Source of the DNA: Aestuariivirga litoralis
GTDB taxonomy: Bacteria > Pseudomonadota > Alphaproteobacteria > Rhizobiales > Aestuariivirgaceae
Direction of reading: 5' to 3'
NCBI RefSeq assembly: GCF_015714715.1
Contig: NZ_WAHS01000001.1
Location: 1,612,001 to 1,676,000 of the forward strand
Length of the DNA: 64,000 nt
The stretch's first letter is position 1. Each line of letters begins with the position of its first letter. This document shows, piece by piece, positions 1-64,000 of the stretch. The notes under the pieces were generated by a model. The model was not told where the DNA came from. It saw nothing but the letters and a program-made list of their open reading frames with translations, and searched no databases. Both the position numbers and the translations under genes were made by a program.

Positions 1-257
1 GCGTGATGGCTGGCGTGCTGGTACAGATCAGGCCGCATATGGGGCACGATCTGCTGTTGCCTCTGTTTGCGGCGGCCATTCTGGGCGGCATCGGAAGTGT
101 GCCCGGTGCGATGACTGCGGGTTTGATCGTGGGGCTGGCTGAAGCACTCTGCGTGCAATTTGTCGGCGCTGAATGGCGCGCTGCGGTCTCCTTCCTCATT
201 CTGGTTGCGATCCTGGTCGCAAGGCCACAAGGCCTTTTTGGAAAGGCATCATCATGA
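1..257 (+). CDS. Branched-chain amino acid-type ABC permease (LivH family), 3' part only
   Basis: This is the C-terminal 84 or so residues of an inner-membrane permease; the gene begins before the window. The visible part has the family ending: a hydrophobic segment with LLPLFAAAILGGIGSVPGAM, the region that carries the glycine-rich loop of LivH proteins, and a closing ARPQGLFG motif. Its stop codon overlaps the start of the LivM-like gene (ATGA), so the two are translationally coupled halves of one transporter. The family imports branched-chain amino acids, but many members carry urea, amides or other small solutes. The neighbouring sugar and polyol enzymes leave the substrate open. Confidence 0.88.
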   Translation, partial: VMAGVLVQIRPHMGHDLLLPLFAAAILGGIGSVPGAMTAGLIVGLAEALCVQFVGAEWRAAVSFLILVAILVARPQGLFGKASS

Positions 258-1210
258 TCGAGCTGGTGAGCTATGGCGCCTTCTTCCTCACACTGGCATT
301 GACCTATGCCGTGATGTGCCTTGGCCTCAATGTGCAATGGGGGCAGACCGGATTGTTCAATGTGGGCATCGCCGGTTTTGTGGCGATTGGCGCCTATGTT
401 TCCGCGCTGCTCACCACGCCGGATGACCCTGCCCGCTTTGGGGGATTTGACCTGCCGATTTTTGTGGGCTGGATCGCCGCTGCCATCGTCACCGCAATAG
501 CTTCCGGACTGCTGGGTGCACTCACCTTGCGGCTGCGCGCGGATTATTTGGCGATTGCAACTTTCGGCTTTGCCGTTGTGATACAACTCGCGGCACTCAA
601 TCTGCAGTCCTTGACTGGTGGTCCCTTCGGCATTGGCTTCATCCCCCGGCCATTCCCATCGTTGGCCGGTAATCCTTTGTGGTTCGGCCTTGCCAGTCTT
701 GCTCTGGTCGCGGCGGTTACGCTCGCGGTTTACCTTGCGCTGGAGCATCTGATGCGCAGCCCTTGGGGCCGCGTGCTGCGCGCCATCCGCGAGGATGAGC
801 AGGCCGCTTTGGCACTGGGCAAGCAGGCCGTGCGCTTCAGGCTGCAAGCCTTTGCGGTGGGCGGCGGTATCATGGGGCTGGCGGGTGCCATTCAAGGCCA
901 TTTCATCGGCTTCATCTCTCCTGAGAATTACGTGCCAATGCTGACCTTTCAGGTTTGGGCCATGTTGATTGTCGGTGGCTCCGGCAATAATCGCGGCGCA
1001 ATCTTCGGCGCTGTTCTGGTCTGGGCCATTTGGGCTGCATCGGGTGCTGCTATTTCTGCGCTAGTGCCACCCGACCAACAAGCCCGCGCCGCGGCGTTGA
1101 AGATCGTGATGATCGGCGTTGCCATCTGCGCCGTGTTGCTGTTGCGGCCGCGCGGCGTATTGGGCGAGTTGCGCACTATTTCGCGCCATATTGAGAAAGC
1201 AAAATCATGA
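254..1210 (+). CDS. Branched-chain amino acid-type ABC permease (LivM family)
   Basis: A 318-residue integral membrane permease that pairs with the LivH-type protein just upstream. The start at 254 overlaps the upstream stop by four bases; a longer frame exists but reads into the previous gene. The N-terminus has the LivM signature GQTGLFNVGIAGFVAIGAY around residues 33-51. The cytoplasmic loop that contacts the ATPase is GRVLRAIREDEQAALALG near residue 172. A glycine-rich VGGSGNNRGAIFGA follows near the end, then RPRGVLGE. The next gene also starts by ATGA overlap. The ATPases and binding protein should lie upstream of the window. Confidence 0.9.
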   Translation: MIELVSYGAFFLTLALTYAVMCLGLNVQWGQTGLFNVGIAGFVAIGAYVSALLTTPDDPARFGGFDLPIFVGWIAAAIVTAIASGLLGALTLRLRADYLAIATFGFAVVIQLAALNLQSLTGGPFGIGFIPRPFPSLAGNPLWFGLASLALVAAVTLAVYLALEHLMRSPWGRVLRAIREDEQAALALGKQAVRFRLQAFAVGGGIMGLAGAIQGHFIGFISPENYVPMLTFQVWAMLIVGGSGNNRGAIFGAVLVWAIWAASGAAISALVPPDQQARAAALKIVMIGVAICAVLLLRPRGVLGELRTISRHIEKAKS

Positions 1211-2673
1211 CTTCGATGAAACACCTTCCGCGCGCCACTCTGGCGGGCGGGCTCTCGCTGCCGCGCATTGTGTGCGGGTTGTGGCAAGTGGCGGACATTG
1301 AACGCGACGGCAAGATCATTGATCCGCAGGTCGGGGCTGATGCATTGCAAGACTATGTGAAGGCCGGCTTCACCGCCTTTGACATGGCCGATCATTACGG
1401 AACGTCGGAGATCATTACTGGTACGCTGCTGAAGCGTTATCAGGACGGCGACAGGCCTTTGGCCTTTACCAAATGGTGTCCCGCGCCCGGAATAATGACT
1501 GCGGACATCGTGCGGGCTGGCGTGCAAGAGCGGCTGGACCGGCTGGGCGTCAAGAAGGTGGACCTGCTGCAATTCCATTGGTGGACATTCGAGCATCCCG
1601 CATGGCTCGACGCGCTGCATGAAATGAAGAAGCTGCAGGAGGAAGGTCTGATCGGCGCCATTGGTGTTACCAATTTTGATGCGGCCCATCTGGCACTGGC
1701 TTTGGCTGATGGCATTCCGATTGTCTCCAACCAGGTTTCATTCTCTGTGCTGGACCGGCGCGGGCGCGGCGCGCTTGCCAAGCTTTGCGCCGAGAGCGGC
1801 GTGAAGCTGCTGGCTTACGGCACGCTGAACGGTGGCTTCCTTTCAGAAAAATGGCTGGGCAAGCCGGAGCCTGAAACCATCGCCGATTGGAGCAAGTCTA
1901 AATACAAGCGCTTCATTGATGCAGCGGGCGGCTGGGCGATTTATCAGGAACTGCTGACCGCGTTGTCGAAGATCGCTGCCAAGCACAAGGTCTCGCTCTC
2001 CAACGTGGCCACGCGCTGGATCTTGGAACAAGCGCATGTGGCCGCCATCATCATCGGCGCGCGGATCGGCGAGAATGTGCATCATGACGATAACCGAGAG
2101 GTTTTCGGCTTCACGCTGCTGCCGGAAGATCACGCAGCGTTGGAAGCCGTGTTCACACGCATGACGCCCATTCCCGGTGATTGCGGCGATGAATACCGCA
2201 AGCCGCCTTTTCTCACTGCCTCGGGCGATCTCAGCCATCATTTGAGTTCAATACCTTCAGCCTATCCGAAATTTCCGTTGCAACACCGCGATGGATCGCG
2301 CGTGTCATCCGGCAGCCCATGGGAACCCATGGCCGGATACAGCCGTGCGATGCGGGTGAACGACACATTGTTTGTATCCGGGACCACAGCCACTCACACC
2401 GATGGGCGCTGCGTGGCGCCCGGCAATGCCGCCGCCCAAACAACTTATATCTTGGACAAAATCGCAGGCGCACTCACGGCGGCGGGCAGCCGGATCGAAG
2501 ATGTGGTGCGCACCCGCATCTATATCGTTGACGAAGCCGATTGTGAGCCGATCTCGCTGGCGCATGGCCGTGTGTTCGGAAACATCATGCCAGCCAACAC
2601 GCTCGTCAAAGTGGCAGGTCTCATCGGCAACTACGAAGTCGAAATCGAGGCCGATGCTCTAGCCGTCGGTTGA
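1207..2673 (+). CDS. Aldo/keto reductase fused to a Rid (YjgF/YER057c) domain
   Basis: A 488-residue two-domain protein. Residues 1 to about 330 are an NADPH-dependent aldo/keto reductase with the catalytic tetrad in place: D59 and Y64 in FDMADHYG, K89 in FTKW, H124 in LLQFHWW. Residues from about 350 onward form a Rid-family domain (FVSGTTATHTDGR, then VRTRIYIVDEADCE and VEIEADALAVG at the end). RidA deaminates reactive imines using an Arg near this end, in a VARLP-like motif; here the motif reads VAGL with Gly at 471, so imine deaminase activity looks unlikely and a binding or structural role is possible. The gene is coupled to the Liv permease by ATGA overlap. Its 3' end overlaps the convergent dehydrogenase by 15 bases. 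Confidence 0.87.
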   Translation: MTSMKHLPRATLAGGLSLPRIVCGLWQVADIERDGKIIDPQVGADALQDYVKAGFTAFDMADHYGTSEIITGTLLKRYQDGDRPLAFTKWCPAPGIMTADIVRAGVQERLDRLGVKKVDLLQFHWWTFEHPAWLDALHEMKKLQEEGLIGAIGVTNFDAAHLALALADGIPIVSNQVSFSVLDRRGRGALAKLCAESGVKLLAYGTLNGGFLSEKWLGKPEPETIADWSKSKYKRFIDAAGGWAIYQELLTALSKIAAKHKVSLSNVATRWILEQAHVAAIIIGARIGENVHHDDNREVFGFTLLPEDHAALEAVFTRMTPIPGDCGDEYRKPPFLTASGDLSHHLSSIPSAYPKFPLQHRDGSRVSSGSPWEPMAGYSRAMRVNDTLFVSGTTATHTDGRCVAPGNAAAQTTYILDKIAGALTAAGSRIEDVVRTRIYIVDEADCEPISLAHGRVFGNIMPANTLVKVAGLIGNYEVEIEADALAVG

Positions 2674-3750
2674 GATTTCAGACAGCAGAACCGTGCGCCG
2701 CTCGGCCATCGAGCGGTAGCCCGCTTCCACCAGCGCCACGGTCTTCACATTGTCGGCAATCGAAAGCGCAGGTGCTTCACCGCTGGCCACTGCATGTTGC
2801 AGCTGTTCCATCACGCCGATAAAGGCCTGCGGGAACCACATGGTGTTCCAACTGGGCGTGACCCATTTTCCGGCGGTTTGCTTCACTGAATTGTAGCTCA
2901 GTGTAGAGGGGGCGCCATTGGGCCAGCCGATCGAACCCTTGGCCACGCCCTCGGTTCCTTCCACCCGGAAATGGATATGCTGGTCGTTGTCGTAACCCTC
3001 CTGGCGCGGGCCGGACCAGACATCCTCCAGCGAAACCGCCATAACACCTGAAGGAAAATTGAGGGTGGAAACGACAATACCGTCCTTGTGTGCAAAGGTT
3101 GTGCGCGGGTCCTTGCGGGTGAGCGCCGTGATGTCAGTGGGATCGCCAAACAGGAAGCGCAGCGCATCAAGGTGATGCACACTCATGTTGGAATAGGTCA
3201 GGCGATCATAATCTTTCAGAAAAGGCTGCCAGTGCGGGATGGCGTGCATGTCGATCTGGGCAAAGACGATCTCCCCCAACGCGCCGCTATCGATCACCTG
3301 CTTCAGTACGCGCATCGACTGGTCGTAACGCATGTTCTGATTGACCGAGACAATCTTGCCCGCCTTTTTGGCTTCCTCACGCAGGTCAATAGCGTCCTTC
3401 AGCGAAAGGGCCAGTGGCTTCTGCGCTAGGATGGCCTTGATATGCGGCTGCTTAAGGGCGTGGCGGATCAGGGCTGGCTGCAAGTCGGGCGGAAAAGCCA
3501 GATCCAGAATTTCAATCGATTTGTCTTCGATCAATTTTTCCGGCGTATCGTGCACAAGGGGAATGCCCCAACGGCTGGCCACTTTTTCCGCATTCGCCTT
3601 GGTGCGCGATGCGATGGCGCCCACTTTAAAGCCGGCTTCCTTGTAAGCCGCGAGATGGCATTCCGCCATGATCATCCCGGCACCTATGCAGCCGATGGTG
3701 GACTGGCGGCAGCGGACTTTCACATCAGGTTCAAAAACAATGGCGCTCAT
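2659..3750 (-). CDS. Gfo/Idh/MocA family NAD(P)-dependent oxidoreductase
   Basis: A 363-residue soluble dehydrogenase of the glucose-fructose oxidoreductase, inositol dehydrogenase and MocA family. The N-terminal Rossmann fold carries IGCIGAGMIMAECH near residue 20. The family's EKP motif appears as LAQKPLAL, with Gln for Glu but Lys and Pro kept. I chose the ATG at 3750 because a good GGGAG ribosome site sits about 9 bases upstream; the longer frame would run into the divergent gene's 5' region. It shares a roughly 100-bp divergent promoter region with the mannitol-dehydrogenase-like gene. A role in oxidising a cyclic polyol or aldose is likely; the substrate cannot be read from sequence. 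Confidence 0.88.
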   Translation of the reverse strand: MSAIVFEPDVKVRCRQSTIGCIGAGMIMAECHLAAYKEAGFKVGAIASRTKANAEKVASRWGIPLVHDTPEKLIEDKSIEILDLAFPPDLQPALIRHALKQPHIKAILAQKPLALSLKDAIDLREEAKKAGKIVSVNQNMRYDQSMRVLKQVIDSGALGEIVFAQIDMHAIPHWQPFLKDYDRLTYSNMSVHHLDALRFLFGDPTDITALTRKDPRTTFAHKDGIVVSTLNFPSGVMAVSLEDVWSGPRQEGYDNDQHIHFRVEGTEGVAKGSIGWPNGAPSTLSYNSVKQTAGKWVTPSWNTMWFPQAFIGVMEQLQHAVASGEAPALSIADNVKTVALVEAGYRSMAERRTVLLSEISTDG

Positions 3751-3850
3751 TTTCACATTGTCTCCCACAAGTTGGCTTGGCGTCAATGCTCCTTGACCTG
3801 CCACGCCAGGCCACCGAAAAGGAAGACTGATGGAAATTGATTGAACTCCT

Positions 3851-5320
3851 TTGCCCCAGAGACTGTCCCTCGCCACGCTTGGAAAACCCCTGCCCTATGA
3901 CAGGAGCGCTGTCACGTCCGGCATCGTGCATCTGGGCATCGGTGCGTTCCACCGGGCGCACATGGCCGCCTATATTGACGATGTACTCGCCTTTGATCCC
4001 GCATGGGGCATCACCGGTGCGTCCCTGCGCAGGCCTGATACGCGAGACGCTCTCGCACCGCAGGATTTTCTTTACAGCCATGTCGTCCGGGGCACTGAGC
4101 GCACCGAGATCAAGGTGATCGGCAGCCTGCTGGATGTGCTGGATGCAAATACCCAGCATGACGCCTTGATGGCGGCTCTTTGTGCGCCAAACACGCTCAT
4201 CGTTTCGCTGACCGTGACCGAGAAAGGCTATTGTCATGATCCGACAACCGGCCAGATCGATCCCGGCCACCACGATATCCTGCATGATCTCGCCCATCCG
4301 GAAATGCCAATGAGTGCACCCGGCCTTCTGGTCCGAGCAATCGAACTGCGCCGCGCGGCTGGCCTTCAACCCTTCACGGTTCTGTGCTGCGATAATCTTC
4401 CCGCCAATGGCGAAACCGTAGCGCGCGTGGTCACTGGCTTTGCCGCACTGCGCGACAAAGCGCTGGCAGAATATATTGCAAGGCATGTTTCGTTTCCTTC
4501 CACAATGGTGGACCGCATTGTCCCCGCCACCACATATGAAGATCGCCGGGACGTTCTCGAAAGAACGGGGGTGGAAGACGCGTGGCCGGTGGTGACAGAG
4601 CCCTTCAGCCAATGGGTGATCGAGGATGATTTTTCATCAGGCCGGCCGGACTTTGCACGGGTAGGCGCGCAGATGGTGTCAGATGTGAAACCCTTTGAGC
4701 ACATGAAGCTTCGCATGTTGAATGGCAGCCATTCCACGCTGGCGTATCTCGGTTATCTCATGGGCCATGAATTCGTCAGCCAGGCCATCGGTGATCCCGG
4801 CATCCGAACCTTGATCCATGGGTTGATGACAGAAGAGGTGATGCCCACCTTGCCGCCCGGCTTGGGTGATGTGAATGCCTATCGTGACGCGTTGCTGCAG
4901 CGATTTTCAAACCCAGCCCTGAAGCACCGCACCTGGCAAATCGCGATGGATGGCAGCCAGAAGCTGCCGCAGCGCCTGCTCGGCACAATCAGGGAGCGCC
5001 TTTCCCACGGGCAATCCGTCAGCCGGTTGTCGCTGGGTGTGGCCGGATGGATGCGCTACCTTACGGGCCGCGACGAGAAGGGACAAGTGATTGACGTGCG
5101 CGACCCGCTTGCCACGCAGCTGGGCAGGATTGCTGAACAAGCCGGTGGCGATGCGGAGCAATTGGTGCGGGGTTTGCTGCAGGTGAAGGAAATTTTCGGC
5201 GCTGACCTGAAGCAGCATGAGGCATTCATTTCGCTATTGATCACACAAGCGAAGTCGTTGTTGGACCATGGTGCGCGCGCAACAATTCAGAATTTGAATG
5301 CGGGGTTCGACCAGCCTTAA
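3851..5320 (+). CDS. Mannitol dehydrogenase family protein (polyol or hexuronate 2-dehydrogenase)
   Basis: A 489-residue NAD-dependent long-chain polyol dehydrogenase of the MtlK/UxuB type. The N-terminus has the cofactor-fold pattern IVHLGIGAFHRAHMA. The centre has SLTVTEKGYCHD, typical of the family. The catalytic motif K-x4-N-x2-H is intact as K286, N291 and H294 (KLRMLNGSH). Such enzymes interconvert mannitol, arabitol or sorbitol with ketoses, or fructuronate with mannonate. The frame begins at a TTG with CCTTTG context; no in-frame ATG fits the conserved N-terminus better, so the exact start is uncertain by a few codons. The 3' end overlaps the next, convergent gene by four bases. Confidence 0.9.
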   Translation: MPQRLSLATLGKPLPYDRSAVTSGIVHLGIGAFHRAHMAAYIDDVLAFDPAWGITGASLRRPDTRDALAPQDFLYSHVVRGTERTEIKVIGSLLDVLDANTQHDALMAALCAPNTLIVSLTVTEKGYCHDPTTGQIDPGHHDILHDLAHPEMPMSAPGLLVRAIELRRAAGLQPFTVLCCDNLPANGETVARVVTGFAALRDKALAEYIARHVSFPSTMVDRIVPATTYEDRRDVLERTGVEDAWPVVTEPFSQWVIEDDFSSGRPDFARVGAQMVSDVKPFEHMKLRMLNGSHSTLAYLGYLMGHEFVSQAIGDPGIRTLIHGLMTEEVMPTLPPGLGDVNAYRDALLQRFSNPALKHRTWQIAMDGSQKLPQRLLGTIRERLSHGQSVSRLSLGVAGWMRYLTGRDEKGQVIDVRDPLATQLGRIAEQAGGDAEQLVRGLLQVKEIFGADLKQHEAFISLLITQAKSLLDHGARATIQNLNAGFDQP

Positions 5321-6525
5321 AGGCCAAACAATTCCGCGTCCGGATCTTTCAATCCCTGAATATGGCGTGAGACAAGTTCGGCCGCCAGCATGCTGAAGGT
5401 GATGCCGTTTCCGCCGAATCCCAGCACCGCATAGCAGCGCGAAAGGCCGGGGATGGGTCCGATGGCAGGCAAGCCCTTGGGGCTTTCGCCAAAGCATCCG
5501 CTCCAGGCGAATTCCGGCGTGAAATCCACCTCCGGCAAAAGCTTCTGCGCCTTGGCGGCAATGCGCGCCACTTTCGCGGGGGTCAAAGCATCCCGCTTTT
5601 CCTCATTCGAGAAGCTTTCGTCTTCTCCGCCGGCAATAATGCGTCCGTCTGCGGTGGAGCGCAGATAGAGATAGGGGTCGGCCGCTTCCCAGATCAGGCT
5701 GCCGCTTTTCCAGATTTTCCGAGGCTGCGGTTTGGTGGCCAATACCCAAGTAGAAATGATCCTGTAACCCTTGGGCCGCGCCCGTTCCAAAACCTCATAG
5801 CCTGTGCAGAACACAGCATGCTTCACCATGATATGCTTTCCATCAGCCGTGGTGAGGCGCACGCGCAACCGTGTCTGATCCACATCGACCACCTCTGTGT
5901 GGTTCACCAAGGTTCCGCCCTCATTGGTGAAGTGCTTCCACAGGCCCTGCACAAGCTTTACCGGATCAGCCTCGGCATTACCCCGTGTGATGATGGCGCC
6001 TGCTTTCGAGAGCCCGGAAAAATCGGCCAGGCCTTTACGGTTTACATAACGCGCCCGCATTCCAATCGCCGCGCGCGCCGCCCATTCAAGTTTCAGCTCA
6101 TCATTATTGAGAACATTGCCTGGCAGATAAATGGTTTCACGCGGTTTCCAATCGCAGTCTATGCCAAGATCACTCACGCGCGCTTCAAGGCTGCGCACGG
6201 CTTCAGCCGATCTGATCCAGGCCCGTGCGGCGTCAGACTTGCCAAGCTGCTTCTCCAACTGTGTCAAAGGGACGTCGAGTTCGGATTGCAACAAAGCTGT
6301 GCTGGCGGGCGTGGAACCGGACATGATGTTGCGGCGATCGAGAACCAGAACCGAAAAGCCCACCCGCTGCAGAGCATCTGCCATCAAAGCGCCAGATATG
6401 CCGGTGCCGATAATTGCAATGTCATGTGACGCTGCGCTGGATAGGCCGTGCGATATAATCCTGGGCGGCGATAAGAGCCAAACGGGCGTGCCCGATTTCA
6501 ATTTGCGCTTGCGAGTAAGTGCCAT
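5317..6525 (-). CDS. FAD-dependent oxidoreductase, DAO (glycine/D-amino acid oxidase) family
   Basis: A 402-residue flavoprotein. The dinucleotide-binding motif AIIGTGISGALMADALQ with the acidic end VLVLDRR begins near residue 37, after an unusually long polar N-terminal extension. The C-terminus has the second FAD contact region, GLPAIGPIPGLSRCYAVLGFGGNGITFS. The overall layout matches amine and amino acid oxidases of the DadA/PuuB kind. It runs on the minus strand downstream of the HlyD fragment with about 100 bases between, so it may or may not share that transcript. The substrate is not indicated by neighbours. The start could be later, nearer SSAASHDIAIIG. Confidence 0.82.
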   Translation of the reverse strand: MALTRKRKLKSGTPVWLLSPPRIISHGLSSAASHDIAIIGTGISGALMADALQRVGFSVLVLDRRNIMSGSTPASTALLQSELDVPLTQLEKQLGKSDAARAWIRSAEAVRSLEARVSDLGIDCDWKPRETIYLPGNVLNNDELKLEWAARAAIGMRARYVNRKGLADFSGLSKAGAIITRGNAEADPVKLVQGLWKHFTNEGGTLVNHTEVVDVDQTRLRVRLTTADGKHIMVKHAVFCTGYEVLERARPKGYRIISTWVLATKPQPRKIWKSGSLIWEAADPYLYLRSTADGRIIAGGEDESFSNEEKRDALTPAKVARIAAKAQKLLPEVDFTPEFAWSGCFGESPKGLPAIGPIPGLSRCYAVLGFGGNGITFSMLAAELVSRHIQGLKDPDAELFGL

Positions 6526-6624
6526 TCCACTGCCAACTCCATTCCAGTGCTGTTCAGCACCTTGATGAGAACCGCCTGGACCCGCCGAAGTTCCGTTCGA
6601 ATGGCGCTATCTATCGCCTGAATT

Positions 6625-7533
6625 TCAGGTATGTTTCTTATTAGTTAGGACACGCAGTTCGGCGGGCTGCTGCACGCTGTCCAGATCGATCACCACATCC
6701 ACCCGCAGGTTGACGGGCAATTGCACACCGGCGGGCAGTGTCACGATAACTTTCAGCACGCGTGTGTCTCGCTTTTCGGTGGCTGCGTTGGCAGTTACGG
6801 TTTTTGCACCCAGGCGCGGGCTGATGCTAGTGATCGTGCCTCCCAGCGTCTTGCCGCGCAAAGCGGGCACCATGATCTTGGCCTTCTGGCCGATTTTCAA
6901 ACCACTGATGTCATTCTCGTCGATCTGAACACGCACTTTAAGGTGCGAGGTGTCGGCGATCTGCATGATGGCTGCGGGCCCGGTCTGCGTGGCCAAGGCC
7001 TCACCCGGATGCAGATATTGCCGCAGTACCACGCCATCGATGGTGGATTTGATTTGGGATTTCGCGAGGGATGCCTGCGCCTCGGTTAGTTTGTCGACAA
7101 CAAGATTATAGGAGGCTTTCGCTTCTACGATCTCTTCACGGCGCGATCCCTGCTTCAGGATATCGAACTGCTGCTGGGCCGCGGCCATGCGTTGCTGGCT
7201 GGCTGCCAGCGAGCGGCGCGCTTCGTCCAGCTGCTCCTGCGAGATGGCGCCCTTCTGCGCCAGCACTTCGCGGCGGCGCAGCTGAACTTCGAACAGATTG
7301 GCATTGCTCTGTTCTTCCTTGAACTGGGCCTGGGCACGCGCCACTTCCTGCGGCCGTGGGCCTTTTTCAACGAGCGCCAACCGCGCGGCTGCTACGTCCA
7401 CTGAAGACTGCGCCTGTGCGACAAGCGCCTTCAGGTCATCATTGGCAAGCTCTGCCACCACTTTGCCGCGGGTGACCGTATCGCCCTCGGCCTTGCTGAC
7501 GGAAGCGATAACGCCCTGAATCTGCGCGGAAAG
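6625..7533 (-). pseudogene. HlyD-family membrane fusion (adaptor) protein, 5'-truncated remnant
   Basis: The reading frame encodes about 300 residues of a periplasmic adaptor: a lipoyl half (GVIASVSKAEGDTVTRGKVVAEL), a long coiled-coil hairpin rich in Ala, Gln and Glu, the second lipoyl half (KSTIDGVVLRQYLHPGEAL) and a beta-barrel ending in LRVLTNKKHT. It begins right after an in-frame TAG (7534-7536), which is only about 40 bases past the ketoacyl synthase stop. There is no room for the signal or membrane-anchor segment every HlyD protein needs, and no ATG in the conserved start. The nearest starts (GTG at 7459-7464) would cut into the lipoyl domain. No partner ABC or RND pump gene follows. 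I read it as a remnant left by a deletion; a sequencing error at the TAG would not by itself restore a signal segment. Confidence 0.66.
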
Positions 7534-7589
7534 CTATTCAAATGCGAAGAAGACTGCCGCGGCCCTGCTGGAAGATCTGGATTGGGCGA

Positions 7590-8780
7590 TCAGGCCGTAA
7601 AGACCAGCGAAGCGTTCAGCCCGCCAAAGGCAAATGAATTCGAGACCGCGGCGCGCACATCTGCTGTTCTGGAATGCAGCGGGACATAGTCCAGATCACA
7701 TTCCGGATCCGGCTCCAGATAATTCGCTGTGGGCGGAATGACGCCATGCATCATCGACAGAACGGTGGTCACCGCTTCAATGCCACCTGATGCGCCGAGG
7801 CCATGGCCCGTTACACTTTTAGTGCTGCTCATCGGTGGTGCAGAATTTCCGAACACGGCCTTCACCGCCGCCGTCTCAGTCAGATCATTGGCCTGGGTTC
7901 CGGTGCCATGCGCATTGATATAGCTGACGTCACGCGAAGCCACATTGGCTTTTTCAAGCGCATCACGCATGACGAAGGACATGCCGTCTGCGCTGGGGTT
8001 GAACATATCTGCGGCATCGGCGGAGCAGGAAAATCCGGCCAGTTTGGCCAGCACTTTTGCACCACGAGCCTTGGCATGCTGTTCGCTTTCCAGCACCAAT
8101 AGGCCAGCGCCTTCGCCCAAAGTGAGGCCTACGCGACCCTTGGAGAAGGGCCGGCAGATATCCGGCGCCAGGATGCGCATGCTTTCCCAGGCATTAATCG
8201 TGCCCCGGTTGAGCGGCGCTTCCGCACCACCGGCCACGGCCACATCAGCCATTCCGGACTTGATCAATTCCGCGGCAATGCCGATGGCATGGGCACCTGA
8301 TGCACAGGCACTGGCGATCACGAAAGTGGGGCCGCGCAAACCATAGGCGATCGACACCCAGCTGGCGCTGGAGCTCGACATGGATTTCGAAACCGTCATC
8401 GGATGGACGCGGTCTTTCCCGTCGGCATAGAGGCGCTGGAATTGCTCATCGAGCGTGACAAGCCCTGCACCGCCATTGCCGATGATTACGGCGACGCGCG
8501 CCGGATTGACGTTGTTGGCCTTGATCCCAGCCATGGCCAGAGCTTGGCCGGCGGCGTGAACAGCAAACTGGGCGTTGCGGTCCATCGCCTGCGCCTTTAC
8601 CGGCAAGGCAGCCAGGAAAGAGGTGTCTCGCACTTCGGCAACACGCGACGGGCTTCCCGGAATGGAGAGTGGCTCGGTGGTTTCCGAACGGCCGGCCGAT
8701 ACGTTATCCCAGAACTGATCCAGCGACGTTCCGCCGGGCGCAATCACGCCAAGCCCAGTGACAGCGATGTCTCGCATCAT
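7590..8780 (-). CDS. Beta-ketoacyl-ACP synthase, NodE/FabF type
   Basis: A 396-residue KAS-II-type condensing enzyme with a complete Cys-His-His site: C159 in SACASGAHAIG, H291 in NAHGTGT, and H326 in KSVTGHGLG with K321 beside it. It should condense malonyl-ACP with an acyl chain in the cytoplasm. Its length and pairing with a dedicated ACP immediately upstream (ATGA overlap) resemble the nodFE pair that makes unusual acyl chains for Nod factors, or other special-purpose lipid clusters, rather than housekeeping fabF. The HlyD remnant directly downstream hints that the product was once exported. No dehydratase, acyltransferase or nodulation genes are in view, so the lipid is unknown. Confidence 0.9.
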   Translation of the reverse strand: MMRDIAVTGLGVIAPGGTSLDQFWDNVSAGRSETTEPLSIPGSPSRVAEVRDTSFLAALPVKAQAMDRNAQFAVHAAGQALAMAGIKANNVNPARVAVIIGNGGAGLVTLDEQFQRLYADGKDRVHPMTVSKSMSSSSASWVSIAYGLRGPTFVIASACASGAHAIGIAAELIKSGMADVAVAGGAEAPLNRGTINAWESMRILAPDICRPFSKGRVGLTLGEGAGLLVLESEQHAKARGAKVLAKLAGFSCSADAADMFNPSADGMSFVMRDALEKANVASRDVSYINAHGTGTQANDLTETAAVKAVFGNSAPPMSSTKSVTGHGLGASGGIEAVTTVLSMMHGVIPPTANYLEPDPECDLDYVPLHSRTADVRAAVSNSFAFGGLNASLVFTA

Positions 8781-9034
8781 GAAGCGGCAGGCTGTACGGC
8801 CAGTGATTCCACGTAGGTCACGACATCGCCGATGGTCTTCAGATTTTCGCCAAGTTCGTTGGCATTGGCCTGAACTTCAATATGAAATTCGTCCTCAATG
8901 AGAAACACGAGCTCAATGAAATCAAATGAGTCAACACCCATTTCCTCGAGCGTGGTGGTGGGCTTCAAATCGGTGAAGGTCCTGCCGGTCTGCTTCTCGA
9001 CCAAACGCATAAGACGATCCGAAACACTCTCCAT
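8777..9034 (-). CDS. Acyl carrier protein, dedicated (NodF-like arrangement)
   Basis: An 85-residue acidic four-helix carrier. The phosphopantetheine attachment site is Ser36 in GVDSFDFIEL; the usual DSL motif is DSF here, which can still be modified but marks it as different from the housekeeping AcpP. I chose the ATG at 9034 because AGGAG lies seven bases upstream; a GTG five codons earlier is possible but would remove that site. The stop overlaps the start of the ketoacyl synthase (ATGA), so carrier and synthase are made together. The carrier probably delivers acyl chains to the adjacent synthase only. Confidence 0.9.
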   Translation of the reverse strand: MESVSDRLMRLVEKQTGRTFTDLKPTTTLEEMGVDSFDFIELVFLIEDEFHIEVQANANELGENLKTIGDVVTYVESLAVQPAAS

Positions 9035-9157
9035 TTTCAACTCCTGCACTGACGTAAGCCACTATTCTTACAAGCATGGCGCGCAATTGCATATGGTTGA
9101 AAAGTTCACAATGGAATGCTTACGGTTGACCCTAATTTTGTTCGTTACTTAAGATGA

Positions 9158-9601
9158 TTAAGGTGCCTTGGCCGCGTCCAGCTTGTTGATGGCCTCGACA
9201 TTGCCGGCAGATGATCCCTTGGGATCGAAGTCCGATGCGAGATACATGTCCACAATCGCCTTGGCGAGTTCCGGGCCGACCACACGCGCACCCAAGGTGA
9301 TGATCTGCGCATTATTGGATTTTGCAGCACGTTCTGCTGAATAAGTGTCATGTGTTTGCGCGGCGCGAATGCCCGGCACTTTGTTGGCCGAGATGGCAAC
9401 ACCAATGCCCGTGCCGCAAGCCAGAATGGCGCGGTCATATTTTCCCGCAAGCACATCCTTGGCTACGCCTGAGGCCAGATCGGCATAAAAGCCCGCAGCG
9501 CTCAAATTGGTGACTTCGTGCTTGGTGTGGGTTTTGAGATGCGCTTCGATCACATCAACAAGGGGCTTACCTGCGCCGTCTCCGGCTACCGCGATTTTCA
9601 T
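9158..9601 (-). CDS. eryI: RpiB-type sugar-phosphate isomerase (probable erythrose-4-phosphate isomerase EryI)
   Basis: A 147-residue RpiB/LacAB-family isomerase. The catalytic Cys is C62 in [14 protein letters not shown], and the phosphate-binding region [16 protein letters not shown] is present. The start at 9601 overlaps the TpiA-type stop (ATGA); the longer frame only reads into that gene. In Brucella and Sinorhizobium, TpiA- and RpiB-like genes beside eryABCD encode the last two steps of erythritol breakdown, giving D-erythrose 4-phosphate, and were renamed EryH and EryI. Order and company here match that, so EryI is more likely than a general ribose-5-phosphate isomerase. It ends the long minus-strand operon that begins at 17901. 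Confidence 0.86.
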
Positions 9602-10368
9602 GAGAGTGACTCCGTGACTGATTGAACAATGGAAATATATGAGGCGGCATCCCACGCCGAACGACCAATGAACAGGCCATCAATATGTGACTGGTTGGCC
9701 AGGGCCACGCAGTTCTGCGGGTTGACGCTGCCACCATAGAGAATGGGGAGAGAGCCGCCGGTGAGCTTCTGCACCAGAGCGGCGATCTTGATGTGCTGTT
9801 CATTGGCGAATTCCGGTGTGGCCGGCGTGCCACCTTCGCCGATCGACCAGACCGGTTCATAAGCGATGATGACTTTGCCGCTGGCTTCCTTGCTCACATA
9901 TTTGAGCAGGCCGCGCACTTGGCGTTCAAGGGCTTCTGCCGTTTGGCCTGAATCAAATTCAGCCTTGGTGTCGCCGATGCAAACCAGTGCGGTGAGCCCA
10001 TGCTTCAAAGCGGCCTGGGTTTTAAGAGCCACGGTTTCATCAGTTTCACCAAAATGCGCGCGCCGTTCGGAATGGCCGAGTTCGACCAAAGTGGCACCGC
10101 AATCTTTCACCATGGGTGCAGACACTTCGCCGGTCCATGCGCCCTGATCGGCCCAATGCATGTTCTGCGCGCCGATTTTCACTTTGGTGCCGGAAAGCAA
10201 CTGCGCCACTTCAGCGATGTAAGGAAATGGCGGGATGACGAAGGGCTGGCAATTCGTCGCCTGCGCCACCGGAGAAGCGGCAAGCGTACGGGCAAAGCTT
10301 TGCGCATCCGCCCGCAGCTTGTTCATTTTCCAGGATGTGCCGATCCATGGGATCTTGCGGGCCATCAT
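9598..10368 (-). CDS. eryH: Triosephosphate isomerase-family protein (probable tetrulose-phosphate isomerase EryH)
   Basis: A 256-residue TIM-barrel isomerase with the full TIM catalytic set: K14 in SWKMNK, H99 in ELGHSERR, E171 in AYEPVW, and the phosphate loop [10 protein letters not shown]. In ery loci the second TpiA paralogue converts L-3-tetrulose-4-phosphate (erythrulose phosphate) to D-erythrulose-4-phosphate ahead of the RpiB-type EryI. Position directly before the RpiB gene, and ATGA overlaps on both sides, support that role. The gene is coupled to the GlpD-like dehydrogenase upstream. A simple second triosephosphate isomerase cannot be excluded from the active site alone. Confidence 0.88.
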
Positions 10369-12029
10369 GTGCTCCTTATCATTTTTGATTTGGGCTTGGG
10401 TGACGCGCTTGGCAAGAGGCGCACGCGGTGTTTCACCGTGAGGATTTCAAGCGCTGATTTCAGTTCGCTAGCGCGCCGCGCCTTGGACCAGCCCAGTTCG
10501 CAGACTGCCACATCGGCGACGCTTTCGAGATCGCGCAAACTTACTTCGCCGCCCAAGCCGAAGACTGTTCGGCGCAGCACGAGGTCAGAAAGCGATTGCA
10601 CCATTTCGTTTCGCGCAATCCATTCAAACTCTGAAAGGAGGTAGCTGCTTGCATCCTGCAGAGCTTCACCAGTCTTGGAGATTTCTTTGGCCGTGGAACC
10701 GTAACGCGCATTTTGCGCATCAGCTTTGCCCACTACAAAATCCCTGCCGCCGCCGATGGCGAGACTGGCTGTCGAGACGACACGCAGGCGCGACAGGCGC
10801 TTCAGCAATGCATCAGCCACTTCTTCGGCAAAGCCCCGGAAGGTGGTCCATTTGCCGCCCACCAGCGAGATGATCGGGAAGCTACGCGTGCCATCCGGTT
10901 CGATTGCTGGCGATGAATGATCGCGGCTGATCAGGCCCACGGATTTCGCATCCGATGCGGGCAAGGGCCTAATGCCACTATAGGCATAGAGGATCTGCTC
11001 GTGCGTGAAATCCAGCGCGGGCAAGAGGCTGCGCAGGCTGGCGATGAAGTAATCGATCTCCCAGTCTTCACATTTCACATTATCAGGATCATCGGCCTTC
11101 TGGTCGGTGGAGCCCACCAGAACATGTCCTTCATAGGGATAGGCCAGAAGGATGCGGCCATCATCAGCCTCAAAGTAAATCATGCGGCCGTTGAGTTCGG
11201 CCAAAAGCTGCGGATGATGCAGAATGATATGAGAGCCCTTGGTGCCACCGATCAGTTTGCTGGGCGCGCCCAGCTTGGCATTCACCGCATCAATCCAGGG
11301 CCCTGCGGCATTGACCACGATTTTTGGCTTCACCGTGAAGGCAAAGCCATCCGTACCCGTGAATGACACAGCGCCATTCTTGGTATCCATGATGGCGGTA
11401 TAGTTCATCGCTGCGGAAAGCGGTTGGGCCGTGAAGCCATCCTTGATCAATTCCCAGACCAGGCGCTCGGGCCGGCTGATCTTGGCATCATAGTAAGTGC
11501 CCGCCGCCACGATGCGCGGCGTGAACGATGGGATTTCGCGCAAGGCCTGCGCCCTGCTCCACATGGCATGGCGCGGCATCACGCGCGCCTTGGCACCGTA
11601 GAAATCATAGAGCATCAACCCCGTCTTAATCAACAATGCACCGCGCGAACGTGCCGTGGCCTTCCATCCGAACAATGTTTTCAGTGCCGGGCCGATGCCC
11701 TTGGCCCAGGAGAAAATCGGGATCACTGTTTCCAGCGGTTCCACGCAATGGGGCGCGTTGCGCAGCAGCAGGTTGCGTTCATAGGTCGATTGCGCGACCA
11801 GGCTGAACTCGCCCGTTTCCAGATATTTCAAGCCGCCATGGATCAGACGGGAGGGTGCCGCACTGGTGCCGGAACCGAAGTCGGACTTGTCCACGATCAG
11901 GCAAGTAACGCCCTGCTCGCAAAGATCACGGTAGAGCCCCGCGCCATTGATGCCCGCGCCAATGATCAGAACATCGACGCCATTTTTGGCCAGCGCTTTG
12001 ATACGTTGCTGTTGCTCTTTGAGCATCAT
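10365..12029 (-). CDS. FAD-dependent glycerol-3-phosphate dehydrogenase-like enzyme, second EryB-type paralogue
   Basis: A 554-residue flavoprotein of the GlpD family. The FAD motif VLIIGAGINGAGLYRDL begins near residue 20, followed by the family signature GTSAAPSRLIHGGLKYLETGEF and, later, YAYSGIRPLP and VGGKWTTFR. It is longer than EryB (503 residues, at 19936) and clearly distinct from it, so it is not a recent copy. It is coupled by ATGA overlap to an FGGY kinase upstream, giving a kinase plus sugar-alcohol-phosphate dehydrogenase pair just like eryA-eryB. I infer it oxidises the phosphate of a second polyol (for example a threitol or another tetritol) or plain glycerol-3-phosphate; sequence alone does not decide. 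Confidence 0.86.
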   Translation of the reverse strand: MMLKEQQQRIKALAKNGVDVLIIGAGINGAGLYRDLCEQGVTCLIVDKSDFGSGTSAAPSRLIHGGLKYLETGEFSLVAQSTYERNLLLRNAPHCVEPLETVIPIFSWAKGIGPALKTLFGWKATARSRGALLIKTGLMLYDFYGAKARVMPRHAMWSRAQALREIPSFTPRIVAAGTYYDAKISRPERLVWELIKDGFTAQPLSAAMNYTAIMDTKNGAVSFTGTDGFAFTVKPKIVVNAAGPWIDAVNAKLGAPSKLIGGTKGSHIILHHPQLLAELNGRMIYFEADDGRILLAYPYEGHVLVGSTDQKADDPDNVKCEDWEIDYFIASLRSLLPALDFTHEQILYAYSGIRPLPASDAKSVGLISRDHSSPAIEPDGTRSFPIISLVGGKWTTFRGFAEEVADALLKRLSRLRVVSTASLAIGGGRDFVVGKADAQNARYGSTAKEISKTGEALQDASSYLLSEFEWIARNEMVQSLSDLVLRRTVFGLGGEVSLRDLESVADVAVCELGWSKARRASELKSALEILTVKHRVRLLPSASPKPKSKMIRST

Positions 12030-13528
12030 GACAGCGCCTCAAGACGCTGCCAGAAAGGCTGCATCGCTGCAGCCATATCAAGGAACAAGGCGTAGCGCGC
12101 ATTCACATCCGCCGCTCGGGCGGGATCAGGCTGGAACACCCTACTGATGGCGGCGAGATCGCGCGGATCAGCCAAGGGTGATGGATAGAGACCTACAGCA
12201 GCACCAGCACACAGCGCGGCACCCCATGATGCGGCCTCATCAGTCTCAGTCACGGTGACTGGCATTTGCAGAATATCGGCGAACAATTGGTTGAACAGCG
12301 GATTGCGCGTGGGGCCGCCTGTCAACCGGGCCTCAGCGAAGGAGAACGCCCCGCGCAGATCATCGATGTGCAGGCGGTGATTGAAGATCACACCTTCCAG
12401 CACCGCGCGCAGCATGGTGCCGCGATCATGCCAGCCGCGCAGGCCGAAGAAGGCGGCACTCGCATCAGGTCCGAAGGGTGAGCCGAACAGATAGGGATGG
12501 AAAAGCACCGACGAGGGCTTTGCCAGTGCCGCCTCAATTTCACGGCTGACAATTTCATGGATCGATGCGCCTGCAGCGTCGCGTTCGTGTTTCGCCAGCG
12601 TATCAAGGAACCAATCATAATTGGCCGATGATGCTGGCGAGATCGCCATGCTGTTCCATAAGCCGGGCGTCACGGCATTGCGGCACAGCCAGCCTGCGCC
12701 GGTGACCGGATGATCGGAGACAACCTGGTTGATCGAGTAAGTGCCGGCCACGATGGCCACTGTGCCGGGCTTGTGCCCGCCCATGCCAAGGGCCGAGGCG
12801 GTGACATCATGCAAGCCCGCCGCAACAGGCGTCCCCGCAACGAGGCCGGTCAATGTCGCCGCTTCAGCAGTCACCTGCCCCGCCACTTGTGCGCATTCAA
12901 AAACCGGTGGCAGCGCATTGCGCAAATTCGTCAGACCGAACAGTGCCAGTGCCTCATCCGAATATTTCTGAGTCTTCACATCAGTGAATGAGACGCTCGC
13001 TTCGGTACGATCAGTGGCAACCTGCCCCGTCAGGCAGAAGCGCAGATAATCTTTGCACGAGAGAACATGGCCGATGCACGCGAAGCGCTCAGGGTCGTGC
13101 CTCTTGATCCAGGCCAGCAAGGATGAATAGGCAGGTGGCGTCGGCATTTGGCCAGTGAGTTCCAGCGCGCGCTCGGCTACGCCATTGCTGTTCCATTCAG
13201 CAATGATCTCAGCCGTGCGGCTATCGAGTGAAAGTATGCCAGCACCTAACGGCTTCTTGTCTTGATCGAGAAGATAAAGCCCATCGCCATGGGCGGTCGC
13301 GGCAACCGCAGCAATATCCGAAGCTGGCCTTCCAGAAGCTGCGATGGCTTCCTTGATGGCCTCGGCGGTACCTTGCCACAACACATGCATGTCGCGTTCC
13401 ACGTGATGGGGTTTCGGCATCAATTGCGGAATGCGGCGGCGCGCGACGGAAAGCTGGCGGCCACTCACATCAAAAACCACCGCCTTGGTGACGGTCAGGC
13501 CGCAATCAATTCCGAGGAGGCTTGGCAT
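12026..13528 (-). CDS. FGGY-family carbohydrate (polyol) kinase, second kinase of the locus
   Basis: A 500-residue cytoplasmic kinase. The N-terminal phosphate-binding strand is LLGIDCGLTVTKAVVFD, the middle carries GLHDVTASALGMGG with the catalytic-region Asp, and the C-terminal ATP region is ARLTGGPTRNPLFNQLFAD followed by DEAASWGAALCAG. It differs from EryA (526 residues, at 18345) throughout and looks nearer to xylulose or erythrulose kinases than to GlpK. It follows the sugar transporter genes after a hairpin and is coupled to the GlpD-like gene. I infer it phosphorylates a sugar or polyol brought in by the same operon's ABC transporter. Confidence 0.88.
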   Translation of the reverse strand: MPSLLGIDCGLTVTKAVVFDVSGRQLSVARRRIPQLMPKPHHVERDMHVLWQGTAEAIKEAIAASGRPASDIAAVAATAHGDGLYLLDQDKKPLGAGILSLDSRTAEIIAEWNSNGVAERALELTGQMPTPPAYSSLLAWIKRHDPERFACIGHVLSCKDYLRFCLTGQVATDRTEASVSFTDVKTQKYSDEALALFGLTNLRNALPPVFECAQVAGQVTAEAATLTGLVAGTPVAAGLHDVTASALGMGGHKPGTVAIVAGTYSINQVVSDHPVTGAGWLCRNAVTPGLWNSMAISPASSANYDWFLDTLAKHERDAAGASIHEIVSREIEAALAKPSSVLFHPYLFGSPFGPDASAAFFGLRGWHDRGTMLRAVLEGVIFNHRLHIDDLRGAFSFAEARLTGGPTRNPLFNQLFADILQMPVTVTETDEAASWGAALCAGAAVGLYPSPLADPRDLAAISRVFQPDPARAADVNARYALFLDMAAAMQPFWQRLEALS

Positions 13529-13540
13529 GAGGAAAACTCA

Positions 13541-13577
13541 AAGAAATGGCGGGCGCCGAGGGAGATCGAGGCCCGCC
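13541..13577 (-). terminator. Hairpin after the sugar-binding-protein gene (attenuator or mRNA end)
   Basis: GGCGGGC at 13548-13554 pairs with GCCCGCC at 13571-13577 across a 16-base loop that can pair partly with itself. On the minus strand it is followed by ATTTCTT. It lies between the binding-protein stop and the kinase start, the usual place for a hairpin that stabilises binding-protein mRNA or partly stops transcription. Confidence 0.55.
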
Positions 13578-13592
13578 ACATCACTAGCTCAA

Positions 13593-14543
13593 TTACTGCG
13601 ACAGGGTGAACGGTGCCGTGTACTTGTCCACATTGTCCTTGGTGATGAGCAGGCAATCGAACAGCTGCTTTTCAGTCTCAGCGCCGGTCTTGCCGGTCTT
13701 GATGAAAGCATCGGCCTGTTCAACGGCCTTCTCCGAGAACACGGCCACTGGCTGCAGCACGGTGTAGGCCATTTCACCAGCCTTCACCGAAGCGACTGCG
13801 TCTGGCGAACCGTCGAAGCCACCAACTTTCACATTGGCGAGCTTGCCGGCTTCCTTCAGCGCAGCGATGGCGCCGAGGGCCATTTCGTCATTGCCGCTGA
13901 TCAGGCCCTGAATGTCAGGATTGGCCTGGAGCAGAGACTGGGTCTTGTCGTGGCCCTTGGTGCGGTCCCAGTCAGCGACTTCCTTGCCGACTTTCTTCAG
14001 GTCTGGATATTGGGTCAGAACGGTTTCATAGCCGTTGGAGCGGGTGGCAGCGTTGTTGTCGGCAGGGTTGCCGAACAGTTCAACGTAGTTGCCCTTGTCG
14101 CCCATGGCCTTCTGCCACTGGGTGGCACCGAGTGCTGCACCCTGTGCGTTGTTCGACACAAGCTGGCCCTTGGCCAGACCTTCCTGGTTCACTTCGGCAT
14201 TCACCAGGAATACCGGAATGTTGGCGGCAACCGCCTTCTTTATCGCACCGATCGAACCATCAGCATTGGCCGGATCGAGAATGATGGCGACCGACTTGTT
14301 GGTGATCGCGGTGTCGATCATGGTCGATTCGGCGTTGGTGTCGCCCTTGTGCGCGCCGACATTGGCGGTGTAGCCCAGCTTTTCAGCGGTGGCCTTGGCC
14401 ACGTTGCCTTCAGTGAGCCAATAGGGGTTGGCCGGATCATTGACGATGATCGAGATCAGGCCGGCAGCGAAAGCCTGGCTGCTGAGCATCGCCGAGACTG
14501 CGGCGGTGGCGAGAAGCATGCGGATTGCGGTTTTAGACATCAT
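13593..14543 (-). CDS. eryG: Sugar/polyol ABC transporter periplasmic binding protein (EryG/RbsB type)
   Basis: A 316-residue ribose-type binding protein. It has a signal peptide of about 25 residues ending at AFA-AG, then the family start LISIIVNDPANPYW and two Rossmann-like lobes (TNKSVAIILDPANADGSIGAIKKA; later VKVGGFDGSPDAVASVKAGE). It should bind the polyol in the periplasm and present it to the permease. It follows the permease gene with a 109-base gap that may hold its own control signals. The family name EryG is inferred from the transporter type and the ery locus, where EryEFG imports erythritol; a related tetritol or pentitol could also be the ligand. Confidence 0.87.
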   Translation of the reverse strand: MMSKTAIRMLLATAAVSAMLSSQAFAAGLISIIVNDPANPYWLTEGNVAKATAEKLGYTANVGAHKGDTNAESTMIDTAITNKSVAIILDPANADGSIGAIKKAVAANIPVFLVNAEVNQEGLAKGQLVSNNAQGAALGATQWQKAMGDKGNYVELFGNPADNNAATRSNGYETVLTQYPDLKKVGKEVADWDRTKGHDKTQSLLQANPDIQGLISGNDEMALGAIAALKEAGKLANVKVGGFDGSPDAVASVKAGEMAYTVLQPVAVFSEKAVEQADAFIKTGKTGAETEKQLFDCLLITKDNVDKYTAPFTLSQ

Positions 14544-14652
14544 TTTCTCCTTGGGTTTTCCTTTAATCTGCCGGTTTGCCCGGCGGTCGTTTCCGTTTCC
14601 AAAGAGCCTCTTTTTTTTCTGGCTCGCCCGGTAACGAAAGTGGTGGGCCTGT

Positions 14653-15699
14653 TCAGGCCGATCTTTTTCTCCCGCTGTACTGGATGGAATTCAGAAGCAC
14701 GGCGAGCACGATGACGGCACCGGTGAACACCGTCTGCCAGTAAGACGAGACACCGATGATGACGAGGCCGTCAGAAAGGAAGCCAATGACGAAGGCGCCC
14801 AGCATGGTGCCGCGCACCGTGCCGCGGCCACCGGTCAAGGCAGCACCACCGATCACCACCGCAGCGATGGCGGTGAGTTCGTAAGAGGTGCCGGCGGTGG
14901 GGCCTGCGGAGGTGAGCTGGGAGGACAGCACCAGACCCGCAATGGCCGCACACACGCCGGACATCATGTAAACCGACATTTGCACGCGCTTTACCGGAAC
15001 GCCGGACAGTTCAGCGGCGCGCATATTGCCGCCCGACGCATAGAGCCAGCGGCCGAAAGCCGTGCGCGACAGAAGCAGGCCACTCAAGATGGCAATCAGG
15101 CCCAGAACCAGCACGCCAATCGGCACATCGACCAGGCGGTTGAAACCCAGCCAGTCAAAGCCGGTATTGCCGAGTTCGGGCTTGCCGCCGAGATTGTTGA
15201 AGGTGAGGCCATTCGTGATCAGCAGCGCCACGCCGCGCGCCACATACATCACACCCAGAGTGGCCACGAAAGCCGGCACGCGGAAATAGGCAATCAGCAC
15301 GCCATTCACCGCACCCATCAAGGCGCCTGCAATGCATGTCAGAATGGCCACCGCCCAGACAGGTTCAAACAGAATGATGCCGAGCGATTTGATCTGCACG
15401 CCCTGCATCAGATAACCGGCGATCACGCCGGACAGGCCGAGGATGGAGCCCACCGAAAGATCGATGCCGCCATTCAGCACAACCAGCAGCATGCCGATGG
15501 CCAGCAGGCCATAGATCGCCACATGCGATGCCATGATCAGGAAATTGCTCACGGTGAAATAGTTGGGCGACAGCAACGAGAACACGATGACGATTGCGAT
15601 CAGCGCCAAGAAGGCGCGGCCCTCAAGGAACAACTCGCCGATATCCAGCTTGCGCTTGGCCGTTCCGGTCTTGCTGCTGGTCACTTTGCTATCCGACAT
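14653..15699 (-). CDS. eryF: Sugar/polyol ABC transporter permease (EryF/RbsC type)
   Basis: A 348-residue permease of the ribose family with eight or more hydrophobic segments. Signatures include NGGIDLSVGSILGLSGVIAG, the ATPase-contact loop AFGRWLYASGGNMRAAELSGVPV and VIGGAALTGGRGTVRGTMLGA. I chose the ATG at 15699, 11 bases after the ATPase stop; the longer frame lies inside the ATPase gene. It forms the membrane channel of the importer at 13593-17251. Confidence 0.9.
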   Translation of the reverse strand: MSDSKVTSSKTGTAKRKLDIGELFLEGRAFLALIAIVIVFSLLSPNYFTVSNFLIMASHVAIYGLLAIGMLLVVLNGGIDLSVGSILGLSGVIAGYLMQGVQIKSLGIILFEPVWAVAILTCIAGALMGAVNGVLIAYFRVPAFVATLGVMYVARGVALLITNGLTFNNLGGKPELGNTGFDWLGFNRLVDVPIGVLVLGLIAILSGLLLSRTAFGRWLYASGGNMRAAELSGVPVKRVQMSVYMMSGVCAAIAGLVLSSQLTSAGPTAGTSYELTAIAAVVIGGAALTGGRGTVRGTMLGAFVIGFLSDGLVIIGVSSYWQTVFTGAVIVLAVLLNSIQYSGRKRSA

Positions 15700-15712
15700 G
15701 GGTTCAATTTCC

Positions 15713-17251
15713 TCAAGCCGCCTTGGCTTCGCCAGAAGCGGCCATGATTTTTTCCTTGGTGGTATCTGATGTGAATTCGGCGGAGATATTGCCGCGGCGC
15801 AGAACAATAATTCTATGCGCAACGCTCAGGCATTCGCCCACTTCCGAAGTGGAATAGATGACGGCCAGGCCCTCTTTGGCGCCCGCTGCCAGAAGCTTGA
15901 ACACTTCCGCCTTGGCACCGACATCGATGCCGCGGCTCGGTTCATCCAGCAGCAGCACTTTCGGGTTGGTGGCCATCATCTTGCCTATGACAACCTTCTG
16001 CTGGTTGCCGCCGGAGAGCGAGCCGATGGGTGCGCGCCCACCATCGGTCTTGATATGCACTTTCTTGATGGCGCCGCTGATCAGATCCTGCTCGCGGCGG
16101 TTGGAAACGAAGAGGCGTTCGACAAAAGCACGAATCGAAGCGAGTGAAAGATTTTGTCCGACAGACATGGTCTGCACCAGGCCATCGCGCTGCCGGTCTT
16201 CCGGTACAAGAGCGAGGCCCTTGTCGATGCGTTCGGCGATGCGCAGATGCGCAACGTCTTCGCCTTTCAGCAGTACCTGGCCGGATGCCGGCTTGAGGCG
16301 GCCTGCCACACATTCGAGAAGCTCGGTGCGGCCTGCGCCCATCAGGCCATAGATGCAAACAATTTCGCCGGATTTCACCGAGAGCGAAAGGTGATCAACA
16401 ACATTGTAACCGCCCCCGGCCGCCGGAACCGTCAAGTCTTCGATGGAGAGCGCCACATCGCCCATCCTGTAGCCAGTCGGCGGTGAGCCGAGATCGAAAT
16501 TCTCGCCCACCATGTTGCGCACGATCCATTCGAGATCAATATCCTTGCGCGGTGCATAGGCCGTCATCGCGCCATCGCGCAGCACCACGGCGTAATTGGT
16601 GATCAGCAACGCCTCTTCGAGGTGATGCGAAATGTAAACGATGGAGACGCCTTTTGCCGTGAGGTCATGCACCACGCGGAACAGCACTTCGACTTCGGTG
16701 GCAGAGAGCGCAGAGGTCGGCTCATCCATGATGAGGATGCGTGAATTGACGGACAGAGCACGGGCGATTTCCACGATCTGCTGCTGGCCCAGGCGCAGGT
16801 CTTCCACCTTGGTCAGGGGATCGATATCCTGCTGCAGTTCTTGCATCAAAGTGCGCGCCTGGCGTTCTTCTTCAGCGAAATCCACCTGACCCGCCTTGAT
16901 CAGCTCGCGGCCCATGAAAATATTGTCGCGCACGGTCAGATTGGGCGCGAGGCTCAGTTCCTGGTGAATGATCGAGATGCCACGGTTGCGCGCGTCCGTG
17001 GATGAAACAAAACTGATCGGCGCACCATCGAGAACGATCTCGCCGCCCGAAGGCTGGATCACACCGGAGAGGATTTTCATCAGCGTGGATTTTCCGGCGC
17101 CATTTTCACCGAACAAGGTTGTCACCTTGCCGCGATAGACGCTGAAATTCACGCCCTTCAAGGCATGGATGTTGCCGAAGGACTTGCTGACATTGCGCGC
17201 TTCCAGCACCACGCCGTCAATGTTCGCCCCTGCTGGTGCGGGCTTGTTCAT
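15713..17251 (-). CDS. eryE: Sugar/polyol ABC transporter ATP-binding protein (EryE/RbsA type)
   Basis: A 512-residue tandem ATPase. The first half has Walker A GENGAGKST near residue 50, LRLGQQQIVEIARAL as signature region and ILIMDEPTSAL as Walker B. The second half begins at about residue 260 with the degenerate loop IYGLMGAGRTELLE and ends with LSGGNQQKVVIGKMM and LLLDEPSRGIDVGA. This asymmetry is normal for RbsA-type proteins, where the second site is weak. Its start overlaps the DUF2291 stop by ATGA. It energises import through the permease encoded next. Confidence 0.91.
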   Translation of the reverse strand: MNKPAPAGANIDGVVLEARNVSKSFGNIHALKGVNFSVYRGKVTTLFGENGAGKSTLMKILSGVIQPSGGEIVLDGAPISFVSSTDARNRGISIIHQELSLAPNLTVRDNIFMGRELIKAGQVDFAEEERQARTLMQELQQDIDPLTKVEDLRLGQQQIVEIARALSVNSRILIMDEPTSALSATEVEVLFRVVHDLTAKGVSIVYISHHLEEALLITNYAVVLRDGAMTAYAPRKDIDLEWIVRNMVGENFDLGSPPTGYRMGDVALSIEDLTVPAAGGGYNVVDHLSLSVKSGEIVCIYGLMGAGRTELLECVAGRLKPASGQVLLKGEDVAHLRIAERIDKGLALVPEDRQRDGLVQTMSVGQNLSLASIRAFVERLFVSNRREQDLISGAIKKVHIKTDGGRAPIGSLSGGNQQKVVIGKMMATNPKVLLLDEPSRGIDVGAKAEVFKLLAAGAKEGLAVIYSTSEVGECLSVAHRIIVLRRGNISAEFTSDTTKEKIMAASGEAKAA

Positions 17252-17901
17252 TCCACCGACGCCTTGACGGGCGTGACCAGCCAGCCCTTGGGATTGATCA
17301 GCTTGAACACGCCGGTGACGGTGATTTTCTTGCCGGTGAGATTGGCCGCATCGATTCCAGCCAGCGTTTGCTTCTTCATCTCATTGTTGAGGGCAGAACC
17401 GGCGTCCTGATATTCAATCTGGTTGGTGAACTGGCCGAACTTGATGGTGCCGGTCGCGTCACGCAGATCGGTGCCATTGATCGCCGGGCCCATCTGCACA
17501 CGCACCAGCGTGCCTTCGGGCAAGCCATCAACAGCCACTTTATAGATGCCGGATGAGCCTTCGCCCGCCGTGCCGGTGAAAGTGACAGGGATCACCGGAC
17601 CCGTATTGGTGGCTACGCCATATTTCGTGCCGGCGGCCGTAGCGTCGGTTGCGATGGCTGCGCCCAGCTCTTTTGAATCCACGGCATGTTCGAGAATGAA
17701 TTTCTGCACGTCAGGGAATTTCGCCGCGCCGTATTCTTCTTTCGAGAAGACCTTCTTGCGCACATCATCGGCCGAACCGACGACCACGACCTTGGTGCTC
17801 GCTGCCATTGCGCCGAACAGCACGACCGCCGCGACGCCAAGGATGATCCAGCCCTTGCGGGACGAGAGTGAAGACGAGGTGCGGGTTTCATTCAGCGACA
17901 T
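17248..17901 (-). CDS. DUF2291 family protein, first gene of the polyol transporter operon
   Basis: A 217-residue protein with a cytoplasmic start, one membrane or signal segment (WIILGVAAVVLFGAMAAS, about residues 18-35) and a periplasmic domain ending in GVFKLINPKGWLVTPV. Such DUF2291 proteins are recurrently found ahead of ribose-type sugar ABC transporter genes; no biochemical role is established to my knowledge. I chose the ATG at 17901 because it places the membrane segment near the N-terminus; the upstream frame adds 31 basic residues and uses the control region. ATGA overlap with the ATPase suggests it acts with the importer, perhaps as an outer sensor or assembly factor. Confidence 0.78.
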   Translation of the reverse strand: MSLNETRTSSSLSSRKGWIILGVAAVVLFGAMAASTKVVVVGSADDVRKKVFSKEEYGAAKFPDVQKFILEHAVDSKELGAAIATDATAAGTKYGVATNTGPVIPVTFTGTAGEGSSGIYKVAVDGLPEGTLVRVQMGPAINGTDLRDATGTIKFGQFTNQIEYQDAGSALNNEMKKQTLAGIDAANLTGKKITVTGVFKLINPKGWLVTPVKASVE

Positions 17902-18018
17902 GAGCGGCCTCGCAGCGCGAAGCCGTGGCCGCGCAATTGAACTTTTGATGTGATGCGAAGACCTGACCCGGCTTCCATTTCGTCTCCCATTCACTCAAGC
18001 GCTCTGCGGCGCCTTCAC

Positions 18019-18034
18019 GAGTAATTATTTACTC
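18019..18034. repeat. Inverted repeat GAGTAA-N4-TTACTC
   Basis: Six-base perfect arms around TTAT, located downstream of the leftward -35 box. It differs in sequence from the TGAA/TTCA sites, so it may bind another factor or simply shape the leftward 5' untranslated region. Confidence 0.45.
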
Positions 18035-18043
18035 ACTGTGGAA

Positions 18044-18063
18044 TGAATTTCAGTTCATGTCAA
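18044..18063 (-). promoter_or_regulatory. Leftward promoter element with operator-like palindrome
   Basis: Read leftward, a perfect -35 box TTGACA (plus-strand TGTCAA, 18058-18063) is followed at once by TGAACTGAAATTCA (18044-18057), a TGAA-N6-TTCA palindrome. A repressor bound there would sit in the promoter spacer. The -10 hexamer is poorly matched at 17 bases, so the promoter call is moderate. It would drive the DUF2291 to rpiB operon. Confidence 0.5.
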
Positions 18064-18073
18064 TTGCCAATGC

Positions 18074-18086
18074 TGAAATTTATTCA
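18074..18086. promoter_or_regulatory. Palindrome TGAA-N5-TTCA, auxiliary operator candidate
   Basis: TGAAATTTATTCA has the same half-sites as the two promoter palindromes but a spacer one base shorter. It lies just upstream of the leftward -35 box and could support cooperative binding. Confidence 0.4.
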
Positions 18087-18268
18087 TTGCACTGCACATT
18101 ATTTCGCACTGCAACAAAGCAATTGCGGGAAGCAAATTATCGATGAATGATCCGCATCTAGAGATGATTGCGAGATACGTGAGTAATTTCAGAATTATCC
18201 GAGCGGCGACCGCTCCGGTTCCCGGTCAATAAATCTGCCTGAGGCCGCAGAGTCCTCAAAAGAGCCAA

Positions 18269-18297
18269 TTGACAGATGAGATTTACAGTGAAATAAT
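18269..18297 (+). promoter_or_regulatory. Probable eryA promoter
   Basis: TTGACA (18269-18274) and AATAAT (18292-18297) are separated by 17 bases, a good sigma-70-type match. It lies about 50 bases before the eryA start, and GGGAGAAGAG at 18326 can serve as ribosome site. The palindrome at 18288-18303 overlaps the -10 box. Confidence 0.62.
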
Positions 18298-18303
18298 ATT
18301 CAC
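18288..18303. promoter_or_regulatory. Operator-like palindrome over the eryA -10 box
   Basis: GTGAA-ATAATA-TTCAC has perfect five-base arms and covers the -10 box of the eryA promoter. It shares TGAA-N6-TTCA with the leftward site. This placement fits repression by EryD. CRP sites would have two bases fewer between the GTGA and TCAC half-sites. Confidence 0.58.
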
Positions 18304-18344
18304 AACGATAATAAATTACACCAACGGGAGAAGAGTGCGTCCGC

Positions 18345-19925
18345 ATGAAGGGTTCGCCACACAGCGCATCGGGCGATGTGATCATCGGTGTTGATGCCGG
18401 CACGTCGGTGATCAAGGCCGTGGCCTTTGATCTCGAAGGCCGCCAGCTGGATGCCGCCGCCATTCCGAACCGCTATCACACAGGCCAGGGCGGCGCTGTC
18501 ACTCAATCGCTGGAGCAGACCTATCTTGATTGTGCGCAGGCGCTGCGCAATCTGGGCAGCAAGATTCCAAACCTCGCCACGCGCACCATCGCACTCGCCG
18601 TCACTGGCCAGGGCGACGGCACATGGCTTGTCGGCAAAGACAATAAGCCCGTGGGTGATGCGTGGCTGTGGCTTGATGCGCGGGCCGCGCCCACAGTTGA
18701 GCGGCTTGCCGCTTCATCAGCAAACCGCGCTCGCTTCGAACTTACGGGCACTGGCCTCAACACCTGCCAGCAAGGCACGCAGCTGGCGCATATGCTGGCC
18801 ACCGCTCCTGATCTTCTGGCGCGGGCGGAAGTTGCGCTGCATTGCAAGGATTGGCTATTCCTCAATCTCACTGGCACGCGCGCCACTGATCCTTCGGAAG
18901 CGAGTTTCACCTTCGGTGATTTCCGCACGCGGCAGTATAACGACGATGTGCTCGAGGCTTTAGGCCTCAGCAAGCAGCGCCACTTGCTGCCGCCGATTGT
19001 GGAAGGCAGCGAGACAACATTTCCGCTGACTGCGGATGCGGCGAAGGCCACCGGCCTGCGCCCCGGCATTCCGGTGACGCTGGCTTATGTCGATATGGCT
19101 ATGACGGCGTTTGGCGCTGGCGTTTATACCGGCGACAAGGACGCGGCCTGTTCCGTCATCGGCTCCACCGGCGTGCATATGCGCGCGGTGAAGGCGCATG
19201 ATGTCTTCCTGAATGATGAAGGCACGGGCTATGTGATCCCCCTGCCCTCGCCCGGGATCGTCACGCAGGTGCAGACCAATATGGCGGCCACGCTCAATCT
19301 CGATTGGGTGCTGCGGCTGGGCCAGCAAGTGTTGCAGGATTTCGGCCAGGAAGAGAGCCATGGCGCCATGGTGGCCAAGATTGATGGCTGGCTGGCACGC
19401 ACAAAGCCCGGCGCGCTTCTGTATCATCCCTATATCTCCGAAGCAGGCGAGCGTGGGCCTTTCGTCGATGCAGCCGCGCGCGCGCAATTCACCGGGCTTT
19501 CTTCCACGCATTCCTATGCTGATCTGGTGCGAGCGGTGATCGAGGGCCTGGGCCTCGCGATGCGCGATTGTTATGCAATGATGGGCGACATGCCGAAGGA
19601 GCTGCGCATCACTGGCGGTGCGGCGCGCTCTGCGGCTTTGCGCCAGGTTCTGTCTGCCGCCGTCAATGCGCCGGTGCGTGTGTCGGCCCGCGAAGAGGCG
19701 GGCGCTGCCGGTGCCGCCATCATGGCCGCCGTGGCGGTGAAGGCCTATCCCAACGTGGAAACCTGCATCGCCAAATGGGTGACGCCGCTGCTGGGTGCGC
19801 CGGAAGCGCCTGATGCCGAGGCCGCAGACATCTACCGCCAACGCTTTGAAGTTTACCGCAAGACGCGAGTCTCCATGTTGCCGATCTGGAAAGACCTCGC
19901 CGCCTTGCCCCACGAGAAATCCTGA
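18345..19925 (+). CDS. eryA: Erythritol kinase EryA (FGGY family)
   Basis: A 526-residue FGGY kinase close in length to Brucella EryA. The N-terminal phosphate loop is VIIGVDAGTSVIKAVAFD. AVTGQGDGTWLV and DAWLWLDARA follow, typical of erythritol kinases, then YVDMAMTAFGAGVY and the ATP-site region LRITGGAARSAALRQVLS with EEAGAAGAAIMAA. It phosphorylates erythritol to an erythritol phosphate in the cytoplasm, the first step after uptake. It is the first gene of eryABCD, with a ribosome site GGGAG about 14 bases upstream and a strong promoter candidate at 18269. The order of the next three genes makes the assignment firm. Confidence 0.94.
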   Translation: MKGSPHSASGDVIIGVDAGTSVIKAVAFDLEGRQLDAAAIPNRYHTGQGGAVTQSLEQTYLDCAQALRNLGSKIPNLATRTIALAVTGQGDGTWLVGKDNKPVGDAWLWLDARAAPTVERLAASSANRARFELTGTGLNTCQQGTQLAHMLATAPDLLARAEVALHCKDWLFLNLTGTRATDPSEASFTFGDFRTRQYNDDVLEALGLSKQRHLLPPIVEGSETTFPLTADAAKATGLRPGIPVTLAYVDMAMTAFGAGVYTGDKDAACSVIGSTGVHMRAVKAHDVFLNDEGTGYVIPLPSPGIVTQVQTNMAATLNLDWVLRLGQQVLQDFGQEESHGAMVAKIDGWLARTKPGALLYHPYISEAGERGPFVDAAARAQFTGLSSTHSYADLVRAVIEGLGLAMRDCYAMMGDMPKELRITGGAARSAALRQVLSAAVNAPVRVSAREEAGAAGAAIMAAVAVKAYPNVETCIAKWVTPLLGAPEAPDAEAADIYRQRFEVYRKTRVSMLPIWKDLAALPHEKS

Positions 19926-19935
19926 AGTGAATGCC

Positions 19936-21447
19936 ATGCTGAAGAAAAATGAAAATGACGCGTTCGATCTTGTGGTGATCGGCGGCGGGGTGAATGGTGC
20001 AGGCATCGCACGCGATGCCGCAGGCCGCGGCCTCAAGGTTTTGATGTGCGAGAAGGATGATCTGGCGCAGGGCACCTCGTCACGCTCTGGCAAGCTGGTG
20101 CATGGCGGCTTGCGCTATCTCGAATATTACGAATTCCGCCTGGTGCGCGAAGCACTGATCGAGCGTGAAGTGTTGCTCAATTCGGCGCCGCATATCATCT
20201 GGCCGATGCGCTTTGTTCTCCCGCACAGTCCGGATGACCGGCCCGCCTGGCTAGTGCGACTGGGACTTTTTCTCTACGACAATCTCGGCGGACGCAAACG
20301 CCTGCCGGGCACGCGCAGCCTCGATCTGCGCCGTGCGCCGGAGGGTGCGCCCATCCTGCCGCAATTCACCAAGGGTTTTGAATATTCCGATTGCTGGGTG
20401 GATGATGCGCGGCTCGTCGTGCTGAACGCCATCGACGCCGCCGAGAAGGGTGCCGAGATTCTCACGCGCACGACCTGCGTCAGCGCGCGCCGCGAGGGTG
20501 GCGTGTGGAATGTGCAACTGAAAGACAAGACGGGCGTTCGCACTGTCACAGCCAAGGCATTGGTCAATGCAGCCGGGCCCTGGGTCAATGATATTGTGGG
20601 GCGCGTGGCTGGCGTGAATTCCAGCCGCAATGTGCGCCTGGTCAAAGGCAGCCATATCATCGTGCCGAAATTCTGGGACGGGCAGCACGCCTATCTGGTG
20701 CAGAACCACGACAAGCGGGTGATCTTTATCAATCCCTATCAGGACGGACTGGCGCTGATCGGCACCACCGACATTCCCTATGACGGCAAGGTCGAAGACG
20801 TGAAGATCGAAGACACCGAGACCGATTATCTGATCGCGGCAGTGAACCGCTATTTCAAGCAGAAGCTGCGCCGCGCCGATGTGGTGCATAGCTATTCCGG
20901 CGTGCGCCCGCTGTTTGATGATGGCAAGGGCAACCCTTCTGCTGTCACGCGCGACTATGTGTTTGATCTCGACGAGGCTGGCGGCGCGCCGATGCTCAGC
21001 GTGTTCGGTGGCAAGATCACCACCTTCCGCAAGCTGTCAGAACATGCCGTGCAACGCCTCGCCAAGTTCTTTCCGCAGATGGGCGGTGACTGGACGCGCG
21101 GTGGAATTCTGCCGGGTGGCGAATTGGCGAATGCGGATTTCCCCGCTTTTGTGAATCAGTTGCGCGAGGCCTATCCATGGCTGCCGCGTGAACTGGTGCA
21201 GCATTATGCAAGGCTTTATGGGTCGCGCACCTCCACGCTGCTCGGCAATGCCAAATCGGTGAACGACCTCGGCAAGGATTTCGGCGCTGGCCTGCACGAA
21301 GCTGAAGTGAATTATCTGCGCCGCCATGAATGGGCGCAAACGGCGGATGACATTCTCACCCGCCGCACCAAGCTGGGTCTCGTGATCTCAGACAAGGAAA
21401 TCGCCGCACTGGACAAGTGGCTGAGCGCACAGAAGGTGCTGGCGTAA
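19936..21447 (+). CDS. eryB: Erythritol-phosphate dehydrogenase EryB
   Basis: A 503-residue FAD enzyme of the GlpD family. The FAD motif LVVIGGGVNGAGIARDAAGRG starts near residue 12, then GTSSRSGKLVHGGLRYLEYYEFRLVREA, and in the second half HSYSGVRPL and VFGGKITTFRKL. It oxidises the phosphate made by EryA to a tetrulose phosphate, passing electrons to the quinone pool if it behaves like GlpD. I chose ATG 19936, ten bases after the eryA stop; a GTG at 19927 is an alternative and the longer frame is inside eryA. Its stop overlaps the eryC start (TAATG). Confidence 0.94.
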   Translation: MLKKNENDAFDLVVIGGGVNGAGIARDAAGRGLKVLMCEKDDLAQGTSSRSGKLVHGGLRYLEYYEFRLVREALIEREVLLNSAPHIIWPMRFVLPHSPDDRPAWLVRLGLFLYDNLGGRKRLPGTRSLDLRRAPEGAPILPQFTKGFEYSDCWVDDARLVVLNAIDAAEKGAEILTRTTCVSARREGGVWNVQLKDKTGVRTVTAKALVNAAGPWVNDIVGRVAGVNSSRNVRLVKGSHIIVPKFWDGQHAYLVQNHDKRVIFINPYQDGLALIGTTDIPYDGKVEDVKIEDTETDYLIAAVNRYFKQKLRRADVVHSYSGVRPLFDDGKGNPSAVTRDYVFDLDEAGGAPMLSVFGGKITTFRKLSEHAVQRLAKFFPQMGGDWTRGGILPGGELANADFPAFVNQLREAYPWLPRELVQHYARLYGSRTSTLLGNAKSVNDLGKDFGAGLHEAEVNYLRRHEWAQTADDILTRRTKLGLVISDKEIAALDKWLSAQKVLA

Positions 21448-22379
21448 TGGGGCTCACTCTCTCACTGAACACCAATCCGCTGGTCAACCGCTTTGCCGAT
21501 CCGGATGATCTGATTGACACCGTGGCGCGGGATTTGCGCTTGCGCGACCTGCAGCTCACCCATGAATTCATCAACCCGTCATGGTCGGCCCCGGTGATCG
21601 CTCGTCTCACGAAACAAATGTCAGCGGCGCTGAAGCGCACCGGCGTGCGCGTCACCTCCGGCATGACCGGGCCTTATGGCAGGCTCAATCATTTCGGCCA
21701 TCCGGACAAGGATGTGCGGCGTTACTATATCGAATGGTTCAAAACCTTCGTCGACATTACTGCCGAACTCGGCGGGTTATCGGTGGGCACGCAATTTGCG
21801 ATTTTCACCTACAAGGATTTCGACGACGCCAAGCGCCGCGAAGAGCTGACGCAGATCGCCATCGACAGCTGGGCCGAAGTGGCCGAGCACGGCAAGAAGG
21901 CTGGGCTCAAATATGTGTTCTGGGAGCCGATGAGCATCGGCCGCGAATTCGGTGATACGATTGCCTCCTGCCTCGCTTTGCAAAAGCGGCTGACCGACGC
22001 CAATATGGCCGTGCCCATGTGGATGATGGCGGATATTGACCATGGCGATGTGACCAGCGCCAATCCGGATGATTTTGATCCTTACGCCTGGGCGCGCGCC
22101 GTGCCGCCTTACTCTCCCATCATCCATATCAAGCAGAGCCTGATGGACAAGGGCGGGCACCGGCCCTTCACCGCCGCCTTTAATGCGAAAGGCCGCATCC
22201 AGCCCGCACCTTTGCTCAAGGCGTTCGCCGAGGGTGGTGCCATGGACAATGAAATCTGCCTCGAGCTTTCCTTCAAGGAACGCGAGCCGAATGACCGCGA
22301 GGTCATTCCGCAGATTGCGGAAAGTGTGGCTTTCTGGGCGCCGCATATTGACACGGGCGCCGAACACCTGAACATCTGA
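21447..22379 (+). CDS. eryC: Erythrulose-phosphate racemase/epimerase-type protein EryC (TIM barrel)
   Basis: A 310-residue sugar-phosphate isomerase/epimerase-family barrel. Metal-site candidates typical of the fold are visible: Glu in YVFWEPMSIGRE, Asp and His in MMADIDHGD, His in IIHIKQ and Glu in NEICLELSF. In Brucella, EryC acts as a tetrulose-4-phosphate racemase between EryB and the TpiA-like isomerase; older literature called it a dehydrogenase. The start at 21447 shares a base with the eryB stop. It links the kinase-dehydrogenase pair with the EryH and EryI isomerases coded in the opposite operon. Confidence 0.92.
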   Translation: MGLTLSLNTNPLVNRFADPDDLIDTVARDLRLRDLQLTHEFINPSWSAPVIARLTKQMSAALKRTGVRVTSGMTGPYGRLNHFGHPDKDVRRYYIEWFKTFVDITAELGGLSVGTQFAIFTYKDFDDAKRREELTQIAIDSWAEVAEHGKKAGLKYVFWEPMSIGREFGDTIASCLALQKRLTDANMAVPMWMMADIDHGDVTSANPDDFDPYAWARAVPPYSPIIHIKQSLMDKGGHRPFTAAFNAKGRIQPAPLLKAFAEGGAMDNEICLELSFKEREPNDREVIPQIAESVAFWAPHIDTGAEHLNI

Positions 22380-22404
22380 GGCGGGATGAGGAAGGCGGCA
22401 AGGC

Positions 22405-23349
22405 GTGTCTCAGGCAAGTGATGAAAGATCGTTGGCGGTGCGGGCCGCCTGGCTGCATTATCGCGGCGGGATGACCCAGGCCGCCGTTGCCGAACGGCTG
22501 GGCATCACTTCCGTCAAGGCGCACCGCCTGATTTCGCGCGCACTCGCTGAAGGCGTGGTTAAGATCACCATCGAAGGCGACATTGTTGAATGCGTGGAGC
22601 TTGAGAACGAGTTGCGCACCCGCTTCGCGCTGGATTTCTGCATGGTGGCGCCTGATCTCGATGAAGAGGGCCAGCCGTTCCGCGCACTCGGTACTGCAGG
22701 TGCCAATTATCTGCGCCGGCAAATTGAAGGCGGCGCGCATCAGGTGATCGGCCTCGGCCATGGCAGCACACTGGCCGCCGTGGTGCAGCAGATGGCGCGG
22801 ATGAATGTGGCCGATGTGCGCTTCGTCTCGCTGCTGGGTGGCGTGACGCCCGACTATTCCGTGAACCCACATGACGTCATGCACACGATCGCCGAAAAAA
22901 CCGGTGCGCGCGCGCATTTCCTGCCGGTGCCGTTCTTCGCCAATTCGGTGGAAGACCGCGAAGTGCTGCTCGCACAGCGCGGCGTGCATGACATTCTGGA
23001 TCTGGCCAACAAATCAACACTGAAAATCGTCGGCATCGGCACAGTGGGCAGTAGCGCCACGCTGGCCATTTCCCGCATGGTGGAGCCGCGCGAAATCAAG
23101 GCCATTCAGGCCGATGGCGGCATCGGTGAAATGCTGGGCTATTTCTTCGACAAGCATGGCCGCGTGCTGCAAACCGCGCTCACCGCGCGCACGCTTTCTG
23201 TGTCATTCGGCGCGCATGGTTCGGATCAGATTGTTGCGATTGCCGGTGGCAAGGAAAAGCAGGATGCGATTCATGCCGTGCTGCAGAGCCGCAGGTTGCG
23301 CGGGCTGATCACCGATGAGGCGACGGCGAAGGCGCTGCTGGCGCGCTAA
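22405..23349 (+). CDS. eryD: EryD, SorC/DeoR-type sugar-binding transcriptional regulator
   Basis: A 314-residue regulator. Residues 1-55 hold a helix-turn-helix (LHYRGGMTQAAVAERLGITSVKAHRLISRALAEG), and the rest is the SorC effector domain with IGLGHGSTLAAVVQQMAR and IVGIGTVGSSATL. In Brucella EryD represses eryABCD until erythritol or a product is present. The gene begins at a GTG, 25 bases past the eryC stop, with a purine-rich leader. The palindromes at 18044-18303 are the obvious target. It ends nine bases from the convergent Gfo/Idh gene. Confidence 0.92.
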   Translation: MSQASDERSLAVRAAWLHYRGGMTQAAVAERLGITSVKAHRLISRALAEGVVKITIEGDIVECVELENELRTRFALDFCMVAPDLDEEGQPFRALGTAGANYLRRQIEGGAHQVIGLGHGSTLAAVVQQMARMNVADVRFVSLLGGVTPDYSVNPHDVMHTIAEKTGARAHFLPVPFFANSVEDREVLLAQRGVHDILDLANKSTLKIVGIGTVGSSATLAISRMVEPREIKAIQADGGIGEMLGYFFDKHGRVLQTALTARTLSVSFGAHGSDQIVAIAGGKEKQDAIHAVLQSRRLRGLITDEATAKALLAR

Positions 23350-23358
23350 CGTTTTGTA

Positions 23359-24435
23359 CTACGGCAAGAGCGCCAGCGTGCGCTTCTCCTTGGCTGATTG
23401 AGCGGCCGTATCGACAATGCGCTGGCCCATCAGGCTGACTTCGGGATCGAGTGGGCCTGTGACCTTCGTACCGTTCTTGATGCAGCCCAACACATACTCA
23501 ATCGCATTGCGCTTGCCCACCGGCAGCGTATCGACCGGCACCAAAGTGGCTTCCGGCTTGGCGCGGGTTTGCACGGACACATGCGTGGCATAATCCGGGC
23601 TGGAAATGCTTCCGTCAGTGCCGACGAAAACAAAGCCACAGGTGGGCTGTGGCTGGATGGTCCATGGGTCGGTCAACGTGCCCCAGCGCGTTTCCATGCG
23701 GGAGAGACCACGCGCATAGCGGCACACGGTGATCGAATGCTGATCGACCTCGATGCCTGGCGTGTGATCCACTGTGCAGGTCACCTCCGACGGCGCCTCG
23801 CCATCCATGTACCAAGTGCCTAAGGTGGAACCGTAACCCAGATAGTCGAGCAGACTGCCGCCGCCGGAGCTGCGCTTGTACCACCATGAGCCCGGCTTTT
23901 GCTTCTCGACCTCTGCGGCGGAGACTTCCACCTTGTCGGCGAGGTGATAGAGCGGGCCGCGATTTCCGTCATTGAAATGCACGCTCGTCAATGTGCCGAT
24001 GGTGCCTTCGGCGATCAGGCGCTTGGCAGTCACATGGCTGGGCACCCAGACCAAAGGCCAGTTGATCGCCATGATCTTTCCCGTGGGTTTCATCGCCGCC
24101 ATCATGCGGCGGGCATCGGCCACAGAAGCGGCGAAGGGTTTTTCCACGAAAACATGTACGCCGTATTTGGCGAGACGCTCGGTGTAAGTGGCGTGATCAG
24201 CGGTGGCAGCGCAGAGGATGGCGAGATCAGGCTTGGTGGCCTTCATGCAGGCGTCAAAGTCAGTGAACACTTTGTCGGCGCCAAGACCGAAATTGGCAAT
24301 GGCGCTTTCCATCTTGGCCGGGTTGGGATCGAAAATGCCGGCGATTTCCGCATCGGGATTTTCATGCACGAGGCGCAGCAAATCGCCCATATGCATGTGA
24401 TCAAAAGAAATGCCGACGACTTTGAACTTGGCCAT
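23359..24435 (-). CDS. Gfo/Idh/MocA family oxidoreductase, last gene of a sugar transporter operon
   Basis: A 358-residue dehydrogenase. VFVEKPFAASVADARRMM carries the EKP motif and HATYTERLAKYGV precedes it. The N-terminal cofactor loop is unusual: FKVVGISFDHMHMGDLLRLV, where the normal Gly-x-Gly-x-x-Gly is replaced by GISFDHMHMG. The C-terminal barrel half contains RSSGGGSLLDYLGYGSTLGTWY, which holds the catalytic-region Asp. Two permease genes are directly upstream on the same strand (15-base gap). It probably oxidises a sugar or inositol-like substrate, or an unusual sugar lactone, imported by that transporter. Confidence 0.86.
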   Translation of the reverse strand: MAKFKVVGISFDHMHMGDLLRLVHENPDAEIAGIFDPNPAKMESAIANFGLGADKVFTDFDACMKATKPDLAILCAATADHATYTERLAKYGVHVFVEKPFAASVADARRMMAAMKPTGKIMAINWPLVWVPSHVTAKRLIAEGTIGTLTSVHFNDGNRGPLYHLADKVEVSAAEVEKQKPGSWWYKRSSGGGSLLDYLGYGSTLGTWYMDGEAPSEVTCTVDHTPGIEVDQHSITVCRYARGLSRMETRWGTLTDPWTIQPQPTCGFVFVGTDGSISSPDYATHVSVQTRAKPEATLVPVDTLPVGKRNAIEYVLGCIKNGTKVTGPLDPEVSLMGQRIVDTAAQSAKEKRTLALLP

Positions 24436-24450
24436 GCGTGAGTTCCGTTT

Positions 24451-25428
24451 CTAGGTTTGATCGGTGAGCCTTGCATAAAGCGCGGTGACCGCGAGGATAA
24501 TGAGGCCAAACACCATGCGGCGGGCCCCTTCCGGCATTTGCAGCAGGGTGAGCAGCGTGCCCAGTACGGTCAGGATCAGCGCGCCGATGATGGTGCCGCC
24601 ATAGCCGCCACGCCCGCCGAAGATCGAGGTGCCGCCGATCACCGCCGCTGCCACGGAGGGCAGAACCAGCGGCATGGCGAGTGAGAGCGAGGCAGTCTTG
24701 ATCAGGCCGAGATCGAGGAAGCCTGCAAGGCCAGCGATGAGTGCCGACAAGACATAAAGCAGAACATAGACCTGCCAGGGATGCACGCCGGACAGGCGGG
24801 CGGCGCGTTCATTCGATCCAATAGCATAGAGCAAGCGGCCAAAGCCGGTGCGGCGCTGGCCCAGGACAATGATCGCAGCGAAGGGCACGAACAGGAACAG
24901 CGCATTGGGGAAAACACCAGTGCGGCCGGAGCCAAGCCAGACCCAGAGATCGGGGAATTGCACACCGGTGGCGATCACAGCGCGCTGATAGACCTGCAGG
25001 CAACCGGTGGCGATAAGCCCCGTGCCCAATGTCATGATGAGGGGATGGACCCGGCAGAAGGCTACGCCGAAGCCATTGATGAGACCCACCAGCAAAGCCG
25101 GAATGAGGGCCAAGACCGTGGCTAGAGGCACGCCGACGATGGGCGACAGCGTGGCCAGCATATAGCCGGTGATGGTGGCGACAACGCCAACAGAAAGATC
25201 GATGCCGCCCGTCAACATCGCCAAAGTCTGGCAGGCGGCCAGCATGGCCAGCGGTGTTGCGAAGCGGATGGTGTTGCTGATCCAGCGGTCGTTGACGATG
25301 CCGGGGCGGATCACTTCCAGCAGGCCCACCAGAATGAGCAGCAGGATGACCAGAGGAAGCGTGGGATTGTCTTTCAGGAAGCGCCCAAGGCGCGACATGG
25401 GCGAAGCGGTTTCGGCTGCGATGCTCAT
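24451..25428 (-). CDS. Ribose-type sugar ABC transporter permease (second of a pair)
   Basis: A 325-residue permease with about nine hydrophobic segments. Signatures: MLTGGIDLSVGVVATITG, TGFGRLLYAIGSNERAARLSGVHP and VIGGTSIFGGRGGYGGTIIGALIL. It starts within the stop of the first permease (ATGA). The pair should form a heterodimeric channel, instead of the homodimer of RbsC systems. Confidence 0.9.
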   Translation of the reverse strand: MSIAAETASPMSRLGRFLKDNPTLPLVILLLILVGLLEVIRPGIVNDRWISNTIRFATPLAMLAACQTLAMLTGGIDLSVGVVATITGYMLATLSPIVGVPLATVLALIPALLVGLINGFGVAFCRVHPLIMTLGTGLIATGCLQVYQRAVIATGVQFPDLWVWLGSGRTGVFPNALFLFVPFAAIIVLGQRRTGFGRLLYAIGSNERAARLSGVHPWQVYVLLYVLSALIAGLAGFLDLGLIKTASLSLAMPLVLPSVAAAVIGGTSIFGGRGGYGGTIIGALILTVLGTLLTLLQMPEGARRMVFGLIILAVTALYARLTDQT

Positions 25429-26384
25429 GATTTTTTCCCTCTCACAGCCAACAGGCCACCGAACATGACCACGGCCACCATCACGGTGCCTTCGATGATC
25501 GATGTGGCATTGGGATCAACCGACAGAAGCGTGAGGTCCAACCGCATCAGACGCAGGATGAAGACCGCGAGGATCGGCCCGATCAATCCGCCCTTGCCGC
25601 CGGTGAGTGATACGCCACCCAGCACAGCAGCCGCCACACTGGCCAGCAAATAAGGGCCGGGAATGGGTTCGCCGATGCCGGTGCTCATGGTGACGGCGAG
25701 GCCGCCGAGTGCCGCGAACAATCCGGCCAGCGCATAGGAAATAATCTTGGTGCGCGAAACGGGAACACCGGAACGGAAGGCGGCGAGCTTGTCGCTGCCA
25801 ATGGCGTAGAGCATGAGACCCAGTTTGGAGCGGCTGATCGGCATCCAGATCACTGCGGCGGAGACCACAAGCACGACGAGTGATTTTGGAATCCAGCCGA
25901 GGCCGGGAATGGGAAGGCCGCCCACGATCAACTCGCGCAGCCAGGGCGCGATGGCACCGCCGGGGGATTCGAGGATGAGGATGGCCGCACCTTCCAGCAC
26001 GAAAAGCGTGGCCAGGGTGACGACGATATCGGGTACGCGGGTGATGACGATGAGCGCGCCATTGATGGCGCCGATCAGCGCGCCGAAGGCCAGCACGAAG
26101 AGCACAATGGGTACGGACAGCCCATCGCTCTGGCCCTGCATCATCACGGCGGCGGTGACGCTGGCTACCGCCATGATAGAGCCGATGGAGAGATCGATGC
26201 CGCCGGCGATGATGACGATCGACATGCCGAGCGTAGCCAGTGCGAAAGGCAAGGCGGCACGCGAGACGGAGTCGAGGCCATCAATGCCAAAGCTGGGCTG
26301 GATGATTTTGGTGGCCACCAGCAGCAGCGCGAGGAAAGCCGCGAGGCCGAAAGTCCAGGCGTTGCGGGAGACAAAGCCAGCCAT
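25425..26384 (-). CDS. Ribose-type sugar ABC transporter permease (first of a pair)
   Basis: A 319-residue permease: IIAGGIDLSIGSIMAVASVT, SKLGLMLYAIGSDKLAAFRSGVPV and VLGGVSLTGGKGGLIGPILAV are the family signatures. Its ATG shares one base with the ATPase stop (TAATG), and its own stop overlaps the second permease, so all three membrane-complex parts are tightly coupled. Confidence 0.9.
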   Translation of the reverse strand: MAGFVSRNAWTFGLAAFLALLLVATKIIQPSFGIDGLDSVSRAALPFALATLGMSIVIIAGGIDLSIGSIMAVASVTAAVMMQGQSDGLSVPIVLFVLAFGALIGAINGALIVITRVPDIVVTLATLFVLEGAAILILESPGGAIAPWLRELIVGGLPIPGLGWIPKSLVVLVVSAAVIWMPISRSKLGLMLYAIGSDKLAAFRSGVPVSRTKIISYALAGLFAALGGLAVTMSTGIGEPIPGPYLLASVAAAVLGGVSLTGGKGGLIGPILAVFILRLMRLDLTLLSVDPNATSIIEGTVMVAVVMFGGLLAVRGKKS

Positions 26385-27883
26385 TACGCAGCACCTTGCG
26401 CGGTGAGGCCGTAGGCGGCGCGCATCAGGGTTTGATCGTCGGCGTCCTTGGCGTCGATGATGTCGACCACGCGGCCGTTGAAGATCACGACGGCGCGGTC
26501 ACAGGCCATACGGATTTCTGCGAGTTCTGATGTGTAGAAGAGTATGGCTGCGCCCTGATCCGCCAGTTCGCGCACCAATGTGTAAATCTGCTGCTTGGTA
26601 CGCACATCGATACCGCGGGTGGGATCGAACAGCAGCAAGGTTTCCACGCCGCGCGCGATCCAGCGGGCGATGGTGACCTTCTGCTGGTTACCGCCGGAAA
26701 GACGGCGCACTTCACCTTGCGCACGCGTGTCGATCTGCAGACGCGCGATGGCGGCGTTTACTTTTTCGGCTTCGCGCTTCAGCGCCACGATGCCCCAGTT
26801 CTTTAACGCTGCGACGCGCGGCAATGCGATGTTCTCCTGCACCGAGCGTGACATAAGTAGCGCACTGACGCGGTCGCCAGGAACCAAATTGATTCCGGCG
26901 GCGATTGCGGCGGCGGGATGATCGAAGCTCATATTCTTGCCGTCCACTTCCAACGTGCCCGCCTTTGGCTTTTGAAAACCGGCCAGCACGTTGAACAATT
27001 CGTCCTGGCCTTGGCCTTCGAGTGCGACCACGCCAAGTACTTCGCCCGGAAACATTTCAAAGCTGACATCGGTCAATCTGGTGCCAGCTGCAATTCCATG
27101 CACATTCAGGCGCGGAACTTTGGAAGATGTTTGTTCATGCTGCGCTGCCTGTGCGCGTGTCGTGGGCTTCAAGGCCGCGCCCAGCATCAGTTCCACGATA
27201 TGTTCTTCGACACCCGCTTCAATCGGCAAGTCACCCACCGTCTTGCCATCGCGCAGCACAGTGGCACGGTCGCACAATTGCGCAATTTCGGTGAAGCGAT
27301 GCGACACATAAATCACCGCCATGCCTTCATCGGCATGCTTGCGCACGACCTTCAACACCCGCTCCACCAGATCAGCCGGCAGCGCCGCTGTCATTTCATC
27401 GAGCAACAAAATATCCGGCTTACTGGCCAGCGCTCGGGCCAGATCGAGAATGCGCAAGGTGGCCAGCGGCAGTTCGTGCGTGTGCAAAGACAGATCAAGA
27501 TCGGGAATGCCAAGCTCCCGCGTCCAATGCACAAAGTCTGCCACCGGCGTGTCGCCAAGGCGCAGATTATCCGCCACGCTCAAATCCGGAATGAGCGATG
27601 GCTCCTGATAAACCGGCACCAAGCCAGCGCGGCGCGCGGCAGCGGGCGAGCCAATCGAACGGTTTTCACCACTGATTTCAACCTCGCCGGTGTCGCGCTT
27701 CAGCGCGCCAGTAAGAATTTTGACAAAGGTGGATTTGCCGGCGCCATTGGCGCCCATCAAGGCGACCACTTCGCCACGGTGCAATTTCAGCGCGGCATCA
27801 CGCAAAGCCAGAACAGCGCCGAACCTTTTGGATACGCCGCGCGCATCCAGGATCAGAGCCGCCTCTTCAGCTTGCGTATTCAT
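26384..27883 (-). CDS. Ribose-type sugar ABC transporter ATPase (tandem domains)
   Basis: A 499-residue tandem ATPase. First half: Walker A GANGAGKST near residue 45, LATLRILDLARAL in place of the usual LSGGQ region and ILLLDEMTAALPADL as Walker B, where the expected Pro after Glu is replaced by Met (DEMTAAL rather than DEPTSAL). Second half: GVVALEGQGQDELF, LSGGNQQKVTIARWI and LLLFDPTRGIDV. The first domain therefore looks degenerate at its signature. The start at ATG 27883 puts ARGVSKRFG in the usual place; the longer frame covers the hairpin after the binding-protein gene. Confidence 0.89.
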   Translation of the reverse strand: MNTQAEEAALILDARGVSKRFGAVLALRDAALKLHRGEVVALMGANGAGKSTFVKILTGALKRDTGEVEISGENRSIGSPAAARRAGLVPVYQEPSLIPDLSVADNLRLGDTPVADFVHWTRELGIPDLDLSLHTHELPLATLRILDLARALASKPDILLLDEMTAALPADLVERVLKVVRKHADEGMAVIYVSHRFTEIAQLCDRATVLRDGKTVGDLPIEAGVEEHIVELMLGAALKPTTRAQAAQHEQTSSKVPRLNVHGIAAGTRLTDVSFEMFPGEVLGVVALEGQGQDELFNVLAGFQKPKAGTLEVDGKNMSFDHPAAAIAAGINLVPGDRVSALLMSRSVQENIALPRVAALKNWGIVALKREAEKVNAAIARLQIDTRAQGEVRRLSGGNQQKVTIARWIARGVETLLLFDPTRGIDVRTKQQIYTLVRELADQGAAILFYTSELAEIRMACDRAVVIFNGRVVDIIDAKDADDQTLMRAAYGLTAQGAA

Positions 27884-27902
27884 CTCCTGCCACCATTCCA
27901 GT

Positions 27903-27934
27903 GAAGAAAGACCCCCGGCGCACGGCCGAGGGTC
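27903..27934 (-). terminator. Hairpin between binding-protein and ATPase genes
   Basis: Ten-base arms GACCCCCGGC (27910-27919) and GCCGAGGGTC (27925-27934) with a five-base loop and one wobble pair. On the minus strand a TTTCTTC stretch follows. It starts about 25 bases after the binding-protein stop and probably acts as an attenuator or 3' protector of that message. Confidence 0.68.
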
Positions 27935-27959
27935 CAGCATTGTGTTGCTTCAAGCTAAC

Positions 27960-28979
27960 TTATTCGCCCGGGCCTTTGCAGGCAATAACCTGATCCATCG
28001 AATAGGTGGTGTAATTCGGGATCGAAACACTCACCGGCCATTCCGGCGAGAGCTTCGGGTTCTGCGCCTTGGCGATCATGTCCTTGCCTTCCGGGGTGGA
28101 ATTATCCCACAGAACAGGGTCGACCAGAACGGTGTTGCTGGCTGGCTTCTTGCCATCGAGGATCTGCAAAGCAAGGGCAACGCCCGCACCACCGACAGAA
28201 CCCGGATTGGTGACAGCAGCACCGACGAGATCCTTCTCGTTCAGCAGCTGGCTCACGAAGCCCGCATTGTCAGCACCGACCACCGGCACCATCTTGCCGC
28301 CGGCTTCCTTCATCGCATCGACGATCACATTGTCGATGCCCGAAGTCCACACGCCGTCAAAGGCAGCGCCAGACGAGATCATGTCGTTGATCTGCTGCTT
28401 GGCCTTGTCCTGCTGCCAGCCGGTGAACACTTCCTGGGCCACTTTCACGTCCGGGAATTCAGCCAGGGCCTTTTTGAAGCCCTTATCACGATCGGTATCA
28501 GCCGATGCACCGGCAGCGCCGCGCATATAAAGCACCGCACCCTTGCCGCCCATTTTCTGGAACAGCCACTTGGCGCCCAGATAGGCATATTGTTCCTGGT
28601 TGTTGGACAGGATGTAGGCCGAAGGTTCGGTCACAGCCTGGTCAACGGCCACCACAACGATGCCCTTGGCGGTTGCTTCCTTGATGGCCGCATTGATGCC
28701 ATCCGGATTGGCAGGGTTCACCACGATGGCATCCACGCCGGCCTGTATCAGGTTGCGCAGGTCTTCAAGCTGGCCAGCAGCGTCAGTGTTGCGGTGAGCG
28801 ATGTTCAGCGAAGCCACTTCGCCCGAAGCCAAAGCCTGAGCCTTCATGGCGCAGACCATTTCTTCGCGCCAGCCATTGCCCTGCACGGTGTTGGAAATGC
28901 CGATCTTGTAAGGCTTAGCTTCAGCCACGCCAGCAATTGCAACGACCAAAGCCGTGGTTGCGAGTAACACTTTCATCAT
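27960..28979 (-). CDS. Sugar ABC transporter periplasmic binding protein (RbsB/MocB type)
   Basis: A 339-residue binding protein. The signal peptide of about 21 residues ends at AEA, followed by KPYKIGISNTVQGNGWREEMVCAMKAQ and DLRNLIQAGVDAIVVNPANPDGINAAIKEA, typical of ribose- or inositol-type receptors. GGGAG lies nine bases before the first ATG. MocB of rhizopine loci is of this family and also sits beside mocA- and mocC-like genes, as here. The ligand is a sugar, cyclitol or derivative; the family does not say which. Confidence 0.88.
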   Translation of the reverse strand: MMKVLLATTALVVAIAGVAEAKPYKIGISNTVQGNGWREEMVCAMKAQALASGEVASLNIAHRNTDAAGQLEDLRNLIQAGVDAIVVNPANPDGINAAIKEATAKGIVVVAVDQAVTEPSAYILSNNQEQYAYLGAKWLFQKMGGKGAVLYMRGAAGASADTDRDKGFKKALAEFPDVKVAQEVFTGWQQDKAKQQINDMISSGAAFDGVWTSGIDNVIVDAMKEAGGKMVPVVGADNAGFVSQLLNEKDLVGAAVTNPGSVGGAGVALALQILDGKKPASNTVLVDPVLWDNSTPEGKDMIAKAQNPKLSPEWPVSVSIPNYTTYSMDQVIACKGPGE

Positions 28980-29023
28980 TTTCGTCTTCTCCCTTTGGGT
29001 TTTCAGTTTCTTCTCAAGGCGCG

Positions 29024-29938
29024 TTATTTCACGAAGGGGCGCAGTATATCCCGCGCCAACAGGAATCCCCTTTTGACCTTTTCGTCTGTTCCTTCAAACG
29101 TCCGGTCTTCGTGTTCGATGATCACTGAGCCATCGTATTTAGCACGATAAAGCGCAGCAAATATGTCATTCCATTTCACATCACCAAGCCCCGGCATGCG
29201 CGGCACTTGCCAGCCAATGCCGAGTGACATGATGCCATTTTCGTAAAGCTTGTCCTGGTCGATCATCAAATCCTTGGCATGAACATGCACCATGCGCTCG
29301 CCAAATTCATGGATGAAACGCACCGGGTCAATCATCTGCCAGATCAGATGGCTGGGATCGAAATTCATCCCGATATCCTTGCCCCAGGTTTCAAACATGC
29401 GGCGCCAGATTTTCGGCGAATAGGCGATGTTGTGGCCGCCGGGATATTCGTCATAGGAGAAAATCATCGGGCAATTTTCGATGGCGAGCATCACGCCGTT
29501 GTCTTTGGCGTGGGAGACGACTTCACCGAAAATGCCTTCGGCCCGTCTCCAGTTTTCATCCACGTTGAGGGTGCGGTCACCACCGAGAAAGGTGTTGACG
29601 ACAGGCACTTTCATCAAAGCGGCGGCGCTGATCACCTTCTTCAAATGGCCGATCACTTGTGCGCGGTGCTCGGCATCGGCATGCAGCGGATTGGGATAAT
29701 AGCCGAGGCCGGATATGCTGACGCCTTTGTCCTTCAGCGCGCCGGTGATTTCGCTGGCCTTGCCCTTGCTCAAGCCATCGACATTGATGTGAGATGTTCC
29801 GGCATAGCGACGGGTTTCTCCAGCAGCGGCGGGCCAGCAGGCCACTTCCAGTGCTTCAAATCCAACAGAGCCGGCCCAATCGGCCACGGCATTCAATTCA
29901 GTATCGGCGAATGGCGCCGTGAGGATTCCAAGTTTCAT
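29024..29938 (-). CDS. Sugar-phosphate isomerase/epimerase family protein (MocC/IolE-like TIM barrel)
   Basis: A 304-residue xylose-isomerase-like barrel. Metal ligands expected for the fold are seen as Glu in MLAIENCPM, Asp in GMNFDPSHL, His in VHVHAKD and Glu in VIIEHEDRT. In inositol and rhizopine breakdown the MocC and IolE proteins of this fold act on keto-inositols. It lies between a binding-protein gene and a MocA-like dehydrogenase gene (15-base gap), which supports a joint pathway: oxidise with MocA-like, then isomerise or dehydrate here. A simple ketose epimerase role is equally compatible. Confidence 0.85.
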   Translation of the reverse strand: MKLGILTAPFADTELNAVADWAGSVGFEALEVACWPAAAGETRRYAGTSHINVDGLSKGKASEITGALKDKGVSISGLGYYPNPLHADAEHRAQVIGHLKKVISAAALMKVPVVNTFLGGDRTLNVDENWRRAEGIFGEVVSHAKDNGVMLAIENCPMIFSYDEYPGGHNIAYSPKIWRRMFETWGKDIGMNFDPSHLIWQMIDPVRFIHEFGERMVHVHAKDLMIDQDKLYENGIMSLGIGWQVPRMPGLGDVKWNDIFAALYRAKYDGSVIIEHEDRTFEGTDEKVKRGFLLARDILRPFVK

Positions 29939-29953
29939 GTCATCGCCCGTTGC

Positions 29954-31099
29954 TTAAACACTGACCCACGCTCCGGTCATGGCGCTTTTGATTACAGCAT
30001 CGCAGACCAGCATTTCATAGTGCCCATCTTCAAAGCTCGCATAGGTTGAAGTGGGCGATCGCTTGCCCTTGGCCACGTCCTCATAGACCTGGCGGAACAG
30101 CGCGAAGAATGTATCGGCAAAGCCTTCCACATGGCCGCCCGGCAGGCTGGCTGCAGCGGCACCCATCGGGTTCATCAGCGAAGCGTCACGCTGCAAAATC
30201 TGGTTCGGCCCATCACGGTGGCCGATCCACAAATGATCCGGCGTTTCGGAATCCCATGAGGCTGATGCAGCAGCACCCGCCACATCCCATTGCAGTGAAT
30301 TCTTGCGGCCGAAATTGATCTGGCTGGTGGACATCACACCGCGCGCGCCGTTGGCATAGCGCAACATGATGGTGGAGGCATCATCGGTTTCAATCTTGCG
30401 AGCTTCCGTGGCGCCTTTCGACTGGGTGAAAGTTTCAACTGGACCCGTGGGCTTCTGCCGCTCGGTGATGAAGGTCGAAAGCTCGGCCATCACAGCCGTG
30501 ATGCGCTGGCCGGTGATGAAGCTGGTAAGATCAAGCCAGTGCGTGCCGATATCGCCGACTGAACGCAGCACGCCGCCCTGATCGGTTTCCAGCCGCCAGT
30601 TCCAGTCAGTCGGCTTGGCCAGCCAGTCCTGATGATAATGCCCGGTCACAAAACGAATGTCGCCGAGGTCACCCGCCTGTACCATGCCGCGCGCTTGCTG
30701 GTTCAAGGGATAGAAGCGCGTGTTGTAACAGACTGCGACGACCTTGCCGGAGGCTGCGGCGAGCTTCACCATTTCCGCCGATTCAGCCGAGGTCATCGCC
30801 AATGGCTTTTCGCAGATGACATGGCGGCCAGCGGCGAGGATTTGCTTTACTTGTGGATAATGTGCGTGGTTCGGCGATGTGACATGCACAACTTGTATTG
30901 CCGGGTCTTTTAGCAACTCATCGAGCGAGCCATAAGACTTGGCAATGCCGAGTGCGCCTGCGCGAGTGGAGGAACGTTCGGGCGATGAACCCAACACGCC
31001 GACAACTTTCACGCCAAGGCGGCGCAGCGCCTGGATATGCACTGTGCCGATGAAGCCTGTGCCGATGACGGCTGCACCAATCGCGCTTGGATCAGACAA
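29954..31099 (-). CDS. Gfo/Idh/MocA family oxidoreductase (MocA-like)
   Basis: A 381-residue NAD(P)-dependent dehydrogenase. The Rossmann motif is [21 protein letters not shown], the EKP motif [17 protein letters not shown], and the catalytic region [18 protein letters not shown] contains the Asp-x-x-x-His pair of inositol and glucose dehydrogenases. I set the start at the TTG at 31099 because GGAGGA lies eight bases upstream; an ATG at 31114 without a ribosome site is the alternative. Either start overlaps the upstream SDR stop. It resembles inositol and rhizopine dehydrogenases in context and motifs. Confidence 0.87.
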
Positions 31100-31817
31100 C
31101 GGAATATCCTCCATCAATGGCCAGGCATGTGCCGGTCATGAAGCCTGCGGCTTGCGAGGCGAGGAACAGCACGGGTGGTGCGATGTCTTCGGGCTTGCCC
31201 CAGCGCCCCATCGGCGTGCGCAGATTGACGGCGGCGACGTGATTGGGATCAGTGCGGCTCTTGGCCGATTGCTCGGTCACGATGAAGCCCGGCGCAATCG
31301 CGTTGACGCGGATGCCATCCGGTGCCCAGGCGATAGCGAGTGATTTCGTGAGCTGCTGCACAGCGGCTTTGCTGGCGCCGTAAGCCGGATTGCGCGGGCT
31401 GCCGAAGCTGGCATACATGGAAGCGATGTTGATCAACACGCCCTTCGCCGCTTTCAATTGCGCATGAAAAGCTTCCGCCGTGCGGAAGGTGCCGAACAGA
31501 TTTACGTCAACAACCTTCTGGAAAAATTCCGGCGCCATTTCCTCGCCGCGCGAGGTGATGGCCGCGCCGTTCACGAGAATGTCGAGCTTTTCGGTTTTGG
31601 TTGCGAGTGCGCGCACCGCGTTGAGATCAGTTACATCCAGCTGATGATAGGTGAAGCGCGCCTGGTCTTCTGGCGCAGGTGCTGCTTCAGCCCCGGTGAT
31701 TTCAACATGCGCTCCCGCATCCTGAAAGGCGCGCGCAATGGCAGCGCCAATTCCTGCGCGGCTGGCTCCGACGACCAGTACACGGGCGCCGGAAAAATCA
31801 AATGTGAGTTTACTCAT
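31092..31817 (-). CDS. Short-chain dehydrogenase/reductase (SDR)
   Basis: A 241-residue classical SDR. The cofactor site is [16 protein letters not shown], with an extra-short NNAG-equivalent [10 protein letters not shown]. The catalytic set is Ser in [12 protein letters not shown] with Tyr and Lys in [32 protein letters not shown] follows. It should oxidise a hydroxyl or reduce a ketone of a sugar or cyclitol with NAD(P). It is the first gene of the transporter and MocA/MocC-like operon and is preceded by a repeat-rich AT region (31872-31912), where RpiR could bind. Confidence 0.9.
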
Positions 31818-31871
31818 CTTGTCGTTTCTTCCTTGGCCGAAACGATATCACCTTCTTACGGAAATGCAATC

Positions 31872-31912
31872 TTCATTTCATTTTTTCATTTTTGAATATT
31901 TCATTTCATTTT
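31872..31912. promoter_or_regulatory. AT-rich repeat region upstream of the SDR operon, RpiR operator candidate
   Basis: The 13-base motif TTCATTTCATTTT occurs twice, at 31872-31884 and 31900-31912, 28 bases apart start to start. A related TTTTCATTTTT and the small palindrome TGAA-TAT-TTCA (31893-31903) lie between. The second copy includes the stop codon of the RpiR regulator gene. Its place just before the first gene of the next operon suggests promoter control by that regulator. Confidence 0.5.
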
Positions 31913-32766
31913 GCCGGGAGACCGAGCCGGCGGCCGAGGCTGACAATGATTGCCTGGCATACGACCATGGCTGGCACCTGCGAACGAAAATGGCCAAGCC
32001 GGGCCTCATTCACATAGAGAACATGCTTGGCCAGTTTGGCCACCGGCGAGAGTTCATTGTCGGTGATCGCCAGTACCGGGTTGCCCTGTTTGGCGGCAAG
32101 TTTGGCGGCCTCCACCGTTTCCGGTGTGTAGTCATCGAAGGTCATCACCCACAGGGCTTCACCGGGCCTCATCGCAGCCACTTGGAGCCTCCGCATGGCT
32201 CCCAAATTGTCTACCAAATGCGCCCTTTTGCCTACATTAGAGAGGCCGTAAACCGCATAGGCACCGAGGCCAAAGGCACCGCGTGCGGCTGCCACATAGA
32301 CCGAGTCTGACTTCGCCAGAGCATCCACAAAGGCATCCAATTGCTTCCGGTCGAGCGCCTCTTCGATGCGTAACAGAGACTGTACGGCCGCCTCGATAAA
32401 ACCTCCAAAAACCTGCTTTGGCTCGTCCAAATCAGCACTCGAACCTGGCTGCATGCGAGGCTCCGCCATGCGTGCGGCATAGGGCAGACGCGGACCCAGA
32501 AGGCGCTCGCGAAATACGCCCTGCAGTTCAGCAAATCCTGCAAAGCCAAGCTCTTTGGTGAATCTTGTAATAGTTGCCGGTGGAACTTCAGCCTGCTCCG
32601 CGAGGCGCACCAGAGTGTTGATCGCCACCTCTTCCGGATGGTTCAAAAAATAGCGCGCCACCTGTTCCAACCGCTTCGGAAATTTTCCAGCGCGATCAAC
32701 GAGTTCGGTTCTTAAAGCTTCATAGTCACGAGGTACTTTGGACGCGCGTTTTCCGGCTGTTTTCAT
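31906..32766 (-). CDS. MurR/RpiR family transcriptional regulator
   Basis: A 286-residue regulator. The N-terminal helix-turn-helix covers about residues 35-80 (FLNHPEEVAINTLVRLAEQAEVPPATITRFTKELGFAGFAELQ). A SIS sugar-phosphate-binding domain follows (SVYVAAARGAFGLGAYAVYGLSN, then WVMTFDDYTPETVEAAKLA). The effector is probably a phosphorylated sugar, cyclitol or breakdown product. It is coupled by ATGA to the PanB-like gene and ends the upstream operon, while its probable targets start 89 bases further on. Confidence 0.9.
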   Translation of the reverse strand: MKTAGKRASKVPRDYEALRTELVDRAGKFPKRLEQVARYFLNHPEEVAINTLVRLAEQAEVPPATITRFTKELGFAGFAELQGVFRERLLGPRLPYAARMAEPRMQPGSSADLDEPKQVFGGFIEAAVQSLLRIEEALDRKQLDAFVDALAKSDSVYVAAARGAFGLGAYAVYGLSNVGKRAHLVDNLGAMRRLQVAAMRPGEALWVMTFDDYTPETVEAAKLAAKQGNPVLAITDNELSPVAKLAKHVLYVNEARLGHFRSQVPAMVVCQAIIVSLGRRLGLPAK

Positions 32767-33563
32767 TCGATGCCCTTGAGGAACTTTGCATGTTCCCTTG
32801 GGTCCATCTTTACCACATGCTTGTCTTGCGGATAGGCCCCGCTCGCCACATCGCTGCGGAATTCCTGAAACGCCTTCACGCGCTCTTCCTGCAGACGGTC
32901 ATACTCGGCGGCGAAATTGCGGTACACTTTGGCATGGCGGGGCATGTGCCCGCGATTGGTGCCGAGGATATCTTCGGCAAAAAGATATTGTGCATCGCAG
33001 CCCGGGCCAGCGCCCATTGACCAAAGCAACAGATCGAGCTTGGCGCTGATCGCGGTTGCGACTTCGACGGGCACCACTTCGATTTCCACCGCGAAGGCGC
33101 CCGCATCCTGATAGCGGCGGCATTCGTCATAGAGCGCAATTGCGGATTCAGCGGTTTTGCCCACGGCGACGAAACCGCCGGTCCAAGTGGCGCGTGACGG
33201 CACGAGGCCGACATGGCCGACGATGGGGATGAATTCTTTCGTGAGATATTTCACCGTTTCCATGCTGCCTGAGCAGTAAATCGCATCGGCGCCTGCCATC
33301 AGCATCTTGCCAGAATAACGCAGGTATTCATCCGGCGTGCCAGCTTCAAGATGGGCTTTGCCCGTCATCGAGAACACGGTTGGTGCGGCCTTGCGGTATT
33401 CGGGATCTGTCACCAGCGCCTCTGGTACCGATGCGATATCAATGCCGGCGCGCTCTGCCGCCGCTGCTTCATCCATAGAGAAATAACGCAGCATGGTGAG
33501 CTGCGTCTTGCCCTTCAGTGCCTTGAGGTCTGCGACCGTCGGCTTTTTGCGTGGCGATGTCAT
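32763..33563 (-). CDS. PanB-like protein (ketopantoate hydroxymethyltransferase superfamily), diverged
   Basis: A 266-residue barrel related to 3-methyl-2-oxobutanoate hydroxymethyltransferase. GHVGLVPS, GGFVAVGKT, EIEVVPVEVATAIS (E162 aligned to the catalytic Glu) and SMGAGPGCDAQYLFAEDILG match PanB well. The metal-binding positions do not: GDS reads VPEA (Glu48), ADMPF reads SMTGK and KLEGG reads YCSGS. These are by-eye alignments from memory. It is therefore unlikely to make pantothenate and more likely an aldolase or lyase for a branched keto acid or keto-sugar formed in this pathway. Four-base overlaps tie it to the oxygenase upstream and to RpiR downstream. Confidence 0.78.
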   Translation of the reverse strand: MTSPRKKPTVADLKALKGKTQLTMLRYFSMDEAAAAERAGIDIASVPEALVTDPEYRKAAPTVFSMTGKAHLEAGTPDEYLRYSGKMLMAGADAIYCSGSMETVKYLTKEFIPIVGHVGLVPSRATWTGGFVAVGKTAESAIALYDECRRYQDAGAFAVEIEVVPVEVATAISAKLDLLLWSMGAGPGCDAQYLFAEDILGTNRGHMPRHAKVYRNFAAEYDRLQEERVKAFQEFRSDVASGAYPQDKHVVKMDPREHAKFLKGIE

Positions 33564-34669
33564 TCCGCTGCGATCTCACCCTGTTCGATGCTGACATTGT
33601 GGAAGCCGTCTTTATAGGGCCGTGCGCCGGGCGGCAATTCGCGGCGAATGTAATAGCCGGGCTCCTTGCGTTGACGCAGAAGTCCTCGCGCCATTTCCAC
33701 ATAGGCATTCCACATGGATGAATTGGGCGTGGGCAGATCATTTTTGATCAAGGCATGCAAGCGCGGCAGCGCGTGATAGGGCACCATAGGGAACATGTGG
33801 TGTTCCACGTGGTAATTCATGTTCCAATAAATCCAGCGGCTGATCGGGTTGATATAGACCGTGCGGCTGTTCAGGCGATGGTCCAGCACATCTTCGGCGA
33901 GGCCAGCATGCTGCATCAGGCCCGTCAACACCATGTGCCACGTGCCATAGATGCGCGGCAAGCCGATCAGCATTAGTGGCAGAATGGACCACGTAGCCAC
34001 TGCCCAGATGATGGCCGCAGCGTAGATCGCAACATGAATGCGCGCCCACATGATCGCCTTCTTGCGCTCATTTTCCGGGATGTAATCCTGCTCATCCGCC
34101 GTGACGATGCCCAATGCATTCTTGAAGATGATCTTGAAGTGATAATAGATGTCGGGGATGCCGATGAAATGCAGCACGCCCATTATGATGTCGGGCGGCT
34201 GCATGAAGCCGATCTCAGGGTCGCGGCCCACGATGATCGTATCGGAATGATGGCGCGCATGGCTCCAGCGCCAGCTGGTCGGGTTGCGCATCACCATGAA
34301 TGACGCAATGTGATAGACCACATCATTCATCCAGCGGGTGCGAAACGCCGTCCCATGGCCCGCTTCATGCCAACGTGAATCGCACACCGAGCCATACATT
34401 ACGCCATACACCAGGAAGAAAGGCACAGCCCACCACGAGCCCCAGAAATAGATTCCGCCCGCAGCCGAGATCAGCAGCAGGGCAAACCAGATGATGGTAT
34501 CGCGGATAGCGGGACCATCCTTGCGCTGCATCAGTTCCTTCATCGTGGCGCGCGGAATTTCGGAATGATACCAATCCGCCGAGGCTAGGCCCAATTGCAC
34601 GGCACGCCGGTTCTCTTCACCGGTCAGACTGTAGTCGCGCTTCTTATAGGCGGCAGCGGAGATCGTCAT
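33560..34669 (-). CDS. Membrane di-iron oxygenase/desaturase family protein, MocD-like
   Basis: A 369-residue membrane protein with all three histidine boxes of the desaturase and hydroxylase family: H101 and H105 (HEAGHGT), H137, H140 and H141 (HARHH), H287, H290 and H291 (HVEHH). Hydrophobic pairs lie at about 57-92 and 212-245. The family inserts oxygen or a double bond using electrons from a ferredoxin or cytochrome. Sitting between a sugar-epimerase-like gene and a PanB-like gene in a sugar transporter operon argues against lipid desaturation. MocD of rhizopine loci, which helps demethylate O-methyl-scyllo-inosamine, belongs to this family; I infer a MocD-like role. No ferredoxin or reductase gene is nearby. 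Confidence 0.82.
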   Translation of the reverse strand: MTISAAAYKKRDYSLTGEENRRAVQLGLASADWYHSEIPRATMKELMQRKDGPAIRDTIIWFALLLISAAGGIYFWGSWWAVPFFLVYGVMYGSVCDSRWHEAGHGTAFRTRWMNDVVYHIASFMVMRNPTSWRWSHARHHSDTIIVGRDPEIGFMQPPDIIMGVLHFIGIPDIYYHFKIIFKNALGIVTADEQDYIPENERKKAIMWARIHVAIYAAAIIWAVATWSILPLMLIGLPRIYGTWHMVLTGLMQHAGLAEDVLDHRLNSRTVYINPISRWIYWNMNYHVEHHMFPMVPYHALPRLHALIKNDLPTPNSSMWNAYVEMARGLLRQRKEPGYYIRRELPPGARPYKDGFHNVSIEQGEIAAE

Positions 34670-35859
34670 GGTTTCTTTCCTGCGGCTCCATGCAGTGGGA
34701 CAAACTTTCCCGAAGGCTTTGGATAATCGGTGTCAGGCTGGCGGGCAATGGCGGCAATTTGCTGCTCTGCCTTCTTGATGTCCGCTGCGCCATCCAACAC
34801 CATGAAGCGTGTGTCATAGGTCCGCTGTTCGCCAGCTTTCAGCCAGATCATTTCATCACGCCCGCGCGCAAACAGATTGCCCTTTGCATGATGCGTTGAG
34901 GGTTCAACTGCCATCACGTAGTGGCCGGACTGGAAATTCTGCCACTGATAGGAACAGGGCAATTGCGACTTCTGCGTTTCGATCAACATGCCGATGCCGA
35001 GAGCATCATTGACCACGGCGACAGGCGTATGGCCTTTTGCATCAGCGCCCATGTCGTATTCCCAGACCTGTTCACTGAAACCATTGATCGGTGATGGGCA
35101 GCGGCGATACCCCACGCCCTGCTTCTCCAATCCGCCGGATTCATGCGAGGCCCAAGACACATCCTTGATGGGCGCGAGGTAGCGCGAACCTTCATCGACC
35201 AGCGGATAGCCCATATTGATGTGGTAAAAGAACATGTGTGGTGTCACCGCAAAACCGGCATTGACCACACGGTCGGTGAGCCGGATTTCATTGCCGCCCA
35301 GATCCGCTTCAATGCGGCGGTGCAATTGCAGCACTTCGCCGAACACGGCGGCCTGGATGATCACACCTTCGGCCCAGAGCACGCAGCGATCTCCATTCCA
35401 GGTTTCGCCGTAGCCGGTAAGACGCGCGGGAATGCCGCTGATGCGGCCATGCAAGGACTGCTTCACGGTGGCTTTGCGCGGATAATTATAGTTTTCGGCG
35501 GGCACTTCTTCCGGGCCCAGGATGTGATCGAGCCCGCAGGTGCTGAGGAAGCCGGAAAAAGATCTGGTCCAGCCAAGGCCCTGCTCGCCTTCCGGCTCAT
35601 GCAGGCCGGGGTGACGAAAGCCGGTGGGCGAATGCCAGCCCATGGCGCGGCCATTATGGGCGAGATCGGAAATATCCATGGCGCGGTCCACCAGCACCGA
35701 GAATGTAAGGCCTGAACCCGTGCGGAATTCGAGCACACGGATGCCGCGTTCCACGCCATCGCCAAAAGTGACAAGCCGCACGCCGCCAAATTGCGTGAGG
35801 CTGCCGGCGCGTTCCGCTAGGGAAGCAGCGTTCTGCTTCTTGCCGTAAAGTGTTGTCAT
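34666..35859 (-). CDS. DUF4432 aldose-epimerase-like protein
   Basis: A 397-residue protein of the galactose mutarotase-like fold, DUF4432 branch. Visible features include DISDLAHNGRAMGWHSPTGFRHPG, FFYHINMGYPLVDEGSRYLAP (His plus acidic site of mutarotases) and QWQNFQSGHYVMAVEPSTHHAKG near the end, a typical C-terminal Glu motif. Such proteins probably interconvert anomers or epimers of an unusual sugar; no reaction is established that I know. It starts exactly on the last base of the ATPase gene (TGATG-type) and overlaps the oxygenase gene by four bases. Confidence 0.83.
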   Translation of the reverse strand: MTTLYGKKQNAASLAERAGSLTQFGGVRLVTFGDGVERGIRVLEFRTGSGLTFSVLVDRAMDISDLAHNGRAMGWHSPTGFRHPGLHEPEGEQGLGWTRSFSGFLSTCGLDHILGPEEVPAENYNYPRKATVKQSLHGRISGIPARLTGYGETWNGDRCVLWAEGVIIQAAVFGEVLQLHRRIEADLGGNEIRLTDRVVNAGFAVTPHMFFYHINMGYPLVDEGSRYLAPIKDVSWASHESGGLEKQGVGYRRCPSPINGFSEQVWEYDMGADAKGHTPVAVVNDALGIGMLIETQKSQLPCSYQWQNFQSGHYVMAVEPSTHHAKGNLFARGRDEMIWLKAGEQRTYDTRFMVLDGAADIKKAEQQIAAIARQPDTDYPKPSGKFVPLHGAAGKKP

Positions 35860-36614
35860 CAGTGCATCTCGCCGGTGATGATGTCTTCGACCTCCGCAAT
35901 GGTCTTTTTCTTGGGATCGATATCGTCTGCCACCACCGTACCACGGCGCATGACCACAATACGGTCCACCACCTGGAACACGTGATGAATATTGTGCGCG
36001 ATGAAAATGCAGGAATGGCCGCTGTCACGTGCACCACGCACGAAGCGCAGCACACCTTGGGTTTCAGCCACGCCCAGATTGTTGGTGGGCTCGTCGAGAA
36101 TGATCAGATCACTGTCGAAATGCATGGCACGCGCAATGGCCACCGCCTGGCGTTCGCCGCCCGAAAGCGAACCGATGGGCGTTGACGGCGGGATGTTCTT
36201 TGAAATGCCAACGCGCTTCAGAAGATCGCGCGCCACGCCATTCATCGCTTCATGATCCATGCGGTTCAGAAAGCGCGGCGCTTTGACCGGCTCGCGCCCG
36301 AGGAAGAGATTGCGGGCAATCGACAGCTGCGGCACGAGGGCGGAATCCTGATAGATCGTCTCGATGCCATTGGCGATGGCATCGGCGGTGGTGTGCATGT
36401 CCACCTTCTTGCCTTTGATGTGGATTTCACCAGAACTCAGCGGAACAGCGCCCGAGAGCACCTTGATCAGCGTGGATTTGCCAGCGCCATTATCACCCAA
36501 CAGGCCGACGATCTCGTTGTGGCGGACGGAAAGGTTGACATTGGTCAGCGCCTGCACCCGGCCATAGTGCTTATTGATGTTGGACATGCGAATGAGGTCA
36601 TCAGCCATGATCAA
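35859..36614 (-). CDS. Sugar ABC transporter ATPase, single domain
   Basis: A 251-residue ATPase with Walker A GDNGAGKST near residue 38, signature LSGGERQAVAIARAM and Walker B LIILDEPTNNLGVAE. It is half the length of RbsA-type proteins, as in FrcA and similar fructose-type importers, so the functional unit needs two copies. It overlaps the permease gene (ATGA) upstream and DUF4432 downstream. Confidence 0.91.
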   Translation of the reverse strand: MIMADDLIRMSNINKHYGRVQALTNVNLSVRHNEIVGLLGDNGAGKSTLIKVLSGAVPLSSGEIHIKGKKVDMHTTADAIANGIETIYQDSALVPQLSIARNLFLGREPVKAPRFLNRMDHEAMNGVARDLLKRVGISKNIPPSTPIGSLSGGERQAVAIARAMHFDSDLIILDEPTNNLGVAETQGVLRFVRGARDSGHSCIFIAHNIHHVFQVVDRIVVMRRGTVVADDIDPKKKTIAEVEDIITGEMH

Positions 36615-37594
36615 GTCCCCGCATGATGGCGGCGTTCGAGGTAATTGTGCAGAACCATCATGCCCAGGATGATGCCTCCGATGAAGATATTATAGGCGAG
36701 ACCCGGCACACCGATGAGCACGATGCCATTGCGCATCAGGCGCAGGATGAGAATGCCCAACACCGTGCCGATGATGGTGCCGCGACCGCCGGTTAATACT
36801 GTGCCGCCGATCACCACCATCGCAATCACTTCCAATTCGTAGCCAGTGCCTGAATTGGGGTTGGCCGCCTGGGTGCGGATTGAGCTGATGATGCCTGCCA
36901 AGCCTGCCATCAGCGAAGAGAACATGAAAAGCATAATCTTGACGCGCGCCACCGGCACACCGCGCGCCCGCGCAGCGCCGGCATTGCCGCCTGAAGCCTG
37001 AATCCAGTTGCCCACGCGCGTTTGGGTGAGAACATAATGGGTGCCAAGTGCCGCCAGCACAAACCACAGCATCGACATGTAAAGCCTGATGCCGAAGACG
37101 GTGGTGTCACCCACCAGAACCTGCGCCAGCCATTGATTATCAGCGCGCCAGGTGTTTTGCGGGAAACCTTGCGTGGTGTAGAGCGCCGTGCCGCGCACCA
37201 CCAGCAACATGCCCAGTGTGACAAGGAATGATGGGATCGCCTGCTTGGTCACCAGCATCCCATTGGCCCAGCCGATAAACATGGCGGCCGCCAAGGTGAT
37301 GACGAAAGCGATGGGCATGGAGACCCAGCCGGTATTGAACAGAGTCCACATCATCACGGCAGAAAAACCGAAGACGGAACCGACCGAGAGATCAAATTCC
37401 CCTGATGTCATAAGAAGGGTCATTGCCAGCGCGATGAGGCCAAGCTCCACTGTGAAGGTGAGTGCGTTGGATACATTCAACGCCGAAAGGAATTCCGGAT
37501 TGATGGCGGTGAAGACAATGAGCTCCAGCAGCAGCAGGATGAAGGGGCCGAGTTCCGGCTTCGCGATCAATTGCTGCACCCATTTACGTTCCAT
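36611..37594 (-). CDS. Sugar ABC transporter permease
   Basis: A 327-residue ribose/fructose-type permease. LMTSGEFDLSVGSVFGFSAV, TRVGNWIQASGGNAGAARARGVPV and VIGGTVLTGGRGTIIGTVLG are the family marks. The start at ATG 37594 has AGGAG seven bases upstream; the longer frame overlaps the binding-protein gene and the hairpin. It is the only permease of this importer, so a homodimer is expected. Confidence 0.9.
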   Translation of the reverse strand: MERKWVQQLIAKPELGPFILLLLELIVFTAINPEFLSALNVSNALTFTVELGLIALAMTLLMTSGEFDLSVGSVFGFSAVMMWTLFNTGWVSMPIAFVITLAAAMFIGWANGMLVTKQAIPSFLVTLGMLLVVRGTALYTTQGFPQNTWRADNQWLAQVLVGDTTVFGIRLYMSMLWFVLAALGTHYVLTQTRVGNWIQASGGNAGAARARGVPVARVKIMLFMFSSLMAGLAGIISSIRTQAANPNSGTGYELEVIAMVVIGGTVLTGGRGTIIGTVLGILILRLMRNGIVLIGVPGLAYNIFIGGIILGMMVLHNYLERRHHAGT

Positions 37595-37610
37595 GAGTGA
37601 TCTCTCCTGA

Positions 37611-37649
37611 GAAACAAGTTGTCCGGCCCGCGAGGAAAGCGGACCGGAC
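37611..37649 (-). terminator. Hairpin between binding-protein and permease genes
   Basis: Eleven-base arms GTCCGGCCCGC (37621-37631) and GCGGACCGGAC (37639-37649) around a seven-base loop, with one wobble. The downstream minus-strand sequence AACTTGTTTC is only moderately T-rich, so it is likelier an mRNA stabiliser or partial terminator than a full stop. Confidence 0.6.
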
Positions 37650-37661
37650 TTTGGTGGCACC

Positions 37662-38609
37662 TTACTTGGAGGAAAGGATCTTGTCGTAAACGGCGGCGGT
37701 GTCTTTGCCATAGAGCGCGCCGGTGATGATGTTGAAGCCGGGTGGAATGCCGTTGGATGCCATGGCTGCCAGCGACAGGGCCATATAGCTCGTCGCCTGC
37801 GGGTCCTGCCATTGGGCAGCATTCACATAGCCGTTCAGCACTTCTTGTGTCGTATCCGTCGAGTTGCCCCAACCGACGACCGGGATTTCGCCGGGCTTCA
37901 CGCCCACTTGGTCAAACACGCGCTTGATGCTGCCGGTGACCAGATCGCCGAGGCCGATGATGCCGTTGATCTTCTTGCGGTTGGCGGTGAGATAATCCGC
38001 CATGCGGTTGATCACTTCGGCCTGGTCGAGCGTGGTATCGGTTACTTCCCAGGTGATGTTTTTGGGCTTCAGGATCGTCGATGCACCTTCAGCTTCCTGC
38101 ACGCCATAGGTGGCGCCCGGAACCTCAACCGGCATCCAGATGAAGCCGCCATCCTTCACCAGGCCCTTGTCCACCAGATAGGCGGCCCAGCCTTTGCCAA
38201 CGACGCCGAGATCAGCGCCGACATAGGCCTGGAAATTGGCCTTGGGGTCTGGCGTGTTGAAATTAATGATGGGAATGCCAGCGGCGCGCGCCTCATCGAC
38301 AACCTGAACAAGGCTGCCCGGATCCGGGCTGGTGGTCACGATGCCTGCGGGCTTTGCCGCGATGGCGGCGCGCACGGCCTCCTGATGCGACGGTACGTCA
38401 CCCGAATGGAAAGAGGTTTTCACCGTGGCACCGGTATCGGCGGCCCACATATTTGCACCTGCGAGGAAGTAGGTCCAAACCGGGTCGGCGGGGCCGCCAT
38501 GTGAAATCCAGTAATAGGTTTTTCCGGCGCCTGCGGCTTTGGCTTTGCCAGCAAGCGCGGCCATTGGCAGTGCTGCGGCAGCCGACAGCAGATTGCGTCT
38601 CTTCAACAT
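37662..38609 (-). CDS. Sugar ABC transporter periplasmic binding protein
   Basis: A 315-residue receptor. The signal region MLKRRNLLSAAAALPMAALAGKAKA looks like a Sec signal with a basic start. The mature part begins KTYYWISHGGPADPVWTYFLAGANMWAADTG and continues with GIVTTSPDPGSLVQVVDEARAAGIPIINFNTPDP, the ribose/fructose-type fold. It heads the operon of permease, ATPase, DUF4432, oxygenase, PanB-like and RpiR genes. GGGAG lies seven or eight bases before the ATG. Confidence 0.89.
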   Translation of the reverse strand: MLKRRNLLSAAAALPMAALAGKAKAAGAGKTYYWISHGGPADPVWTYFLAGANMWAADTGATVKTSFHSGDVPSHQEAVRAAIAAKPAGIVTTSPDPGSLVQVVDEARAAGIPIINFNTPDPKANFQAYVGADLGVVGKGWAAYLVDKGLVKDGGFIWMPVEVPGATYGVQEAEGASTILKPKNITWEVTDTTLDQAEVINRMADYLTANRKKINGIIGLGDLVTGSIKRVFDQVGVKPGEIPVVGWGNSTDTTQEVLNGYVNAAQWQDPQATSYMALSLAAMASNGIPPGFNIITGALYGKDTAAVYDKILSSK

Positions 38610-38705
38610 AGCGTTCTCCCATTATGTTTTCGCTGAATTGCGAATTTTTGATTTTGTTCAAGTCAGGCAGGCAAGGCGGCATCAGAGGAAAATGCCTGAG
38701 GGCAG

Positions 38706-38732
38706 CTAATAAGCAATCAATTTGATTGTCAA
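38706..38732 (-). promoter_or_regulatory. Promoter and operator for the binding-protein operon
   Basis: Read leftward: TTGACA (plus-strand TGTCAA, 38727-38732) and TATTAG (38706-38711) 15 bases apart, a perfect -35 with a short spacer. The palindrome CAATCAA-T-TTGATTG (38714-38728) fills the spacer. A repressor there would block polymerase. The LacI-family gene starting 50 bases to the right, divergently, is the likely source. A further ATCAATTT half-site copy follows at 38738-38745. Confidence 0.6.
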
Positions 38733-38779
38733 GCACATCAATTTCCATCAAAATGGGCTGATCAAAGGGACTTTTTAGG

Positions 38780-39808
38780 TTGCGCACCACCATAGAAGAC
38801 ATTGCACGGCAAGCTGGCGTTTCGACGGCGACAGTGGACCGTGTGCTGAATGGCCGAGCCAATGTGTCGGCCCGCACCAAGGCTTCAGTGCTTTCGGTCG
38901 CCCGGCAACTCGGCCATTTCGAGGGCCGCGAAGAGGAAGCCGACAAGCTTGGCCCAGTGGGGCCAAGGCTCAAACTCGATTTCATCTTACCTACCGCGCG
39001 CAACCAGTTCATGGACTTGCTGCGTGGTGAGATTGAAGCGCAAGCTGCCGGGCGCACCAATCTTGATGTGAAAGTCACTGGGGTAGACGGCATCAACCCG
39101 CATGTGCTTGCCGAGACAATCCGATCCTTCGACGGCGCCTCAGATGGCATCGGTATTGTCGCACTGGATCATCCGGATGTACGCGAGGCGATCCGCAGCG
39201 TGGCGTCGCGTGGCGTCAAGATCGTTACCATCGTATCCGACATCGCGCATGTGCCACGCGTGGCCTATATCGGCATCGACAACCGCGCGGCTGGGCGACT
39301 GGCAGGCTATCTGGTGCATCGTTTCTACGCGGGCAACGGGTCCGGCAAGGTCGCAATGTTCTCGGGCTCGTTATCCTATCGCGGGCATGAAGAACGCGAG
39401 ATGGGTTTTAGGCATGTGCTGGCGGAAGAAAGTCAGCAACTACAGATCGTCGAGCAGCTGGAAATGATGGACGATCCGGACCACGCTTATGAAATTTCGA
39501 TGGAGGTGCTGGACCGGCATCCGGATTTGACCGCGATCTATAATGTGGGTGCGGGCAATTCCGGGATCGGGCGCGCACTGCGCGACAAGGATTTGCGCCG
39601 GCACGTGCTGCTGATCGGCCATGAAGCAACAGAAGACACCAGGCGCCTGTTATTGGATGGCACGCTTGATGCCGTCATCGACCAGAACCCGCGCGTGGAA
39701 GCGCGCGAGGCGTTGAACGCTCTCGAAGGTGCGATCACCGGCAAGCATTTTGAAAAGCATGCGCCGCGCCTACAAGTGATATTCCGTGAAAACATTCCAG
39801 AAGTTTGA
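38780..39808 (+). CDS. LacI family transcriptional regulator
   Basis: A 342-residue repressor-type protein. The DNA-binding start is classical: TTIEDIARQAGVSTATVDRVLNGRANVS, with the hinge region just after. The effector part is of the sugar-binding-protein fold (IGIVALDHPDVREAIRSV, VAYIGIDNRAAGRLAGYLVHRFY). A TTG is the start, since no ATG lies before the helix-turn-helix; an AGGGA is about ten bases upstream. It is divergent from the binding-protein operon and is followed, 14 bases on, by the PhyH gene, so it may control both. Confidence 0.9.
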   Translation: MRTTIEDIARQAGVSTATVDRVLNGRANVSARTKASVLSVARQLGHFEGREEEADKLGPVGPRLKLDFILPTARNQFMDLLRGEIEAQAAGRTNLDVKVTGVDGINPHVLAETIRSFDGASDGIGIVALDHPDVREAIRSVASRGVKIVTIVSDIAHVPRVAYIGIDNRAAGRLAGYLVHRFYAGNGSGKVAMFSGSLSYRGHEEREMGFRHVLAEESQQLQIVEQLEMMDDPDHAYEISMEVLDRHPDLTAIYNVGAGNSGIGRALRDKDLRRHVLLIGHEATEDTRRLLLDGTLDAVIDQNPRVEAREALNALEGAITGKHFEKHAPRLQVIFRENIPEV

Positions 39809-39822
39809 GGCAGGAAATAGAT

Positions 39823-40629
39823 ATGGCTGTAACTGACGACGTAAAGACGCTCTATCAAGACGGCATCGTTGCGCACAAAGGCGCATTCCCCGCCGAATGG
39901 GTTGATGCCATGCGCGAAGACATGATGACGGCCTTCTGGTCTGCCATCCAGCGCCCGGGCGGTGCCGTCGGGCGCGGGCCACGGCGCTGGTATGTTGAAA
40001 TCCACCCGCAGGATTTCAAAGGATTTGCCGAACTGACCTCGCATCCGTGGGTGGTTGATATGGCGCGGGCGGTATGCGGGCCGGATTATGAAATCGTAGA
40101 GATCGGATTTGATGTGCCGTTCCAGGGTGCGAAGAACCAGCCCTGGCACCGAGACTTTCCTTCACCGTCAGATACCTATGAACAGAAGAAGATCACTTCG
40201 CTCGCATTCAACCTGACGGGCGTTGATGTCACGGAGGACATGGGGCCGTTTGAAATCGCTGTCGGCACACAGTGGGAAGACGGCCGCGCTTGGAACCATG
40301 AAATGTTCCCGGTCAAGGAAGAATGGCCCCTATTTGCAGCGCGTGGCGTTCGTAAATTTCCCAAGCGGGGCGATATTTCTTGCCGCTCTGCGCTGACTAT
40401 CCACCGCGGCACCGCGCATGGTTCGCCGATTGCGCGGCCAGTGATGGTGCTAGGCGTCGATGCACCAGGGGCCGGGCATTCAGCGTTGCATGATATGATG
40501 GTCACGCAGGACTATTACGATGCGCTGCCCGAAGTGGTTCGGAAGCATTTGATCTGCCGCGTGGTGGACAAGCTGGTGCCGATTTCGCAGAAGCACGATA
40601 TCGAAGGATTGGTCATGGGCGTGGAATAG
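39823..40629 (+). CDS. Phytanoyl-CoA dioxygenase (PhyH) family Fe(II)/2-oxoglutarate oxygenase
   Basis: A 268-residue oxygenase. The iron ligands fit the H-x-D ... H pattern: H109 and D111 in NQPWHRDFPSPSD, with a distal His in HRGTAHGSPIARPVM (H194 or H199), and R205 as 2-oxoglutarate contact. PhyH relatives hydroxylate small molecules such as ectoine, proline or amines rather than lipids. AGGAAA lies nine bases before the ATG at 39823. Co-direction with the LacI regulator and proximity to the oxygenase operon suggest a second oxidative step on the same substrate; that is inference. Confidence 0.85.
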   Translation: MAVTDDVKTLYQDGIVAHKGAFPAEWVDAMREDMMTAFWSAIQRPGGAVGRGPRRWYVEIHPQDFKGFAELTSHPWVVDMARAVCGPDYEIVEIGFDVPFQGAKNQPWHRDFPSPSDTYEQKKITSLAFNLTGVDVTEDMGPFEIAVGTQWEDGRAWNHEMFPVKEEWPLFAARGVRKFPKRGDISCRSALTIHRGTAHGSPIARPVMVLGVDAPGAGHSALHDMMVTQDYYDALPEVVRKHLICRVVDKLVPISQKHDIEGLVMGVE

Positions 40630-40642
40630 CCACGCCCTGCCA

Positions 40643-40828
40643 TCATGCCTCTGACGGCACAGTTTCCCATTTCATCGTCACGTCGGTCAGGGAAATATGC
40701 GGACTGGTTTCCTGAAAGTCTTCAAGCGCCCGGTTAGTCAGATCGGCCATGCGCGTGCGTAGTGTTTCCGCAAAGGTGGATTTGAAAACGACAGCGCCTT
40801 CTTTGATGACTTGGAATTCCAGTTGCAT
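40643..40828 (-). CDS. Small conserved-looking protein, function unknown
   Basis: A 61-residue mixed protein starting MQLEFQVIKEGAVVFKSTF and ending in MKWETVPSEA, with no membrane segment or Cys. A strong ribosome site (GGAGGG seven bases before the ATG) argues that it is really translated. It ends 14 bases from the convergent PhyH stop. I do not recognise the family. The 119 bases between it and the metallopeptidase gene may hold a divergent promoter. Confidence 0.62.
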   Translation of the reverse strand: MQLEFQVIKEGAVVFKSTFAETLRTRMADLTNRALEDFQETSPHISLTDVTMKWETVPSEA

Positions 40829-40947
40829 GTTTACCCTCCGTGGTTCGCCATCAACGTTGCACGTGCGAACTGGTTCCCATCACAGATGGCAGTTTCTTTT
40901 TTCGCGCTGGCCTGTTGCAACGCGCGGCAACGCTGTAAACAGCGCGC

Positions 40948-41925
40948 ATGCGTCGATACTTTTGTCCGAAATGCTCGAATGAAATTCATTTTGAAAACAC
41001 GGCTTGTTTGTCGTGTGGGAGTGAACTGATTTATTCTCATCTGGGTGATCAGTTTCAGCTTCTCACGCTGCCTTGCGCCAATCGCGTTGCAATTGGGTGC
41101 AACTGGGAAACTGATAACTCATCGCTTTGCATGAGCTGCCGGCATACGAAAGTTATTCCTGATTTGTCGTTTATGGGGAATGCTGATCGTTGGGCACGGC
41201 TGGAACGCGCCAAGCGTATGTTGTTCTATTCATTACTGAAATTCGGCCTACCTATCGACGGGTCGGATGGGCATGTTTTGAAATTCGAATTTAAATCCGA
41301 TGAACTTTTGCCTGGAGGGCAGCACCGAAACGTTACGACCGGGCACGATGACGGGCTCATCACCATCAACATTGCGGAGGCTGACGATGATGTGCGCGAG
41401 CGCCACCGGGTGGCGATGGGCGAGCCTTACCGCACTTTGATAGGCCATTTCCGACACGAGATCGGGCACTATTATTGGGACCGTTTGGTAGCAAATGGGA
41501 GCCATTTAGAGGCTTTTCGGAGCATGTTTGGAGACGAGCGGCAGGACTATGGTGTGGCCCTTCAAAACCACTACCAATCTGGCGCACCTCTTGGCTGGGA
41601 GAAGAGCTTTGTGAGCGCCTATGCCACCGCCCATCCGTGGGAGGATTTTGCCGAGACCTGGGCGCATTATTTCCACATGGTGGATGGGCTTGAGACGGCG
41701 GAGGGATATTCCATCGGGCCGACCGAGCAGCTTTTTGCCCAAGGGGCATCACCCTATCAGGCTTATGACTTTGAGGCCCTGATCAACGCCTGGGTGCCGC
41801 TGACGGTGGCGATGAACGCGATGAACCGGTCCATCGGCAATAGCGACTTCTATCCCTTCGTGCTGTCAGATGGGATCGCTGCGAAACTGAAATTCATCCA
41901 TGAGCTGATCCACGTCACGCATTGA
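40948..41925 (+). CDS. Zinc-ribbon zinc metallopeptidase (putative zinc-binding peptidase family)
   Basis: A 325-residue protein. The N-terminus has a zinc ribbon (C6, C9, C20, C23) and a second four-Cys set (C43, C51, C61, C64). The catalytic HExxH motif is H170-E171-x-x-H174 in RHEIGHYYWD, with further metal candidates in ETWAHYFHMVD near residue 233. There is no signal peptide, so it acts in the cytoplasm. Genes of this family often sit beside the transglutaminase and ATP-grasp/alpha-E genes that follow here on the other strand, whose product it may trim. The 3' end overlaps the transglutaminase stop by 11 bases. Confidence 0.84.
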   Translation: MRRYFCPKCSNEIHFENTACLSCGSELIYSHLGDQFQLLTLPCANRVAIGCNWETDNSSLCMSCRHTKVIPDLSFMGNADRWARLERAKRMLFYSLLKFGLPIDGSDGHVLKFEFKSDELLPGGQHRNVTTGHDDGLITINIAEADDDVRERHRVAMGEPYRTLIGHFRHEIGHYYWDRLVANGSHLEAFRSMFGDERQDYGVALQNHYQSGAPLGWEKSFVSAYATAHPWEDFAETWAHYFHMVDGLETAEGYSIGPTEQLFAQGASPYQAYDFEALINAWVPLTVAMNAMNRSIGNSDFYPFVLSDGIAAKLKFIHELIHVTH

Positions 41926-42793
41926 CGGGGATCACGTCGACCTTCTGGGTGCTGGTGTGTTCGCCCTGGCTGCGCAGCACGCCCTTGATGGGGGCGACAT
42001 CAGCATAGTCGCGGCCGCGCGCGATGATGACATGGTCAGCGCCGGCATACATCGCGTTGGTGGGGTCGTATTCAATCCAGCCGACGGAAGCGCCACACCA
42101 AGCCCGCACCCAAGCATGCATGGCATCGGCGCCCTGGATGCGCTTCTTGCCTGGCGGCGGAATGGTGCGCAGATAGCCGCTGACATAGGCTGCAGGAATG
42201 CCGATGCCACGCAGGCAGGCAATCATGATGTGGGAGAAATCCTGGCAAACGCCACGGCGGCCATGGAAGGCTTTGAGCAAAGGTGTTTCAACAGTCGTTG
42301 CCTTGGGATCGAATTTGAAGTCGCGCTTGATGGCGCGGGCGATGGCGATGATGGCTGCGATGACTTGGGTTTCATCGCCCTGCGCCTTGCGCGCATAGTC
42401 CGTGGTGGCGCGGTCCAGCGGCACGCGTGAGGTGGCGCCGATGAAATGATGCGGCGACCACGGACCGAGGCTGCGGTGATTGGTGATGTCGGCCTTCAAC
42501 TGATCGAAGGACAGATCGCCATTGTGTGCAGCGCGCTCGAAGCGTTCGACGCGCGACTTGACGGAGAATTCGACATCCTCGTGTGCATCGTAGAAGACCA
42601 GTTCAGCGGCGTTGTTGCCGAAGAAATCCGTGTGGATGCGCCATTCGGCGGGCTTGGGATCAACATCCAGAATGCCAGCGATCTGCCGCTGCTCGCCCTC
42701 AAGATCGGCGGGCAGCAGGCGCACGATCTGGCGGCTGGATTGTACGGGGTAATCGTAAGTGTAGCTGACATTGAGGGTGATATCGTAAAGCAT
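41915..42793 (-). CDS. Transglutaminase-like domain protein
   Basis: A 292-residue protein with an N-terminal beta region (YDITLNVSYTYDYPVQSSRQIVRLLP) and a transglutaminase-like core. The catalytic triad is complete: C183 in RGVCQDFSHIM, H226 in AMHAWV, D243 in WIEYDPTN. No signal peptide is visible. It is the last of three minus-strand genes with the ATP-grasp/alpha-E and DUF2126 proteins, the recurring set that comparative genomics predicts to build and process short peptides or tag proteins. Transglutaminase, peptidase or amidase activity are all possible. Confidence 0.88.
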   Translation of the reverse strand: MLYDITLNVSYTYDYPVQSSRQIVRLLPADLEGEQRQIAGILDVDPKPAEWRIHTDFFGNNAAELVFYDAHEDVEFSVKSRVERFERAAHNGDLSFDQLKADITNHRSLGPWSPHHFIGATSRVPLDRATTDYARKAQGDETQVIAAIIAIARAIKRDFKFDPKATTVETPLLKAFHGRRGVCQDFSHIMIACLRGIGIPAAYVSGYLRTIPPPGKKRIQGADAMHAWVRAWCGASVGWIEYDPTNAMYAGADHVIIARGRDYADVAPIKGVLRSQGEHTSTQKVDVIPVNA

Positions 42794-42804
42794 CCGCTTC
42801 CACC

Positions 42805-45204
42805 CTACCGCAAATAGGCCGAGGTGAGCAGGTCAGATAGCCGCGCCATTTCATCGGCGATGCCAGAGAGGAATTCTGTATCGATGGACTCCGGCTTGGC
42901 CACCGAAAGGCTGGTCCGCACCTGCAGGATCGCGCCTTGCAAAGGTGTCAGCGGGCTTTCAGGATCTGCGCCCGGCAGATGCGAGGTGTGTTCCGAAATC
43001 TGGTTGAGCTGATAGAGGATTGAACGCGGGTTCAAGGGATCAAGCGCGAGCAGATCAACGACCGTGGCGCGGTTGGTGGCCACAGCGTAACGCTGGCGGT
43101 GGGTCATTACACTGTCGGCCACTTCCACCGCGAGATCGAGGCAACCTTCGACAGCCTTTGGATCAGCAAAGTCTGCGAGTAGCGAAGCAAGGCCACTGGC
43201 GCGTTCCAGGCTGCGGCCCACGCTAAGGAAACGCATGCCTTGCGAGCGGTACATATTGTCCTGCACCAGACCTGAGAAGCCGGTGATCTTGCGCAGCAGC
43301 ACGCCCATGGCGCGGGCCATGTCATCACCCGGCTTTGCCGTCTTAGCCAATTGGCCCACGGTCTTGGAGAGATCGGCCAAGGCATTCCAGCCATCAACCG
43401 ATAGGCGGTCTCTGATGCGGCTGGCAGCGCCCGTGGCTGAGGCCAAGGTTTGCGCCACGCCTGAAGAAATGCCGGTTTCAGATTCTGCGCCCAGCCATTC
43501 CAGATGTTCGGCGATGTGTTCGAGCAAAGGCGTTTCGGTGGTGCCCGCTTCGGCGAGCCGCAGATGGAAGGCGCGCAGCATGCGCATCATGTTTTCGGCG
43601 CGCTCCACGTAACGGCCCATCCAGAACAGATTATCCGCCGCGCGGCTGGGCAGGATCGCCTGCTGCTGGCGCGCGAAGGGTGCAGTACTTGATTCCTGCA
43701 GGGTTTCGGCGCGTACCGGCTTCTTGCTAACGATCCACACATCGGCGGCGGCGCCACCATTCTGGATGTTAAGCGAAGGCGTACCACCGGCGCGGCCGAT
43801 GCGGGCAAAGCCGCCCGGCATCACCTGCCAACCATCAGCATTGCGGGCGAGATACACTCGCAGGCTCATCGGATGCGGCGACAGCTTGCCATCCTTGAAG
43901 GCCGGCGCAGTTGAAAGGGTCACCACTTCCTGTGCGACCAGATTGCCAGCACCACGATCCACAAAGCCGGACATCTGATCGTGAAGGGATGCCGCCACGG
44001 TGTCTTTCGCAGTGCGCATGTCATCAAAATCAAACAGCAGGCGAGTGGCGAAGGCATTGCCCAGTGTCATGCGATCGGCATTAGCCTTCACATAATTCCG
44101 CTCGGCCTCCTGTCCGCACCACCAAGTGGCTACATTGGGCAGGGCCAATGGCTTTCCTGCCAGCACCTGTGAGATGCGCGGCAGGAAAGCCAGGAAGGCG
44201 CGGGTTTCGAGAATGCCGGAGCCCAGCGCATTGACCAGCGTGACGGAGCCCTGCCGCACAGATTCGAGAAAGCCCGGCGTTCCAAGATGCGAGTTCTCAT
44301 CCAGCTCCAGCGGATCAACCCAGGCGGCATCCAACCTGCGCCACAACACGCTGACCGGATGCAGGCCCGCGACTGTGCGGATCATCAGGCGGCCTTCGCG
44401 CACGACGAGGTCTTCACCCTCCAGCAGCATCAAGCCGAGATAGCGCGCGATATAGGCGTGCTCATAATAGGTGTCGTTCATCGGGCCGGGGGTGAGGATG
44501 CCGACGCGGCTGTCTTCTTCAGCGCGCAGGCCCAGAAGAGTGTCTCTAAATGTGCGGAAGAATCCGGCCAGGCGATGTACGTGCGAGCCGGTGAAAATCT
44601 CTGAATAGATGCGCGAAGTGGCGATGCGGTTTTCCAGCGCGAAGCCAGAGCCTGATGGCGCCTGCGTGCGATCACCCAGCACCCACCATTGGCCTTGCGG
44701 CCCGCGGCCAATGTCAAAGGCGAGGAAATGCAGGAAGTTTCCGCCCCGCGGTTTTACGCCAACGAGGGGCCGCAACCATTCCGGATTATCCGCCACCAGA
44801 TTGGCGGGAAGATGCCCATTGGCGACCAGCGTGTTGGCGCCGTAGAGATCGCTGACCACTTGCTCCAGCAGATTGGCGCGCTCGGTGAGGCCTTGGCTGA
44901 TGCCGGCCCATTCGTCTTCGTCGATCACCACCGGCATGGCGCTGAGCGGCCATTCACGCTCAGTTGAATCATAGGTTCCGTAGCGGCGGTAGAACACGCC
45001 GGCATCGCGCAGGTAACGCGTGCCGCGCGAGATTCTGTGCGCGAGGTCTGCCGGTGTCATGCTTTCGAGTGCTGCAATGAGCGGTGCCCAGGCCGGTCTG
45101 ATCTGACCCTCGGGACCGATCAATTCATCGGGCGTGCCGTCGAGTGCGCGATAATGCTCCAGCAATTTTGAATGTCCGGATGCTGGCTGTCGCTGGGTTT
45201 GCAT
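42805..45204 (-). CDS. Circularly permuted ATP-grasp and alpha-E domain fusion protein
   Basis: A 799-residue two-part protein. Residues to about 490 form a circularly permuted type-2 ATP-grasp (VVIDEDEWAGISQGLTERANLLEQVV, PRGGNFLHFLAFDIGRGPQGQWWVLGDRTQAPSG, VNALGSGILETRAFLAFLP). From about 520 it is an alpha-E helical domain (LPSRAADNLFWMGRYVERAENMMRMLRAFHLRL, later GRSLERASGLASLLADFAD). In many genomes these are two separate genes. The ATP-grasp should form amide bonds using ATP. I start at ATG 45204, four bases after the DUF2126 stop; a TTG at 45234 would extend it by ten residues. No product is known for this system. Confidence 0.88.
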   Translation of the reverse strand: MQTQRQPASGHSKLLEHYRALDGTPDELIGPEGQIRPAWAPLIAALESMTPADLAHRISRGTRYLRDAGVFYRRYGTYDSTEREWPLSAMPVVIDEDEWAGISQGLTERANLLEQVVSDLYGANTLVANGHLPANLVADNPEWLRPLVGVKPRGGNFLHFLAFDIGRGPQGQWWVLGDRTQAPSGSGFALENRIATSRIYSEIFTGSHVHRLAGFFRTFRDTLLGLRAEEDSRVGILTPGPMNDTYYEHAYIARYLGLMLLEGEDLVVREGRLMIRTVAGLHPVSVLWRRLDAAWVDPLELDENSHLGTPGFLESVRQGSVTLVNALGSGILETRAFLAFLPRISQVLAGKPLALPNVATWWCGQEAERNYVKANADRMTLGNAFATRLLFDFDDMRTAKDTVAASLHDQMSGFVDRGAGNLVAQEVVTLSTAPAFKDGKLSPHPMSLRVYLARNADGWQVMPGGFARIGRAGGTPSLNIQNGGAAADVWIVSKKPVRAETLQESSTAPFARQQQAILPSRAADNLFWMGRYVERAENMMRMLRAFHLRLAEAGTTETPLLEHIAEHLEWLGAESETGISSGVAQTLASATGAASRIRDRLSVDGWNALADLSKTVGQLAKTAKPGDDMARAMGVLLRKITGFSGLVQDNMYRSQGMRFLSVGRSLERASGLASLLADFADPKAVEGCLDLAVEVADSVMTHRQRYAVATNRATVVDLLALDPLNPRSILYQLNQISEHTSHLPGADPESPLTPLQGAILQVRTSLSVAKPESIDTEFLSGIADEMARLSDLLTSAYLR

Positions 45205-45208
45205 TCTG

Positions 45209-48200
45209 TCAGGCGGGGGCGCGGCGGAGATCAAGGGTCAAGGGAAAGTCAGGATGGACCGATTCTGCTGCGGGCACAAAGGCACCCGGCGTGTGGCCAT
45301 GAGCTTCGAAGCGCGCGAGACGGCGGGCCTCGGCCTCGTTGCTGTTGACCGGGAACGTATCATGGCTGCGGCCGCCGGGATGCCCGGTGTGATAGACGCA
45401 GCCGCCGATCGCGCGGCCTGACCAGGTGTCATAGATATCAAAGGTCAAAGGCGCGTTGACGGGCAAGGTGGGATGCAGCGCCAATGTGGGCTGCCACGCC
45501 TTGTAACGCACGGCGGCCACGGCAACGCTGGAATTTCCGGCGCGCTGCAAAGGCACTACGCGCTTGTTGCAAGTAACTTTGTAGCGGCTGGCATCAGCGG
45601 TGGTGAGTTTCACCTGCAGGCGTTCCACCGAGCTGTCAGTATAGCGCACGGTGCCGCCGATGGCGCCGGTTTCACCCAGAACATGCCACGGTTCTAGCGC
45701 TTGGCGCAGTTCCAGTTTCACGCCTTCCACTTCAATATCGCCGCAGAAGGGGAAACGGAATTCGGCCTGCGCTTCGTACCATTCTTCGCGCATCTTGAAA
45801 CCGTGCTGGCAGAGATCAGCGAGTATGTCCTTGAAATCATCCCAGACGAAATGTGGCAGCATGAACCTGTCATGCAATGTGGTGCCCCAGCGCACCGGGG
45901 TGCCTTCGAGGGGCGATGCCCAAAGGCGTGCGATGATGGCGCGGATGAGCAATTGCTGCGCCAGGCTCATGCGCGGATCGGGCGGCATTTCAAAGCCACG
46001 GAATTCCACCAGACCCAGACGGCCCGTGGGACCATCGGGCGAATAGAGTTTGTCGATGCAGATTTCGGCGCGGTGGGTGTTGCCGGTGACATCGACCAGA
46101 ATGTTGCGCAGCAGACGGTCGATCAGCCAAGGCTGCGGGCGTGGCGCGTCTTTGCTTGGCACGTTGCCGAGCGCGATTTCGAGTTCGTAGAGGCTGTCAT
46201 GCCGTGCTTCATCGATGCGCGGGGCCTGGCTGGTGGGGCCAATGAACATGCCGGAGAACAAATAGGAGAGGCTGGGATGGCGCTGCCAATAGAGCACGAG
46301 GCTCTTCACCAGATCGGGCCGGCGCAAGAAGGGGCTGTCGAGAGGGGTTGCGCCACCGACGACCACGTGGTTGCCGCCGCCGGTGCCGGCATGGCGGCCA
46401 TCAATCATGAATTTGTCAGCGCCGAGGCGGCATTGGCGCGCTTCATCGTAAACCGTTTGGGTGATGGAAACGCATTCATCCCAATTGGTGGCGGGATGGA
46501 TGTTCACTTCGATCACGCCGGGATCGGGCGCCACGCGCACCACATTCATGCGCGGATCGGGCGGCGGGGCATAGCCTTCGATATGCACCGGAACGCCGAG
46601 CGCCTTGGCGGCGGCTTCCGCGGCGGCGACGAGCTCGAGATAATCTTCCAGCTTTTCCGTGGGCGGCATAAAGACATTCAGGCGGCCATCGCGCGGCTCC
46701 ACCGACAGCGCGGTGCGCACCACGCCATCGACATCGCCGAGCTTTTGTTCGATACGCTCCTGCGTGGGTTCGGCGGCGTTGAATGAAGCGACGGCTTGTT
46801 CGCGGGGTTTTTCTTCTGCAGTGAAAGTGGGCAGCGGCCCGCGCGGAACGCTGGGGTCGGCAATATGCATGAAGGGATAATCAGATTCCTTCACATGCGG
46901 CAGGCTGCCCAGCGGCAGGCGGTAACCCACCGGGCTGTCACCGGCGGCGAGGAACAAGTGACCACGGCGGGTCTTCCAAGATTCGGAGCGCCAGGACTGA
47001 CCGCTGGCTTTCGATTGCCAGCGCTGGATGGGCAGCACGAAACCTGATGGCGTGGTGAGGCCACGGGTGAAGACGCGGGCGATGCGGTTGCGCTCTTCCG
47101 GGTCCTTCAGTTCGGAATTTTCTGGTGTGACGTTATCGGGAAGATTGCCTTCCTTCATGATCCATTCGGCGGGGTCTTCGTAGGCGGGGGCAACGAATTT
47201 TGTTTCCACGCCGAGTTCGGACGCGATGGTCTTGAGCAGCTGCTCGGCCAGTTCGGGCGTGGGCTTGTTCGCCGAATCTTCCTTGGCGATCAGAGTGGGG
47301 TCAGACCAGATCGGCTGCTTGTCGCGGCGCCAATAGAGCGAGAAGGTCCAGCGCGGGAGAGTCTCGCCGGGATACCATTTGCCTTGGCCGTAATGCAGAA
47401 AGCCGCCGGGGGCGAAACGGTCGCGCAGGCGGCGGATCAGCTTGTCGGCCAGCACGCGTTTGGTGGGGCCTACGGCATCGGCATTCCATTCGCCAGATTC
47501 GAAATCATCGATGGACACGAAAGTCGGCTCGCCGCCCATGGTGAGGCGCACATCGCCTTTTTCCAGCGCGGCATCCACCGCCTTGCCCTGCTCCAGCAAT
47601 GCGGCCCAGGCTTCATCAGAAAACGGTTTGGTGATGCGCGGATGTTCGGCCACGCGGGTGACGCGCATGTCAAAACCGAATTCCACATTGGCGAAACTGG
47701 CGGCGCCGGAAATGGGCGCGGCGTTGCGGTAATGCGGCGTGGCGGCCAGCGGGATGTGGCTTTCACCGGTGAGCAGGCCGGAGGTGGGATCAAGCCCGAT
47801 CCAGCCTGCACCGGGGATATACACCTCCACCCAGGCATGAAGATCGGTGAAATCATGATCAGTTCCGGCGGGACCATCGAGCGCTACGAGATCGGGCTTC
47901 AGCTGGATGAGATAGCCGGAGACGAAGCGAGCGGCGAAGCCGAGATGGCGCAGCGTTTGCACCAGCAGCCAACTTGAATCACGGCAAGAGCCGGTGCCGC
48001 GTTCGAAGGTTTCTTCCGGCGTTTGCACACCGGGTTCCATGCGCACGATGTAACCCACATCGCGCGCCACGCGGGCGTTGAGATCGACCAGGAAATCCAC
48101 GGTGTTTTTCGGGGTGCGATCAATGCTGGCGAGAAATTTGTTCAGAAGCGCGCCAGGCGGTTCCACCTCGCGGTAGATGACCAGATCGGGGCCGATATCC

Positions 48201-48523
48201 ATGTCATATTGGAAAGGCCAATCCTTGGCACTGTCTTCGACGAAGAAATCGAAAGGATTATAGACCGTCATATCAGCGACGAGATCGACTTCGATTTTGA
48301 ACTCAGTGACCGGATTGGGGAAAACGAAACGCGCCAGCCAATTGCCGTAAGGGTCTTGCTGGTAATTCACGAAATGATCGGCGGGCGAGACTTTCAGCGA
48401 GTGCGAAATCACCCGCGTTCTGCTGTGCGGCGCTGGCCGCAGGCGGATGACTTGCGGACCCAGCGAAACCGGCCTGTCATATTTGTAGTGGGTCAGATGG
48501 TACAGTGCTGCCTTGATGGCCAT
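45209..48523 (-). CDS. DUF2126 protein with N-terminal transglutaminase domain
   Basis: An 1104-residue protein, normal for the family. Residues 1-300 are transglutaminase-like with triad C180 ([12 protein letters not shown]), H229 (DLHAWVEV) and D245 (GLDPTSG). The rest is the DUF2126 region: [44 protein letters not shown], later [31 protein letters not shown], which resembles a glutamine-synthetase-type amidoligase fold (as proposed in comparative genomics). It is the first gene of the three-gene set, read toward the fused ATP-grasp/alpha-E gene. It would both ligate and cleave amide bonds; target unknown. Confidence 0.9.
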
Positions 48524-48582
48524 GTGAATTCAAGTTCCTATGGCCTTAGGCTTTCACATTTCGTTGCGATGCACAAATTGAA

Positions 48583-49629
48583 TTATTGCGGCAATTTGAA
48601 CAGGCGCGCGGCGTTGTCATAGTAGATGGGCTTCAAAACCTCATCGCCCAGCGCCAGGCCATAGATCTGCCAGCGGCCCTGAGTGGGCGGGCCGAGGGGA
48701 TTGTAATCGAAATACTCATCCTCAGTTTCGAGAAAGCGATAGTAAGTCTGGTACATGGGAATGCTGGGGCCGCTGTCGGTGCCGAAGAGAACCCGGTGTT
48801 TGTGTTTGGTGAGCAGCTTCTTCGCGGTGAAGGGCTGGCGGCCCAGCTCCGATATGCGCGCGCTGAAATCAATCAGCAGGTTTGGGCATTCGTCCATCAG
48901 CGTATCGACCCAGCCGAGATTTTCGGCGTAGCACGCGGCGTGCGCGCCGATGAAAGTGGTTTGCTTGTGGCGGCGTACCAGATTGGCGAAAGCGTCCATG
49001 ATGCTCATGAAGCTGGGGAATGGCGGCGATGGAAATTGCCAATCGGGATGGGCGTGAAGTTCATCCCAGCGTTCGTTAGTGGCATCCAGCGGATCGAAGA
49101 AGGCAACGGGATCGGCCACATGGATGAGTACCGGCACGCCGAGTTCGCCTGCGGTTTCCCACAGCGGTGCCAGTGATGGATCATCCACCTTCGCCAGCGC
49201 ACCTGTGTGATCCTTCACATGCAGGCCGAAATTCTTCCAGATTTTCAGGCCTTGCGCGCCGCGTGCGACTTGCGCGCGGAATCCTTTGGCCGCTTTCTCT
49301 CCGAATTGCGCGCCATCGTCAGCCCAGTGCTTCCAACCCGGTGAGCCGAAGCAGATGAAGCGATCGGGATGCGGCTCCTTGAATTTCTTCAAGCGGGCAT
49401 CAAGAATGTCTTCGCCCCAACCACCATCAAGATCGACGTAACAACGCACGCCGGCGCGGTCGAGCGTATCGATCAATTGTGAAACGGGTTTGGTATCCCA
49501 ACCACCGCCGAAATCGGGGCCGAGATGATTATGCGCGTCGATGACTGGAAAGCGCGGACGCTCAATCCTTGTTTCGCGGCGCACCAGTTGCGGCCTGGGT
49601 GAGAAGTCGTCGAGCGCAAGTTTTGTCAT
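48583..49629 (-). CDS. Amidohydrolase family (amidohydrolase-2) metal-dependent hydrolase
   Basis: A 348-residue TIM-barrel hydrolase or decarboxylase. The metal motif is H33-x-H35 in VIDAHNHLG. Later motifs include GVPVLIHVADP, TFIGAHAACYAENLGW and the closing VLFGTDSGPS, whose Asp is the catalytic base in the family. The long stretch DELHAHPDWQFPSPPFP is a family insertion. I chose ATG 49629; a GTG four codons earlier is possible. It is divergent from the FadR-type regulator gene with 86 bases between and might be regulated by it. Confidence 0.85.
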   Translation of the reverse strand: MTKLALDDFSPRPQLVRRETRIERPRFPVIDAHNHLGPDFGGGWDTKPVSQLIDTLDRAGVRCYVDLDGGWGEDILDARLKKFKEPHPDRFICFGSPGWKHWADDGAQFGEKAAKGFRAQVARGAQGLKIWKNFGLHVKDHTGALAKVDDPSLAPLWETAGELGVPVLIHVADPVAFFDPLDATNERWDELHAHPDWQFPSPPFPSFMSIMDAFANLVRRHKQTTFIGAHAACYAENLGWVDTLMDECPNLLIDFSARISELGRQPFTAKKLLTKHKHRVLFGTDSGPSIPMYQTYYRFLETEDEYFDYNPLGPPTQGRWQIYGLALGDEVLKPIYYDNAARLFKLPQ

Positions 49630-49657
49630 TTTATGTCTCACGCATGAAACTGGCGCA

Positions 49658-49705
49658 TTGACTTGGCCGCCAACTCATTCCTAGATTGGTCTGACAACCA
49701 GACCA
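49658..49705 (+). promoter_or_regulatory. Promoter with FadR-type operator before the GntR regulator gene
   Basis: TTGACT (49658-49663) and TAGATT (49682-49687) are 18 bases apart. The palindrome TGGTCTG-ACAAC-CAGACCA (49687-49705) overlaps the -10 end and the expected start site; its left part also matches the TnGTnnnACnA pattern of FadR-subfamily regulators. Autoregulation by the gene it precedes is likely. Confidence 0.62.
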
Positions 49706-49715
49706 TCGGACCAGT

Positions 49716-50462
49716 ATGACACTCGCAGTTCCCTCGCAAGTCAACTCATTGGAGCTTCGCCGCCTGGCGCGGCCAAAGGCGCTGGAAGTTGCGGTGCTGG
49801 AATCATTGGTCGAATTCATTGACCGCGCGGCAATCAATCCCGGTGGGCGTTTGCCGAGCGAGCGCGTGTTGTGCGAGGCACTGGGCGTGGGCCGTTCCAC
49901 CTTGCGTGAGGCGCTGAAGCGCTGGGAAACTTTAGGCATCATTGAACGCCGGCAAGGCAGCGGTGTTTATCTGCGGGTGAAAGTGGGCACCAATCTGGTG
50001 CATGTGCCGCTGGTGCTGGCCAAGCCATCCAATGTGCGCAGCCTGTTGCAAATCCTGCAAGTGCGGCGCGCGCTGGAAGGCGAAGCTGCGGCTTTGTGCG
50101 CCAGTTCCGCCAGCGATGCGACGGTTGCCAAAATCGGCGACGCGCTGGAGACGATGGAAACCGCACATGCGGCGGGCGATGGTTCCGAGGCTGACTGGCA
50201 ATTCCATCAGACGCTTTATCATGCCACTGGCAATCCATTCTTTCCGCAGATCATCAGCTCGATGCGCGATTTGCTGCATCAGCTGTGGGAGAACACGTTG
50301 AAGCTGCCGGATTTTGCGGCGGCTTCGTTTCCGTTTCACCGCACGATGTATGAAGCCATTCGCGCGCGCGACCCAGATACGGCGCGCGCTGAAGCGTGGA
50401 AGCTGATTGATTCCGTGGAGCGGGAAATCCGCGAGGCGTTTCCTGAGGAATCGCAATCATGA
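49716..50462 (+). CDS. GntR family regulator, FadR subfamily
   Basis: A 248-residue regulator. The winged helix lies at about residues 25-85 (SLVEFIDRAAINPGGRLPSERVLCEALGVGRSTLREALKRWETLGIIERRQGSGVYLR), followed by the all-helical FCD effector domain (LLQILQVRRALEGEAAALCASSAS; later FHQTLYHATGNPFF, whose Asp/His set binds metal and acid ligand). It starts at an ATG just after the operator at 49687 with little ribosome-site sequence. It overlaps the PLP enzyme gene by ATGA and so is part of the transporter operon it probably controls. Confidence 0.9.
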   Translation: MTLAVPSQVNSLELRRLARPKALEVAVLESLVEFIDRAAINPGGRLPSERVLCEALGVGRSTLREALKRWETLGIIERRQGSGVYLRVKVGTNLVHVPLVLAKPSNVRSLLQILQVRRALEGEAAALCASSASDATVAKIGDALETMETAHAAGDGSEADWQFHQTLYHATGNPFFPQIISSMRDLLHQLWENTLKLPDFAAASFPFHRTMYEAIRARDPDTARAEAWKLIDSVEREIREAFPEESQS

Positions 50463-51649
50463 TGCCCGATCCCGCGCGCGCCGCCGCCGCACTGGCCGAA
50501 GCCTCGCGCATTGTTTGCGAAGATGCACCGCATGAGCACCAGCCGGTGGTTGGGCCCATTTATCAGACCTCGCTGTTCACCTTCAAAGACTTTGCCGAGA
50601 TGCAGCAGGCGTTCGCGGGGCAGCGCAAGGATGGTTATGTCTACACGCGTGTGGGCAATCCGACTGTACACGACTTCGAACGCCGCATCGCTGCGCTGGA
50701 AGGTGCAGAAGCCGCGCGTGGCTTCGCCAGCGGCATGGGGGCGATTACCGCCACCGTGATGTCTGTCGTGCAGGCGGGAGACCGCATTGTCGCGGTGCGC
50801 CATCTTTATGGTGATGCTTATCGCTTTTTTGAAAAGCTGCTGCCGCGCATGGGTGTGAAGGTTGACTATGTTGACGGCACCGATGCTGATGCTGTTGAGG
50901 CAGCCTTGCCCGGCGCGAAATTGCTCTATCTCGAAAGCCCGACTTCGATGGTGTTCGAGTTGCAGGATTTGGAGCGGCTGGCTGCGGCTGCCAAGAAATA
51001 TGGCGTGGTGACAACGATCGATAACAGCTGGGCCACGCCGATTTTCCAGAAGCCGCATATGCTGGGCATTGATCTGGTGCTGCATTCTGCGTCCAAATAT
51101 ATTGGCGGGCACAGTGATGTGGTGGCGGGCGTGGTAGCAGGTTCCGCCGCGCATATCGCCAAGATCAATGAGCTGACGCATCCCTTCTTCGGGGCCAAGC
51201 TGGCACCGGTGGATGCGTTTCTGCTCACGCGCGGATTGCGCACGCTTCCGCTCCGCCTGAAGCAGCATATGGACAGCACGCTGACCATTGCGGCGCGGCT
51301 GAAGGCGCATGCACACGTGGTGAAGGTGCATCATCCGTTTTATTCCAATCACCCCGGCCGTGCCACCCTGATGGGTTATACCGGACTGTTCACTTTTGAG
51401 GTGGACGAGACAATTGATGTTGCGCGCTTCTCTGATGCACTTAAATATTTCCGCCTCGGCGTGAGCTGGGGTGGCCATGAGAGCCTGATCGTTCCTGTCG
51501 CCGCTTCGTTGGCGCAGACGCCCGGCGTGAACTCATTCGAGCGCTTTGCGGTGAGCCCGCGCGCCATTCGCCTTCATGTCGGCCTTGAGGATGTGGAAAC
51601 CCTCTGGACCGATTTGGAAACTGCACTTGCGTCCAGTCTGAAAACATAA
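50459..51649 (+). CDS. Cys/Met metabolism PLP-dependent enzyme (trans-sulfuration family)
   Basis: A 396-residue fold-type-I PLP enzyme. The PLP lysine is K213 in LHSASKYIGGHSDV, D188 in TIDNSWATP holds the pyridine ring, and YTRVGNPTV plus LEGAEAARGFASGMGAI are family signatures of cystathionine gamma-synthase, gamma- and beta-lyases and methionine gamma-lyase. It acts on amino acid thiols or related compounds in the cytoplasm. Its operon is not a methionine locus but a carbohydrate-type importer, so it may degrade an imported amino-acid derivative. No SAM-responsive leader is visible. Confidence 0.9.
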   Translation: MMPDPARAAAALAEASRIVCEDAPHEHQPVVGPIYQTSLFTFKDFAEMQQAFAGQRKDGYVYTRVGNPTVHDFERRIAALEGAEAARGFASGMGAITATVMSVVQAGDRIVAVRHLYGDAYRFFEKLLPRMGVKVDYVDGTDADAVEAALPGAKLLYLESPTSMVFELQDLERLAAAAKKYGVVTTIDNSWATPIFQKPHMLGIDLVLHSASKYIGGHSDVVAGVVAGSAAHIAKINELTHPFFGAKLAPVDAFLLTRGLRTLPLRLKQHMDSTLTIAARLKAHAHVVKVHHPFYSNHPGRATLMGYTGLFTFEVDETIDVARFSDALKYFRLGVSWGGHESLIVPVAASLAQTPGVNSFERFAVSPRAIRLHVGLEDVETLWTDLETALASSLKT

Positions 51650-51664
51650 ATGGGAGGAAGTAAA

Positions 51665-52945
51665 ATGAGAAAATTCGCATTGTCCATGGCCTTCGGCGTT
51701 GCCGCTTTGGCCCTCAGCACCGCCAGCGTTCTCGCTGACACCACGGTGCAACTGGTGGAAGTGATCACCAGCCCGCAGCGCACCGAATTCCTCAAAGGCC
51801 AATTGGCCGAATTTGAAAAAGCCAATCCCGGCATTCACGTCGACGTCGTCTCGCTGCCGTGGGGTGAAGCCTTCGAAAAATTCCTCAGCATGGTGCAGGC
51901 CGGGCAGATCCCCGACATGGTGGAAATGCCTGAACGCTGGATGGGCCTTTATGCCAATAACGGCCAGCTCGAAGCGCTGGGCCCCTATATGGACAAGTGG
52001 GATGAGTTCAAGACGCTGGGCGACCGCGCCAAGCAGCTGGGCTCCACCGTCAAGGACACCCAGTTCATGATCCCCTACGGCTACTACATCAATGCCATGT
52101 TCTGGAACAAGAAGATGTTCAAGGAAGCCGGCATCGATGGTGCGCCGAAGACGATGGATGAGTTTGCGGCCGATGCCAAGCAGATCGCTGAAAAGCTGCC
52201 CGGCAAATATGGCTATTGCCTGCGCGGCGGGCCGGGTGCTTTCGGTTCGATCCAGCAGTTCATGGACAACATGGCCGGCAAGTCTGGCTATTTCAACGCC
52301 GACGGCACCTCGATCTTCAATGAAGAAGGCGCTGTGAAGGGCCTGCAGATGCTGGCTGATATCTATCAGAAGGGCTGGGCCCCGAAGGACTCCGTCAGCT
52401 GGGGTTTCAATGAGCTGGTGACCGGCTTCTATACCGGGACCTGCGCCATGTTGAACCAGGACCCGGACGCCTTGATCGGTATTGCCGAAAAAATGAATGC
52501 CGATGATTTCGCAGTTGCCCCATGGCCGGTCGGTCCGTCGGGCAAGGCGTATCCTGCACTGGGTTATGCTGGCTGGGCGATGATGTCGGCCAGCAAGCAC
52601 AAGGATGAGACGTGGAAAGTGATGTCCTTCCTGCTGGACAACAAGCAGAACCTCGGCTGGGCCAAGACAGTGGGCACGCTGCCCATCCACAATGGCGCAG
52701 AATCCGACGATTACTTCAAGACCGAACAATTTGCCGGCTGGTTCACCGAGCTCAAAGACGCGAGCAAGTATGAGCTGACGACGCCGCCGACCTATCTGGA
52801 AAATCTGGGCGTGTTCTATGATTCACAAGTGCCGAAGAATTTCCAGGCCGTGCTGCTGGGCCAGAAAACCGCCAAGGAAGTCGCCGATACCTGGGCCAAG
52901 TTCCTGACGGACGAGCAGCAGAAATATATGGCGGCTCACAAGTAA
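51665..52945 (+). CDS. Carbohydrate-type ABC transporter binding protein (family 1)
   Basis: A 426-residue receptor of the UgpB/MalE type. The signal peptide is about 23 residues, ending in SVLAD. EVITSPQRTEFLKGQLAEFEKANPGIHVDVVSLPWGEAFEKFL is the usual start of the family, with GEAFEKFLSMVQAGQIPDMVEMPERW close behind. GGGAGGAAGT lies just before ATG 51665, so the short upstream ATG in the same frame is unlikely to be used. It follows the PLP gene with 15 bases between. Two permeases and a UgpC-type ATPase follow. Confidence 0.9.
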   Translation: MRKFALSMAFGVAALALSTASVLADTTVQLVEVITSPQRTEFLKGQLAEFEKANPGIHVDVVSLPWGEAFEKFLSMVQAGQIPDMVEMPERWMGLYANNGQLEALGPYMDKWDEFKTLGDRAKQLGSTVKDTQFMIPYGYYINAMFWNKKMFKEAGIDGAPKTMDEFAADAKQIAEKLPGKYGYCLRGGPGAFGSIQQFMDNMAGKSGYFNADGTSIFNEEGAVKGLQMLADIYQKGWAPKDSVSWGFNELVTGFYTGTCAMLNQDPDALIGIAEKMNADDFAVAPWPVGPSGKAYPALGYAGWAMMSASKHKDETWKVMSFLLDNKQNLGWAKTVGTLPIHNGAESDDYFKTEQFAGWFTELKDASKYELTTPPTYLENLGVFYDSQVPKNFQAVLLGQKTAKEVADTWAKFLTDEQQKYMAAHK

Positions 52946-52955
52946 TATCGGGACC

Positions 52956-52987
52956 GGGCGCGGCAGAGATGCCGCGCCCTTTCTTTA
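52956..52987 (+). terminator. Hairpin with T tract after the binding-protein gene
   Basis: Nine-base perfect GC arms GGGCGCGGC (52956-52964) and GCCGCGCCC (52971-52979) with loop AGAGAT, followed by TTTCTTTA. It begins 11 bases after the stop and ends before the permease start at 52992; a strong attenuator candidate. Confidence 0.75.
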
Positions 52988-52991
52988 TGGC

Positions 52992-53909
52992 ATGACACTT
53001 TCACGCGCTGATGAAATCAACAGGCAAGCACGGATGCGCCGCTGGGCTGCAATGGCGGAGCCATGGCTTTATCTGAGCCCGGCGCTGATTTTCATTGTTG
53101 TTGTTTTGCTGGTGCCGCTGGTGATCGGCATTTGCTATTCCTTCTACAAGTTCTCCGCCTTCCGTTCGGAATGGGCCGGGCTTGACCAATACCGCACGCT
53201 GGCGACGGACCCGGTTCTGTATCACTCGCTGTACAATACGCTGTGGTGGACGGCCGGCAGTTTGATCCTGCAATTCTTTCTGGGGCTGGGGCTGGCGCTG
53301 ATCCTCAACCGCGCGTTCTTTGGGCGCAAGCTGGTGCAGGCGGTGGTGTTTTTGCCTTGGGCGGTGCCGACATTTCTGACCGGGTTGACCTGGGCCTGGC
53401 TGTTCAACCCGCTGATCGGGCCCATTCCTCACGTGATGTATTACCTTGGCATCCAGAAGGAAGCGGTGACCATTCTGGCCAGCCCGGATCATGCGATGTG
53501 GGGGCCTATTCTGGCCAATGTCTGGTATGGCATTCCGTTCTTTGCGATCACGCTGCTGGCGGCGCGCAAGTCCATTCCGACGGAGCTTTATGAAGCGGCA
53601 TCGATTGATGGTGCGACTGCTTGGCAACAATTCACCAAAGTGACCCTGCCCTTTCTCGCTCCCACCATTGCCATCACGGTGATGCTGCGCACGGTGTGGA
53701 TCGCCACCTTTGCTGATCTCATTTATGTGATGACGGCGGGTGGGCCTGCGGGCTCGACCGAGACGATTGCGACTTACATCTATGTCTCCACGTTCAAGAC
53801 GCTGGACAAGGGCTATGCCTCGGCGATTGCGGTGCTGTTGTTGTTCCTGCTTATTCTCTATGCGCTTGTGGTGATCCAGATGCGGCGCCGGCTGATGAGG
53901 GACATGTAA
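52992..53909 (+). CDS. Carbohydrate-type ABC transporter permease (UgpA/MalF type)
   Basis: A 305-residue permease with six main hydrophobic segments. The ATPase-contact EAA motif is ELYEAASIDGATAWQQFTKVTLPFL, near residue 200. The start lies five bases past the T tract of the attenuator, with no clear ribosome site visible upstream. It overlaps the next gene by one base (TAATG). Confidence 0.9.
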   Translation: MTLSRADEINRQARMRRWAAMAEPWLYLSPALIFIVVVLLVPLVIGICYSFYKFSAFRSEWAGLDQYRTLATDPVLYHSLYNTLWWTAGSLILQFFLGLGLALILNRAFFGRKLVQAVVFLPWAVPTFLTGLTWAWLFNPLIGPIPHVMYYLGIQKEAVTILASPDHAMWGPILANVWYGIPFFAITLLAARKSIPTELYEAASIDGATAWQQFTKVTLPFLAPTIAITVMLRTVWIATFADLIYVMTAGGPAGSTETIATYIYVSTFKTLDKGYASAIAVLLLFLLILYALVVIQMRRRLMRDM

Positions 53910-54754
53910 TGGTCGGCAAGAGCGCGGCGCGGCGGATCATTGAGGGTGTTGGGCTTTATGGTGCTGTCGCGCTCTATGTGGCCTTCGCGCTGTTTCCGAT
54001 TTACTGGACGGTGAAGATTTCAGTCACCCCGCAGAAGCTGCTCTACAGCGAAGGTATCAAGTTGTGGCCCAGCCGGATGACGCTGGAGAATTACAGCTCG
54101 GTTCTGGCCGCGTCAGACTTCCCGCGCTACTTTTTGAACAGCGTGGTGGTGTCGATATCGACCTCGCTGATCGTCACGGTCATTGCTTCACTGGCGGGCT
54201 ATGCGCTGTCGCGCTTTCAATTTCGCGGCAAGGTGGGCGTGAGCCTGCTGCTGCTGCTGACGCAGACTTTTCCGCTGGTGATGGTGATCCCGCCGATCTT
54301 CCGCATCATGGGGCAGCTGGGGCTTACCGATAATCTCTATGGGCTGATCATCATCTATACGGCGTTCAATATCGCCTTTGCCACGTTCCTCATGCAGTCG
54401 TTCTTTGATGGCGTGCCGAAGGATTTGGAAGAGGCCGCGATGATTGATGGCTGCAGCCGCTTTGTGGCTCTGCGCCGGATCATCCTGCCGCTCACCCTGC
54501 CGGGCATGGGCGCCACGGTGGCCTTTGTGTTCACGGCGGCGTGGAGCGAATTGCTGTTCGCACTGATGCTGATCAACAGTGAAAGCCAGAAGACATTCTC
54601 GGTGGGGCTGCTCACTTTCATCGGCAAATTCGCGGTGGATTGGGGGCAGATGATGGCGGCCTCGGTGCTGGCGCTGATTCCGGTTTGCCTGTTCTTCGGT
54701 TTCCTGCAACGCTATCTGGTGACTGGCCTGACCGCCGGCGCCGTCAAGGGATAA
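53909..54754 (+). CDS. Carbohydrate-type ABC transporter permease (UgpE/MalG type)
   Basis: A 281-residue permease. The EAA motif is DLEEAAMIDGCSRFVALRRIILPL near residue 172, and the C-terminus ends with FLQRYLVTGLTAGAVKG, the standard ending of MalG-like permeases. It should pair with the MalF-type protein upstream to form the channel. Confidence 0.91.
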   Translation: MVGKSAARRIIEGVGLYGAVALYVAFALFPIYWTVKISVTPQKLLYSEGIKLWPSRMTLENYSSVLAASDFPRYFLNSVVVSISTSLIVTVIASLAGYALSRFQFRGKVGVSLLLLLTQTFPLVMVIPPIFRIMGQLGLTDNLYGLIIIYTAFNIAFATFLMQSFFDGVPKDLEEAAMIDGCSRFVALRRIILPLTLPGMGATVAFVFTAAWSELLFALMLINSESQKTFSVGLLTFIGKFAVDWGQMMAASVLALIPVCLFFGFLQRYLVTGLTAGAVKG

Positions 54755-54758
54755 TGAC

Positions 54759-55814
<1,056 letters not shown>

Positions 55815-55829
55815 TTCGGGAGTGACTTC

Positions 55830-56798
55830 ATGACATCTGTACAATCAAGCAGAGTGGCCATTGGCAAAACGGGCGTTTCCGTCAGCAGGCTATGCTTTGG
55901 CCTTGCCCCCATCGGCGACATGCCAGGGACCTATGGCCATGGCGTGACCGTCGAACAGGCACATGCCACGGTGAATGCGATTTTCGACAGCGAGATCAAT
56001 TTTCTCGATACGGCGCGCAATTACGGCCTGGGCAAAAGTGAAGAACGCATCGGTGAAGTGATCCGTGTGCGCGGTGGCATTCCGAAGGGCTTTGTGATTT
56101 CCACCAAGCTTGACCGCGACATGGACACACTGAAATTCGATGGTGCGCAAGCACGCCGCTCACTGGAGCAAAGCCTGAAAGCCCTGGGTGTTGATCATTT
56201 CGGCATGCTGCATCTACATGATCCTGAATATGCTTCGTCGCCGCAGGATGTGGAACAGGCGCTGGCCGAACTGGTGAAGATGAAGGAAGAAGGACTGACC
56301 AAATCCATTGGCCTTGCTGCCGGCGTGGTGGATGTGATGATGCCTTTGCTGCGCAACTGGGATTTTGATTGCCTGATCACTCATAACCGCTTCACGCTGG
56401 TGAACCGCAATGCCGCGCCGATGATGGACCTGGCGCAGGAGCGCGGCGTGGCCGTGCTGAATGCAGCGCCCTATGCCAGCGGCGTGCTGGCCAAGGGCAC
56501 AGCGAACCTCAAGCGCTATGTGTATCAGGAAGCGACGGCAGAAGTGCTCGCACCCGTGAAGCGCGTTGAGGATGTTTGCGCGAAGCACGGCATTCCACCT
56601 GGTGCTGCGGCTTTGCAGTTTTCGATGCGCGACCCGCGTGTGGCTTCGACAATCATCGGCATCAGCAAGCCGGAGCGCATTGCGCAGACGATTGAATGGA
56701 GCAACTATCAAATCCCGGAAGCGGCTTGGGATGAATTGCTCGCGCTGCCGTTTGAAAGTGGTGACCCGGAAGCGACGCGCACTTATTCGCCGGATTGA
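55830..56798 (+). CDS. Aldo/keto reductase (sugar or pyridoxal dehydrogenase-like)
   Basis: A 322-residue aldo/keto reductase with the tetrad D and Y (FLDTARNYGLGKSEERIG), K (ISTKLDRD) and H (HFGMLHLHDPEY). The last helix region TIIGISKPERIAQTIEW gives the cofactor contact. The family includes D-threo-aldose 1-dehydrogenase and pyridoxal 4-dehydrogenase. It follows the UgpC-type ATPase by 15 bases, so it probably oxidises or reduces the imported compound. It is immediately adjacent to the convergent YtcJ gene, with no bases between the stops. Confidence 0.88.
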   Translation: MTSVQSSRVAIGKTGVSVSRLCFGLAPIGDMPGTYGHGVTVEQAHATVNAIFDSEINFLDTARNYGLGKSEERIGEVIRVRGGIPKGFVISTKLDRDMDTLKFDGAQARRSLEQSLKALGVDHFGMLHLHDPEYASSPQDVEQALAELVKMKEEGLTKSIGLAAGVVDVMMPLLRNWDFDCLITHNRFTLVNRNAAPMMDLAQERGVAVLNAAPYASGVLAKGTANLKRYVYQEATAEVLAPVKRVEDVCAKHGIPPGAAALQFSMRDPRVASTIIGISKPERIAQTIEWSNYQIPEAAWDELLALPFESGDPEATRTYSPD

Positions 56799-58469
56799 TC
56801 AGGCCTCGAAGGTGACGCGGCCGCCGCACATGGTTAGGACCGGCATCACTTCCGCCAATTCTTCTGGATCGCAGTTTTCGATGTTGCGGTCCAGAATGAC
56901 CAGATCGGCAACGTAGCCCGACTTCAGCATGCCTTTCCAGTTTTCCGCAAACTCCGCATAGGCCCCGGTCAAGGTGTAGGATTGCAGTGCTTCCGCTACC
57001 GTCTGGCGGTTGTCCGGCAGGCCAACGGCCCATGGCTTGCGGGTGACGGCGGAATGAATGGACTCCCATGGATTAACCGACGACACCGGCCAATCCGACG
57101 AGAAGGCCAGCGGGATCCCTAGATCACGAATGCGCCGCCAGGCATAGGCGCGGGGCCAATGCTGCTGACCAATGGCGCTGATTGTGGGTTCCAGTGGCAA
57201 GCCGCATTGGCCTGGCGGATGCGGCGGCTGCATGGAGGCGATGACACTAAGCGCCTTCAGGCGCGCAAAGTCAGCATCGCGCACCAGTTCCAGATGTTCG
57301 ATGCGGTGGCGGCTGTCGCATTTTCCATTGGCGGCGCGCACCGCTTCATAAGCATCGAGCACGGCTTTCGTAGAGCCGTCACCGATCGAATGAACGGCGA
57401 TTTGCAGGCCGCGTTTGTCGGCTTCTATGCAAAGTGTTTTGAAGTTTTCCAGATCGAAGCGTGGCTCGCCGCGCCAGCCGGGCTGGTCGGCATAGTCCTG
57501 CGCCATCAAGGCTGTGTGGCTGTCGATCACGCCATCCAGGAAGAATTTTACCGTGCCGGAAGTGAGCCACCGCGAATGATATTCGCTGCGCATCGCCACG
57601 GCCTTCTTCATTCTTTCTGCACCACCGCCTGAAACGCAATGCAACGGAATGCGGGCGCGGCAGAGCAGATCCCCCTCTTTCTCGATTTCAGCCAGCAATT
57701 GCAGCTGGTAGAAATTTCCATCCATGTTCTGGAAGCTGGTGATGCCGTGGCGGGCGAGGTGTTTCAGGCCATTGCGCAGCAGCGCTTTGTCATACTCCCG
57801 TTCCTGGCTGCTCACACCACCTTGAGGTTCATCATCTGCGGAAACCCCCAAGCGATCACGCCCGCCCGATGCATCCAGCGCGATCACAGGATTGAAGGCT
57901 CCGGATTCGCGCAACTCACCCGTTGCGAGCCCATCTGGTCCTATCACGACTTCATTGCCGGGCGCGAGTTGCCTGCCATGCAGCAGATCGGCTTTCTTCA
58001 GGGCGATGGTGTTGGCCCAGACCGTGTGAAAATCTGGCGACATGAGCGCGAGCGGCTGATCCGGCAAGATACCGTCGAGAATGTGGCGGTCGAGGCTGCG
58101 GCCTTCCCCCAGCACCGTGTAATCGGTGGAATTGACAATCAGCAGTGGCTCTGTGCGGTGCTGCGCCGCATGCGCCTGGATGACGGTGGTAATGGCTTCA
58201 AGGCCGTTCTTGTTGAATAGGGAAAGGCGGTTCAAAACGGCAGAGCCGCCGAAGACGTGGATGTGGCTTTCATTGATGCCGGGCACCACGCTGTGGCCTT
58301 GCGCGTCGATCTGCCGCGTGCTCGGTCCGGCCAAGTGGTGCAATGAATCTTTACTGCCGACGGCCAAGATCTGGCCATTGGCCATCGCAATCGCATTGGC
58401 GTGAGGTTGTGCCGCATCCATGGTGAGGATGGCAGCGTTGAAAATAATGATATCGGCCAATTGTGTCAT
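56799..58469 (-). CDS. YtcJ-like amidohydrolase (amidohydrolase-3 family)
   Basis: A 556-residue metal-dependent hydrolase. The metal motif is H69-x-H71 in INESHIHVFGG; other family marks are QIAVHSIGDGSTKAVLDAYE, HRIEHLELV and AFSSDWPVSSVNPWESI near the C-terminus, carrying the catalytic Asp. An N-terminal strand domain (IIFNAAILTMDAAQPHANAIAMANGQILAVG) is typical. Members include N-substituted formamide deformylases. It is divergent from the deacetylase-like gene with 96 bases between. Substrate unknown, likely an amide. Confidence 0.86.
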   Translation of the reverse strand: MTQLADIIIFNAAILTMDAAQPHANAIAMANGQILAVGSKDSLHHLAGPSTRQIDAQGHSVVPGINESHIHVFGGSAVLNRLSLFNKNGLEAITTVIQAHAAQHRTEPLLIVNSTDYTVLGEGRSLDRHILDGILPDQPLALMSPDFHTVWANTIALKKADLLHGRQLAPGNEVVIGPDGLATGELRESGAFNPVIALDASGGRDRLGVSADDEPQGGVSSQEREYDKALLRNGLKHLARHGITSFQNMDGNFYQLQLLAEIEKEGDLLCRARIPLHCVSGGGAERMKKAVAMRSEYHSRWLTSGTVKFFLDGVIDSHTALMAQDYADQPGWRGEPRFDLENFKTLCIEADKRGLQIAVHSIGDGSTKAVLDAYEAVRAANGKCDSRHRIEHLELVRDADFARLKALSVIASMQPPHPPGQCGLPLEPTISAIGQQHWPRAYAWRRIRDLGIPLAFSSDWPVSSVNPWESIHSAVTRKPWAVGLPDNRQTVAEALQSYTLTGAYAEFAENWKGMLKSGYVADLVILDRNIENCDPEELAEVMPVLTMCGGRVTFEA

Positions 58470-58565
58470 GCTGCGAACTTAGCTGGACTTCACGAATGCC
58501 AGCAAGTGCCCTTGCTGGCTGCAATGGGCTTTGCCATAGTTTACGGCATTGACCGGAGCCCTCTC

Positions 58566-59594
58566 ATGAAAATTGTTTATACCGATGATCACCGCGCACA
58601 CTTTCCCCAGGGCGAAGTTTATGGTGGTGAGCTTGTCACGCCGTTCGAGCGGCCTTCGCGCGTTGAATATATTCTGCGCGAACTCAAGTCGCGCAAGATG
58701 AATGATTTCGTGGCGCCCGGCGCGCTCAAGATGCAGACCGTGAAGAAAGTGCATGACAAGGACTTCGTCGCCTTTCTGGAAAGTGCGTGGAGCGAGTGGA
58801 CCAAGGCGGGCTATCGCGGCGAAATCCTGCCCACGATGTTCCCGGTCCCCGGCCTGCGCAAGAAGCCGATGCGCGCCATTGATGGCAAGGTGGGCTATTA
58901 CACGTTCGGCACCGAGACGATGATCACCGCCGGCACATGGAAGGCCGCCACCGCTTCCGCCGCCACGGCGCTGAAAGGCCAGGCGCTGGTTTCACGCGGC
59001 GAGCGCGCGGCTTTCGCGCTGTGCCGCCCGCCGGGGCATCATGCGCATCATGATCTTTATGGCGGATATTGTTTCCTCAACAATGTGGCTATTGCCGCGC
59101 AGGGCTTCCGCGATGCGGGTGCGAAACGTGTGGCCATTCTTGATGTGGATTTTCACCACGGCAATGGCACGCAGGATATTTTCTATGACCGCGAGGATGT
59201 GCTGTTCTGCTCCCTGCATGGCCAGCCGGAAGACACGTTCCCCTATTTCCTCGGCTTCAAGGATGAGACGGGCCGCGGCAAGGGCGAAGGCTTCAATGTG
59301 AATTACCCGATGCCGCCCGGCACCAAATATGATGTGTGGGGTGCGGCACTGGAAGCGGCCTGCCGCAAGATCAAAGCCTACAAGCCGGATGTGCTGCTGG
59401 TTTCGCTGGGTGTTGATACGTTCAAGAATGATCCGATCTCGTCCTTCAAACTTGAAAGTGCAGACTTCACAACTTACGGTGCACGCATTGCGAAGTTGAA
59501 ACTGCCCACGCTGTTCGTGATGGAAGGCGGCTATGCGATTGACGCCATCGGCATCAATACGGTGAATGTGCTCGACGGATTCGAGAACGGCTGA
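58566..59594 (+). CDS. Histone deacetylase-family acetylpolyamine amidohydrolase-like enzyme
   Basis: A 342-residue class-II-like deacetylase. The active site is intact: H158 and H159 in RPPGHHAHH, zinc ligands D195 and H197 in ILDVDFHHGNGTQ, and D284 in GVDTFKNDP. In bacteria next to polyamine transport genes this family deacetylates acetylputrescine and similar acetylpolyamines. ATG 58566 is used; the longer frame is not supported. It overlaps the next gene (one shared base at TGATG), which encodes a carbamoylputrescine amidase-like enzyme. Both would yield free putrescine. Confidence 0.89.
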   Translation: MKIVYTDDHRAHFPQGEVYGGELVTPFERPSRVEYILRELKSRKMNDFVAPGALKMQTVKKVHDKDFVAFLESAWSEWTKAGYRGEILPTMFPVPGLRKKPMRAIDGKVGYYTFGTETMITAGTWKAATASAATALKGQALVSRGERAAFALCRPPGHHAHHDLYGGYCFLNNVAIAAQGFRDAGAKRVAILDVDFHHGNGTQDIFYDREDVLFCSLHGQPEDTFPYFLGFKDETGRGKGEGFNVNYPMPPGTKYDVWGAALEAACRKIKAYKPDVLLVSLGVDTFKNDPISSFKLESADFTTYGARIAKLKLPTLFVMEGGYAIDAIGINTVNVLDGFENG

Positions 59595-60475
59595 TGAGGC
59601 AGGTCAAGCTTGCCATTACGCAGATGGCCTCGGAAAATGACTGGGCCAAGAACTGCGACAAGGCCGAAAAGCTGGTGCGCGCGGCGGTGGCCGAGGGCGC
59701 GCAAATGGTTTTGCTGCAGGAGCTTTTCGATGCCGATTATTTCTGCATCGAGCAGCACGCCAAGTTTTTGCAGCAAGCCATCGAGCTCGACCGCCACCCG
59801 ACGGTAAAGCGTTTTGCGGCTCTGGCGAAAGAGTTGGGTGTGGTTTTGCCGGTCAGCGTTTTTGAGCGTGCGGGCCAGGCGCATTACAACACCACGGTGA
59901 TTGTGGATGCCGATGGCACGGAACTGGGCTTCTACCGCAAAACGCATATTCCCGATGGGCGCGGCTATCAGGAGAAATTCTATTTCTCGCCGGGCGATAC
60001 CGGGTTCAAGGTTTGGGAAACGGCTGTCGGTACAATTGGCCTGGGCATTTGCTGGGACCAGTGGTTTCCCGAATGCGCTCGCGCCATGGCTTTGATGGGG
60101 GCGGAGTTTTTGCTCTATCCCACTGCCATCGGATCCGAGCCGCCCAATCCGACTTACGATTCCAGCAACCATTGGCAAAATGTGATGCGCGGCCATGCGG
60201 GGGCAAACATCATGCCGGTCCTGGCATCTAACCGGGCGGGCGAGGAGACCGCCCCCGATGGGCGCAGCGATATTTTCTATGGCCGATCTTTCATCGCCGA
60301 CTATCAGGGCGAAAAGGTTCAGGAAATGGACCGCACAGAAGAAGGCTTCCGCATTCACAGTTTTGACCTGGACGAGATTGGCGCCTTGCGCCGCAGCTGG
60401 GGCGTGTTCCGCGACCGGCGGCCTGCGCTTTATGGGGCACTGCTCACCTTGGATGGGAAAACGCCGCAGGCGTGA
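59594..60475 (+). CDS. Carbon-nitrogen hydrolase, N-carbamoylputrescine amidase (AguB) type
   Basis: A 293-residue nitrilase-superfamily enzyme with the Glu-Lys-Cys triad E43 (LLQELFDADYF), K116 (YRKTHIPD) and C153 (GICWDQWFPECAR). The stretches NTTVIVDADGTELGFYRK and GFKVWETAVGTIGLGICWD are typical of N-carbamoylputrescine amidases, which hydrolyse N-carbamoylputrescine to putrescine, CO2 and ammonia. Location between the deacetylase-like gene and the polyamine transporter supports that function. It is coupled to the gene before it. Confidence 0.9.
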   Translation: MRQVKLAITQMASENDWAKNCDKAEKLVRAAVAEGAQMVLLQELFDADYFCIEQHAKFLQQAIELDRHPTVKRFAALAKELGVVLPVSVFERAGQAHYNTTVIVDADGTELGFYRKTHIPDGRGYQEKFYFSPGDTGFKVWETAVGTIGLGICWDQWFPECARAMALMGAEFLLYPTAIGSEPPNPTYDSSNHWQNVMRGHAGANIMPVLASNRAGEETAPDGRSDIFYGRSFIADYQGEKVQEMDRTEEGFRIHSFDLDEIGALRRSWGVFRDRRPALYGALLTLDGKTPQA

Positions 60476-60548
60476 TCCACATTTGCGCTTGTGGTTTCGC
60501 AATTTCGCGTTCTAGGATGACAATCAGGGTATCAGGGGTGTTACGGGT

Positions 60549-61643
60549 TTGGCTGAGAGCAAAGCTGCTATTGCGGCGAAAAACGTGCGTAAGGTGTTCA
60601 AAGGTGCCGGGCAGGACGCCGTGGCCGCGCTGGACAACGTGTCAGTCACCATCAATCAGAACGAGTTCTTTACACTGCTTGGCCCTTCGGGTTGCGGCAA
60701 GACCACACTCCTTCGGCTGATCGCCGGATTTGAATTTCCCACCGATGGGCAGATATTGCTGTACGGCGAAGACATTGCCTTGCTGCCGGCCCACAAGCGG
60801 CCGGTGAACACCGTGTTCCAAAGCTATGCGCTGTTCCCGCATATGACGGTGGCGCAGAATATCGGCTTCGGCCTTGAAATGCTGGGCAAGCCGAAGGCTG
60901 AGATCGAAGCACGCGTGGCCGAGATGCTGAAGCTGGTGCGTATGGAAGAACTGCGCGACCGCCGCACCTCGCAGATTTCCGGCGGCCAACAACAGCGCGT
61001 GGCACTGGCACGTGCGCTTGCTCCGAAACCGAAGGTCTTGTTGCTAGATGAGCCGCTGTCTGCGCTCGACTATAAGCTCCGCAAGGAAATGCAGATCGAA
61101 CTCAAGCGCCTGCAACTTGAAACCGGCATCACCTTCATCTTCGTCACCCATGACCAGGAAGAAGCGCTGACGATGAGTGACCGCATCGCGGTGATGAGCA
61201 AGGGCAAGATTTTACAGGTCGGCTCGCCACACGACATCTATGACCGGCCGGCCGATCACTTCGTGGCCAATTTCATCGGCGAGACGAATTTCCTGAATGG
61301 TCAGGTCAAATCCACGGCCAAGAAGATCGCTCAGGTGAAGCTTGATGCGGGGCCTGTCATTGCGGCTGAGGCGCCGGAGGGCAAGGCGCTCACTGGCAAG
61401 GTGACGGTTGTGCTGCGGCCTGAACATGCCACGCTGGTGGACGTGGCCAAGAGCAACCTCAAAGGCGTGGTCGAGAATGTGGTGTTCTTCGGCACCGACA
61501 CACATTTCCATGTGAAGCTGTCGGATGGTTCAGTGTTCATGGCGCGCCAGCAGAATTCAGGAACACCGGTGAATGCGCGCAAGCCGGGCGACAAGGTGGG
61601 CATTGAATTCTCCACCAAGACCTTGCGGATCCTGAACGACTGA
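60549..61643 (+). CDS. Spermidine/putrescine-type ABC transporter ATPase (PotA/PotG)
   Basis: A 364-residue ATPase: Walker [10 protein letters not shown] near residue 46, signature [15 protein letters not shown] and Walker [17 protein letters not shown], then a C-terminal TOBE-type domain ([17 protein letters not shown]). A TTG start is the only fitting one, 73 bases after the amidase stop, and GGGG plus GGG purines lie before it. It drives uptake of polyamines by the following permeases. Confidence 0.9.
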
Positions 61644-61645
61644 TC

Positions 61646-62578
61646 ATGGCAGGAGAAAGCACCACAGCCGCTGAAATTGCCCTCGCTTCGCAGAAGCGTT
61701 CGGCACGGCGGCATCAATTGCTGTCTCTGCCTTCGGTGCTCATCATCACTCTGTTCGGTATTCTGCCGCTGCTGGTGATCTTGGTCTATTCCTTCCTGAA
61801 GGCTGCGCCTTACGGTGGCGTGGAATGGAAATTCACCACCGATGCCTATGTGAATTTCCTGTTCCAGCGCGACATCTTCGACGATACGCTGCAATTCGCG
61901 CCGGATTATCTTTATATCTATCTGCGCTCCATTCTGTTTGCGCTGCTCACCACGGTGATCTGCCTGCTGATCGGATTCCCCACGGCCTATTTCATGGCCA
62001 CGCGCCCGCCGGAACAACGCAGCTGGTGGGTGCTGCTGATCACCATTCCGTTCTGGTCAAACCTGCTGGTGCGCACGCTGGCCATCATGTTCATCATCCG
62101 CGATGAAGGCGTGATCAATACGCTTCTCATGCATTGGCATGTGATCGATAAGCCCATCACCATGCTCTACACCAATTTCGCCATCGTGCTGGGGCTGCTC
62201 TATTCCTATCTGCCTTTCATGGTGCTGCCGCTTTATTCCAGCCTGGAGAAGCTGGATTTCCGGCTAGTGGAAGCGGGCTTTGATCTTTACGCCACCAAGC
62301 GCCAGGTGCTTTGGCGCATCATCATTCCTATGGCCAAGCCCGGCATCATTGCGGGCTGCTTGCTCGTGCTGATCCCCGCGATTGGCGCTTATGTCACCCC
62401 GCTTATTCTGGGTGGTGGTTTGCATCTGATGATTGGTGATCTCATTGCGCAGCAATTTGGTTCGGGCCGCAACTGGCCTCTGGGTGCGGCTCAGGCGCTG
62501 ATCCTGATGGCGGCTGTGATGTGCGCGCTGTTCGCCTATGTGCGCAATTCGGCGACGGGCAAGATGCATCATGACTAA
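61646..62578 (+). CDS. Spermidine/putrescine-type ABC transporter permease (PotB/PotH)
   Basis: A 310-residue permease with six main hydrophobic segments and the EAA-type loop FRLVEAGFDLYATKRQVLWRIIIPM near residue 208. SLPSVLIITLFGILPLLVILVYSFL begins the membrane part. The start follows the ATPase stop by two bases, the end overlaps the second permease by eight. Confidence 0.9.
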   Translation: MAGESTTAAEIALASQKRSARRHQLLSLPSVLIITLFGILPLLVILVYSFLKAAPYGGVEWKFTTDAYVNFLFQRDIFDDTLQFAPDYLYIYLRSILFALLTTVICLLIGFPTAYFMATRPPEQRSWWVLLITIPFWSNLLVRTLAIMFIIRDEGVINTLLMHWHVIDKPITMLYTNFAIVLGLLYSYLPFMVLPLYSSLEKLDFRLVEAGFDLYATKRQVLWRIIIPMAKPGIIAGCLLVLIPAIGAYVTPLILGGGLHLMIGDLIAQQFGSGRNWPLGAAQALILMAAVMCALFAYVRNSATGKMHHD

Positions 62579-63383
62579 GATGGACGGGGCAGTCGATATC
62601 AAGACGCAACCCGGCTTCAAGGGCGTTGCGATCTTCTGCCTGGCGATGCTCTACACGCCCATACTGGTGCTGATGGTGTTTGCCTTCAATTCCGGCAATC
62701 TTATGATGAGCTGGGAAGGTGTGAGCCTGAAATGGTTTGGCGTTGCGCTGGCTAACGAAGATTTCCATTCCGCTGCGCGCAACACATTCCTCATTTCGAT
62801 TATTGCCACAATCGTTTCCACATCCGTTGCCACGCTGGCCGCCATCGGCATGACGCGGGTGAAGGCCTGGCCCGGCATGAGTGCCGCCTTCATGATCATC
62901 AATCTGCCCTTGATGGTGCCTGAAATCATTACGGCGGTGGCGACGCTGTCATTCTTCGCTTTGCTGGCCCGCGGCTTCGGCTGGAATTTCGGCATCGGAA
63001 ACATTGTGCTGGCTCATTGTGTGTTCTGCATTCCCTTCGCCTTCATGCCCATCCGGGCGCGGCTTGAGGATATGGACCTGACCTTGGAAAATGCTGCAGC
63101 TGATCTTTATGCCACGCCGTGGCAGGCCTTCAGGCGCGTCACGCTGCCCCTGCTGGTGCCTGGCATTGCGTCAGGTGCGGCCCTTGCCTTCATCGTGTCC
63201 TTCGATGATTTCACCATCACGCAAATGGTGGCAGGCCCAGGGCAGACAACATTGCCGCTTTACATCTGGAACCAGACACGCAGGCCGATGACACCGGAGA
63301 TCAATGCCATCGCCGCCATCCTGCTGCTGTTCTCGATGGCCTTTATCGTCATTTCCTTCTTTATCGCGCGCAGGCGCAAATGA
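62571..63383 (+). CDS. Spermidine/putrescine-type ABC transporter permease (PotC/PotI)
   Basis: A 270-residue permease: ENAAADLYATPWQAFRRVTLPLL near residue 174 is the EAA-type contact motif, and the family-specific DDFTITQMVAGPGQTTLPLYIW follows. ATG 62571 lies within the end of the PotB-type gene and is preferred over an earlier ATG that would add a charged tail. It completes the membrane pair. Confidence 0.9.
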   Translation: MTKMDGAVDIKTQPGFKGVAIFCLAMLYTPILVLMVFAFNSGNLMMSWEGVSLKWFGVALANEDFHSAARNTFLISIIATIVSTSVATLAAIGMTRVKAWPGMSAAFMIINLPLMVPEIITAVATLSFFALLARGFGWNFGIGNIVLAHCVFCIPFAFMPIRARLEDMDLTLENAAADLYATPWQAFRRVTLPLLVPGIASGAALAFIVSFDDFTITQMVAGPGQTTLPLYIWNQTRRPMTPEINAIAAILLLFSMAFIVISFFIARRRK

Positions 63384-63412
63384 GTTCTGAAATCCAACCA
63401 GGGAGAATGTCT

Positions 63413-64000
63413 ATGTTGAAATCCATCTTGAAACTTGCAGCCGCCGGGGCTGTTCTGGCGGTTGCCGCGGGCAACGCCATGGCGGCCGGAGAGCTGCACA
63501 TCTACAATTGGGGTGATTACACCAACCCCAAGCTGATCGAAAAATTCGAGAAGCAGTTCGACGTGAAAATCACATTGGATTCTTACGATTCGAATGAAAC
63601 CATGCTGTCGAAGGTGCGCGCCGGAAACTCCGGCTATGACATCGTTGTGCCATCCGATTACACCGTGAAGATCATGGCGGATGACGGCCTGCTCGAAAAG
63701 ACCGAGCCGAACACCATGCCGAACTTCAAGAACATGCGCCCGGAATTCGTTGACGTGTATTGGGATTCCGGCCGTCATTATTCGGTGCCGTGGCAATATG
63801 GCATGACCAACTTTGTGGTCAACACCGACAAGTACAAGGGCGACATCGACACGCTGGGTATCCTGTTCAATCCGCCGGATGAACTGAAGGGCCAGATCAA
63901 CGTGCTCGATGACATGAACTCGCTCACCCATGCGGCCGAGCGCTATGTGGGCGTGCCACGTTGCGGCGCCGACAAGGAAAACCTGAAGAAGGTAAGCGAT
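63413..64000 (+). CDS. Polyamine ABC transporter periplasmic binding protein (PotF/PotD), 3' end outside the window
   Basis: The first 196 codons of a binding protein. A signal peptide of about 24 residues ends at AMAAG. The mature start ELHIYNWGDYTNPKLIEKFE is the hallmark of PotD and PotF, with DIVVPSDYTVKIMADDGLLEK behind. GGGAGAATGTCT precedes the ATG at 63413; an in-frame ATG at 63407 lies inside that spacing and is less likely. The frame stays open to the window end. It is 29 bases after the PotC stop. Confidence 0.9.
   Translation, partial: MLKSILKLAAAGAVLAVAAGNAMAAGELHIYNWGDYTNPKLIEKFEKQFDVKITLDSYDSNETMLSKVRAGNSGYDIVVPSDYTVKIMADDGLLEKTEPNTMPNFKNMRPEFVDVYWDSGRHYSVPWQYGMTNFVVNTDKYKGDIDTLGILFNPPDELKGQINVLDDMNSLTHAAERYVGVPRCGADKENLKKVSD

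What the first reader, a model, noticed from the sequence alone, without database searches (positions are those of the whole stretch)
31906..38609. Sugar importer fused in one operon with a di-iron membrane oxygenase, a DUF4432 protein and a PanB-like enzyme
Seven genes on one strand, most overlapping by one or four bases: binding protein, permease, single-domain ATPase, DUF4432, desaturase-family oxygenase with all eight box histidines, PanB-like, RpiR. The oxygenase resembles the MocD type used in rhizopine demethylation, but the usual Rieske ferredoxin and reductase partners (MocE, MocF) are not in the window. I know of no described pathway with this gene set. It could demethylate or hydroxylate an imported sugar or cyclitol ether, then cleave the product.
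Basis: partly seen in the sequence, partly recalled or inferred. Interest (0 to 1): 0.8.

Follow-up and report, generated by a model that had tools for sequence, protein, structure and literature searches.

The report
Methyl-sugar demethylation operon with PanB-like partner
This operon probably imports a sugar or sugar alcohol that carries a methyl ether and strips the methyl off with an oxygenase of the kind used on rhizopine; a changed PanB-like enzyme travels with such oxygenases and may catch the released one-carbon unit, which has not been tested.

Summary
The seven-gene operon is real and the gene calls are right. The oxygenase is MocD-type: 60.7% identical to the desaturase of a rhizopine locus, in the same tree cluster. 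Gene order is conserved: of 80 relatives, 64 carry MocE ferredoxin, 60 the PanB-like gene, 43 DUF4432. The missing partners are elsewhere in this genome (four MocE ferredoxins, two MocF-like reductases).

New point: the PanB-like protein is not PanB. Nineteen true PanBs keep the metal and substrate residues; 146 PanB-likes have lost them, yet all keep the catalytic His and Glu. Of 37 genomes (of 397) with it, 35 also have the MocD-type oxygenase. It occurs beside three oxygenase families, beside inositol pathways, and in the rhizopine operon, where purU follows it. This genome's only PurU lies in a sister MocE/MocF cluster. I infer that it handles the methyl-derived C1 unit, perhaps onto tetrahydrofolate, rather than cleaving the sugar.

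Against: 28 of 63 oxygenase genomes lack it; purU is within 8 kb of only 3 of 78 PanB-like loci and folD of 0 (folD: 2 of 17 true-PanB controls). The substrate is unknown and no activity is tested.

The parts
37662..38609 (-). Periplasmic sugar-binding protein (Peripla_BP_4)
   Evidence: NCBIfam rhizopine SBP model only 62.8 of 420 bits
37621..37649 (-). Hairpin between binding-protein and permease genes (consensus match only)
36611..37606 (-). Permease (BPD_transp_2)
   Evidence: start chosen by me
35859..36614 (-). Single-domain ABC ATPase, 251 aa
34666..35859 (-). DUF4432, aldose-1-epimerase-like
   Evidence: Pfam 310.9 bits; profile matches PDB 3ty1, a hypothetical aldose 1-epimerase, E 2.6e-36
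33560..34669 (-). MocD-type di-iron membrane oxygenase
32763..33563 (-). PanB-like protein without PanB's metal and keto-acid residues; proposed C1 handler
31906..32766 (-). RpiR-type regulator
   Evidence: found in 5 of 80 related loci
31092..31817 (-). SDR dehydrogenase of the same conserved island
29954..31117 (-). GFO/IDH/MocA dehydrogenase of the island
29024..29938 (-). Xylose-isomerase-like TIM barrel of the island
27960..28979 (-). Second sugar-binding protein
26384..27940 (-). Second ATPase (two ABC domains)
25425..26384 (-). Second importer, permease 1
24451..25428 (-). Second importer, permease 2
23359..24435 (-). Second GFO/IDH/MocA dehydrogenase
38780..39808 (+). Divergent LacI-type regulator, probable regulator of the operon (inferred from position)
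   Evidence: a LacI-type gene is in 43 of 80 related loci
39805..40629 (+). PhyH-type dioxygenase overlapping the LacI gene by 4 bases; membership uncertain
   Evidence: no homologue in the 80 related loci

Best explanation
The operon imports and oxidatively O-demethylates a methoxylated sugar or cyclitol. The binding protein, permease and ATPase import it (family inference). DUF4432, an aldose-1-epimerase-like protein, presumably interconverts ring forms. The MocD-type di-iron oxygenase hydroxylates the O-methyl carbon with electrons from MocE/MocF proteins encoded elsewhere in the genome; the hemiacetal falls apart to the free sugar and formaldehyde (general chemistry of oxidative demethylases, inferred here). 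The PanB-like protein, which has lost PanB's metal and keto-acid residues but keeps its His/Glu pair, handles the one-carbon product; the mechanism I think most likely is transfer of formaldehyde or the hydroxymethyl unit to tetrahydrofolate, after which FolD and PurU release formate. The sugar then goes through the SDR/GFO/TIM enzymes of the same island. Shown: gene content, conservation, kinship, residue loss, co-occurrence. Inferred: substrate class, demethylation, electron supply in trans, the whole C1 step. Rough odds: MocD-type O-demethylation 0.65; PanB-like acts on the C1 product 0.45; with tetrahydrofolate 0.3.
For: Oxygenase 60.7% identical to the desaturase of L108, whose regulator scores 739 against a 650-bit rhizopine-MocR cut-off and whose ferredoxin scores 178 against 136 bits for the MocE family; same tree cluster. 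MocE in 64 and PanB-like in 60 of 80 oxygenase loci. PanB-like genomes: 35 of 37 have the oxygenase, against 63 of 397 overall. PanB-like occurs beside desaturase, FA_hydroxylase or PhyH oxygenases and in clusters with inositol genes (L110; L125). PurU, confirmed by NCBIfam, overlaps PanB-like by 4 bases in two DUF4432-type relatives of the window operon (L045, L211), follows it in the rhizopine operon (L108), stands with FolD in R. rosettiformans (L111), follows MocF in a locus without PanB-like (L267), and the only PurU over the cut-off in this genome is in the sister MocE/MocF cluster.
Against: 28 of 63 genomes with the oxygenase lack PanB-like, so it is not obligatory. PurU lies within 8 kb of only 2 of 57 and 1 of 21 PanB-like loci and FolD of 0 of 78, while FolD lies near 2 of 17 true PanB controls. 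No folate enzyme is in the window operon. The genome has a glutathione-type formaldehyde dehydrogenase, so another C1 route exists. MocE and MocF are not in this operon. Second-best fold matches of the PanB-like model are aldolases and lyases. No tool here shows substrate or activity.
Confidence: 0.45

Rival explanations
1. The PanB-like enzyme is an aldolase or lyase that cleaves the carbon skeleton after the oxygenase step.
For: PanB itself forms and breaks a C-C bond (recalled); after PanB, the nearest solved folds are an aldolase and PEP mutase/isocitrate-lyase-type lyases.
Against: It accompanies the oxygenase in clusters whose skeleton enzymes differ, including inositol-gene clusters (L110, L125) and the rhizopine operon (L108), and similar inositol plus desaturase-MocE-MocF clusters lack it (L253, L255, L256, L268). 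The metal ligands of PanB are gone.
Confidence: 0.2
2. The oxygenase hydroxylates a ring or side-chain carbon of a sugar without a methyl ether, and DUF4432 and PanB-like rearrange the product.
For: A distant membrane di-iron relative, the arginine hydroxylase GntB of guanitoxin synthesis, hydroxylates a small polar molecule (family function from the model name; only 34 of 380 bits).
Against: Closest characterised relative is the rhizopine-locus enzyme; PurU adjacency in relatives points to a methyl group.
Confidence: 0.2
3. Formaldehyde is cleared by the glutathione pathway, and the PanB-like protein has some other role with the oxygenase, for example stabilising it or acting on the epimerised sugar.
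For: Glutathione-type formaldehyde dehydrogenase in the genome; 28 of 63 oxygenase genomes do without PanB-like.
Against: PurU placed next to PanB-like or MocF in several separate loci.
Confidence: 0.12
4. The oxygenase is an acyl-lipid desaturase that happens to sit in a sugar operon.
For: Pfam FA_desaturase domain.
Against: Clusters with the rhizopine-locus enzyme, has MocE in 64 of 80 loci, and scores 29 of 500 bits in the DesB desaturase model.
Confidence: 0.03

Closest known systems
Rhizopine catabolism genes mocDEF (with mocR, mocBA, mocC)
   Same: Desaturase-family oxygenase about 61% identical; in the rhizopine locus L108 the order desaturase-MocE-MocF-PanB-like-PurU shares oxygenase and PanB-like with the window.
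   Different: The window has no MocE, MocF, MocR, MocC or PurU; it has DUF4432, RpiR, LacI and a different importer. That MocDEF demethylates rhizopine is recalled; the passages I saw of PMC10107442 only say mocDEF is involved in catabolism and rhizopine-induced.
6-O-methyl-D-galactose demethylation (cytochrome P450, ferredoxin, ferredoxin reductase) of marine bacteria
   Same: Oxidative demethylation of an O-methyl sugar with ferredoxin and reductase, giving sugar and formaldehyde (PMC10033563, passages).
   Different: Oxygenase is a P450; no PanB-like gene is mentioned in the passages seen.
Ketopantoate hydroxymethyltransferase (PanB)
   Same: Fold (Foldseek TM 0.75 to 3vav), His and Glu kept in 146 of 146.
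   Different: Metal and keto-acid residues lost, N-terminal part diverged, scores below both PanB cut-offs.
purU-mabO-folD operon of nicotine catabolism (pAO1)
   Same: A demethylating pathway with its own FolD and PurU (PMC3891541, passages).
   Different: There an amine oxidase makes methylene-folate; here no folate enzyme is in the window operon and PanB-like is only a proposed entry point.

Membership tests
MocD-type oxygenase | FA_desaturase domain with eight box histidines | tested here: met
MocD-type oxygenase | Groups with the desaturase of a rhizopine locus rather than with other desaturases | tested here: met
   40 rows; only two other desaturases as outgroup, branch 83/87, saturated
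MocD-type oxygenase | MocE ferredoxin and MocF reductase in the same operon | tested here: not met
   none in the window; four MocE and two MocF-like elsewhere in the genome. 16 of 80 relatives also had no MocE found within the locus
MocD-type oxygenase | Demethylation of its substrate | not testable with these tools
   needs enzyme assay or mutants
Rhizopine catabolism locus | Rhizopine-type MocR regulator | tested here: not met
   regulators of the operon are RpiR and LacI types
Rhizopine catabolism locus | Rhizopine binding protein | tested here: not met
   62.8 of 420 bits
PanB (ketopantoate hydroxymethyltransferase) | Residues D45, S46, D84, K112, E114 (E. coli numbering, recalled) | tested here: not met
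   window has E, A, G, Y, S; all five kept in 18 of 19 true PanBs (one has T46)
PanB (ketopantoate hydroxymethyltransferase) | Passes the curated family score | tested here: not met
   123.6 of 272 and 97.1 of 207.55 bits
PanB (ketopantoate hydroxymethyltransferase) | PanB fold | tested here: met
DUF4432 | Passes Pfam gathering score | tested here: met
   310.9 against 32.5 bits
Oxidative O-demethylation pathway | C1-clearing genes nearby | tested here: inconclusive
   none in the window operon; PurU beside PanB-like in two close relatives and PurU in a sister cluster, but rare overall
Oxidative O-demethylation pathway | O-methyl substrate bound by the importer | not testable with these tools
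   needs ligand screen

The most novel reading that the evidence does not exclude
The PanB-like proteins are a new enzyme family that catalyses entry of formaldehyde, or of the hydroxymethyl hemiacetal made by the oxygenase, into tetrahydrofolate without PanB's metal site, and serve as the C1 acceptor of oxidative demethylation modules built on three oxygenase families (desaturase-type, FA_hydroxylase-type, PhyH-type).
Probability: 0.3. Interest if true: 0.88.

Novelty: new variant of a known kind. Interest (0 to 1): 0.6.

Why it matters
Methyl ethers of sugars and inositols are common in plants and algae, but few bacterial routes that remove the methyl are known. This ties an uncharacterised, repeatedly used gene module to the one studied case (rhizopine) and shows that a rhizopine operon itself carries a PanB-like gene; PanB is not named in the main text of the rhizopine paper I looked at (0 occurrences). 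If the PanB-like family speeds capture of formaldehyde by tetrahydrofolate, it would supply an activity that He et al. (PMC7073904, passages) found too slow to support growth when spontaneous and for which they could only suggest an evolved enzyme. That would bear on how demethylating bacteria avoid formaldehyde and on synthetic methylotrophy, and the test is simple.

Tried and rejected
Acyl-lipid desaturase: rejected on tree and neighbours. True PanB: rejected on residues and scores. K_hyp, a 350-residue protein found in 8 of 80 loci and never together with DUF4432 (43 of 80): I guessed a mutarotase, but it has no Pfam hit, no PDB match and no profile match to DUF4432 (probability 0.6%), so the guess is dropped. 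PurU/FolD as a general companion of PanB-like genes: not supported as a rule (PurU 3 of 78, FolD 0 of 78 within 8 kb; FolD 2 of 17 true PanB controls); kept as specific adjacencies. PhyH: 3 of the 20 control loci also had it; all three proved to be intermediates, not true PanB (L232-L234). C97 as catalyst: not invariant (130 of 146). A rhizopine transporter link: weak. Structure search of the oxygenase (model pLDDT 82.1): two chains of a chloroplast motor complex at TM about 0.55 and no desaturase or alkane hydroxylase title among the 50 rows shown of 174, so uninformative. Operator search upstream of the binding protein: two weak inverted repeats. Survey labels come from my own ORF caller plus BLASTP against reference genes, so counts are approximate and can miss genes; the rows are related, so Fisher values are not corrected for kinship.
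Full report
What is there. Seven minus-strand genes at 31906-38609 encode a periplasmic sugar-binding protein, permease, single-domain ATPase, DUF4432 protein, FA_desaturase-family oxygenase, Pantoate_transf-family protein and RpiR regulator. Four junctions overlap by four bases and one by one base. The other strand carries, divergently, a LacI-type regulator and a PhyH-type dioxygenase. The oxygenase has H101, H105, H137, H140, H141, H287, H290 and H291, invariant among 49 sequences.

Wider anatomy. The genes at 23359-31817 (SDR, GFO dehydrogenase, TIM barrel, second ribose-type importer, second GFO dehydrogenase) belong to the same conserved island. In Rhodobacter sp. SY28-1 (L022) the run DUF4432, oxygenase, PanB-like, RpiR, SDR, GFO, TIM, binding protein, ATPase, permease, permease has the window's order at 67-80% identity; the first importer is not upstream there. 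SDR, GFO, TIM, second binding protein and second ATPase are all found with the oxygenase in 15 of 80 loci.

Conservation. One scan of the genome collection with the oxygenase gave 178 relatives, of which the best 80 were kept. In those 80 loci, some cut by contig ends, I found a MocE ferredoxin in 64, a PanB-like gene in 60, a GFO dehydrogenase in 66, DUF4432 in 43, a LacI-type gene in 43, a MocF reductase in 9, DUF4432 together with PanB-like in 40, and neither MocE nor PanB-like in 7.

The missing partners. In this genome (3.3 Mb, 4 contigs) no Rieske protein lies in the window, but four MocE-family ferredoxins pass the TIGR02377 cut-off elsewhere and two reductases match the MocF-like protein at 49-50% identity. 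Sister clusters: desaturase-MocE-PanB-like near C1:12 kb; desaturase-PanB-like near C2:530 kb, with an FA_hydroxylase gene and a PurU-GFO-MocE-TIM-MocF run about 7 kb further on; and FA_hydroxylase-importer-MocE-PanB-like near C1:357 kb. Electron supply in trans is plausible, not shown.

Kinship of the oxygenase. The R. indicum plasmid locus L108 has a regulator at 739 bits against a 650-bit rhizopine_MocR cut-off and a MocE at 178 against 136 bits, so I take it as a rhizopine locus. Its desaturase is 60.7% identical to the window's. In a 40-row tree the window protein falls in a starred group of 4 with Rhodobacterales proteins, inside a cluster of 38 that includes the L108 desaturase; two other desaturases of this genome fall outside at 83/87 support (not starred), on saturated branches. 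That outgroup is thin. The rhizopine paper names mocDEF as catabolic and the mocD promoter as rhizopine-induced (PMC10107442, passages); that MocDEF removes the methyl is recalled.

The PanB-like protein. It scores below both PanB cut-offs. In an alignment of 173 sequences (near-copies included), 19 true PanBs, defined by K112 and D84, also all have D45 and E114, with S46 in 18 and T in 1. In 146 PanB-likes (defined by lacking K112) E114 is kept in 0, D84 in 1 and D45 in 8; the window has E, A, G, Y, S. Eight are intermediate. The His136 and Glu181 equivalents are kept in 173 of 173. E160 and H210 are invariant in 146 of 146 PanB-likes; in true PanB the first is V in 18 of 19, the second F in 15 and H in 4 of 19; C97 is in 130 of 146. 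H210 lies in a loop predicted with pLDDT below 50. The model (pLDDT 83.6) is closest to PanB structures (TM about 0.75) and then, far weaker, to an aldolase and PEP mutase/isocitrate-lyase-type enzymes. So the fold and an acid/base pair are kept, while PanB's metal-enolate chemistry as I recall it is unlikely.

Who it travels with. Among 397 genomes of the order, 37 have a PanB-like gene (E up to 1e-30), 63 a MocD-type oxygenase (E up to 1e-40) and 61 a MocE; 35 of the 37 have the oxygenase (Fisher 1.9e-30, not corrected for kinship), 32 have MocE, and 28 of the 63 oxygenase genomes lack PanB-like. Of the 60 PanB-like places listed I examined 57 (not the window itself, one partial hit and one weak hit): within 8 kb a di-iron oxygenase gene lies in 50 (desaturase type 40, FA_hydroxylase type 12), MocE in 38, MocF in 14, PhyH in 1. 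From the class-wide sample I took the 28 best places outside this genome; 26 loci are counted here and one in the order set. Of the 26, 21 are PanB-like proper: di-iron 8, MocE 5, PhyH 4; 5 are intermediates: PhyH 1. Twenty weaker places served as control: 17 true PanB with di-iron 0, MocE 0, PhyH 0, MocF 1, FolD 2; and 3 intermediates with PhyH 3. Pfam confirms the FA_hydroxylase and PhyH labels for those checked.

Why I think C1 and not skeleton cleavage. PanB-like genes occur in clusters with iolG, C, D, E and B (L110) or iolG, C, D and B (L125), where the skeleton is provided for. Clusters with desaturase-MocE-MocF and inositol genes exist without PanB-like (L253, L255, L256, L268). The rhizopine operon reads desaturase-MocE-MocF-PanB-like-PurU, followed by FolD in two frames. 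PurU overlaps PanB-like by four bases in two DUF4432-type relatives of the window operon (L045, L211). FolD and PurU lie close by in R. rosettiformans (L111). PurU follows MocF in a locus without PanB-like (L267). The only PurU over cut-off in this genome is in the sister MocE/MocF cluster. NCBIfam confirms PurU in L045, L211, L267, L125, L102 and L108 and L111. Against this: PurU is within 8 kb of only 2 of 57 and 1 of 21 PanB-like loci and FolD of none of the 78, while FolD is near 2 of 17 true PanB controls; and a glutathione-type formaldehyde dehydrogenase is present in the genome. Dedicated PurU and FolD in a demethylating pathway have precedent in nicotine catabolism (PMC3891541, passages), and PanB has been implicated in folate side reactions (PMC4814558, passages).

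Literature. I saw passages only of PMC10107442, PMC3891541, PMC7073904, PMC4814558 and PMC10033563. Searches on MocD/rhizopine with Rieske or desaturase, DUF4432, PanB with Rieske or desaturase, PanB with formaldehyde and demethylation, rhizopine with PurU or PanB, di-iron O-demethylation of sugars, and pinitol/ononitol catabolism listed no paper that by its title or the abstract start shown describes this gene set or a PanB-like gene in demethylation; lists were capped and the library is open-access only. He et al. considered PanB as a possible promiscuous catalyst of formaldehyde-folate condensation in E. coli, deleted it together with ltaE without effect, and concluded that the spontaneous reaction is too slow for growth (PMC7073904, passages).

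Verdict. A conserved but, as far as I could find, uncharacterised catabolic island: a new variant of the mocDEF kind, most likely an importer plus oxidative O-demethylase for a methoxy sugar or cyclitol. The PanB-like family is the interesting part, with a specific, testable and unproven proposal.

Noticed in passing
L126:4938-6643, L134, L135: PanB-like genes outside the MocE clusters, some with a PhyH-type dioxygenase gene next to or near them (4-base overlap in L126); a second oxygenase partnership.
   Followed up: partly
L232, L233, L234, L141-L145: Eight PanB homologues intermediate in residues (D, S, S/C, K, Q at positions 45, 46, 84, 112, 114); PhyH lies within 8 kb in 4 of the 8. Possibly another uncharacterised PanB relative.
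   Followed up: no
L109:17683-18729 and homologues in L039, L073, L076, L081, L083, L094, L097, L098: A family of about 350 residues without a Pfam hit, found in 8 of 80 loci and never in the 43 with DUF4432, as if one replaces the other.
   Followed up: partly
L121:7360-12860 (genome G161, 1.6 Mb): A small genome packs a desaturase, MocF, MocE, PanB-like, a second desaturase and an FA_hydroxylase-like gene in one run, and has five PanB matches in all.
   Followed up: no
L122-L124: In three genomes of about 1.4 Mb (all of one family, f33) a PanB-like gene overlaps or nearly touches a distant desaturase, next to a DUF1800 gene (L122) and without a MocE nearby.
   Followed up: no
window 10365-19925 and 51650-61643: Further sugar-type ABC importers with two FGGY kinases and an FAD oxidoreductase, and two importers with MalK-type or TOBE ATPases; the window is rich in uptake systems.
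   Followed up: no
window 40948-48523: A Peptidase_Mx zinc peptidase, a transglutaminase-like protein and two large ORFs (809 and 1104 aa) adjoin the island.
   Followed up: no
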